A stretch of DNA of 64,000 nt, taken from Tubulanus polymorphus. Taxonomy: Eukaryota; Nemertea; Palaeonemertea; Tubulaniformes; Tubulanidae. Within the stretch, counting starts at the first letter, position 1. Each line of letters begins with the position of its first letter. This document shows, piece by piece, positions 1-64,000 of this stretch. A model generated the notes under the pieces. That model was given only the letters and a program-made list of their open reading frames with translations. It did not search any database and had not been told where the DNA came from. The position numbers were made by a program, and so were the translations under genes. The stretch covers positions 1,178,001 to 1,242,000 of the forward strand of contig NC_134026.1 of the NCBI RefSeq assembly GCF_964204645.1, given 5' to 3'.

Positions 1-1
1 T

Positions 2-3824
<3,823 letters not shown>

Positions 3825-4470
3825 TCGTCAGTCATCTCGTTTTGATAACGTCTCTGTTAGTTGTTGAAAAACTTGCCAAACTATAAAAAGAATTATTTGA
3901 TAGAAGTTTATTTTTTGAAGAAAGTTGAAGTTATGTATATTGTATAGTTTATAGATATATGATATATAAGTGGGTGGAAAATATGCGTTTGATTTGTGTG
4001 TATGTTTGTTTGATGTTTGACAGGACTTGAATGAAAGTCATTGAACCGTTTTAAGCATACACTAGGGTAGATCTAGGTATATCTGGCGACTGTGATCTAT
4101 TAAGCGGGCACTTTCCAAAAGACGGGCAATAAGACGTATTGGCCAACGCTAGAGCCATAGGAGCAAGAGGAAAATGAGGGGAATCTTGGAAATCTTTTCG
4201 ATTTTTGCTCATTACAGAATTCTTAGTGTCTCTTGGGACCTAGTTTTGGTGATACTTTTCTGATAAAAAAAAGTCACAGATGTAGGTGGTAGAACAGCAT
4301 TTTTACGAGCAGGCATAATTTCTAAAAGAACACTTAGAAATTGTGACCGTTCTAACATCTGCCTAGATCTGCCCTTGATACATACTTATCTGCTATTTTT
4401 GTTGCCTCTAAACACTACTAGTCTTAATTTTAATTAATAATGGTTGAAAATTGAAACATGTCAAGTAATT

Positions 4471-4536
4471 AAGCCAGGCACGCGCCTTTGCGATCATTGA
4501 TGATACAATGAATTGCAAAGGTGTGCGCCTGGCTTT
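4471..4536. repeat. Stem-loop in FAM135 3' UTR
   Basis: Inverted repeat AGCCAGGCACGCGCCTTTGC ... GCAAAGGTGTGCGCCTGGCT. The arms are about 20 bp with one or two mismatches and a loop of about 23 bp. It would fold into a stable stem in the transcript. It may be a short foldback element or an RNA structure, and sequence alone does not decide. Confidence 0.55.
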
Positions 4537-5213
4537 AGAAATAACCAACTCAGGGTTGTTGCATGAATCCTCTGCTTTTCAGTTTCCATTACTGTTTATT
4601 TGTAAAACCGGTGTTCTTTTGAATTTTGATGATTTCTGTATTTGAAGCACTTGCTACATGATATAGTACACATTCATTGTATTCAGCTTAATGTTTTGAC
4701 TGAATAGTATTTAACAGTAAAACTACCAACAAACGATCAAACACACTTTAGGCCAGCTTTGATTTTAGGAAAATTGTGAGAATTCTCTTGAAATAATGTG
4801 TTGCCTCTTGTTCGACTGAATGTTTACTCTTCTATTGATACTCGTGTAAGAAAGAAAAATCTTATGCTAATTATGTAGTGTTAATGGTTTACTGCGCGTA
4901 TGAAATCTTAAATGCTCGATAGAAATTGCCTTTTAATTGATTATAAAGTTTGCTCAATATTAGTTATGATATATTAGTGTTATTTTGACAATCTTATAAT
5001 TCAGTTCGGTGTCTGTATGAAGTTTGATTTGATCACGAGCCCCTAGGGCATTCGTTGGGCGTTCGTTGTGGCATGTGAAGATGGTTGATTTTCTCACTTT
5101 CCTGTTGAGATGAATTCTATTGGCTTCGCTGATTTCTAATCGATGGAGAATGTTTAATAAGATGATGGGACCAAGTTTTGTTATGTATGTATAGTTGAAT
5201 TAAAAGTGATTCC

Positions 5214-5271
5214 GGATCCAGTTCCACAGTTGTGACACTGATTTCTGAGTCGCGACTGTGGAACTGGATCC
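5214..5271. repeat. Short inverted repeat (GGATCCAGTTCCACAG arms)
   Basis: Perfect 16-bp arms GGATCCAGTTCCACAG / CTGTGGAACTGGATCC separated by about 26 bp. The AGTTCCACAG terminal motif recurs at both ends of the hairpin element near 50246-50345, which suggests a dispersed family using this motif as its terminal repeat. Confidence 0.6.
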
Positions 5272-6040
5272 TGATATATAGAGGTGGCCTTTGCATATTA
5301 ATCCACTCTCGGGGATCGTTCATAAACTATCCATGCAGAAAGAGTATTTTTGAAGGTCCTGCCTTGTGTATTGTCTAACTTAAACCCAAACATACGTATG
5401 CCAGTTGTAGTCGGATACCTCTTGTGTCATGGTCAATTGCACAAGTTAAACATGAAAGACTTGTGTAAACGAATCATCAAGGATTTTGTAGTCAACCTGG
5501 TCAAACAAGCAACGCAAAATACCAGTAAAACGCTTTCGACTGCGAGGTCCTACTTTTCGTATGTACTTCATGAACGGTCCCTTAGCGAGTTTTAGAATTT
5601 CTAATGTACATAATGTAAATTATAAATGCTGCTGGTAATTTTTTTAATCGTTATATTTTTGTCGTTATTCTGTACCTTATAATCATTATTATGTTTGTGC
5701 AATTCACGGACGTTGGAATAGAAGGAAGTTCCCAATAATGGAATGCCTCGTCTTTCAAGTTAGATTTCGTAGGTAAATTACCGTAGTTAGTCGCACCCGA
5801 GGTGACAGTTCATTTCAAACCATCCACTGAATACCGTAATTTACATACAATTACGATGTAGATTTACTTTTTACTGTTAACACACAACTGTTGTACAAAT
5901 ATATATAATATATATGGATAAAAACAACTCATCGAATGTATGATTAGTTTGTAATATATAGTTTTAGGAAAGAATGATATTTATGCTCTAGCTGAACTGA
6001 TTCAGCCACGCTATATTTGAATAAAATGAAGAAAAAAAAA

Positions 6041-8474
6041 ACGATCAAAATCTGTTGGGTCTTATCGTCAACAGGATGGCTTCTATGATGAAATTAGGGA
6101 TGGATCTAGGCACATCCGAGATCAAAATGGCAATCGAATTAAAAATATAGATTTAACGGGCACTTTCATGAAAAGGGGTGTGTGCTGTGTTCAGGGATGG
6201 CAGAAGTGTGCACGGCTAAAATCTTCATCGCTTTTTATGAAGCTGTTTGTAAGAGAATTGTTTTATGATTACAGCTACAGTATTATTAGAAAGCTTCAAT
6301 CAACAGAACACTTAAAATTATGAGTTCTATGCGACCACTCTGCGAATCATCAAAGATCCTTTAATGGAGTTAAGAAACCATACAGAACAGTGTTTCCGAG
6401 GGGTAAGGGCTCTTCCATTCTCTTGGTTACCAATGGTCATGATGTCACGGTTTGGCGACATGCCACACTATGCCACACTAATCAACCAGAACAACTAACA
6501 CAATTTGAGTACAGCATACATTCTATTAACATTGTTAGAAAATTTATCTTTTTTCATTATATATAAACTGTACATGATTTCGTTTCTTTTTAATACATAA
6601 TACAATAACCAACAACATATCCTCCTTCTCATTATATGGTAGAAACATGCTTCTTTTGGAAGTATTTCAATCATGTGTGCAGTAAATAGATGATATTCAA
6701 AGCAAAATATCTCCGTCACAAAAAAAAGATTAAACTTAAAATCAGCCATAAACAAATGCATTGTTTATTTCATCCTATTCTCTTACCACAATCGGTGGGA
6801 CTAAAGTTTAAAATTACCCAGTAATTTCGAGTAGAAAAATGCATATCGTACTGAGGTATGTGACGCTATTATGTGACCAGGGACTCCAGTCTCGTGCCTC
6901 CTACCTGTGACCAATTTTGCTTTTAAGTAAAATTTAATATGGAAAATAATCTGCTGATGTCCGGTCACACTTAGCAAACTGACTAACTGACTGTATTACT
7001 CTTTCTAGGCTCAGGTCAAAGTAAAATCCATCTTTACAAATATTGACGCTACAAATTAAAGGCATGAATTATATTTGAGTAACAGATGTAAGGGTTAATG
7101 TTGGTTACATCAGTACATTCCCATATTTACAAGAATCAACACCTAAAATATTGTGCGTCTTATGAACTACCGGTAAATCTAACTAATTTTCAATATCAAT
7201 TAACACAAACAATGCAAATTCCGAGAGGAAAGACCACGTTGAACTATTTTGCTTCGAACTAATTCGGATGCGGTTCTAAAAAGCAATCTTCAAATAAAAA
7301 AAGAAAAACAAAGTATTTTCGAAGACTTCGATTAAATAAGGCTTAGAAACAACAGTAAAACATAGTAACAAATAACACATAATACAATAAATAACCTGTG
7401 CATTGTCATATCGCCAAATATAATTTTAAAGCTATTCAAAAAAACATTAGTCTTGGGGGAAATTATAATGTATTAACTCAATTGGACAGCTTGATTCATT
7501 TGTATTGCATCAACTGATTTCTGTATTCAAGGATTATATTCATATATACGCATACTATATATTATATATCATTCTATTCAGGTATTACTTGAATGAGACC
7601 ACTTAATTCCATAAATATGTTAGTGAGTTAGACCTATACTAGAAATAAAGTGTTGAACTGAAATCTTTTGATCATGCGTCTATATATGGAATACAATACA
7701 GCTGCCTTTCAGTATAGTGGTCAGGCTGATGTAATCAAGCGAAACATAGTTGAATTGAAAGCTTTAATTTTTCATGCTCATCTATTCTAAAACCCTACAG
7801 AATGTATTCATTTGATGTTTTTCATATTACAAGCCATTCGTTGATCAGGAAGAAGACAATGTACAGATCATCATTTCACAACTAATAAATACAGTAAACC
7901 TTGCCTCAAACAGGACATGGCTAACTCTGACTTTCTATCATATTTTCCGATCAATTTTGCTGGTCTCAGTTTATCCAGGTTTACTGTATGCTTTGCGTTG
8001 ATTTCGAGTTCGTAAAATTATTACAACTGAATTCTTATCATCGATAAAGGCTGTTTATAAAGTATGTACACAAAATTACTCTCCTCCATCCATCAGGGGC
8101 GGATCATTTCTGATACAAAGGGTCCCTCCATTTGTGACCTTTCGTGTGGCAGCTTTATCTAAGAAATTTTTCTTTTGGGCCCCACCTTCCTAGATCTACC
8201 CCTGATGTATGCCACTTCAAGCGTTATGTTCATAGGGGGAAATGGTAAATTATTTCCACCCCCCTCAATGTGTACACATTTCATTTCATAATTCAACAGA
8301 AATATCACAGCTTTAAACAGCTTCAGTTTAACACACGTAAATCATCTACATTTTGACTAGGATTGCGCCAATGCTAATTAACAGGTACGCAGTTTTATGC
8401 ACACTCGACAGACACACCTGTAACACACTTAATAGTTCTATAATAGTCTAATTATTATCAGTGATTATTAGCTA
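6041..8474. other. Intergenic / probable 3' UTR of ROGDI
   Basis: No exon is supported here. A minus-strand AATAAA (TTTATT at 6764-6769) could end a long ROGDI 3' UTR, which would place ROGDI and FAM135 tail to tail with about 0.7 kb between polyadenylation sites. The minus-strand frame at 6495-6761 is low complexity and aromatic-rich without family resemblance. Confidence 0.3.
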
Positions 8475-11400
8475 CTACACTAGAGGACCGGGTGAATCTC
8501 GGGTTTCAGAATCTGTAGAATCCAGTAGTAACGGTGAAATGCTACGACTTTTCAAACTGGGATCATCGATGTCATTCATAAACAAGTGGACCTTCAATGA
8601 AAAATAATATGGACACATATATAAATAGTTGATGGTTAAGCTGGATGTTAACACAAGACATACAACATCACTTGATGTATCGCTAGAATTGACACAATCA
8701 TTAGAATGAATCATTTTGGTTTTCTAGTGTCGCACACCGTGGAACAAAAACGGTTTTTTATGTTGGAAACATATTTTCCGACTGCTTTGTGTATCCGGCT
8801 TAAAGATTAACTCAAAGTTTAAAGATTAAGTCAAATTTCAACTACCGGGTCAGAACTGTGGAACATACTTCCCGAGTTCATTTTCAATAATTGATCATAT
8901 CGCTCTTCGGAAAAAGGAGTCACATTTGAAAACGCTGTATTTACCTTATCTCTGAACTGCTGGCATATTTCTAAAGCTATCGTGAACAGTAAGATGGTGT
9001 CGTGAAGCCACGGAACTGTACATTCTACTTGATGCCTTGAACCTATCTCGTAATGCTGATTTTGATTAGGAGTTAAATGGTATATAGCTAGGATCAGTTT
9101 TTGAGCTTGTATATAAAAACTAAGAACAGTATTGTTTGGCACAGCAGGACTCAGGCTTTTCTGAAAATGATAAAAACAGGCATTTAAAAAAAAAGTTTCA
9201 TCAAAGTGACGAAGACTGTGACTAAGATAAGAGACATTTCGATGTACCATGTTTCTATTGTGTATAAGATCTGTCAGTGTTTTTTTCTTCGGCAGTAACA
9301 GGCATTGTTTTCCCTCCATTAATAAGTGAATTATACGGTCGAAAAACTGAAATACGAGATCATTATTTATGATTTAGAATCTACAGAGTTTTATCAAAGT
9401 TAATATGCAATCTATAACAGAGACGCCGCAATGTTGTAAAAGGTTTTTTTCAATGGACATAATTAAAAAAGTGTGTTCTTTGTACAGTCAAACTTTTCAT
9501 AGCTGAGACTATCATCATGTTGATGATGACTTATCTAAATAATGACTTACACTTAGTAAATTGAACTGGAAATATAAATTTGGACTATGGGACTAAAAAA
9601 ATGACGCCTTAAATGATGTTACGACTTATATGATGATTACTAGACTGTATTGAATGTATGGAACTCACAATCAGTAATTCTTGGCCACCCTGGAAGGTAT
9701 AAGTGTCTTCTTTACCGTAAATTTCATGAATAGCTTTGCATAAATAGTTTCCGGCATCTTGTATCTGAAAAATAGATAAAATGGTAAAATGTACGAACCA
9801 AAATATGTGTAGTTATCAATTATTGATGATCAAATTCTCTATAACAGAAAGGAAAGTCAATACATTTGAACAATGAAATGGATCAAGCATTTTCAGTTCA
9901 ATTCAGCCATCAGACAAACTTCATGTTATTGTCTTGACAATGTAAGCTTAAAGTGTTCGATTCATAGTAAGTGGTAAAAATTTCTTGTTGATAGTTATTT
10001 TTGGGATTCAGTTTTACTCAATAGATATAGTATAATTATTTTTTTTAGCGGTTTAGCAGTTTAACCAGTATTCAGTAAAAACGAGTTGAGTCTATTGTAA
10101 TGCCCTAAATGGATCTTAATGAATTTGATTATGTAAAAAAAAGTGATGTTCACACCTGTTGTAGACGCCATGGTTCACCGGGTTGAATAGCTGATCGGAT
10201 TGGCAAGTTTCCATGTTTGTGCGTGTTTATACTGATGTTCTAAAAACAGGGCATCAAAAACAATATTATAATGCATGTCAAGAAGATATCGAATACAATT
10301 AATTTTAACGTCAACAATTCAATTTTCCAACATCAGATATCAAGTTACACTTGAACTTAAGTAAATAGTTCAAGAGCAGCTATTACTTTTTAATGGGAAC
10401 TACTTTTAGGACAGGGGCTCTTCTCATCCAGCAAATAGTTTAAGGGCAATGTTAAATCGTTTTTATCAATCGATAGATAGTTCGAGAAGTTCAAGAACAA
10501 ACATGAATTTTGGACAAACTAATCGATATATATATATATGAGAAAATTTTGAATTTTTACCAGCTCCAGATGCAATTTGTGTGACATCAAATATAATTAT
10601 CCACACATCAATAATAAGGAAATCTGAATAACATTTGAACTGCGTTTGTGCTCAAGCGATAACAGTGTGGAAGGCTACAACTTTTTGCCTATTCTGATGA
10701 GTAAATTGCTTTCATTGTACTGGTATCAATAACACAAGAATTACTTACTGCTTCACATATGACGTCACCCATCAGCGTTACCATACATTTAACTGGTACG
10801 TCGCTGCAAAACATCGCAAACAAATACTCAAAAATACATCCTTTCGTTACAACGACAAAGACATGAGTTTGTAAAATCGCCCTCTATTTCCAAACTTAGA
10901 CATACAACAACTTACTTTGAACTGGACAGAAGAAACTTTTCTGGCTTCACAATATTTTCTTCACCTACAATTGTTAACATATTAATTTAAAAACGAAACT
11001 TCATTAAGCGAAGACAGAAAATCTTGTACTATATATAAAGAATCAATAGAAGTCCTTGAATAACGGGAATATAGGGAACGAAAAAGAGGACACAAATTAA
11101 CCTATATGTGGCAGAAAAATCAATACTCTCCACACCTGTTCCAATACATATTCATACTACAACGCACAGCTGTTTGTGCATTGATATTGTAGAATAATTA
11201 TAGGGTAGGCCTGTTTAATGGCACAATCTTTGAGTTATTGATTGAAGATTTACCCGGATTGTCAGGATTCTGTACAGCAAATCTTCGACAACAATCCTGA
11301 AAATATCGATAATAAAAATCGGAGGCCTTTTAATAGATACTCGAATTATTAAACAAGTTTTTTCTCGAGTGAAATTAATTTTAATCAAAATTGATCATTA

Positions 11401-11489
11401 ATAATTTATGATCTTACATTTACAATTTTTTTCAATTGTCGTATCACATTTTCAACTTCTTCTTCGATGAGCCATTTGAATTCTTGATA
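8475..11489 (-). CDS. ROGDI: ROGDI homologue (first exon not placed)
   Basis: Minus-strand exons in transcription order: 11489-11418, 11296-11254, 10964-10916, 10803-10749, 10239-10156, 9764-9669, 9346-9248, 9160-8945 and 8591-8475. Phases match throughout and the exons give 276 residues. Landmarks align with human ROGDI (287 residues) along its length: EFKWLIEEEV near the N-terminus, VKCMVTLMGDVI, WRLQQIQDAGNY, VECTVPWLHD and ICQQFRDK. ROGDI is a conserved helical protein of neurons, and in mammals it is a subunit of the Rabconnectin-3/V-ATPase assembly machinery and the Kohlschuetter-Toenz syndrome gene. The last exon replaces the usual short vertebrate tail with a Ser/Asp-rich C-terminus ending GPLV. 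Reading through the donor at 8945 gives a longer open frame to 8831, but the splice to 8591 fits the family better. The initiating exon was not found with confidence; a candidate ATG at 12765 (MAVVSVS, donor at 12743) has an incompatible phase unless another exon intervenes. Confidence 0.88.
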
Positions 11490-11519
11490 CTAGAAATACA
11501 CAAATTGATACAAATCAAA

Positions 11520-11706
11520 TCAAAACATTTTAATCAGCTAGTGAAAACTATAGTACACCATAAGAAATTTGCTGAGAGAACTTTTAAATTTGCTGCTCCT
11601 GCACTTTGGAATGTTCTGCCTTAGTCATATTAGATCTAGTCCTACAGTTGAAACTTTTAACTCAAACCTGAAAACATATCTTTTTAAACGAACCTATTTA
11701 TCTTAA
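11520..11706 (+). mobile_element. Relict 3' end of a non-LTR retrotransposon (RT C-terminal tail)
   Basis: Translation gives a FAERTFKFAAPALWNVLP segment, and after a frame break a VETFNSNLKTYLFK segment. This is the characteristic C-terminal tail of CR1/L2-type reverse transcriptases, which reads like R-FxxxAPxLWNxLP...FxxxLKTYLF. The frameshift and stop show a dead, 5'-truncated copy. It lies just upstream of the second ROGDI exon, in its first intron. Confidence 0.7.
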
Positions 11707-13039
11707 TGTTTATTTTAACAAATTGGCAATTTAACAATTTTGGTGACCTCACTAAAAAGAAAGAAAGCTACTTTTTTAACAAAGGGCACATTGTAGGAAT
11801 CAATCCAAATTCACAGTAATACAGGGAAAAATAGTGACAGTAATTAATGGAATATTTTGCCTCATAAAACATTTCAAAAGTTTTCGAAGTCATTTTGAGT
11901 TGTTTCTGTCTTTTTTTAAAAATGGCATTTCAAGTTTTTTTTAGTGCCTCATGTGAAGTATATGAGACACCCTGGATCTGCACATGTCCTGGATTACTAA
12001 ACAGTATCCTACACATGTTCATTTATGGCTAGACGCAATGGGAAATCTATTTAAAAATAGTCCAGGGACAAATCCAGAGTGTAGTAAATAAAGGTAGTAA
12101 GTACTTATGCAAAGTCAGGTGTTTTGTTATTAAATCACAATCGATTCTACAGTAGTTGTGAATTAACACATCTTTGTCATGTGTCTGTGTGCCATTCATT
12201 AGAATAGATTCTATAATTCAACTGTTTTACATTAACTAATGCAAAAGCGCAATCACTAAATTCAGTGTGGTCTAACAACAGTGACAGCAGTGTCTGAGTC
12301 ACTTCGCATGGAGAATAAAATGCTTTAATATATAATTTTGATGACCTTATTCTGGCAAAGCGATTCTATCCGAGACCTAGACGAGGTGGACTGACGAGGC
12401 GGACGAGCCGGGGACCTCCTCCTCTGAGAAATCCGGCAGAGTGTCTTAACAGCCCGGTCTTATTTACAACATTATCGAAAAAAAATTGTTTTTACTCCCG
12501 GTCGGCTCGGTCGAAGATAGGCCTACTACGAGCGCCTAACAATAAATACATAAAAATAAATATTGTCCATTAAAGCAGAAATACTCTTTTAATTCTGAAA
12601 TACCATGGATTCTTTTTCAGCTTGCTCCAGTATTTCTTTGGGGATATTTTTTCGGCGTTGGCTTGCCATGTCATTTCACACTTCTCAGGATGTTTACATA
12701 CATGAAACCAGTGCTGGCTCCTAGCGGGCAGCCATCGACCTACCAGACACACTAACAACCGCCATCAACCGACACGATATTCCTGATCGGTATGCCACGG
12801 AGCGGGCCGCTTTGCGACATCAAGAGAAATAATTCAAAAGATTGTGCAGTTTTAGCACCGTCATCGTTGGAAAAGAATTGCTTTGAAAAAATTCTCCATT
12901 GAAACTGTGCCGTAACGAGTAAAAAGCCTTTGGGTATTGAGTGAATTTGATTTTCCGTCAAGAAAAGAAACGTCGTGCTTCGTTTTAAAGGCATATCCAT
13001 TCAATAGGGGCGTGTCGATAATTTCTATTGGCTCAAGCC

Positions 13040-13210
13040 GCTGAAGCTATAACAATAACACAAGTGTTCAAATAACCCGAACGAACGGTGGTTTGTACTG
13101 TAATAAAGGCGTTACGTATATCTTATTGTAATCATGAGTAAATCTGATTTCGAACCCCTTTGCCAAAAACCGCCCCGCGTTATTGCTAAATTAACACTAA
13201 TTCGACGTAG
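13040..13210 (+). repeat. Diverged direct repeat, copy 1
   Basis: Shares with copy 2 (about 13850-14010) the ordered blocks ACACAAGTGTT/CCACAAGTGTTGGAAC, TGTAATAAAG, ATGAGTAAAT, GATxTCGAxCC and ATTAACACTAATTC. The ATG-containing frame (13134-13418, 94 codons) begins MSKSDFEPLC. The copy-2 frame begins MSKCDLDPLL and stops early. This could be a decayed element or a local duplication. Confidence 0.5.
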
Positions 13211-13849
13211 AAGATGCCGACTCTCCACTGTACTGTTCGTCAATCCAGAAAAAAATAGATTACTCCAAAAACCACTAACCCGAGACATAGACATATATAC
13301 TATGTGCGTAATTCATTGTACCCCGGGATTGGACTATCGTGAATCAACTACAAAACTATATTCCGATTACAAGAGAAATCCGGCAATAAATTCAATATCC
13401 AATTGGTCATATGCGTGAGGAATCCCGCAATAAATTCAGCCATAGATGACTATTTCAATAGTAGACGAGAATTTATATTTGAGCAACGATTTCTTCTATA
13501 TATTTACATCTTTGTATAGACAAAGTTTGGAATTGACTAACAAATCAAACTAGAACGTAATATTTTGTAATGTGATGTGATATTCTAATTTTGTAATGTG
13601 ATGTGATATTATTAAAACATCTGATGAATATCTGAAGGAAAAGTATGATATAATTTTTCATTTTAATTGCTATTTAGCTTCTATTTATGGCCAATCTGTT
13701 TTTAAGCAAATAAATTTGTATCTTACGTATTTGAAAAAAAACTTATACAATGAAAAGTTACTGAAATAGTTTTTAAAAATTTTACAAGTAACTGCCTTGC
13801 GGTCGATATTAATGTGTATACGTATTGTGTTGTGAAAGTTTAGAGATAA

Positions 13850-14010
13850 TTGTTAAAACAATACCACAAGTGTTGGAACAAGCCAAGCGTGCACGGGTTA
13901 GTGTGTATTGTAATAAAGTGTAAAGTGATTATGAGTAAATGCGATCTCGACCCTCTTTTACCGAGAACCGCTGTTTAATTGCTAGATTAACACTAATTCA
14001 ATTAATAAAA
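13850..14010 (+). repeat. Diverged direct repeat, copy 2
   Basis: Partner of the repeat at about 13040-13210, with the same block order and spacing. It ends about 270 bp upstream of the forkhead start codon, so it may sit in the promoter of that gene. Confidence 0.5.
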
Positions 14011-14279
14011 TCAAGTGGCGTGACAATAAAGGATGCGCTTTGAATGGTGGTCAGTTTTCTACGCATTTAGATTCATTTTACGGTACCTAATCGTAAGATA
14101 AATATATCTCAAGAACTTGTCTGCCGCGCGTCGCTTTCGAGTTTAAGCAATTTTTGGATTCTGTCAGGGACGCAATATCGACAAAATATAAGCGAATGAT
14201 ATTTTAGTAATCTACATTCTCCGAGCAGAACTCACATTCAGTCAAACCTACATTCGGAATTGTGATTTACAGCGTGAAA

Positions 14280-15752
14280 ATGTACCATCATTACGAGCAG
14301 AATCCGTCGCCGGCGACATTTCGAGCGTCTTACCAGGACTGGGTTGAACCGAATTCATACCCGCATCATCATCACGCTTATTCGCCGTTTCTCTTTCAAC
14401 AACAAATAGACCTGTACAACCAATACGCAGCAGCTGCAGCCGCTTACGGGAACCCGTCCATGACTTTACCACCGCCGATGTACGAAAGCGTCTCTCCGCC
14501 ATCATCGTCTGTTTTGAGCGCGAAAATCGAACAGATATCTTCACCGAATGCGAGCAGTATCAGCGGACAATCCGACGAGGGATCAGCTGGGGAAACTTTT
14601 CACCATTCACCACCAGTCGCCGCGGTTATGTCAACTTCTGCCTCTTCTTCTGATGACGGACGCGAAGATCTAAACCAATCACCTCCGCTGGTTGTAAAAC
14701 CCACAAAGAAACGCGATCGAAGAGGTAAGAATAAATCATTCTTAGTCTATCTGTTTTTTTTAAAGTCGACAAAACGAATTGAAAATGATTATATTCAATT
14801 TCACTTAAGAAGAATATCGCTAAGATTGTTTCGTACTCACATTATCGGTAAAAATGTATCTGCGTTTAGTTATTAAGATGATAATTGAGTTGGTTATCAA
14901 TTCAAATAATATTCATTATCATTCCCTTTGATTATCGGGCTGAACTAAATATTCAAATTTCCAAAAAGAAAGAATATAAAAAGAAATAGCTCAAAACTGG
15001 TGATAAATTATGTATGAATGGATTAATTCATGTTTTCTTAAATTTCTATCTTTGCAGGAAAACCTCCGTACAGCTACATCGCGCTTATTTCGATGGCTAT
15101 CGCAAACTCGCCGCAACAGAAATGCACTTTGAGCGAAATCTACAAATTCATCATGGATCGTTATCCATTCTACAAAGACAACACGAAAAGATGGCAGGGA
15201 TCTATCCGACATAACCTGACGCTGAATGAATGCTTCGTGAAACTGCCTCGTATGCCCGGTTGTAAAGGACATCACTGGACCATCGACCCGGCTTTCAGCG
15301 ATATGTTCGACGACGGAAGCTTCTTGCGGCGGCGATACCGATTCAAATCCGCCAAGAAAAACACCCGAACCGTAGACACCGAGACGGAGACGATCCGTAA
15401 CAATCTTCTGAGCATGACCGCCACAAACGCCGCGAAACATAAACAACAGCAAGTTCCGCAGCAGCAGCAACAACCGCAGTACTCGATAGGACACTTAGAA
15501 AACGATAATGATATAATACCGTCAGATTTGTACAATCAGTATCCTACAACACCGGTCTCCAACAGCGAATACGTTCCGTTGAGTCCGGAGAGCGTAACCA
15601 GTCCGTTACCGTCAGTGAACTTTTCAACATCGTCCGTTATGAACATTGGAAATCCATTCACAGGTGACTGGGACATTACTAGATTACCGACTACATCTTA
15701 TAAACCGCATTCATCATCAGAGTTTTATCACGGAATCAGCAGCTACCAATAG
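14280..15752 (+). CDS. Forkhead-box transcription factor, FoxE-like
   Basis: Exon 1 is 14280-14724 and exon 2 is 15058-15752, a phase-1 intron at the start of the forkhead domain, giving 379 residues. The ATG is in [10 protein letters not shown]. Residues about 148-247 form the winged helix: [20 protein letters not shown], then [15 protein letters not shown], the recognition-helix segment [15 protein letters not shown], and [17 protein letters not shown]. The [12 protein letters not shown] start, FYKDN..RW and MFxxGSFLRRRxRFK end fit FoxE best. LNECFxKLP and HHWTIDP recall FoxF, so the subfamily is not certain. Wing 1 is short: [16 protein letters not shown] lacks about two residues of the usual GRPGKGxYW loop. 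The N-terminal part has a His run, an Ala run and Ser/Pro-rich stretches; the C-terminal part is Gln-rich. It should act as a nuclear DNA-binding regulator. Polyadenylation signals are at 15889-15894 and 15909-15914. Confidence 0.93.
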
Positions 15753-17044
15753 ACAATTACCGTCCGTACCCGATTGACTGATAGAAGCGTTTCAACATAA
15801 AATGTTGTAAATTATTTTGTAAATATCTTGTAAAAAGTGCTATCAATTGTTTATATCGCCTGTACAAATTGTAAATCGCGGTAATGTTAATAAATCTATA
15901 AAAGGTATAATAAAATGACGTGGTTTTCTTTTAAATTGATCGATATTTGTCCAGTGTTTTTGAAGGCCAGGAATCTACTCTCAAAATGTTTCCCAGATTG
16001 CTGGCATTGTTTCCTTATAATTTCGAATACGAATTTGTTGATCTATAAAAGAATGGAGTCGTTGATTTCAATAAACTATGGTTTACTAAAAACTGTGGTT
16101 TATAATAAGTTAATGAATTCATCAATTTCATTCATACATATATGTCTGTAATAATCGAAAATACATGGATCCCTTTCTAAATCCAAAAATTACACGAAAT
16201 TACATTGAACAGTGTCGACCGTGTGATATATAAGTTCGTATTTAATGGGGGCATTGTTTCTAGAATAGACGACGTTGATGTTCAATACTGACTGATCTAA
16301 TTATTCATTAGGCGAGCAATATGGCAATATGAATAGAATATTTTAGAAGCATGGTCGCGTTCAACGCACGCAAAACAGTCTCTTCCGTCATCCTATCTTT
16401 GTAAGATGTGGATTGTATACTATACCAGGTCCTTCATACTCCAGGATAGAACGATAGAAAACTTTTAATTCTGATACACAAAATAACTGGATTCTTGGGA
16501 TTTATTGCGCCGAATTGTGGTATTCAATTTGTGAAATGGAGCGTCTGCGGTAACCACGCGACGCCATAATTCATTGCGTATTTATCGCTACTGACCGCTG
16601 CACCGTCACAATACTGTGGTCAGTAGAAGGCAACTGGATCACTCCAATGATGTAAACTTTATATGCTCTGAAAACTTCGGTAAGTTTTACTTGAAAATCT
16701 ATAAAGATGAAACATAATTTCCATAAAATGAAATGATATTCATCTCTGTTCCATTCAATTAATGTTTGGTTTTGAAAATTTTGAAAAATAGAAATGTTAC
16801 AGCAATACCAGTTATGATAGCTTTCAGTTTTAACAACCAACATAATAAAACATAGATTTAAACGTTAGATTAGTCGGGAATTTAGATCTTTAAGTAACTT
16901 TTGAATTGTCTAAAGACTGAAACAAATCTATTAATCTAACCAGTATCTCCGATCTAGAATTTATGCTACGTTAAAATAAACTGAACTTAAAACTTTTTTT
17001 TTTTAAACAGTGACAGTTAAAAGCAACATTTGTGACATCGAATC
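15753..17044. other. Forkhead 3' UTR and spacer
   Basis: The forkhead transcript probably ends about 15 nt after the AATAAA signals at 15889 or 15909. The rest, up to the ankyrin gene ATG, has no supported exon. The open frames at 15915-16151 and 16571-16843 are AT-rich and featureless. Confidence 0.5.
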
Positions 17045-19044
17045 ATGCACGGGATTGTAGAAGAGAATACTGAAAATGGGACATTATTCGATTTGGTTCG
17101 ACGAGGAAGATATAGACAGGTCGGTTACTAATTCATTCTGTTTGTCGCGTGGTAAATACCTGTGTTGATTACGCTTTTCAACATCTCATCGATTACAGTC
17201 TTCATCGTCGGTCCGCCGCTATTGTACCAATTATTATTTCTCGTCTACGGATGATAATTGTTTCGGTTCTCGTCGTAATTACATCCATGCATATAACAAC
17301 CGCGTATATATTGCATGTATTACTTCTTGAACCCACTCTCATAATCAGAGCTATACCGAATATATTCTAAGTTAAAACGATACATTCCCCATGTTTTTGG
17401 TAAAGTCTGGATACAATTTATTGTCAAAACCATTTTAACTCAAACCATTGATTTACATTTATTGACTAAAATGATGGATTGAACAAATGGAAAAAGGGCA
17501 ATTTTTATTTTTATGGAGGGAAATAATAGTCATTGTGCAATGATATAGATGCAAAGCTACTAGCACCGTGCAACAATTTCAATTCTTCATGAGATTACGT
17601 ACAATTTTCTCAGTCATTTATCGATTAAGCATAATTATAGAAATCCTACTTTTGTAAGAACGTAAATTTTCACGCATTATTTTCCAATTTTTCTTAATCG
17701 GTAGGCGAAACTGCTGCTGGAGGCGGGAACAGACCCGAATCAACGAACCGCCAATAAAGAATCGCCTCTCATGCAAGCGATCGTTTACATCGCGAATCTT
17801 GAAAACCGACGCCGAGTTATGAAACTATTGCTCGAATTCGGAGCTGATACGAACGTACAGGACGAGCGCGGTCAAACTGCTCTGATGCACTCATGTATTC
17901 TACAACAGCTGGATTCCACTTCGTTATTACTAGAACAGGTAACTATTGTTGAAATGTCTCGTATTTCGGCCAGTTCCATAATCTTCAAGAACTTCACTAC
18001 TTTTATTATATTTCGCTTGACATTGCGTCGCATGCTCATTTTCAGAAAGAGATCTTACCAAACCTGAAAGATATCGAAGGAAACACCGCGTTGATGTACG
18101 CCTGTGCATTTGGATTCGTCGACATCGTTCAGGTGTTTCTAGACGCTTGTCAACAACAACGTATATTCGTTCATTTGAACGCAGAAAACGATTGCGGTAA
18201 AACGGCGTTCTCGTTAGCCGTAGATAACGCTCACCACGACGCGGCAAGACGCGTTTGGAACGAAATTCAAAGATACCAAGTCATGATCGACCGTTTGTCC
18301 TGGCAAGAAAAATATGATATGGGATTAGTAGTGGAAAGCGATACCCCTAAAGATAAAGAACAAGCAGCTGACGTAACTACTGCGAAAGTTCGACCTAAAA
18401 GTCGCCGTGTGTCGCGTCGAGCCCGGGTCGCGAGTGACGGTGACAATAATACAGAACGGCCGTCTAGCGAAAAACAACACGGCGTCATTTCAGTCAATGT
18501 GAAAAAATCATGGGCGCGTAAAACTTTCAACGAAGGAGAGGAAATGGAATCTACGGTGGGGAAAGATGTCATATCTACTGACGAATCGGGTAGGAAAACT
18601 TACGTTAAAGACGAACCCGATATATTATGTAAAAGCTGTTCAATTCATCCTTGTAGTCCTCCTGCTCCGTGCCCCAGCCGACAGTTCACGACCTCACCAA
18701 CTGATGACGATATACACAAAGAGATCGATCAGTTGAAGCTATCGACTCGGCTTATAACGTTCGCGGGAAATTTGAAAAACCGTCCTCTGCCTAAAATCGG
18801 TCAGAGCAGCGATGATCGCGTTGCAGTGAAACTACCACCGATTAGAGACGCCGTTTTGTGTAAAAAGAATTCCCGTCCTTTGAAATTACGCTCATTAGAG
18901 GCTGATGTGCTCAATGCAAGTATCGACCTGTCGATGTTACAGAAAAGACACTCTCATAGCAAAATATCACCTTTAGTTCACGAGACGGCGACCGTCGAGG
19001 AGGAACAAGACGTGAAGACAAATTCAGCAGAGCAAAATGATTGA
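17045..19044 (+). CDS. Ankyrin-repeat protein, ANKRD34-like
   Basis: Exons 17045-17119, 17705-17938 and 18046-19044, all phase-0 junctions, give 435 residues. Residues about 26-140 carry three to four ankyrin repeats: AKLLLEAGTDPNQRT, VMKLLLEFGADTNVQDERGQ and ALMHSCILQQ, then IEGNTALMYACAFGFVDIVQ and DCGKTAFSLAVDNAHHDAAR. Architecture and wording (LLL..GAD.N.QD..G.TALMH.C, and an ACxxxxxFV segment after the third repeat) resemble the ANKRD34 family, cytosolic proteins of unknown molecular role. The remaining 300 residues are basic and Ser-rich without a recognised domain, with an RPKSRRVSRRARV cluster that could act as a nuclear signal. Another ankyrin family cannot be excluded. A likely ATTAAA polyadenylation signal is at 19246-19251. 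Confidence 0.82.
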
Positions 19045-19398
19045 AATATATTTAAACATGAATAGACAGATTCATTTATACTTTAAAAAAAGTAAAATGT
19101 TTACAGATAAGAAAGTGCAATATAAACCAGATTTTCAACGAGATTGATTGATTATGATCAGTCAATATGTAATGTTTGTTTTTAATGTAATGTTATCAAT
19201 CAATATATGATATTTCGTGAGCCATTGAAATATCAGACCGATCACATTAAAGTTTTGTGTGCAGTTCAAATTCTTGGCTTTCTTTTCATAACGACATATA
19301 AAGGTAAAAACGACCGATAGTTCCATCATATTCATTATATTTTGTTATCTAAACACGATCTTTCATACGATTTTCAGTTTGATTTCTTCACACAGTGT

Positions 19399-22870
<3,472 letters not shown>

Positions 22871-24699
22871 AGTTGCAAGACAAAGCGTCGCACCTGTTTG
22901 ACTGTAAAATATCCAGAACGCTAAAATGTGGAATTAGGTTAAACCAATAGTACACACACCCATCCATCTGATCAAATTGATATTTCCGTACTGGTATTTG
23001 AAAATTACGTATGTATCGATCTTATAACCGATAGACAGATTTAAAAATTAATCGATCTAACGTGAACTAAATTCAAACGACTTCCATGGAACGAAAAGTT
23101 GAAGGGCACCGTATTGATTATAGGAGAACTATTCAGCGCGTTAATTTATAGTCAGATGATATAAATGTTATAAGAGGTGCGCAGTTTTACTAATAAATTG
23201 GAAACGGCACTTAAGTTCACACAAACTAAGTGTCTACAATGATTATATCGCAGCCATCAGTAAGAAATTACGAAGTCTAGCGCAGATTTCGAAGTTAGCT
23301 AAGAAGAGAGAAATATATATTAACTGAAATGCGTATCATACGTACTTTTTCTCTCTGTTAATTGATATCCTTTTGATCGTCAGTCCAGCTGATCAATCGA
23401 ATGTACGTATTTCAGTTTTCCCTCGTTTAAATACAGAACGAGTAATTGGATTACGTGCCAATCCTAGCATTCATGGCGAATATATTGAACGACTCCCTAA
23501 AGGATACTGATTCGAAACATGTGTCCGGGAGTGGTCAATTTTTCAAAAACTGGCTACCGATGACTGGCTACCGATTCGTGTGGTAAACAGTTCGAACCAC
23601 CTCCTCCGTCAGCTGCCCACTTGTGATGCTTTTTTGGGTAGAATATTATTGCAGGAAATGTCTCGATAGTGGGTCTATTTTTATTTCCTGTACGTGTTTT
23701 ATGAAACATGATACAAGATTCTTGCTGTATCAACGTTTTGTAAAAAGAACCACATGTCGATACCAGTAAGAGTTCATTACCCCATACAGCCTAAAAAATA
23801 GACACACGGGGTCACGGACCTTGTCGAAAGGCAATGATTTTATCCATTATCGTTGCACCGACTTAATCTGTGAATTCTGATATTCAATCTGATTTACGCG
23901 GTGCATTTACATTGTTCTCTAGATATTTCATGCTGTTTAGTACTTTAAAAATTAAGAAGGCTGTTGAACTACAAGAAAACTGCTTAAGTCATAAAGATTT
24001 CTAAGTGACGGTAAATCTTCTGTTTCGCAAAATTGAAGTCGTTTGAAGTTTTCTTTTTCTGGTTGGGAGACAGCGAGACCCAACACGCGGAACTAAGTCG
24101 GTTCGCCAATTGCACCAGAGTCGAACGGTTTTCAATCATGTTCTATCTTCGTTTCCGGTGAATGGAATGAAAATCACATTAAGCCAATATTAGCTGGAAA
24201 TGATTAAATAACAAGCTAAGCTTTGTTCATTGATCCTGTAGAGGCAGGTACACGCTACACTGATCACTGTAACTAACACGAGACGAATAGCATCGTCTCA
24301 TACGTCACTCGATCGGAGGTTTGCATATTCGGAAAATTAATTACTTATTTTGTAAATACACTAAAAATACACAAAATACTAAAAATATACTTTTAAAGTA
24401 CTAAACAGCATTTTAAAGATATTTTCTATACTTCCACAAAATATTTGAATTATGTAAGAATTTGTGAAATTGAATAAATCATCGTATAAATTGTTTGTGA
24501 AAATGTTGCTTAAACTACAAAAATGGTGCTGCCTAACGAAAGGTTATGTTGAATAAAGCAAGGTTATGGATCTGAATATATAGAATTTTTGTAGTATCGG
24601 CGAAGGAACTGATCCGCTGAATTTACTTGGAATATTCAGGAGATTGAGGTATCGGAATGTTTATGTCAAATAAGATTCATTTTCGCAGTCTGAACACGG
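22871..24699. other. Intergenic region between divergent P450 and SLC18 genes
   Basis: About 1.8 kb separate the P450 start codon from the first transcribed exon of the transporter. No exon, RNA gene or element is supported. It must contain the P450 promoter on the minus strand. Confidence 0.5.
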
Positions 24700-24702
24700 T
24701 GT

Positions 24703-24744
24703 CACGTGACTGCTGCCCCGTGCCCTCCCTCGATGGTGACGTCA
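24703..24744 (+). promoter_or_regulatory. E-box and perfect CRE upstream of SLC18 gene
   Basis: CACGTG at 24703-24708 and the full palindromic cAMP response element TGACGTCA at 24737-24744 lie in a locally GC-rich patch just before a spliced-looking leader exon (donor CTGAG/GTAAGT at 24825/24826). CRE and E-box sites are common in promoters of neuronal and secretory genes. Function here is inferred from sequence only. Confidence 0.6.
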
Positions 24745-24825
24745 TCACGCGGATAGCCGGTTACTCGACGCTCATCAGAAAGATTCGGTTACACATTCTT
24801 GGATAGATGGAGGCAAAAAACTGAG
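24745..24825 (+). other. Putative 5' non-coding leader exon of the SLC18 gene
   Basis: The segment ends in a consensus donor, GAG/GTAAGT. Its only ATG (24808) runs into a stop after five codons, so it cannot encode the transporter start. It would be joined to the exon starting at 26523. The transcription start is not determined. The short upstream reading frame could damp translation if it is transcribed. Confidence 0.5.
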
Positions 24826-26532
24826 GTAAGTTTGATGCAAAATATTAAGGATATCATTCTACTTTATTCAACTTCTTCATTTAAAAAAATTCTACATAGA
24901 ATATCCGTACAATTCAGTCGATTGATTTTAAGTTTTTAAGTTTTTTCCTCCATTTTCTAAAAGAAAACGTCTTGAAATACAAAAACGCAATTTCATTTTC
25001 TTTTTAATTGAGCAAATTCTTGCTGATAAAATTATGAGATATAATTCTTATAATGAATTATTAGTATTCGTTTTCATAGACTTCTCGGTTTCAAAGGGAA
25101 TCCTTATACTTATTTAAGTATTTCCCTAAATGAAGTGCCTGACAACGAATTAATGAATATATACTTGTTTTAACTTTCATTTTAACCAAATCTACAACGA
25201 CTTTTGGATTATCGACGGAAGATCATCGAACGCCTAATAACTACTGATTTACTGATTATACTGATTTCATCCTTTTGAAATCCTGGTCAAGTTCTGATCA
25301 GTCAATCCTCTGCTAGAATCAATTAAATGACAAGAAGCATCCATACTATAGTATTGTGGCTGACCTGATTATCAATTAAAACGCGTGTTTCTAATTCTCT
25401 GTGGCATAGAGTGCATTTTCATTTATTAGAATCAATCATTTTGTACTATACGCTCGTCACAGGTTATTGGAAAAATGTCTGCGGTTATTAAATTCATTTC
25501 CGATGAATTGGCTTTTTATGCGTTAATCGGGATTTTTTCCAGCAATGATCGATCGTTTTCCTAATCTTCCCGAATCGATGTGGGAGGAAAACGGGTCTTT
25601 CCAACGAGATCATACGAAAAACTAATGTTTATTCGAATATCGTAAAGGTTTATCGCATACGTATGAATGACAGACGTTACATATTCATGAGTTCATGAAA
25701 TATGGTTGAAAACTTTTAGCATTTTCAATAGAATCGATAGTCAAATGTTATAACTTGATAATAACATTCCTTGCCTTCTGGGACGTTGCGGGGACCTTTA
25801 AGTAACGGACATATACTATTTTGCTTTTTTGTAATACGCCTATGACGTAGCATCATAATGAAGCCGTATGAGGTAATCTAGATTTGTTTTCAATCACGAG
25901 GTTCAGCTTCTATGTATATATACTGAAGTTAAGCAGCCTGAGGAAGTGAAGATACATCGGTCAATTCGGGGTATGATGTATCAACACGATCAGTAATTCT
26001 TTCCTCGAGGGGATTGATGGATCAGTCGGTTCAATCGCGGATAAAAATGAAAATCTTCTCCAACTTATTACTGGTCTATTGAATCTGTGTTTGCCAGGCG
26101 TGTAATGCTCGGTTTTGGATAGAAGCGATAAGACCGACCTTTGTGCATCTACCACCTTTTTATACAGTGATTGTGTATACGGTGGCAACCACTGGCGTAT
26201 CATCGAACTCCGTGTAGTTCAACGAATTCGCGATAATTGGACGAGCCGGCGACGAAAACAGAATTCCCTACAGAAATTCTTTACAGATTTTGAAAAATAT
26301 TGAAAGATTTCCTCTATTTGATCGACGCAATAAATTCATTCATGATAGCATTTTCGCTTTAGCGATGCTTTATGAAATAAGTTGATGTTGAATCGACGAA
26401 TGTCACACATATATCTATGTGTATGAATTCTAATTGCCTCTAAGGTAAACATAACGAATTCTATATCGAAAGCAGATGTTTTGATAACCATTCGATACAA
26501 TGAATATATATTCTGTTTTCAGGGAGCCAGTT

Positions 26533-29500
26533 ATGCCTTTTTCTCTTTCTGTATTGGCAAAATGTCACACGGATCTAATAAAAAAGGTGCGCGAGTCGAG
26601 AAAACTCGTAGTCGGCATTGTGTTCATGTGTTTGTTAACAGATGGCATTCTGCTCTGTGTTGTAGGTAAGCTAAATCAGCGAATGTATCACAAACACCGT
26701 CATTTCAGAAAACATTTCGTGAAAATTCCAGCACGTATGAAAAATACTTGAAAATTTACAAATTTTTTCAGTACCGATCATACCTGACTATCTACTCCGT
26801 CTTGAACTGAGAGAAAACTCCTACGAATATAGATATTCTAGTTCTAACATATCGACGGGAGATGTTAATAATTCTGCGAGGCTTCATTACAACAATTCAC
26901 TCGATGGGAATCTGAATCGTGACGGAAATTCAACAACATCAGCCGATTTCATTTTACCACAGGATATCATAAATGAAAATAGTAAAGTTGGCTGGCTTCT
27001 GTCATCGAAAGCGATCGTGCAACTTTTTATTTATCCGCTGGTCGGTGTTGTATGTTGCAGGTAACATTGCAATTTAAAGTTTTATTCGCGCGATAACCAC
27101 ACTGAAACGTGGTGAACAGATAATATAATAAAAACCCGTTATGTACAAATTAAAAGAATTCAAGTTGATCTCTAGAGTGACATCGAAACGTCGTGTATTT
27201 TACAATTTAGATTTTTTAAATCAAATAAATAAATTCTCAATTTTAGAATTCTTTTAATTTGTAGATAGTGGGTTTTTATCTTATAATTCGTACATAGATT
27301 CCCGCACTGATGGCCGGATCATTCGACCAGGGTGTCCGGCGTCTAGACACCAAATTTGCACTGGACATACATGATTCATTGTTTTCATGTTCACGCCAGG
27401 GCCTCCGATGTACGTTTTTTAAACCCAAAAAGCATTTTGTAACCCGTAATTAAAAAATGAACCAATGAAACAATTTCTGAGTTCAGATTTGACTCAGTGT
27501 TAAGACATTAAAATGAAAATCTGATTCCCGAATATTACCTGTCACTAGAATAAATACAAACTAATGATTTCGAAAAACTAGTGCATTCGATGATCGAAAC
27601 TATCGATCGATTTCCCCTGATATATAGTGATGAATATCTTTTTTCTCTTCTAGAATTGGCTACGTCATTCCACTCTACCTCGGTTCGTTCGTCATGTTTT
27701 TGTCGTCGTTGGGTAAGCATCGCGATACGAGCAGGCGCGCGTACGTCCGCGCATCTGCCTGCCGTTTCTCGATAAGACAAGCCAAGTGAGAAAAAAGTGC
27801 AATGAGCCATCCAATAAGCGGCTTCTATGCGCGATAATCATCTGTAATATAAAGCTAATTCAATTTCATACCTCATTTCTGCCTGGCTGCGGAGAGCTGT
27901 TTGCCGGTAAAATTAGTTATTTGGGATCAATTGATTTCGATCACTATTCTTCCCGTATACTGCCGATAATACCGATGAGAGACGTCCTTTTTTTCTGTGC
28001 GTGCGTAAATCTAAGATATTTTCTTCTTTAGTGTTCGCATTTTGTGAATCGTACGCCTTACTGTTTTTGGCGAGATCTATCCACGGATTGGGCACCTCTT
28101 GCTACCAAGTTGCAGGTAAATGAATAAGCTTAAAGCTGCAGAACTAGATATCCCATGAAATCCAAACCTTGACCTAATGTGAACGCAGTTCAACGATCTG
28201 AAATATCGAATCAATATAGAATTACATTTTTAAAAGCATTCGCTATTAAACTATAGACCTAAAGAATATTGAACTCGCTGTGTATAGCGTGGAATCAGAG
28301 TTAACTCAGCAGTAAATGAAGCCTATAGTTCATTTCAGTCAACTCAAACCTATCTCCTGTTACGTGAATATGTCATAGTGACGATAAACTCCCAACAATC
28401 CTATCAGCGGGGGGGGGGAGTCGGGGGGTTGGCTGCGGGTTAACATTTCATCTCGTATTCTAAACTTGTTGAATATGATGACATGGCCCTTTCTGTCTTA
28501 TTAAAACTTCTTGTAAAATCTCTCTAACTGTATCTCTTACTATGTACGACTATGTTATCATTGATATGACAGGTTTAGGTATGATCGCGGCTGTGTACCC
28601 CAAAGACAGAGAACGAAGTCGAGCGATGGGTATAGCTTTGGGTGGACAAGGATTCGGTATTCTCAGTAAGCATCTATCTACCTCAGGATTTCTCCGAGAA
28701 ATTCATATTCATCTGAATCCATATTTTTGTTTGCTCGTTGAGTTTGAGTCTTCACTTGAACTAGGGATTTTCTTTATTGTGGAATTCAAATTCAAATCAC
28801 TCAAGCACGTCTAAAACGACAACTCCAAACGACTGTTATATATAGTTCATTCTAAAACCCAATCCTCATTTCAGTTGGATATCCGCTAGGGGGCAGTCTA
28901 TACGCCTTCGTCGGAAAGATGGTTCCATTTCTTATAACTGCAGTAATAGTGGCCTTCACAGGAGGTGCGTCTATCATTGAATCAAATAATGATCTCCTTC
29001 GCCTTTCGCCACTAAATGTTCACATTGGAATTAACTAACACTAACTTTCTATTCTATTTATTTGTCAGCAAATTAGATAACACAAATATACATGTTTACA
29101 TACATTCTACACAGATTATAGTTAATATATGTAATCGTATACATGTAATGATGTATTGTGTAGTGAGCGATTGATCGTCTGTTAAATGCTTTTTTCTATT
29201 TCAGTTCTGATATTAATAATATATAAACCAACGTTAAACTTAGAGGTAATAATGACGTCCTCGACTCAATTAATATACAATAGGATATAAGCGATGATAA
29301 CACAAAGCCTTTAGCGAGACTTTTATAATACAATAGATAGACGAATATTTTTGAGAGTTTTAACTAAATTTAAGTACTGTTCCTTCATTCAGAAATTTAA
29401 AAGAAGGCGAACATTGAATATTTGTAATTTCTTTCAGGACACTTTGTGGCGTCGATACGCATACAATCAAAGGGGGTGTTCTGATTTTCTGTTTGAAGCC

Positions 29501-32498
29501 TCATTGGCAACCGCTGGAGAACGTTTAACCTTGTGTCTTTTTTCTGTTACAGCCACGAATCGTTGGTACTCCACTTCACGTTATACTGAGAGACCCTTAT
29601 ATATTATTAGTAGCTGGTATGTAGATGACTTTCACAATTGATTATTTTCTATTCAGATCACCAACCTCAGGTTCTACCTCAACACATGAGATATTTTGGG
29701 TTCATCATGACGTGTTCGATGATTTTCTTGTCAAACAACACCTAATGAAACTATAGAATCGATGCATTTATTGATAGACGTTGCGAAATAAGGAAAATTA
29801 AAATGTTTAGAAAAAACATCTCATCATATTGAATTAATGATTACGTCGCATAAACTAAATACAATGATATTTACAGGACTACTGATGATCCCAGAAATGG
29901 CTATTGCTATTCTGGAGCCAACATTGCCGATTTGGCTGGCCGATTATCTACACGTTGAAGAATGGCAAATAGGCAAGTATTGCGACCTCACCCCCGCCCC
30001 CAACACCACCTACTATTCAGCCTTAGGTTGTTTAAACACCTTGTTCGCAGATCATCTTCAGCAACAATCCCGGTCGAAAATTCCTAGAAATAATCATGAC
30101 GACAGCTCGTCTTGCGGGAATTTATATAAAAACAAAGGTGACAGCACCAAAAAACAATAATAAACAGAATCTGTTACAATGAAAAGAATTGAGGATTAGA
30201 ATACACATTTATTCACTCTAGACATTCTAAAGAAATGAAGACAAATTAAAATCAGCACACCAAAATATGACATTTTTTCTATTAAAACTCTAATTTAATC
30301 TTGATAATTACTAATTTAGAAAAAAAAAGAAAATATTTCTGTTCTGATTCAGGTCTAGTATTTTTACCGGACTCTATAGGACAGTTGATCGCTTCAAATG
30401 TGTTTGGAATTGCTAGCTATAGAATAGGAAGGTAACGTATTCGATTGAGTATAAAGTGTATCTTCATTTACGTATAACGAATATAAATCCGTTGATATAT
30501 TTTTCTAATTTGAAGGTGGATTTGTGGTTTGACTAGTTTACTGTCCGCTGCTGCATGTCTCATCATAGTGAGTTTGATCAGAATAATCACCATAACAATT
30601 TTGTTTTTATTGTTGTTTTAAGCATTCTATGAGTAATACATATAATTGAGATCGAGAGACTTAAGTTACGCCCGACATTTCACCTTTTAGTCAATAATAC
30701 TTGACCCCAGCACCCCCTGACTGGTCTGTGACACTGAAAACCTATTTAGCCCAGTTCATGTAATATGAATATCAGAAACAGTGGAAATCAGCCGCAACAA
30801 AATATCAGTAAACATCTCGGCGACAGAAGTTCAAGATGCAAACATCAAGAAATTTAGTTTTATACACGTTTCAACGTTTATATTTGCATTGTTTTTAGTT
30901 ACCTTTTGCGACGAAGATTGTCCATTTGATACTTCCACATTTTGGTGTCGGTTTCAGTATCGGTAAGTAGGGATTTCTCAGAAATCTGTCATGCTTTGAA
31001 AGAAAACTCGACCCCGTAGACAAGACTATCATTTTGAACTGATCTCCGAGCTTTTTTCTAATATTCTTTTAAAGTTCTAGCATCTTCGATTCTCTGGCGT
31101 CAGGTGTTAATAAAGAACTAAAACGAGGGGTATATGAGCCGGATGGGGGAACATATTATTTGAATCAATCTCTTAGTTTTATCGGGTTTTCATCTCTTAT
31201 CTATTCTCTACGCCCGAATGTGTGGCTATTCTTTCAATACTATATACTGTGTCATTTTCCTCGAGACAACGAAACATGAGATTCGTAAACAAATATTTCA
31301 GGAATCATGAACGCGACTATGTTGCCCTTGCTTGCCCTTCTTGTTGATCAGCGACACCGTGCTGAGTACGGGATGGTATACGCAATAGGCCAACTGGCCT
31401 GTAGTCTGGGATACGCAATTGGTAAGTAGTACCTATACAATCGCCCAGTACCTATATCTGGTCACCGCGGAAAATACAATGTTTTAATCAAGAATAAAAA
31501 CGACACAAGTTAGTACCTCGAAAGTCGAATCAACGCTGAAGAAGTTCCTCACTGAAAATTGATGATGAATGATCATGATCTGGTGATTTACTGAGATTTT
31601 AAAAGATCTCGGCTGCCAATCATAAGTCGATTTCTCATCCAATCCAAACACCTTGATTTTACCGTGTTCTACAGAATTTTGAACACACATGTGTTTCAGG
31701 GCCATCGATTGGTGGACAGTTGGCTGGTATTATGGGATTCCCGTGGTAAGCTCGTAAATCGTATACAGAGCCGACTGAAAGGGTTTCCGAGGAACTTATG
31801 AATCGATGTTTTCGATGTTGTTTTTCCAGGTTAATTAGAGGAATGGGGATATTCTGTCTTCTCGCGTGTCCATTCACGTTCTTCCTCAGACAACTGCCAT
31901 GCGACGAAGAACACAAGGTATAATAACAAATCACAAATCGATATAAAAAGGGGGATATCGTAACAACTTACCTGTATATCATTATTTATTCGAGGTGCCA
32001 CGAATTTGACAATGTTTGTAATCGAAAGGAATTAGAATATGACATTTAATCTCTGAAATATGGTAAATGATTTTTCATGCTCCGCAACACTGTGCGTTGG
32101 GTTATGATAGATAAATGAATAGAAATTGGAATAGAAAATGTCTTGGCCTTTAACCATATGTAGGTTTATATCTATTTGTTTCATAAAGGGAATAATGAGA
32201 ATAAAACACGGTTACGGATGTGGTTGATTTTCGCCTGTTTTAAGCAGTCGTTTATTGTCTTCTTTTGCTACAGAGTTAATCTTACCACCGGAAGTGCTAA
32301 ACAGGCAATTTACTCGGCTCGGATGAAATCTATTTCAGTTGTTTGTAGTTTTGCGTAAAACACTAAAAATAACGAATCATTTATTGTTCATTTCAGGCCA
32401 TTTTAAAAGACGACCATCTCTCTCATGCCTCGTATTCGGTGCGTGGTGAAAAAGCGTTTGAATACAACCGATTTTCCGATACGGATTCATCTCCATAA
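26533..32498 (+). CDS. SLC18-family vesicular transporter (VMAT/VAChT-like), complete
   Basis: Exons: 26523-26665 (ATG 26533), 26772-27060, 27654-27712, 28032-28115, 28573-28665, 28875-28964, 29205-29245, 29553-29616, 29877-29972, 30353-30431, 30516-30567, 30899-30962, 31302-31421, 31700-31745, 31830-31917 and 32397-32498. They sum to 1500 nt, or 499 residues. Order and motifs follow VMAT2 throughout: RESRKLVVGIVF leading into TM1 with Asp37, VVVPIIPDYL, a luminal loop with several N-glycosylation sequons, GLGMIAAVY and MGIALGG, GTPLHVILRDPYI, EPTLPIW, and GYAIGPS...GFPWL. SLC18 proteins are proton-coupled antiporters that load amines or acetylcholine into synaptic vesicles. Other acidic sites differ: Asn385 where VMATs have Asp in MVDSS, Gln412 at the TM10 Asp, and Cys446 at the TM11 Asp. 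It may therefore be an orphan or portabella-like paralogue. The intron after 29972 uses a GC donor. AATAAA is at 33049-33054. Confidence 0.93.
28408..28440 (+). other. G-rich tract, possible G-quadruplex
   Basis: An intron of the SLC18 gene contains a run of about ten G, then six G, then GG and GGG, with short spacers. The pattern can form a G-quadruplex or be an assembly-sensitive homopolymer. Confidence 0.5.
32222..32473 (+). repeat. Inverted duplication, parental copy (intron end + last exon of SLC18)
   Basis: Covers the end of the last intron and most of the terminal coding exon of the transporter. It matches the reverse complement of 36280-36500 closely, apart from about 33 bp present only here. 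This copy holds the functional exon because it joins in phase to the preceding exon and reaches a stop. Confidence 0.9.
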
Positions 32499-35400
32499 GT
32501 TTACCTTTTTAAATACCGCCTACGGTTCATCGAGTACCGACAGACACATGCATCTATCTTTCCACGAATTTAAAGCATCGTCTATTCGTTTGGCCAATTG
32601 CTGGTCGCATCACGTCAGCGAACTCGGCTGCAATCACATATGGAAATATTCAAATTCAATCAAAGAATATCAAAGCTATTTTATTCATTCGACACGACTT
32701 ATGAAGAAATGTATTTATCAATTAAATCTCTATACTGCCAGTCAGGGAGAGACATTGATGCGTTATTCGGCGATGTGAAAATAGTTTTTCGACGAAGAAA
32801 ATAAGTGAAAAAAAACTTGGGAAAGTCAGAGAAGAAGTTACTCAACTTCACTGCGACAGTCGGCGAACATGAACTGGGAACATGTAATATTGATGCGATG
32901 TTTACGCATAAAATTGCGTGGTCTGAAAGATGATCCGACTATTTGCCATTTTGAACCATATTTGGCCCCTCGTTAATTGTTTTTGATGGCGGGAAACAAT
33001 TATTTCTTAGCGACCTTAGTCTGAGAATTTAGATGTAATAGATTATCAAATAAATATTCAACATATATACTCAACGTATTTGCTTGTTATTTCTCGATCC
33101 TTCGCGTAATTCAAAATCTGAAAATAGTAAGAATAAATGTATAGAATACTGTACATTTGTTTACATCATCGCCAGACATGTAAGAGACTTAATTTGAGTA
33201 ATTTAGTCCCAATAATAGTTACGAACTCCGGTGACTGCGGCGTTCTGGTCTTAAGACGTAGTTCGGAAGGAAGGGCTTCGCAAAATTAGCCATATCCCGT
33301 GTTCGGCTATGCAGTTCACCCCGAGGACAAACTGGCTTAGCAAAACGCATGTGTTTAATCCACGGCGATGTCGCTGCAAGTTCAATAAATTTAGCAGGAA
33401 AATAAATATAATCCTCTTCTCGATTTGGAGTGAGATAAAATGATGAATAGCACTTTTCAGTATAAATCTTTAATATATACATATATTTGGGAAATGACCC
33501 GTAAGAAATACAAAACGGCAAATTTTTTCGCTCTAAAAATTCGATCTTTAGAAACAATACGATTTTTAAAAGCATATTGAATATACATTCTTTTTCAAAA
33601 TATGAAGAAAATCTTAGTGATGCGTAGGTTTTTATGAATGACCTTTCGTGGTAAATACGATTCCCAGACGCTAACTTACAATGGTATTGAGCAAATTCTA
33701 GGAAATCATCGCAAGCACACATTCGTAGATAAACGAACTATTTGAAATCTATGTTTTGATGTCTGGCATGATACAATGTGATACAGATGACAGGATGGGC
33801 TTCGATACCCGAGCTCCACGTTCCAGGGGAAAACTTTAAAAAAAAACTCTCACGCTCACGAAAATAAATCACAATTCAACTTTTTTTTTAAATCTCAACC
33901 TAGTCGTTTAAGTCATCAGGGGGCCGGTTGCATAGTCATGGCTTAGACTTAAGACCAGTCTAAGACCAACTAAGTTCTATAGCCAATCAAACAACTTAAG
34001 ACCAGTCTAAAGATTTAAGACTATTTTTGGACTTAAGTCACGACTGTCCAACTGGCCCCAGTAGCTTAAGAACGCGGACCCTAATGAAGTTTGTAACCAT
34101 TCTTTATTAAATGGAATCTGAAGATGAGAACTAACGTGGTAAAAAAACACTGTGCCGTGTGTTGGAAATTCTGAAATGGACCTGAAACTGCTCAATATAG
34201 GGAATCGTATAAGGAAACAATCTGGACTTTCTTTTTGCTCGTGGAGAGATCAACCTTTTATGAACTGGGTATTGACCATAACAGTATATAATAAGCTAGG
34301 GAAATTATGCCGAATTCCAAGAAAATTTCTATCTAGATTTGTGTTGTCAATCAGTAGCTTGTGTTTAACGTGTAAACTTTCGGTTATATTATGATTTCCC
34401 GCTTCCAACCAAACGGCTGACAGAATGCTCTTAACGACACGTCCTTCGATGATGACTCTGTCATCGCGTTTGTTTTCAGTTAAAACATATTACTCGATAT
34501 CTGTCATATTAAATCACATCGTAGCCGCGATAATCCTTAACCTTCCAAGGAAGTCGAAACCCGACACGGATGTTTGGATTAATGTTGTAACACTAATTGC
34601 CGTAAAACTTCGAACGCAGAAATATTTACCGAAAATCAGCCACGGTCCGAGTTTTCACTTGCCAGCCGACAAGGCCAGCTCCACACAATATTCTCATGCA
34701 TTTTAAAGGAACGTTGTTTATCAGCTCAGCTCCTTGATTTCAGTCTTCGAGTTGCAGACAAAGTACTTATTTCAGATTGATTCAAATTCAAATTAATTCG
34801 TGGTGTTATATGGTTTGTGATTAAGTCGTTACAACAGTTGCCCATTGTATTATTAGCATAAGAAAACGGCCGATTGGTCGAGACTCTAATAGTTACGCAT
34901 ATAAAAACCCTATTGCCTTAACGAACATTAAGCAATATTTGAAATTTAACTTTACTAAAAAGCGATTTTGAATCTTCACTTTACTAGCAAGAATTCTGCC
35001 TCATTAAGGCGACGTTTTTTTAGGCCATTTGAATCTTTGTTCACGCGAAACACGTAATGATATTCATCGTTGTAATATTTGCCACTTTCAAGTGAACTCA
35101 CACGATTGCGTCAGCTTTGGTGACAATTTGACTTATATATATGTAAGCGGAGGCGGTGGCGGCCAATTATTCATTTTCGATAATCCACTTGGAATTTGAG
35201 GTATTACGCGCGGGCTTCAGGCGTTTAAACACAACTGCTCTACGCGAATCATCAATAACATGAAGAAGGAAGATTTGCCGGGTTTTATGATCAAATATCA
35301 GATTTAGACCCGATGACGGGTTGTAACGAAAGTTCATAAAGAACGTGACAGAAGCAACTCACAGAGTTTTGCATTATTTATCAACACAACGTTGGTCTCA

Positions 35401-35641
35401 CGTGAGTGGGTTGGATGATAGGTCACCATGGAGACCCATCCTAGAAGTGATCGGAAACTTTTCCAGGATGAGTTGGTAACATTCATCGCTCAGTAAGTTT
35501 TCGTTGCTAGGCAGTGATAAACATTTCCCATTTAACCTCAATTTATCAGAGATAAAAGGCAGTGCGACTTGGGAGCAGGCCCTTACTTTTCAGAAACACG
35601 GACCATTTTAGATCTCTGGATAAATTGCGAAGAGAGGGAAA
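32499..35641. other. Spacer after SLC18, including its 3' UTR
   Basis: The 3' UTR probably ends near the AATAAA at 33049-33054. Beyond it lie a TIR element (33920-34060) and the leader of the next gene. The minus-strand frame at 33219-33722 (167 codons) and plus frames at 34152-34394 and 34425-34706 lack recognisable domains or clean splice contexts. They are recorded as unsupported. Confidence 0.45.
33920..34060. mobile_element. TIR MITE, copy A
   Basis: About 140 bp bounded by GGGCCGGTTGCATAGTC and the inverted partner GACTGTCCAACTGGCCCC. The interior is built from TTAAGACCAGTCTAAG-type palindromes. It is closely similar over its whole length to copy B at 62917-63056. No open frame is present, so it is a non-autonomous element. 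Confidence 0.85.
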
Positions 35642-38600
35642 ATGGAAGCAGGTAGGCAATACATTTAATCACTCAATGATTCATGTATTTTTGTTTATGT
35701 ATTTCTTTTTCTTTTATAAGAATATCTATTCAAATTATCGAAACGATGAATTGTATTCTATAATCTTTTTTACAAAAAACTTGATTTTGTTAAAGATATT
35801 TTAGATGTTTAAGATTTTAAACATGAATTGTGTACGACAATTTGTGAGAAAGTTTCCAAGTAGTCGGCATTTTTATAATTATCGTTAATATGTGATTTAC
35901 TGATTTACGATTAACTTTTGTATTTCATATAAACAACGCCAAAAATATTTGACCGCTAAAATTTAACGGAGTTCGCGGAGGCATTGAGTTAAACGTAGTA
36001 AATATTTGAATTCAAGGTTTAATCGGATATCAAAGCCATTAGCTATAACGTGTAGTCAGTGATTAGGTGAAATATTAAACCAACACAGTGTTTATTATTA
36101 GTGAGCTTTGTGCCACTAACTATAAATGCGACTAGGTACATATTTCAATTCTAATTATTGACCGCGAAATTTGTGCGAGAATTTACTGAATTCATTTAAT
36201 GGATTCGTGGATGTTTAAGTCATTGTGCGCTGCTTTTACGATTGTAGTTCAATCACTGTTTCAACGACTTCTAAATGAAAATCGGTTGTATTCAAACGAT
36301 TTTTCACCACGCACCGAATTCGAGGCATGAGAGAAATGGTCGTCTTTTAAAATGGCCTGAAATGAACAATAAATGATTCGTTATTTTTAGTGCTTTACGC
36401 AAAACTACAAAGGACTGAACTAGATTTCATCCGATCCGAGTAACTTGCCTGTTAAGCACTTCCGGTGGTAAGATTAACTAAAACAGGCGAAAATCAACCT
36501 AAGGTTTCTAATGATATTGTGTTTTCAGTAATGATACAGACGCGAACGGCTGAGTAATTATTCATTGGGTACAAAAACTCATTTTTGGCACAACGCATTA
36601 CATTCGATATTCCATTTCAAGCATATCGAATTTATTTCTGTCTTTTCGCCCCAATGTTTGTCGAATCGGTTTAGTTTTCTAATCCAAAGGTCGGTTTGTG
36701 AAGTGTAAGATGACTGCTACACGATTTCAACCAGCGCGTTTATCGTATATATTCATTTATTTCAACTGCCGCCGATGTGTTGCTGAAATAGTTCTGCAAA
36801 ACGACGTCAATTTTTCATTTGACATGTGTAAATAACGAAACTTATTGAACATCGATATGAGAAGTGCGAACGCCCACGCCGCAAATTAAAAATCTACTTC
36901 ATTCCGAACTGTTAAAAAACTGAGTACGCTCCTCGGCCTGGCAATAAAACGGTTAAATTCTGATACTTTAACCTATAGACATTATTTCCCAACATCACGA
37001 AGTGTCTCGAAGAGTCTATAGATTGCTATTTGTGTCTCACTCTGACGACTATTCAAATTCTACGTCGCAAAAGTGATCTACTTTACAAAAAGATATATGT
37101 GTCAAGATCCTCATATTAATCAAATCAATGTAATCCCGTTTGCGTGGGTGATGTCACCATCGAGTGGTTAATCATTGCATACGTAACATCTATAAAAATA
37201 CTGTGCATTTCGTGTTAAAGTTATCGTTTTCATTTTATTGAATGAAATATGTTTAAAACTACACGAAATAAACGTGTGATTTGTTGATCTTTTTTCTCAG
37301 TATCAATCCGTGATGTAACCGTGTTACTACTCGTCTTCTTGTGCGTGATGTCTCAAACGCAGTCACTGCCAGTGGAAGAACGGGGCGCGTTCTATCGGGA
37401 TATTCTGCGTCAGCTTCAACGCGGCACAAACGTCGTACAGCACCGAACCTTTTCGGACAGATTCGGCCAACAAGACGACGGGGAGAAAGATCTGATCGAC
37501 GGACGCGTCCGGCGCGGATCTCCTGAATATCTCACCGTCGTTAGACAGAAGCTCGACCACATGGCTTCATCGGCACTAGATCTAAAATATCGTTTACAAG
37601 AGACCTTCCAGGATTATGTAAGTAAATACTCGCAGTGGATCGTATTTTCTGTTACGTTAATGGTGTTAGTTGATTCGTTCTGATAAATCAAGATATTTAA
37701 AGTTTTAGAACTAACATATATCATCGATCGTCTAGTGGTATTTGGTTAACACCGTGCCACATAAGTCGTTGTTAATCCCTGCTTCGACGAGTGCTCGGTA
37801 AACGTTAGAGTGACCGGAAATAGATCGTATCAATTAACTAATTCCTCTATGACCTTGGAAGGTCAAACATGTACAGCGCGATTATGACCACTGTAACAGT
37901 GACGTATATCGTATGATCTCAGAGATAATAGTTAACGTAAATTAGGCGGCTGAATTGTAATATTGCAGAATTATTTATAGTTGATAGTTCGGTATTAATT
38001 CTAATTCTAGATATCCGATATTTTAGCGGTATAGAAATGTCCGTGTTATAATTTCTAACGATAATTAGATCCACAGCAAGATTGTGTTGATGAATATATT
38101 CTTCTTGAAAAAAAACGCTCGTCTTTCGCCCATATGATGATGGTTACTACGATTCATAGTGCAATCTTTAATCTACTCTTAAATACGGGAATCAATATTT
38201 GAATTGAATGAAAACTTTTACTCTTTTGGTAGATTTTGTATTTGATAGAAAGGTAATCTGCTGATAATACGACGGATAAACTGATCTATTCTCAATGTAG
38301 CACAATAAACGATCGCACAATTAGTGATATCGTATATTTATTTATCGATCCCACGGCTTCGCGATCAATCTAAATCTCATCTTCATAGAAACATTACTTT
38401 TTACTCTTTGATTGAGATTGAGATTAAGATATCGTTATTAAAGAAGTTTCCAGTTTCTAGGCGCCATTTCGTGGCGGTCGCTCGAGGTCCCCATTGTTGC
38501 GATAATTTTTTTAGTCTTTTGTGAAACATAAGATATTACCAATTAAATGGTCGTTCATCGGGCAATTTACTGGATGCTGTTATCGTTTTCTATTCTAACA

Positions 38601-40545
38601 GGATTTCTGTTTTGTTGCTCTAATTTCATAGTGCATTCGTCGAAAGCGAGCGATTCCTGCTGACAAATTCAAAAACTGTGAAATATTTGCCGTTGCTATG
38701 ACTAATCATCCGCTTCTCGAGATTCCGGAGATGACCAGCCACGATACCGGCTTACAAAATCTCAACGACGTTTTACAGGTTTGATATACTTTCTTAAAGC
38801 TCACTTCCGTTCAAACTAACCGATGAACAATATTTCAATTCTATTGATTTCATCAAAAATATTGCTGATAACTATAACTCACAGATCGTGTTTTTCTTTG
38901 AACTGCACATTAAAGCCTCGTCACTCAAACATATAGAAATGAATGACAGAATGTAACCAGTATAACCGTTCAGAAGTTGGTTTGATTATGATTATGATAT
39001 TCTTTATTTCTGGATGCATTGAAATTACATATAAATATAGAAACATTATATATATAAAAAAATAATTTCACATATAGTCTAATGAGTTATAGATAATTTC
39101 AATAGAACAGCAGGGATGCCAAACCTTGGTTTTAACCATCGGAATACGAAGTAACCCCGTTCAAACTTTCACTACGGTTACCTTTTAATCTACTTTCGAG
39201 CCTGGCCCCTGGTTTTATAGCATTCTAAATACGGAGCTATCGGAATCGTATTACGAGCGAGATTCATATTTGTTCTACATGAAACCTGATATGAAGAGTT
39301 GGTGGTGATTCTCGGAATCAACGGTTTCTTTTTTTATACCTGGCGCATCGTCACACTCGCAGCAACTGCCGTCACCTTTAGAAATAAACCCGTTCAGCAG
39401 AAGATGGAAGCGTGTATCGATGAATGAATTGCAATTTGAAAACTTGTCGTTCATTGAAACAGCTTTAAACGAGAGTAATGTCTGCGATTCTGCTTCAATG
39501 CTTAAAATCAACAGCTGAACTCTATCGGCTGTGTTTGTGCTTAATTGATCGTCGATGACGAGAGGCGGGGGTGGAAATAACAAATTAGCTTATGAATCTT
39601 CCAGCTGATTAACTGTAAAGACAACTTCCTTTCGTTATAACATTCACGCGTTAGATAACAAATAGACTGAAATAAATCTATAGTGTTGATAGCTCATTTT
39701 TTCGATTGAATAATATTCTTGCGGCTAATCATTTGACAATTATGTACATTCAAACAGGAGATGCTGAATCGAGCATTGAACACTATGAAAAGATTCAAGA
39801 AAGTAGTCATCAATGTAACGACTATGGAAGAAATGGAAGTGTGCAAACACAATTTGTTGGCCGATAAAGCCTGTCATATAGACTGTTCTAAAGAAGGCAA
39901 CGGTCACGAATTCTGGTGTCAAATGGAGACAATAACAAAACGATTGAATTCGTTAATTGCCCACATCAAGATCACGGTAGGCAACACTCGTTTTGTAAAA
40001 AATGCTACATTTATTGTTTTTTCTTTTACTGAATTATTCCCAAGGCTAATGCCGGTATTTGATATTCCCGAGTGAGTTAACTCCTACAGATTCTCAGAAA
40101 GTTTTCCGAATTAGCCCGACCTTGCCCCCACGTTTAAAGTAAGGTCAATCTCATCCCAGTACTCCTACAATTTGAGGGATCAGATCAAGCATCATTGTGA
40201 ATGCATCCAGTTTCCGTTCTTGTAACACCATTGTAACATAGTTATTATTAACCCACGTATAGCCGTCGAAACGGCCACCCCGTTCTTTTCTGTACACGGA
40301 TAATCGTCGACAATGTAAGAATAATAATCGTGTAGATATTATTTTGTATTTTGGCTGCTTGATTGCAGATGAACGAGTTGCATTTAACCCTCGAAGAATT
40401 CCAGATCATGATGAACATAATGGAACCTTCCTCTATATCTAACTCGCAACGCTTGGCGTACAACTTCGCCGCACTTCACCGTCTCATGGAACAGACAACA
40501 GAATTTTATGAAAAAGTCATCGAGTTGCAGAATCGCATTCCGTGA
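35642..40545 (+). CDS. Secreted alpha-helical protein, helical-cytokine-like gene plan
   Basis: Exons 35642-35651 (only MEA plus one base), 37301-37617, 38632-38778, 39758-39976 and 40369-40545 sum to 870 nt, or 289 residues. The spliced start gives a signal peptide (MEAVSIRDVTVLLLVFLCVM, cleavage probably near residue 25). RVRR (72-75) and RRKR (112-115) are possible furin sites. The chain is predicted mostly helical by eye, with amphipathic stretches about 78-109, 150-175, 206-231 and 232-287. The mature part has six Cys (110, 125, 187, 197, 201, 212) and one sequon at Asn177. The first intron is phase 1 and the other three are phase 0, as in class I helical cytokine genes. The long A-like helix, a short PADKF..C segment and an LEIPEM segment vaguely recall the CNTF/LIF/IL-6 group. 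No family was recognised with confidence, and the cytokine idea is an inference. An AATAAA lies at 41466-41471. Confidence 0.75.
36280..36500 (-). pseudogene. Inverted duplicate of the terminal SLC18 exon
   Basis: The reverse complement matches 32222-32473, including the acceptor TTTCAG/GCC and about 26 codons of the last transporter exon. The three codon differences seen are all amino-acid changing (Leu to Phe, Tyr to Asn, Ala to Ser), and similarity stops before the stop codon. It lies in the first intron of the helical-protein gene, on the opposite strand, about 3.8 kb from the source. It looks like a non-functional segmental copy. Confidence 0.85.
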
Positions 40546-43324
40546 GCGCATTAACGTTATTGACTGCATCTTTTGCGGCCGATGCAAGCAAATCTGTGAT
40601 ACGGGAGCGCGCAATCACCAAACGACAATTTAACGAATTTATTCTGCATATTTTCCAACGCCAACAAAAACAGAGGAAAGCCATAGATGTTTACCATGAA
40701 AAATCAATAGCTTGATTAACCAATATCAGAAATGAATTTCAATCAAATCAATTTTGATCCAACCAGATAGATAGGCATCATCAGATCAATATCGTCATCA
40801 TGGCCGTCAGGGTAAAAATTCCCCCCGAAAATACTCTTCATAGAAATATTGCATTACAGACCCGTCGATTTGTTCGCAAAAGACATATGTGGCCTGGCTA
40901 CCCACGTAGTAGCAGTGTTGGTAATTTTTGTCATTTCGAGATCTTATAGTAGGTACTTTGACTTTCGTTACGAATAAGAAAAAAATAACTTCTAAAATCT
41001 TTGAAATGATCATGTGATCAGATAGAATGATTGCTACTTCTAAGAGACGGAGGCTGCTCTCAATATTGCCCTCAAACCAAAACAAACGAAGACAACGAAA
41101 ACGAACTTGCACATCTAATGTAACAATAATTGAGTACATATCAATCGAGTATGAATAAGTAAATATACATATAAATATTATCGTGTGTCTTATATAGTGT
41201 GACCGTCCTTTGCGAGAAATGTTTTAAGTGGACTTCGATCTTGGAGTTAGCGAAATTCTAACAACAGAGAGATAATTTCACCGAGTTCCACATTACGTAT
41301 ATATCACATTTCATATCTGGTGTATACGATCATCGTATATCACAAAAACAACACAAAGACAACTATATTATGTAAGTGAGATCAATATCTACTATCGTTC
41401 AATGTGTGTGCGTGTGTGTGTAACGATTTTTGTTTTGAATTTTAAGTGGGCCGACATCTATGTAGAATAAATCAGCGTGTTCAATGCGCTACATCAAAAG
41501 ATAACGAATAACTCGTTTTTATTCATTTTTTTGCGTTTTTGTGAAGTTAAGACAAATAACATCTTCCGACTTGCGCTTATTGAAGAAATGAGGTCCGCAT
41601 TTCTAGGACAGGAAATATTTTTTTCTGACGGACGTGCCTGATCGTGCCGAGTCCAGGAGCCCGTTACCTGATCGTGCCGGGTCCAGGAACCCGTTACCTG
41701 ATCATGGCGGGGACCAGGAGCCCGTTACCTGATCGTGCCGGGTCCAGGAGCCCGTTACCTGATCGTGCCGAGTCCAGGAGCCCGTTACCTGATCGTGCCG
41801 GGTCCAGGAGCCCGTTACATGATCTTGCCGGGTCCAGGAGCCCGTTACCTGATCGTGCCGGGTCCAGGAGCCCGTTACCTGATCGTGCCGGGTCCAGGAG
41901 CCCGTTACCTGATCGTGCCGGGTCCAGGAACCCGTTACCTGATCGTGCTGAGTCCAGGAACCCGTTACCTGATCATGGCGGGGACCAGGAGCCCGTTACT
42001 CGAAACGACTTCGCATTTCTTGAAAGTTTCCTCAAATCATTACGAAAAAAAGTAAGAATGAAATGTCGAGATGAGTCGGGAATAAAATGCTAAAAGAAAA
42101 CTGAAAAATAAAGCCGTTCCGTAGGATATTGTATCTACTTGCAAGCTATCGCTCAGTAACATTTAAGTCGTAGATGATTTTTCCTACCTTTCCATAACTA
42201 AGAATGCGTTCAATAGTGCAGGCTCTCCGGAAACTCCGCTTATTTTTTCATTGCGAATTCGATCGTTTCAAAAACTTTTGAGCCAAAAGTTTTGATAAGG
42301 ATAAGACGTTCAAAAAGATTTGTCTACAACATATTTTTTATTTGAAATAACAGTGCGAGGTTTGTATGAAGAAGCGAATTAAATAGAAGTATAATTTCAA
42401 TAATTTAACCCTGTATAATGGTATCACAGTCGCAAACAAATGAATGTTTTTCAAAAATAGATAATAAACTGCAATGAGCGAAATTCTATGATTTAGTAAT
42501 CAACAAAAATCCAAAATCATGTCGCATCTGCGAATTTGATATAACCAATGCACCTGCGCAATACTAGTAATAGTGGACATTATCACAATAAACATACGAT
42601 AATATATACATATTTAGTAAAATCTTTAAAATTTAACATTCTTGAAAACTTTGATACAATTAGAATTTGATTTTACATATTTGAAAGTAACAAAAAGGTT
42701 AACGGGCGTGAGCCGATCCGATGGGTTATACTATATGATATGTGTTATAAAAATCATAATATATAAATATATAAAAACGTCATTAGCAAAGTTATATATG
42801 GATATTGTCTTCATAATTAAAAGGCCTATAGTAAACTATGATAAATAGATCATTATCGGAAACTGGAAACTCATGGTAACTGGATTTTTCAAGCCGAATA
42901 ATATCTTCTATTATTGATGAACTTAAATTTGATATAATTCTAGCCTACTGTGTAACACTCGTGGGGATTCGAACCTGAAATGATCGGGAACTCGTGGTTA
43001 CGTATTCGGTTCGAACTCTGTACGAAGGATTAATTGATAACTGTCCTAAGTGGCATAAATTACATCGATATCAATTTAATAGAGGGGGTCTTCGATAACG
43101 GCGGTTTTTTCGATAGGAAGAGGTGGTGGTGGCGGCGTTTCATTTCGAAGTTCCAGTGGTTCTACGTCGGAATATTTATCTTTGGTGGCAGCTTTCTTTC
43201 TATAAAGGTTATTGAGAAAAAAAAGGAATAGAATTTCAATCTAAGAACGAGCATCGATGACGGAGGCGTGATAAAACTACGCAATAAATCGCGAAAAAGA
43301 TTTAAAACATCAAAACTATAAAGA
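40546..43324. other. Convergent intergenic region with minisatellite
   Basis: Contains the presumed 3' UTR of the helical-protein gene (AATAAA at 41466-41471), the 30-bp minisatellite and AT-rich sequence. Open frames at 40807-41139, 42642-42848 and 43034-43231 have no supporting features. Confidence 0.5.
41638..42000. repeat. 30-bp minisatellite, about 12 copies
   Basis: Tandem unit CCTGATCGTGCCGGGTCCAG plus GAGCCCGTTA (30 bp). Copies vary by G/A at the GGG or GAG position, by AGGAGC or AGGAAC, and by a CATGGCGGGGACC variant in the third and last copies. The period is divisible by three, so two frames stay open as GARYLIVPGP-type and RSPLPDRAGS-type repeats. These are treated as non-coding. 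Confidence 0.95.
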
Positions 43325-43325
43325 A

Positions 43326-43331
43326 TTTATT
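43326..43331 (-). other. Polyadenylation signal of the giant VWDE-like gene
   Basis: TTTATT on the plus strand (AATAAA on the minus strand), about 230 nt after the stop codon at 43564-43562. Confidence 0.5.
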
Positions 43332-43561
43332 AAAAACTCGAATTTTCGGTTTTATCCTAAAAGCCATTCTCAAGAGTTAAATCTTTTTCGAACTTGTGAT
43401 TGTGGGACTCATATTTCATCGATGACGGAAGATGAATCAGATGATATGAATACGTTACGACTAAATTACTAAATGAATTTCTAATGATCATTTTAACTTT
43501 TTACGTAGAATTAACAAAACATAACCTGCTATAAAATGAATTGTAAATCCCTGTATGTAAC

Positions 43562-46500
43562 TTACGCCTTTACGTGTTTGTAGATGACAACTCCCAGAGC
43601 GCCCAAAACAATACAAACACAAACCACGACTATAATGATAATATCGGTCGTATCCAAAGTTGTTGGTCGTTTGATCTTGTTGTGTTTGAGGAGACACGCG
43701 TCAGCTGAAATGAACGAAGGAAATACTTAAATGTAGCGGATCGGAGCGCAAGCCAAGTCGGAATGGGCTTATTTTCAGTAATATCGTATTCTATACCATA
43801 ATACATCCAATGAATACTCAATGTTTTCAAATTAAATCTCACAACCCACATGTAAAGCCAACGTATGGATTCTAGTCTCAATAAATTGTTTGATAATCTA
43901 ATTAAGATCATCCTTGTATCGCCAAGTTTTGCCGTTACTCCCTCAGCGGGGAATTTTTGTTCTTACGTACTATTTCTTTTAGATAAACATTTCATTATTC
44001 CACAAAGCGATTTGAAAAAAATACAATTTATACAGATCAAAGTTTATGAGCGAATTGAGAAAGAATTTAACTTACTTTGGCGAAGCGTGTAACCGTACGG
44101 ATTCTTTTTAGCGTCGCAGTAGAGACACGAGTCAGTGACTTTACTTTCTCCAGGTGCCATGCAGTCACCGGACGGTAAGTTACAAATACCAGCCTGTACG
44201 ATATTAGATATACGATATCAGATATGTGATATACGATATTAGATTATAGATATACGATGAGAAGTTGCTTTTAGTTAATTGACGTGATATGCTTGTTAAC
44301 AATCACGGAAATCAGTAAAACCTTACGGATGTATGAATCAAGATTTTGACTTGTTTTGTAAAATCGTAAAACCAACAGCCAATGGGTGCAGATGTTTATA
44401 CCTTCTTCGTGCAAGTTGGAGTCTCTGCGTTACATTCGTGACAGTTCGGGTCAAAAACAAGATACAGCAAAGAATCACCGGGGTTTATCTTATTGTTGCT
44501 GAGAGACACAGAGTAACTATCGTTCTTGGTTGGAAGTACGCAGATGACTTGCGATTCGGTTACAAAGTTCGCTTTCGAGATAACTGGTGAGCCAACTGTT
44601 TCAGCTGAAGTAGTTATCTAAAACAAAAAGAATATTCTAGTTTTCATCTTTTATTTCGGCTAAAACTCTTTCAAGAAATAATTTAAAAAAATATAAATTC
44701 AGTCAAACTGATATTGTCACAATCTAATAACTGTATAGTTAAGGCAATTTAACAATAAATAGTCCAGTTCTGAATAATTGCAAAAAAAATTTTTGCCCCT
44801 CATGCGCAACATCTCGTAGAAAATAGTGTAAATAATTGTATGCATGTTTCTATGGACCTAGAGTGTGTATTGGATGAATTAACGAATAGATGAAAAATTA
44901 TGTTTCCTAAGGTCTAGAAAGAGGATAGTCACAAGGCGTGCTAGAGCGAGCTGAAGAATATGTCTACAATATACGTGAGTGCGGCCTTCATAGTCTTTCC
45001 GTGAATTTGCTAGTTACTCACTTTCAAAAGCGTCACATGACACGAAAGATCATCCGAATTGAAAATATTTGACGCTGTTACCAGCGCTTCTCTGCAGTTA
45101 GTAACGCGAGGATTGCAGATTCCGTCTTGACCGATGTTCGTCGGAATTGGAGCTTCCGTCATGTTCACCGAGCAAGATTCGCCGTCCCAACCCGGGTAAC
45201 AGGTACAATTTCCTGCAATGTCAATCAAACAGCTTTCAAAACACATTCCAAAATAGCCTAGGCCTTTTTTAATTAATCGGAGTACAGGTGTTTCAAAAGA
45301 GAAAATGGAAAGCGATTGGATTACAGGTGTTTTATAACAGTTGGGAACAGATAAAAGATAAGTACAGTTCTTGTATCATTCGAGTATTTCCACATAAAAC
45401 ATTGGAAGGACTGCGGAAAGAAATTTTTAAAAAGAGTGGAAATTGTGTCGAATTCGAATGATGGCAAAAACGGAGAAAAATTACTCTTTGCTAATCAATA
45501 CATTGACAATTCTGACGGAAATATCGAAAAAAGAACACGACCAACGAGGGCCGAATATAATTAAAATTCATATGACGCTCTTGGTGGAATTCCAATTACC
45601 AAAATGAAACTATAATTACTGATTAAATGAAGGATAATGAATTCAGTCGCTAACACGCAGATACTGTAGATAATCTTACCTCCTTCGCACGCTCCTCTTA
45701 AGTTACATTGTCCAGGACAGCTGTTCGCAACCATGAATGTGACAATAGCCGCTCCAGCAGGAGTGTCTGCAAAATCTGGATCTGCGTCGATAGCATTCTG
45801 ACACGAGGCTTTCATAGATTCGAGCGCACCTATTGCGCTTGCGTTCAAATCACCGCTAGCCTATGTGAAATGAAAAACCTTACGTAAATAAACAAGAAAT
45901 GAATTGCTAGAAAGTTTACCTTATAAGGCGAAACTTGTTCAAATTCAAACCTGTATATCTTCGACACATTGCGTGAGCGTAGTCGACAAATCTAGATCAT
46001 TGCTGGGAACGTTTGCTACTAACGCACATTTCGTGTACATTTCATTTTGAAACAAATAATCTCCGCAAGCTTCTTCCGCCAGTGCCTTCGTCCAAGGAGG
46101 TGTCCAGTCAGTGTCGTTCTGTGAAAGAGGTTTATTCATTCTTTTTAATTATTTGTATACAATAACCACGACGTATTATCTATTCATCCACCACTACCTC
46201 ACCATTTTTACAAGATTAACTATAATATTCTCTGTAAAGATATCGTCATTATACGAAAAAACCTTAACCGAATCAGCGTGTTAGACTTACACTAATAGGA
46301 TTGAAATTAGGATGTTCCTCCGGGAGATCAACTGGATCATCCTCTACAGCTCTTCTCCTTCGCTCACGTTGTTCAGTCTGAGCATCTCCTTCGTTATTGT
46401 TATTGTTATTGTTATTAGCATTAGGAGTTTCTTCTTCTTTAGGAACTTTCACTTGTTCTTCTTTTTTCTCTTCAAATCTGAGCTTCGTACTGGTTTTAAG

Positions 46501-49500
46501 GAACTCTTTAGTTTTGTCCTTCATGCCTCTTTCTGAATTATACGAAACAAAATGTTGTTTATGTAATAAGAAGCGTTGGTGGTAAAGTGTACAAAGAAAA
46601 AAAGAAATAAATTGCGGTTAAGCAAATGACCGAAGTTAGCAAGAGATTTGCAATATTTTCATAAAGTCCAATGAAAACTTGGGCCCTCTCGGTTGTGCTC
46701 TTCCAGAAGAAAAATTATCTTATTTATCTTCTGATTGTCGCGTTTTGAGAATTTCTGCCAAATATTCAGTCACTGCAACGGCGGAAAACGTCTATCGTGA
46801 AGAATTCTATCTTTTCCGTAAGAGTACAATCAAAAAGGGCCTTTGTCAAAACAACTGAACTAATATAAGCAAAAATATGCTTGTACGACTCAATGGATTT
46901 TGTTGCGCGATCCAGATACACCGTATGTGATCGGCTTGCGATTTGCTCCAATGATACTCACGAATAATGTAACATGTTTCGGTTGCTTTGTCATCGCCGC
47001 AAATAGCATCTTTTCCTTTCGCTACGAGGCAAAGTCGAGTCGGGGGTTTTTTCACTACTTTTACTTTTTTCGGGAAGTAGATCATCGTCTCGCGTACGGG
47101 AATTCTTCAATAAAAGGAATTTATACATAAAGACTATTCTTTCGAAATGTTGAGATTTTTAAATCTGTTCTTCAAATTAGAAGACAAAATAATACGTCAT
47201 TTTCTCAGAATTCGTTGGCAATATATTATCTTTTTGCATACTTATATTCCTTGTGAAATCGTGATGGATAACGTGTTAACTTTATCACTGATCCATCTTT
47301 CATAATCAAATCATTGGCTTTATTCCCGTTAAACCAGCCGCAGAGTCCTGTAATGATATTGTCTATGTTGAAAATACTGTTAAAACTAAACACTGCATCA
47401 TCTCTAACTCTGGTTTTCAGCTCGAGTTACGATCGAGCAAAATTCAATAATTTGTTAGTTTATCTTGACCTTAGTTTCTTTTTCTTTGGAATGTATCACT
47501 ATTTACAGTTAGCTGGTCAGATTATAATTTTCAAATCCTTACAATTGGTTTTTTCGTGACAAAAGGACGTTCAGCAATTTTTTCAAAAATTTCCATATCT
47601 ACGATAACATAGCGCGATCACAGTCTGAACAGATTGAAATAAAATTCCTCTAACTTGATGACAGCTTGTGCATAAATTCTGAGCCCGACGATACATGGTT
47701 TGAGGGGGTCAAAATATTTCATATTACAAAATATTTTCACATCCTTCGATCGAATTAGTTTTTAGCTTTAAAAGCGATACATACCACGAGTCTTTCTGAA
47801 ATCGGAGGGAGCAGCTGAGACGTAAACCGACATAATCCACTTGGTTTTTTTCACTGTAACTGACGTCCCGCTTGGTAGAATTACCTAATATTACATCGAT
47901 ATGGAATAAATTTATCCGTTTAATTTGGTTGATTAAATCGGTTAACAATTTTATTCAATTTACTAATTCATCTATAATTCCCACCTGGAGTTTGTCGCGT
48001 CCATAATACAACTTCATCCCCGGTGCTAATTTATCTTCGATGAAAAACTTGTAATTAAACGGTCGACGTTTAGGCTTTCTGCATTTCTTTCTGCGACGAT
48101 TTTTACCGAAACATTTACCACGTCTGGATGGCTTTAAGCACGCGTCCACAGTGAATATATTGCCGCGATGGCGGATTGAAACGGCACAGTTACAGCTAGC
48201 TCTTCTCGCGCACGGTTCGAGGAATGTTTGTACCTGACGTTGAATAAAGAATGAATTAACATGCTTTACATGAACAGTTATTTCGCTGATATTCTACGGA
48301 TATTTCATCCATTTGTTCGATACTTACCTCAGAGTCACTCTCCGTATTTTCGTAAAGGAGGAACGCACCGATTTTGTAGTTATTGTAATAACTGATGATA
48401 TGAAATGCAAGTGTATATTTCAAACACGTTTATTTACATCTTATTCTATGACAATTTACAAGATGCTTAAACCTAAAGACTTTTAACTTACGCTTTGTCA
48501 AACGTTGTGTAATGAGGATCACCAACTGCCTTACAGAACGGTCTTATTTTGTATTGCGATGACACAGATACCTGACAATTCAAAAAAAAGATTAGTGAAT
48601 GCATTCGGCCAGTAAGTACCAGGCTAGAGGAGGCAGTGTGCTGATTGATGCGCTGGTTAAAACGCGCCTAACGGAATACAAAGACATTGATTACCTGAAT
48701 TTTCTTCACTACCGTCTCTGAGTCGCGTACACCATTGAGGTAAACGGCATAACTAATCTCAATCATTCTATTCACAGGTTTGGATGGTCTCACTCCAATA
48801 TTTCGGCTAGTTACACTGATTTCGTGCTCGCCTTTCCAATTTTCTTCTGTTATATCTTTCCCGTGAGAGCCGAATGCAAGCCAGTATATTCCCCTTTTAT
48901 AACGTTTACAACTGTTACGAAACAAAAAGAACACGATCTAATGATGAATCTGAATGTAAATCATTAATCACATACGTTAGACATGGTGGCTGAATCGGGC
49001 ATACTAAAAATGTTTTCTTTATATGCGGCTAGAAGAATGATGAAAATATTTTCACATTGGCCCATTTTTGGTTTTCTCGTCCGAAAATTCATTTCAAAAC
49101 TTTAGATCTTCTCTCGCGTACATAAAAACTATTGAGTAGGCCCGAATCTATGAAATATATAAAAGAAATATATGACACTCGATCTAAAAAATTTTTAAAT
49201 AAGTTTTACACTTTTTGTTTTAACGTGGTCTTTTCCTTTTAAAGCCACGTTAAAACTAGTTTTCCATTTTAACGTGGCTTCAAACGAAAGACTCGTTTTA
49301 ACGTAGCGTTGAAACGCAAAGAGTCTAATGTATAGAAAAAAAAATGGTGGAGTTCGAGTGTGTTGTTTGTCGAATCGCTTACTAGTTGTACGAGCGTTTA
49401 CTATCCGTGAGGATTTCACTGGCGATCACTCTGACGATACATGAGCTTTTTCCTTTACACGGAATAGATGGGGATTCTTGCACTTTGAATTTGAACGATT

Positions 49501-49545
49501 TCGTCTCACCCATATTCAACTCCAAACGAGCCACATTCACTACAA
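43562..49545 (-). other. C-terminal VWDE-like portion (vWD, EGF, Cys modules, TM)
   Basis: Exons: 49545-49383, 48911-48695, 48571-48492, 48391-48328, 48233-47985, 47884-47785, 47347-47242, 47104-46962, 46532-46291, 46118-45951, 45860-45680, 45212-45022, 44617-44402, 44193-44076 and 43704-43562. In order: a beta-rich segment with SFKFKVQESPSIPC; the vWD domain start VGDPHYTTFD; CNCAVSIRHRGNIFTVDAC; LPSGTSVTVKKTKW; SDFRKTRGLCGWFNGN. Next come a basic segment, a poly-Asn run with QRERRRRAVEDD (furin-like), a Trp/Cys segment TDWTPPWTKALAEEAC, an EGF-like module ending CTCYPGWDGESC, DGICNPRVTNCREA, a VFDPNCHEC module, and ICNLPSGDC...SCLYC. The last exon encodes a roughly 20-residue helix (IIIIVVVCVCIVLGALGVVI) and a short YKHVKA tail. 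This order matches VWDE (von Willebrand D and EGF domain protein). vWD domains usually mediate multimerisation or adhesion. Confidence 0.88.
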
Positions 49546-52500
49546 CCTGGAAACAACGAATCCGAATACGAGATATAGTATCACCTACAGCGAAAACCAC
49601 CATTGACTAGATATAAATCATTAGGAAAGATTACTTCAAATCGCTTTTCACACGACTTAGACATCAAACGTTCCATTGCCTCAAAACGTATTTTGATTTC
49701 CTTAGACGCATATGCTGGACAATCCTTTATGTTAACAGTCAAACAAGCTTTACTAGATTTCATTAATCTAAAAACAAAAGACTAAGTATGAGATATTAAG
49801 ACAAAGTTGAGAATGTGATTGAGAAAGTTTGATAGAAACCAAACGATTCATTTCAGAATGAGTTCTAATTGAATAGATGCTTACGGACACAATGAAACGG
49901 CAGCTTCTTTTTTATTCTCTAACTTTTCTTCCAGTTCTCCGATACAGGTTTTAGCTGCCATCAATCGACAGGTTGAAGAAAGCCACGGCGCGTATTGAAC
50001 GTGTGGACATTTTTCTTTTAGTTTATGACATTTGATGATTCCCAGAACCCCCCGGTCTATCATCGATTGGTATCCGCCTTTACAGGTCTTCATGTTTTCT
50101 CCAATACACGACACCATCTTTGCCATATCCCTGAAACATTCATTCATAAGATCGGGCGGATCTCAAGAAGTCTGAATGATACGGGGATAAACTTGAGGTT
50201 AATTGAAACGAATTAAGTTAATCCCGGGTTTAACGTCAATACAGGACTCAGTTCCACAGTTCCACAGAGTTAAAGTTAGTTCATTTTCAATGTTTTATTT
50301 AACCCAGGGTTAAATCTTAACTCAGAACTGTGGAACTGGACCCTGGTTTGTAAAACTGACCCATGATTCTGTAAAGTCAAAATTATGAAAAAAACTAATT
50401 TTGTTGGTACACGTTTCCTACTCGAAACAAATTTCGTTTCAGAGACTACCCCGAAAATATTCATTCGGCTGTAAACGGTTATTTACGTGCAGACGTCCTT
50501 GCCATCAACGAAATTTTTCGTAAGACCTTCACTGAACGTCTTTACGCAGGCTTTGGCTGTATAATAATCACATCCCTCTTTTTCTACAACGAAATATTGT
50601 TATCAACCTTCAGTTTGAAAAGAATATGGCTACATGTATGTGAAAGTCAACATCGCATGTGTATTTAGGGAAGCGTCCTGGGGATATGTATCTATAAATC
50701 TTTCGTCGGGTTAGCTAAGTCAAAATAAACTACATTCTATAACTTTCAAAGTTGTAAGTGATTTTCGAGGTTTATTCAGAATTATCTCAGAATGAACCCA
50801 GACATACTATTTTTCACAAGTATGTCCCCGCGACGCTTCCGTACAAATGGATTCACGTGGCTACGATAGCTGAAACACTTACTCGCTATGGTGGTTTTAC
50901 AGTAATTATCCGCACATTTTTCCAGATGATGTAAAACCATTTTCTTTCGAGTTTCCTGATCGGCTGTGCATGCGGTCGCTTCATCATCTATACACTCTTT
51001 TTTCTCTTTCATTTTGCTAGAAAAAAAGGGAAAAACCGTAACGACGAAAGTATCTCGATGAGGTATTCGTAGCAGCAAAACGGTTTTTGAAATCAAATCT
51101 ATTATACGACGTAAGAAAATGTATTGAATTGTCGAAAGTTGATTTCGTCGTCGGGGATCTTATACTACCGCGGAATATATTGGATTGTAAATACAAATAA
51201 GTAATTGTCTTGTTTCAGATCAAAGCAGATTATAGATGTGACATACATATGATGTCGACACCGCATAGTAAGAACTGGTAGTTTTGAAAATTCAGGTAGT
51301 TGATGTCTATTAATTTCATCAGTAACGTTCATCATCTCTGCAGTAATCGGCATATCGAATACTCTTATTAAGTACTGCCAGACCGAATGCAATCACTAAT
51401 TTCTGACCATTGATATTGATTACATTGATAAGATGTGACCGTGCGGTGGAATCGGGAGATCTGATCCGAGGGATCACGGGTATATCGGTTATATGTGGTA
51501 AGATATCTGCGGTCATCTATTCACTTACTCGCAGAACGTTTCGTATCTCTGTGAGTAATACGCGTTAACACGAGCATACTCCAGTTCTATCAAACATTTC
51601 ATCGGAGCCGACTGGGCGCATTTTTCTCCGGTCACAACTGGCGGGACCACCGTACATTTAGTTCCGACCTTCTCCTTGAACACGCTTTCCTGAATGCGCA
51701 TCGCATTTTTCACGGAGACGTAAGCGATTTTAACACAACCGGCTAACTTGTTGACGACGCATTTTAGATTTTCATTGAACGACGAACAAACTGCGGTCAT
51801 ATCATCCTCAATAACGACATCAGTGGCGGTTTTAGTTAGTTCTTCCAGACATTGCTTGGCTTCGTCTATCTGACACGTATCTTCGTCAGCTTTCGGTGTG
51901 ACATCTTCGCAAGCTTCTTTGTTGATAGCGTGTACGACATGCAAAGCTATGTATAAGATTCGTTGAGTGTACACAGAACACTTTTTACTTTCCGACACAA
52001 CGTTCAACAGCATAGCCTTGTAATCACTGTGATAAAAAAAAACGAAAACCGCCATATATTCATTGAGGTAAATAAACAAATCAGTTACTCAATGAGGAAA
52101 GTACGGAAGAGCAATGCGGCCAACAACAATTTATTTTCAGTTTAAAAATTCGACTTTTCGAGTTAGTAAGTCGACTTTTTAAACTCGAAAAGTCGAATTT
52201 TTAAACTGAAAATAAAGTGTTGTTGGCCGCATTGCTCTTCCGTACTTTTCCGTAGGAAAGAACAACAAAAAACAAAATTCTTTTACCGGCAGAACTTTTT
52301 CTGAGTTTCCTCATTGTCTGCAGATGCTTTAAATGTACGACCAAAGTATTCCACGATTTTAGCTTTCAGCAACTCGAATTTACATTCGTCTAAAGTGATT
52401 GAACACATATTTTAAGCATATCAATGCATGAATAAATTTTTTCTGAATTTTTGGTAAATCATTTCAATACGCACCAGCTCCAGGTCCCATTTCGATTGTT

Positions 52501-55500
52501 TTCGCATCTGAAAATTTTCATATCAAAATGAAAAAAATGATGCAAACAAATCTCACAATAAAATAAATTAACGCAAAATAGTCAAACTAGGGGTCCAAGG
52601 ACACCATGCCCACTTGGGAAGTGGTTTGAAATGCTCAACAAACATAAGTTTTTAATATTCAACACCCACTGGTGACCATACACGGAAATATCTCTGAAAC
52701 TCACAACAATCATAGAACATGTCATGAGCTACAATTATGGAAAGAATTTGCTATTGATCGCCGTTACGAAATATGCACAGGAACTAATAGAAATGGTCAT
52801 ATTGTATAAGATTGAATATGACTTCCCCTTGATGGCAATAATGAAAATTGGGTGATCCCAATTCCATATGGCAGCACTATTAATAATCAAATATGAAGTT
52901 AAAACCAGTTGATATTTTCTTTGATAAAAACCTTTCCCCTGCGAATGGAGGAATGATGACACCAAGATGGCCATCGTTTGACGTGTATCATTTCCCTGTG
53001 ATGTTTGAGTTGATGATATACAATGATGACGTCGATGTTACAAATTTCAAAGCTACCTCACAAGCCGATAAAGCTGAGCGACACCCGCCATGAACAATCC
53101 AATAGGGTTAGTCTTAGGAAACCAAGATCCGGACATAAAGCAAGATAAACAAACAAACAAACATACTGTCTTACTGAATTCAAACGTTCATGTCATCATC
53201 GGAGCTTTGAATATCATAGTATTCATTTCTTATAAGGATTCAGACCATAGTATACGAACCGTATTTCTGACATATCTCATTCTTCGTCGTCCCAATAGCT
53301 TCCAGAATTCGTTTCATGCGTACATATTTCACCTTGTTTGGACCGTTTTCACAGTACATTTTCAGTTTCGTCATACATTTTGTTGAATCCGTCGTCGCGA
53401 ATTTTCTAATACAACCAAGAAATTACTTAAAACGTTTATTGCATTTTTGAAAAAAAAAGCTATTCGATAAGTTTCTTAATCAAAACTTCTGGACTCTATT
53501 CAACAACCTCGATAAAGATCTAAGGACACTATAGTCAGCAGGCAAGCACAGTGACTTACCGGCAGAGTTCAGAATTGTACTTTCCGGCAAATATCCCTTT
53601 CATGAATTTACTATAATAGTCTTTCGAACACTGTAATGTTTCAGTCGAATCGCATTTGACTGAAAGCAAAATAATTGAAGAACTTCATACATTCGGGAAC
53701 TCTAAACTATGAGTCTCGAAACAGTGATTCTACGCTTGCTCGATGTTGAATACGAGGTTGAACCGTTTTTACCTTCAGGTTTCATGCACTGACGCAGGAT
53801 GCCTTGGAATAGGCCGTTGAAGTAGTAATGAATGAACTGTTTTTCTCCGGGACAGTTATTCATTTGTTTTTTAACGCAATCTATCGCTTCAGTGAGTCGA
53901 CTGTAACAAAATCCATCGAAAACATTAACATTTTCTATGTGAAAACCGATTAGCTCGATGATGCTATACTTTAAACAACCTGCATCGTGTTTCTTCGTCA
54001 ACTTTTGTATCCAGCACCATTTTGGTACACACTGAATAAACTTTCTCATTTGTGCAATTTTCCTTTACTGGTGGCAGGTCATTACATATTTTAGACGCGA
54101 CTAATGACTTTCTCTTTTTCGCCAACACACTTATGAAACGGAACTGTACCGCACCGCTACACTCTTTAATGTCCATCGTAATTTTTCTTTCAATATCGTA
54201 ATATACTCTGCAAATATAAAAGGAAATTTATTTCTCTACTAAGGAAGGATTTTACTCCCAGTGGCGTGGAGGATACGCGAGCGAAATAATTTAAACGATT
54301 AAAGCCTCGTTTCAGACGTTGATAGAAAAGCGATATTCAAATTTGTTGGACTGTCTATGGGGAAGGATCTTTTTTAATAGGGGGTTAGTAGTAGCGGGGA
54401 ACAAAATTCAGTATTTTTCATTAATTTTGTGTTTTACAGCGAAAACTTCCAATTGGTCTCTCAATGGGAACTCACTTGCAAATGCTTGATTTTATGATGG
54501 AGTCGTCGGTGACAGTTGCTTTCCAGAATAGTGAAAAGAATACTTTTAAGTACTTTTCAGCTTCCTTAAATCGGCACTCTTTACTCTCTGCAAGACAGTT
54601 AAGATTTTCATCTTATTTCAATTTTAACTTTTGCAATGAGTTATTGAGTCTTTTCTGATGAATAAAACAGCTTACCTTCTTCATCCGTGTCTGGAACTGG
54701 AATATAAACGGGCAAAAATGGATTAATCGAATTCATATGTATTGATTTTCAATAAACTACGGTGTTTTTTTATCATTGATCGGGATTATTTTTGGTATGT
54801 GTAACTGTGATGATGGCGAATCAAACTAATGTATTTAATGAACACATCAGATTGTATTTTCTGTTGCGCCCAGTCAGATTTCTGTAAAACCTATAGGTGG
54901 GGTGCATCGTACTAATCTACAGTGATGCAAGTGTGTCATTCCGTACAAACGCGTGATAAAAATAACTGTATGCATGAGAAAAACCTGAATTCCCGATCGA
55001 AAATGATGATTTCGAACATTTTGATCAAGAAATTACATTTTTCTGTTTTATTTCATAGCGGCAGCGTTCTATTGTTAAAGAATACAGATGTTAAATCAAA
55101 TATAAACTTACTCATTCCTGAAAATATTGTTTAGATCATGATTCGGTGAATGAAGATATTTAAGATAGTACGCGAGGAGAGAAGTTGAAATCGATGAACA
55201 AAAACGATTTTGAATAGCGAACTTTCACTTACTATCGTCGTTACATATAGAGTTATCCCCCACGAGTTGACCCTTAATGGCCGTAAAACGATTTGCAATC
55301 TCAGCTGGTTTCTGCGAACACTTGAACGAATCTTCGCCAACTTTTCCAAAGCATTTCTCTATTTTCTTAACCAATTTATATGACTCCCTAAATTTCAATA
55401 CACAAACGTATTTTTCTTCAAATATTTTTTTCTAAAGAAAACATGGTTGAATATGATACACATGTATATAGTAGTCGGTGGTTATCGAATACTTACGAGC

Positions 55501-58500
55501 AAATATGTTTAATGCGGTAACCTCCTTTCATCATAGCGTCGAGAATTTTGTCACCAACTTCCGTTATACACTTGTAGTTTTTACTTTCGTAACAAATTGA
55601 TTTATCTAAAAATGAAAATTTTCTTTCAAAATTTTTGTTCATTTAAAACAGATATCGTGAAAAACTATGACATTCAGAATACGTAAGTTTTAGTTTGTTT
55701 GTGTAAAGCGTCTGAACATCCTTTTGGATATACAGCCTCTGTGGCTCTGCTCAGGCTTCGGTCTCCTGATTGTCACTAACCTATTTTGTTATTATCAATT
55801 TTGTAAATATTGATGGGGACAAATAAAATATATACTATTAGATTTGTACCTTGAAATGACGTCTTGATCGCCAATAGGATTTATCTTCGTTTTTTACGGT
55901 TAAATGCATCGAGATATTACGCACAAAACGTTGTTCATTTCTCAGTATTGATAAAAAAAAGTTGGACTGGGTAAGATTTTGACAGAGAAATATTGCGGAA
56001 CTTTTGCAGATTCGAAGACGAAACGTGGTCATTTACGTTATTGCATTCAGCACCTTAGATTGGCGAGGTGTGACGACGCTAATGCTCGATGAAAAAGTCT
56101 CCATGACAAATAACTCGTAGCTTAAAAATTACAATCATAAATAGATCTAACCATCCATCGGAGTAACGGGCCACCATAACAAGGTACCGTCGATAGCAGT
56201 CGATGCCAACCGCTATTTATGTAACTACGTAAAACGCCGTTGTTTTTATACAATCGAAATGCCGCTTACCGCATTGTTTTGAGTATTTATACGTGGAAGC
56301 AACGACCTTCTTTTCTAGATACAATCGTTTTTCACGATCACAACCAGCAACCCTTTCGTTAACGCACAATTTCAACTTGGTAAACTTCCTGAAATTGATG
56401 CATTATGAAATGGTAATTGTGTTTCGAGAAATATTTGTGTTCGAATGAATTAAAGTCTCTCATTAATTCATTAATTTATTGTCCATATGTTAGAGGTAAA
56501 GCCCAACGCACACGACGCAGGGAAACATAAAAACACAGAAACAAGCAAATAAACTTGTTTGATCCCGAAACGAAGCATTTCTAGTGGATTCACACGGGAA
56601 TCAAAGTACTCACTCCTGGCGCGAATCCGTACAAATCTTGTTATTCCCGGTTTCAGCTTCTTTTAGATTCATGGTAAAGTCCTTTATACAGGTAGAAGCG
56701 CCCTCGTGATTACAACTTGGTTTCGGCGGTGGTGGAACCAAGTCATCATCTTCTTCCTCCCGTCCCTCGATTTGGTAGTCGACCGCGCACTCGAATTTGC
56801 TGGTTATATTTATCAGGGTGGATAAGTATTTATAAATCTTCATGAGAAGTCCGGAACTGCACGACAGAATCATTTTTTCAATTTCCATTCGATCCTTGTT
56901 GAATTGACTGCGGATTAAAGATAAATACATATATATTATATCAAGTTTACGCAGAATGATATGAAGCCGTAGAGTAAAGAGAATAGAATCATTCGAAATT
57001 AAATTCGGCTACACACATGCAGGTCTTTTGACGGAAAAACTTATCCATGACCACCGCCTTCCTTATTGTCTTAGAGATGTGTTTTATTTTCTTAAAAGCC
57101 GTCTCAGCTTTGCATTCAGGCGCTTCTGTTGAATTGAAAACACAAGATCGATAGGAACACCCAAAAAATCTACTCAACACAAATCGATTTGATACGCAGT
57201 GCGACAGAAAAGATTCAAAAGTTAATTGTCTAACCTTTATCGGGAAGTATAATTGTTGCTGAAAATAAACACGAATAAAAATATCAGCGATACAAAGAAA
57301 AAAACCAAAATTGAGTACATCATCGAAATGGATACAGTGAGTATAGCTTACGAGTTTCTACGCAAGAGTTTTTCAGCAAGGTCTGCATTACGGTGACTAC
57401 AGTACTATATCTTGTCTTCGTTGTTTTATCGCACGAAGTCTCCAAAGTAGTCAAGCATTTTGTGACTTCAGTTTTTCTAGCATCACTGTTGGAAAAGTAT
57501 CAATGCGATTTCAAACGTTTGAATACGTGCACGTGTTATTTTCGGAAAATGTAAGAAAGACGTTAATTTGATCTTACCTACAAACGTCATTACTGCTGGT
57601 GCTATTTTGCGTATTTAGGTAGATAAATCCGTCTTGAATGTACGTTTCCAAACACTTTGCCTCCTTCGATTGGAGACATTTCACTGAAAAAAACCCAGAT
57701 TAATTGCATCATATCCGAACACTGGTAACTATTATTATGAGTATAATTAGTATAGATCTTACAGGATTTTGCTTCGCAGTAAGTTTGAGTAAAATCTGTT
57801 TTGGCCGTTTCGATGACGTAAGATGCAGTTGGACAACATTTGCCGGTGAGAGTATCGCACAGGGTTGCATTTTGAAGAGTTCTGTGAAATCAAAATTAGA
57901 ATGGAGATCAAGTAGTGAATATCTCACACCACAGAAATCGATTTTATTGTTCTATAGTTTTCGTATTAAAAACTCACGCGCAAGCAGTCTGTAAAGTGCC
58001 GTTCATTAACGAATCTTTTAAATTTTCTTTTTCCTTCATCAGACAACTGCCAACTTTCAAAATGGTACATTCTTTATCCGATTTGATTATTGTACCGCTC
58101 TCACAACTGGCAGAAAACGAAGTCTTGAGGTAATACAACATATATGCTATGTCGTGTTGAAACTTGCCACTGCAATTTGCGTCAATCGCCAACTTCTTCG
58201 TGGAAACAAATGTCGAAGAGTATTCCCTAAAACATCGGGTTTTGGATGATAGTGTTATGGAAGCGGAAGTGACATAATGAACAATATCGCAGCTAAACAA
58301 ATATTGATCGCGTGCATGTGTTTAACAACTTACTTGCAAAAGGTTGCGGTGATTTTCTTTCCCCACGACAAATAAGGTATGATCGACGACGATAGTTTTA
58401 TCAGATTGAATGCGATAGACACCAAACTCGCTTTACATGCCATTGGTTCTATAAAGTTGTAATACATGCAGTCAGCAGTTTCACTAGAAATCTCATATTT

Positions 58501-61500
58501 ACCTATTTCTTTTACAATTCTACACTTAACGCACCTTTACTGTATGTATCGAGGAACTGTCCGCCTGAAAATTGATAGGTTTATCAATTACGGAAGAAAT
58601 TATCTCTGATAGCAATGAGTCTATATGGATATAACTGAGATTCGTACCTTTGCATATGCTCTTTAAGAAATCTTCATAACGCGTGAAAGCACGGTTGATG
58701 CTATCAAAAGTACTCTGATCACACGTGTTCCGAACTTTCAGTAAACACTTATGGTAGCGCCGGTCTTTTAGGATTCTGTCAAAGTGTAATTGTAATTCAA
58801 TAAACCAGGAACGAGGTGACCAAAGATGAAACATAACAAGTTGTTACACTTACTTGCAGGCTTTTTTAGATCTCAATGCCAATAAGTGAGTGGATGTATG
58901 TTTTAAATAGTTCGATAAACAGCGAGTTGCATCTGAGGAATAGCATTTCTTATCCGGTTCTGTGAATGTAGCATCAGAAAGGTATTCTTATGTTACGGAT
59001 TTGTCACAAACTGATTATACACATATTAATCATAGATGTATCGAAGGAATAAAAGGATGAATAAGAAGGATTGAAGTGGAACCCAGAAAGTGATTCATAA
59101 AATCAAATTTAATCATTATTTACCTGTACATCTGTACTTGATGGCAGAAATTGCATACTGGAAAAAGCGTTTCTTGCCATATGGACATTCCTGTACTGCG
59201 TCTGTGATACACTTGGATTTTTCAGTGATCTTTCTAGAAAATGTGTCCACGTACATACAATATAAACGATGAAAAAGTAGAAAAATCAGTCAGAAATATC
59301 TCACTGATAAGAACTACTTACTTTTCAATGTGTTTGCAAATGTCTTTTCCACGTTTTTTACCCTTTCCTTTGTGTTTTATTTCCTTGGATAGTTCTTTCA
59401 TGCATTTCTTCGCCTTATCGAGTTCTTTCTTCCCGCATTTTGGTTTCTCCTCAGTATCAGGGCACTCCATTGCTTTTGCCATCATCTCAGACGGGTACAT
59501 TGAACGTAGTACCGTGAATTTCAAGAAATCGCTGCATTTCTTCGCTTTCCCTTCGAAACAGCTCTTGCCATTTTTGTAAGCACTGTAAGAAATCCAACAA
59601 CATATTTCTAAATCGCATTACTCTTGTTTATGAAAAAGTAAATAACCACGTCTTAGTGGCTTTGTGAGTGATCGCGACGATTGGTACTATTGGTATTCAT
59701 GGGCTAAATCTTGGCCGGTCGGTAATCGTGCAATAATGTAATTATTACCGTGATTGTTTTGTAACCGAGATGCACAACAAGTTAGTTATAATAATGAATA
59801 TCGGATTTATTTCGAATCTCATAGAATATCACGTATCTTTTTACCTGCAAACGAATAACTTAGACACTGCCTTGTCCTTGAATGCCATACCAAAAAGCAT
59901 CGTTTCCATTGCATGTTTTGCGCAATACTTTAGTTCATCGGATTGGCATTCGACATTTTCTGAAATGATAGCGCACTCAATCGAGTGATCCTTATTGAAC
60001 GAAGGCTTTATTTCAGATCCGTGAAGATGTGTTAACGTATTATGTCACTTACCGTAAACTTTTCCGAAATCATAAACTGAAAAATAAATTAAACAACAAA
60101 ATAAGAATAATTGAATCTATATTCATTATAACCATTGAAGAAATACTATTCCGTATTGCGACGATATAGAATACTGGCACACGATATAGAATACTGGCAC
60201 ACGATATAGAATACTGGCACACTGATATAGAATACTGGCACACGATATAGAATACTGGCACACGATATAGAATACTGGCACACGATATAGAATACTGGCA
60301 CACTGATATAGAATACTGGCACACGATATAGAATACTGGCACACGATATAGAATACTGGCACACGATATAGAATACTGGCACACTGATATAAAATACTAG
60401 CACACGATATAGAATACTGGCACACGATATAGAATACTGGCACACGATATAGAATACTGGCACACGATATAGAATACTGGCACACTGATATAGAATACTG
60501 GCACACGATATAGAATACTGGCACACGATATAGAATACTGGCACACTATATAGAATACTGGCACACTGATATAACGTATCGGTTATAATGATAAGGAAAC
60601 GTCGAATTAATGAATAATTAGCTGAAAGAAACTTTTTGGAATTCATCGGGATTCTCTATTTATCTATATTGATTGATGTGGCGCGATTTCAGTCACATCT
60701 CACCTTCGTCTTTACAGATCATATCACTGAGCTTAGTCAATGCTTCCAACGACTTTGAGTATCTTTTCGTCACTTCGGCGTCACATTTTTTCTCGTACTT
60801 TTTGAAACATTTTTCTACCTCGTGTTTTTGTTTCTTCCTGTAATTGGAATAATTTTAGACGTGGATCATTTTTTCGAGATTCCGAATTGGTTCTCTACGC
60901 ACGGAGGAGATTTACGAACCTGCATAACGTGCTTTCCTTTCCTGTGTTGTATACCAGTGCCTCGAACGCGTTATAGGAAAATCTTTCAAGACACCGTATC
61001 GGAGTCGATTCTGTGCATTCAGCTGAATATGAACGTACGAATAGGTATTATAATCGTTCTAAAAGAGCGGCTTTGAAAAGAAATGATTCTCAGCATCCTT
61101 CAAGTCTTACCGACATCATCCTCACACATCGGTTCTAGAAGCTTATAGGCGTTATCCAGAATGTTTTTTCCAATAGGTGAACAGTCACTTCTTATACTCG
61201 ATACGCATCCAGTTTTCCCAAAAATTTTCCTGTAAATAGAAAAAGTTTTAACTCACTGCCACAAAATAATGAAACCTATGTAATTTCTTAGTAAAATTCT
61301 TGTAATGAAGATTTTCGTTAAATCTGATTTTACTTACAAACACATGTTAGATAAAGTCATGTGTCCCATTGTGAAGGCGTATACGTGTTCATTCATTTCG
61401 AAGATACATCGATCAAATTCATCCTTTGAACACTTCGCTTTTGGCGTTGGAATGTTCGAGCACAATTTCATGTCTAACAAAGTCCGATCTATGGTGTTTA

Positions 61501-64000
61501 GCATATAGTCGAAACGTAGAAATGTGTTATAACTACAGCTTTCGAGGTTTGTTTTTATGCAACTTTTCGATGTAGTGAGAACCCTTGAAAATCAAAGAAT
61601 ACATATTAAATTCAATTTTTAGATTTTACTTTAATTTTTCTATTTGCACAGTATCTATTGTCTTTATGTTAATATCAGATGAAGACAAACGGGTAATTCC
61701 TTAATGAAATTTGGCCAACAACTCATAGGTTTTTGGTACCATACACTTTTTGTTGATTTATTTCATGTGTAGGTTGCCAATATGTAATAGCTGTCTCCCA
61801 GGTTAATAAAATGCAAAAGTGTTTTTATTACATTTCTCTTTTTTCTTTTTTTCACTTTTCCCTTTTGATGGACCTGTTTTATATAAACTATATTCCTTAG
61901 TTTCTACAGACCCCTCCAAGTCTAATTAATTTACTGTATTTTGTATTATGCTTTTGTACACTATGCTGTAAATTATATTTGAAAATAAAACGTTCATTCA
62001 TTCATTCATTCATTCATTCATTCATTCATTCATTCATTCAAAAAAATTTCAAAAAAATGAAATATACGCGCATTTGAGGAGCTCTTACGTGCAGAATTCG
62101 TTATTTGCAGGGGATCCAATTCCTATTATGGACCCATCGACTATCTTCGTCAAACATTTCGTAGCCTCAGCCGCCTTGCATTCATCGGCTTTACCTGAGG
62201 AAAATTCCACAATTGATGACAAGAAATTTATCAGTCTACCCTTGTAATGAATTAGAAGTTCATACATCGATTGTTTCTGTTCTCTAATTCTCGTTCAACC
62301 TTGCGTGTTGAATGTTAGAAAACAACCAAAACGTTTCAATCCCAATCAACTCTCTAAATCTCAACACTTCGATTGTGGGACTTCGCTTTCATTATATTTC
62401 TAACGGTTAGTGTCTAAGGGAACAGTTTGGTTAGTACCGATAATAATTTGGAGTGCTCGATTTTTCTAAATGAATATTCATGCTTACCTCCAACCTCGGG
62501 CGAATCTCCTAAAATAGATGCAAAGAAATGTTACTTTCAATCGAACACGTATTTTTGCATAAACATCTAATTCCTAAGGGCTTGCGTTACCTTTTACACA
62601 AGCTGCCATGAGATAACCAACCATGTTATAAACCAGTTTGTAGATATTGTTGTAGATAGGGATGTCAGGTGATGCTTTGCAATGTTCATTTACATTTTCT
62701 AGAAGAGTTTGGACACCTCCTGTGTAGATATCTCTGAAAATGTGAAATATAAATAAGAGAAGAATATGTTTAACAGTCGTTTTAACGCATTAAACCTTTT
62801 CAGCCTTCAGGCTTGTAATAATATTGCTTGTCACATCATATTAATGTTAAATATTGTATAAATTATATAACGTGCATGTTACACGTATGTCACTACGTGC
62901 TATATTTGTAAACTGCGGGCTGGTTGCATAGTCATGGCTTAGACTTAAGACCAGTCTTAGACCAACTTAGTTCTATAGCCAATCTAACAACTTGAGACCA
63001 GTCATAAGATTTAAGACCACTTTTGGACTTAAGTCACGACTGTGCAACTGGCCCCAACGTAGATAAAGTTCAAATTCAACAGATTCTTACTCGCAAACTT
63101 CGTTTCGATTTCCAATGGCCCATTTTTCCAGTGTGTCCACCATATTGTTTTTCAATTCGACAGCTGCCCCGGATCCCAAGCATGTTGGATTGACTGCAAA
63201 TAATATAATCGAATAAAACCTAAAATCGTTACCAAATCTATCGCAAATCATATATATGACGATGCCGAACATACCGCATTGATTTTCATAATGGTACGTA
63301 ACCATCTTTAGTTTTGCTTCGAGGACGGTAGTGTATATGTCATCGCATCCTGTCAGTTTTTCCTTTACACACTTTGTCATTTCTGTAACTAATCTGTCGT
63401 ATACAAAGAAAAACGCCATTTAGTACACGAATAATTGTTATTCGTTCGGATGCATTTATCGTTATCTTACCCCTTAAGTTTGCATATATTATTCTTTTCC
63501 TTCATATATTTAGCAAACTCTTCATTGAGGTTTGAAATGCATTTAGCTGCTTCATTAGCCTTGCAAAACGGAAGCGGCTCCTTGAAATTTGTGCATTGAA
63601 GTTTGTCTAATATTCTCATTTTTAATGTTGAGTATCCAGCAAGGACTGAGTATTGACCGGGGCCGGAACAGTTAACGATGTGACCAGTCGCACACGAGAA
63701 AGCTTCCTTATACAGACTGTTAAAGCGAAAATAAAGTTAGTTAGATAAACATGTCTACGGATCATCCGAGATTCTTCATCGAGTTATCTAAATCGGAATA
63801 AACAAGTATTCTACGTTTAAAGTGAGGTTAATTCCGAGTCACATACTCGGTATTAACCTAATTTTTACACAAATGTCGCCAGGACGCTTTACTTAATTTC
63901 GAAGATAAACGAAAACTAGTGAAGAGACATCAATCATACCTGCAAGCGCGATTTATCGTGTCACGCGTACCAACGATAGCACTGCCAATAATATTCAATA
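43562..64000 (-). CDS. Giant type I membrane protein: Cys-rich repeat array + VWDE-like C-terminus, 5' end outside window
   Basis: Fifty-seven minus-strand exons from 64000 to 43562 join with matching phases at every junction into about 2,715 residues, with no stop until TAA at 43564. The N-terminal 1,920 or so visible residues are about 23 cysteine-rich helical domains. Each is roughly 80 residues with six Cys and is encoded by a reiterated six-exon cassette (see the entries for 49635-63716). The last repeat exon (49635-49767) ends in phase 0 and joins the VWDE-like part starting at 49545. The edge exon (63940-64000 and beyond) is already an f-type repeat exon, so the array continues upstream and no signal peptide is visible here. 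The predicted form is a large extracellular protein anchored by one C-terminal helix. The function is unknown. The array could be a separate transcript, but phase continuity and the absence of an intervening start, stop or polyadenylation signal argue for one gene. Confidence 0.85.
49236..49290. repeat. Inverted repeat with TTTTAACGTGG motifs
   Basis: AAAGCCACGTTAAAACTAGT and its inverted partner CCATTTTAACGTGGCTTC form a compact hairpin. Related TTTTAACGTRG motifs occur just outside, at 49209-49226 and 49293-49310. It is intronic, between the last array exon region and the vWD part of the giant gene. Confidence 0.55.
49635..50130 (-). repeat. Cys-rich repeat array, terminal half cassette 8
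   Basis: Exons a (50130-49885) and b (49767-49635) only. Exon b ends in phase 0 instead of phase 1 and joins directly to the VWDE-like part, so the fusion point lies inside what is normally a cassette. Cys spacing such as CHKLKEKC and TCRLMAAKTC follows the other units. Confidence 0.8.
50200..50346. repeat. Hairpin element with TTCCACAG termini
   Basis: Contains GACTCAGTTCCACAG and, inverted, CAGAACTGTGGAACTGGACC, with internal TTAACCCAGGGTTAA-like sequence. It shares its terminal motif with the 5214-5271 repeat. It is intronic, between repeat exons 50487-50583 and 49885-50130. Confidence 0.5.
50487..52026 (-). repeat. Cys-rich repeat cassette 7, with fused exons and no microexon
   Basis: One 498-nt exon (52026-51529) replaces exons a+b+c, then come d (51016-50883) and f (50583-50487). 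The fused exon enters and leaves in phase 2, exactly as a, b and c would together. The microexon e is absent, which the 1-1 phase allows. This unit has the clearest full-domain text, e.g. CQIDEAKQCLEEL and CVVNKLAGC. Confidence 0.85.
52101..52245. repeat. Near-perfect 145-bp palindrome
   Basis: Arms of about 65-70 bp read GTACGGAAGAGCAATGCGGC ... GCCGCATTGCTCTTCCGTAC, with the centre near TCGAGTTAGTAAGTCGAC. The arms are almost identical, which implies a recent origin or gene conversion. It lies in the intron between cassettes 6 and 7, about 75 bp upstream of the fused exon. Confidence 0.92.
52287..54207 (-). repeat. Cys-rich repeat cassette 6
   Basis: Exons a 54207-53980, b 53900-53773, c 53659-53560, d 53405-53260, e 52507-52475 (33 nt), f 52389-52287. 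Phases follow the common pattern. Exon b reads AIDCVKKQMNNC. The intron between d and e (52508-53259) carries a probable transposon fragment. Confidence 0.85.
52560..53180. mobile_element. Possible transposable-element fragment ending in (AAAC)n
   Basis: The sequence changes in character inside the enlarged d-e intron of cassette 6. It ends in AAGATAAACAAACAAACAAA, a simple-repeat tail typical of some non-LTR elements. No coding remnant was recognised, so the identity is tentative. Confidence 0.3.
54476..56907 (-). repeat. Cys-rich repeat cassette 5
   Basis: Exons a 56907-56614 (294 nt, the longest a), b 56388-56270, c 55605-55497, d 55387-55233, e 54696-54676 (21 nt), f 54611-54476. The extra length of exon a is an acidic and proline-rich insertion (EGREEEDDDLVPPPPKP) between its two half-domains, probably a flexible hinge. 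Confidence 0.85.
57017..58226 (-). repeat. Cys-rich repeat cassette 4
   Basis: Exons a 58226-57978, b 57881-57763, c 57683-57578, d 57485-57352, e 57258-57235 (24 nt), f 57125-57017. It is the most regular unit. Exon c reads LKCLQSKEAKCLETY and exon d EVTKCLTTLETSC. Confidence 0.87.
58334..59582 (-). repeat. Cys-rich repeat cassette 3
   Basis: Exons a 59582-59322, b 59233-59124, c 58959-58854, d 58775-58648, e 58564-58535 (30 nt), f 58502-58334 (169 nt, the longest f). Exon a has a Lys-rich stretch (KHKGKGKKRGKD) within its second half-domain. Confidence 0.86.
59845..61583 (-). repeat. Cys-rich repeat cassette 2
   Basis: Exons a 61583-61338, b 61229-61111, c 61022-60920, d 60837-60704, e 60076-60053 (24 nt), f 59959-59845. 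The d-e intron carries the 20/21-bp minisatellite. Exon f reads VECQSDELKYCAKH. Confidence 0.87.
60160..60578. repeat. 20/21-bp minisatellite with higher-order structure
   Basis: Unit ACGATATAGAATACTGGCAC (20 bp). Usually every fourth copy has an extra base, ACTGATATAGAATACTGGCA (+C), making a higher-order period of about 81 bp. The array has about 20 copies. It is intronic in the giant gene. Open frames across it (ASILYRVPVF-type) are artefacts. Confidence 0.95.
61700..62042. mobile_element. 3' tail of a non-LTR element with (CATT)n
   Basis: An AT-rich segment ends in TGAAAATAAAACGTTCATTC followed by about eleven more ATTC repeats. A polyadenylation-like AATAAA directly followed by a short tandem tail is typical of LINE or SINE 3' ends. 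It lies in the intron between cassettes 1 and 2. No protein remnant was recognised. Confidence 0.55.
62089..63716 (-). repeat. Cys-rich repeat cassette 1 (first complete in window)
   Basis: Exons a 63716-63471, b 63393-63275, c 63193-63091, d 62733-62591, e 62508-62488 (21 nt), f 62194-62089; preceded by a partial f exon at 64000-63940. Exon f reads DECKAAEATKCLTKI, the clearest example of the C-x7-C-L half-domain signature. Confidence 0.87.
62917..63056. mobile_element. TIR MITE, copy B
   Basis: A close copy of the element at 33920-34060, in the intron between exons c and d of cassette 1. It is bounded by GGGCTGGTTGCATAGTC and GACTGTGCAACTGGCCCC. Two intact copies about 29 kb apart suggest a family common in this genome. 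Confidence 0.85.

Follow-up and report, generated by a model that had tools for sequence, protein, structure and literature searches.

The window analysed here is a stretch of 64,000 nt (contig C2:1178001-1242000) from a genome of 267.8 Mb in 77 contigs, and coordinates past 64000 belong to an extended window that adds 30 kb of the same contig. On the minus strand lies a gene of 68 exons (gene 1), running from its ATG at 67969 to its stop codon at 43076. The gene model was read by eye and checked by script. All of the introns are GT-AG, with a median length of 113 nt, and the predicted product has 3,279 aa and no internal stop. From the N-terminus it contains a candidate signal peptide, exons n2-n6, a PAN-like exon, an array of six-cysteine domains (residues 446-2446, 2,001 aa), a vWD domain, an EGF domain, a transmembrane helix and a short tail. 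The candidate signal peptide was called by eye, and the intron after its exon has 41 nt. The PAN-like exon has phases 1-1 and matched PF00024 with E 7.3e-4 and 19.8 bits, which is below the cut-off of 21.4. Lysine makes up 13.1% of the array, which contains 323 K+R and 266 D+E. One EGF stretch passed Pfam (PF23106), and the overlapping PF25024 match was below the cut-off. We are highly confident that the gene anatomy is as modelled. The features are given below; they come from the gene model unless another basis is stated, and the exon classes a to f and the cassettes are described afterwards.

65186-64144 (extended window, 5' of the window), minus: exons c0, d0 and e0, start of cassette 1
63940..64000, minus: 3' part of exon f0, which straddles the window edge, cassette 1
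63275..63716, minus: a1 63716-63471 (phases 2-2) and b1 63393-63275 (2-1), end of cassette 1
61111..63193, minus: cassette 2, with c1 63193-63091, d1 62733-62591, e1 62508-62488, f1 62194-62089, a2 61583-61338 and b2 61229-61111
59124..61022, minus: cassette 3, with c2 61022-60920, d2 60837-60704, e2 60076-60053, f2 59959-59845, a3 59582-59322 and b3 59233-59124
57763..58959, minus: cassette 4, with c3 58959-58854, d3 58775-58648, e3 58564-58535, f3 58448-58334, a4 58226-57978 and b4 57881-57763
56270..57683, minus: cassette 5, with c4 57683-57578, d4 57485-57352, e4 57258-57235, f4 57125-57017, a5 56907-56614 and b5 56388-56270
53773..55605, minus: cassette 6, with c5 55605-55497, d5 55387-55233, e5 54696-54676, f5 54587-54476, a6 54207-53980 and b6 53900-53773
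52287..53659, minus: first exons of cassette 7, with c6 53659-53560, d6 53405-53260, e6 52507-52475 and f6 52389-52287
51529..52026, minus: exon of 498 nt (2-2) in which a7, b7 and c7 are fused; it closes cassette 7 and opens cassette 8
49635..51016, minus: rest of cassette 8, with d7 51016-50883, f7 50583-50487, a8 50130-49885 and b8 49767-49635 (2-0)
48695..49546, minus: exons v1 (0-2) and v2 (2-0), conserved stretch preceding the vWD domain, with the same phases in gene 2
47242..48571, minus: vWD domain, exons v3-v7, with GDPH at residue 2590 (PF00094, E 2.1e-15, 57.8 bits, cut-off 22.9)
46291..46532, minus: exon v9, with a furin-type RERRRR at residue 2876 (gene model and motif scan)
45022..45860, minus: exons v11-v12, EGF domain (PF23106, E 3.2e-7, above cut-off)
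43566..43704, minus: exon v15, transmembrane helix, 19-residue hydropathy maximum from residue 3215 (hydropathy)
43076..43199, minus: final exon v16, encoding a short cytoplasmic tail and the stop

Motifs of the R-x-[KR]-R type occur at array residues 1677 and 2012 and at residue 2504, between the array and the vWD domain, and are possible extra processing sites. The next gene upstream is a separate minus-strand gene (extended 71000-69735), which ends at about 69735. Its product has an ApeC (apextrin C-terminal) domain (PF16977, E 3.4e-36) and a PAN-like part below the cut-off. Matches to ApeC, vWD and EGF, together with RGM and Forkhead matches given below, mark the DNA as that of an animal.

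The array of gene 1 contains 45 exons. An earlier note on this DNA had described six exon classes with defined sizes and phases, repeated in order, and these classes were found in the sequence, with canonical phases in 43 of the 45 array exons. The phases are 2-2 for a, 2-1 for b, 1-2 for c, 2-1 for d, 1-1 for e and 1-2 for f. The sizes are 228-294 nt for a (seven separate copies within the window), 110-128 nt for b (133 nt for b8), 100-109 nt for c, 128-155 nt for d, 21-33 nt for e and 97-115 nt for f. The upper size of 169 nt once given for f did not hold, and no f exon of this length was found. One of the two exceptions is the 498-nt a+b+c fusion in unit 7, whose net phase 2-2 is what the fusion predicts. 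The other is the last exon b8, which ends in phase 0 instead of 1 and joins the array to the vWD side. No e exon was found in unit 7, between d7 and f7 (cassette 8), and a6 has a weak donor site (GTTGTT). No exon model was found to break the phase pattern, the result set beforehand as one that would speak against it. The intron between d2 and e2 holds a minisatellite with units of 20-21 bp (60160-60560).

A control was needed because the array exons had been curated with the claimed pattern known. We employed a pattern-blind exon finder that used splice signals, frame and codon use (trained without the array exons), with the start and stop fixed beforehand. At the loosest exon penalty it recovered 54 of the 68 exons, and 37 of the 45 array exons were exact; at two stricter penalties the exact array exons were 35/45 and 31/45. 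The array frame has no stop in 2,002 codons, versus 122 and 165 stops of 2,001 codons in the other two frames. The codon-preference signal per codon was 0.140 in the array frame, -0.038 and 0.015 in the other frames and -0.168 in the introns. A scan that combined phases, splice signals and the cysteine pattern gave 18 matches in the array and none in the remaining window.

The a-f register leaves ragged ends on the array, whereas in the register c-d-e-f-a-b every cassette both begins and ends in phase 1. Read in this way, there are eight cassettes (the eighth without e), c0 directly follows the PAN-like exon, and b8 is the last exon. Each cassette encodes three domains (c-d, f-a and a-b), 24 in total. 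The seven to eight repeats counted earlier thus became eight, and the estimate of about 23 domains had to be raised to 24. Two exons make up every domain: the N-half has phases 1-2 and the C-half 2-1, and the split lies just after the third cysteine. Exon a carries a C-half and an N-half in one exon, and exon e is a short linker. Domain 21 (51648-51884), which lies in the fused exon, is the only intronless domain of the gene 1 array. Phase 1-to-1 units, the mark of symmetric exon-shuffled modules, were found at several levels: the whole c..b cassette, the c-d domain, the e linker and the PAN-like exon. Such a layout would be expected of a symmetric module that was copied first singly and then as a block.

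Domains at the same position in the cassette were more alike than others (p 5e-5 with the cysteines and 0.001 with the cysteines masked). The non-cysteine identity between domains was low, with a median of 16% and a maximum of 30%. Self-blastn gave one match of 21 bp (E 0.51) once the intron minisatellite and a short repeat of the c0-d0 intron are set aside. The tandem duplication claimed before is therefore supported by the exon grammar and the weak same-position similarity, but the similarity between cassettes at the DNA level is gone. From the grammar and this weak excess we infer that the cassette was duplicated as a block. In the probable order of steps, a two-exon domain (1-2, 2-1) would have been triplicated, two half-domain exons would have fused to form exon a, and the linker exon e would have been gained. 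The array would then have grown by tandem duplication of the three-domain, six-exon cassette c-d-e-f-a-b.

The cassette is not confined to gene 1, and a second gene on the same contig uses the same block. BLAST with the gene 1 array gave 36 matches among the best candidates scored, all within gene 1. BLAST with the vWD half of gene 1 gave one weak relative at contig C2:5633238 (E 0.0036), and an exon scan there found half-domain exons. This gene (gene 2, contig C2:5628459 to about 5643700) lies 4.4 Mb from gene 1 and has the same c-d-e-f-a-b grammar. Its two arrays are shorter, with 6 and 4 domains, and each is followed by a vWD region of its own. The chained exons, 12 in the first array and 11 in the second, have no in-frame stop; they were picked with the grammar known, more so than in gene 1, and two linkers, e4' (12 nt) and e5' (18 nt), are tentative. 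The first vWD passed Pfam (E 9.7e-9), and the second reached 22.6 bits, just under the cut-off of 22.9. EGF and transmembrane segments of gene 2 were read by eye, and its EGF, like its vWD, is placed downstream as in gene 1. Gene 2 shares with gene 1 the phases of the N-terminal exon n6' (0-1) and, at both arrays, a 2-0 last array exon followed by a 0-2 exon. Unlike gene 1, it has no PAN exon between n6' and c0', and exon a is once split by a phase-0 intron. The positional domain types of the two genes did not match (p 0.71), so the arrays of the two genes seem to have diverged long ago or to have grown separately, and no shared ancestral cassette is visible in their sequences.

The grammar has been kept over 45 exons despite divergence to about 16% identity. 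Because it outlasted the sequence similarity, exon phase is a sensitive detector, by which gene 2 was found although BLAST with the array had missed it. More distant vWD matches about 5 kb apart mark a third vWD locus (contig C2:25221887-25227427, 25.22 Mb), with no cassette in the 4.5 kb read upstream. On another contig (C11:5723008 to 5726600) there are at least three half-domain exons with phases 1-2 and 2-1, which likely belong to a third gene with an array domain.

The 24 domains of gene 1 contain 137 cysteines, with the typical spacing C-x7-C-x20-C-x8-C-x7-C-x22-C and some variation. Cysteines C2 and C4 are both absent in five domains (4, 11, 14, 17 and 20) and both present in the other 19. 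In the 34 domains of genes 1 and 2, both are absent in 10 and both present in 23; the remaining one has six cysteines but was counted as C4-less, its C4-C5 spacing of 11 falling beyond the set limit. The chance of the coincidence in gene 1 is 2.4e-5 if the losses are independent, and such figures are optimistic because related domains may share one ancestral loss. That C2 and C4 are missing together suggests that they pair as a disulfide, so that joint loss yields a disulfide prediction from one genome.

Domain 21 was modelled by AlphaFold2 with 13 C-half exons as the alignment, which covers only the C-terminal half of the domain. The model has three helices (6-22, 29-47 and 52-76), with pLDDT 82.6 and pTM 0.66, and the domain is accordingly predicted to be a six-cysteine three-helix bundle. 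A single-sequence model of the fused exon alone was poor (pLDDT 48.6). Foldseek against the PDB gave no significant match to the domain model. We also considered an inner half-repeat duplication, since MAFFT overlays the N-half and the C-half (both C-x7-C-x~20-C). It was rejected, as the halves are not equivalent in the fold model, where one comprises one and a bit helices and the other the rest.

The earlier note had not recognised the architecture among named proteins, and this agrees with our searches, in which the array domains passed no cut-off in Pfam, nor in NCBIfam as far as seen. Several families gave weak single matches and were rejected. CPG4 matched one gene 1 domain (E 7.7e-4) and one gene 2 domain (E 0.019), and similar single matches were seen for DUF1397 (one domain), DUF7045 and neuritin (0.027, in the exons of contig C11). 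The CPG4 and neuritin families had no match in the genome, which does not imply their absence, as the control genomes gave none in one search and one sub-cut-off match in the other.

Animal surface proteins rich in repeats mostly consist of named modules, and members of the VWDE family are secreted without a membrane anchor. Gene 1 is like VWDE in being an extracellular protein with a vWD (PF00094, E 2.1e-15) and an EGF-type domain. In contrast to VWDE, it has one EGF stretch, a 2,001-aa array before the vWD and a transmembrane helix, namely one strongly hydrophobic 19-residue segment near the C-terminus, which does not fit secretion without an anchor. VWDE is described with EGF repeats and with no array of the gene 1 kind (PMC9117669). 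FCGBP, MUC4, SUSD2 and other GDPH-cleaved vWD proteins also carry a GDPH motif at the start of the vWD (PMC10880436), but the neighbouring domain type differs, and the gene 1 protein had no Pfam match to C8, TIL or AMOP at E <= 1. No paper on such an array was found within an open-licence library, which does not imply absence from print. Gene 1 belongs to a known kind, a repeat-built membrane protein from symmetric exon modules, and the unusual part is the cassette grammar across two genes.

One giant membrane-anchored gene, with an array from a repeated multi-exon block, is the best reading, as had been proposed. We think it likely that the product is a type I membrane protein, with a candidate signal peptide, an N-terminal region, the PAN-like exon, 24 domains, vWD, EGF, helix and tail, that is, a long disulfide-braced stalk with a self-cleaving vWD near the membrane. 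The array would act as a long, rigid arm, braced by disulfides and rich in lysine, that keeps the N-terminal PAN-like region at a good distance from the cell. Taken on its own, this stalk role has about an even chance of being right. The array may also present a multitude of related yet diverged faces to which matrix or partner molecules could bind. GDPH self-cleavage has been shown for other vWD proteins including RGMB (PMC10880436), so the membrane-proximal vWD of gene 1 should also cut itself at GDPH; the halves would stay disulfide-linked, and the furin-type site may allow release.

Repeat-rich surface proteins in recognition roles are known, and the array could instead serve chiefly for recognition (gamete, allorecognition or immune), with a surface that diversifies fast, and less as a spacer. 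The array domains keep their cysteines and little else, as the identities above indicate, and the PAN-plus-ApeC gene adjoins gene 1 upstream. However, old duplicates also diverge under weak constraint, and we regard this alternative as unlikely.

Other readings start from the N-terminal domain of the RGMs. An RGM domain folds into a bundle of three helices, has three disulfides and binds ligands of the BMP family (PMC7354924); a vWD that cleaves itself is a further part of RGMs (PMC10880436). The gene 1 protein resembles RGM (PF06535 RGM_N, PF06534 RGM_C) in the six-cysteine spacing of the array and in a vWD with GDPH; three helices are predicted for the array domain, but the PDB search with its model gave no structural match to RGM. 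The spacing C3-x8-C4-x7-C5-x22-C6 is close to that of RGMs, including an ordinary RGM gene in the same genome (contig C5:5312317-5312520), in which RGM_N (one exon) has E 1e-12 and RGM_C E 6e-27. RGM_N was also the Pfam family matched by most domains (3/24, best E 0.0018), but all of these matches were below the cut-off, the best with 18.9 bits versus 24.2. In profile searches of the PDB, the RGMA N-domain was the sole sequence at E <= 10 with all 24 domains (E 0.18), the first of three with the 15 canonical domains (E 0.24) and the second of two with 17 domains (E 0.68). It was not matched with 21 domains (the 17 plus four of gene 2).

Shuffled sequences gave a mixed picture. No Cys-preserving shuffle of 200 reached the mean RGM score, where one unscored domain of the 24 and the unscored shuffles were set to a fixed low value, but 18 of the 200 reached the best single-domain score and 60 of 300 hydrophobicity-preserving shuffles reached the real mean. 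The array profile scored RGMA above all 500 hydrophobicity-preserving shuffles, and 0/500 reached this score in both shuffle types. For the RGM of the same genome and for RGMB, in contrast, 242/500 and 25/500 hydrophobicity-preserving shuffles reached the score. A prokaryotic control library even gave a better E (3.9e-4, 1/24 domains). The hhalign probabilities against RGM were 20 and 7, and RGM was absent among the 49 Foldseek matches. By inspection, none of the 24 domains has the loop by which RGM contacts BMP (Gly at +2 and Asp/Asn at +3 after C5, then Leu ... His; PMC7354924), with Gly at +2 in 5/24. RGMs have one N-domain instead of 24, and the vWD half of gene 1 had no Pfam match to RGM_C at E <= 1.

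Being a cysteine-spaced helical bundle thus accounts for part of the RGM signal, since shuffles that keep the hydrophobic pattern score about equally well, as does a library of unrelated sequences. The RGMA-specific result (0/500 in both shuffle types) keeps the lead alive. The strongest lead is the RGM N-terminal domain, yet homology is not established by the controls. It appears doubtful that the 24 domains are an unnamed extracellular six-cysteine three-helix family remotely co-descended with the RGM N-domain, forming multivalent ligand-binding vWD receptors built by cassette copying. A genuine kinship of the array domains with the RGM N-domain, in which the protein would serve as a multivalent BMP/GDF trap or co-receptor, we consider improbable.

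A further alternative divides the locus in two, with the array in one gene that stops near 49.6 kb and a vWD-EGF membrane gene following it. This could account for the atypical b8 (2-0), and the gene model is drawn solely from genomic DNA. However, the reading frame continues through b8 into v1, so the connection of the array frame to the vWD region proposed earlier stands, and both arrays of gene 2 have the same junction, a 2-0 C-half exon and then a 0-2 exon. Two genes are thus highly improbable. A decayed gene, or an assembly artefact repeating one locus, is barely credible: repeated units can be mis-assembled, but the array frame is free of stops over its 2,002 codons, and the units differ widely, cassettes sharing no similarity at the DNA level.

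Two more features were observed in the window beside gene 1. One is an exon of a Forkhead gene at 15042-15752 (PF00250, E 3.2e-35), and the other is a tandem repeat at 41629-42093, which can be translated in two frames into a Pro/Arg-rich repeat peptide and is probably a minisatellite.
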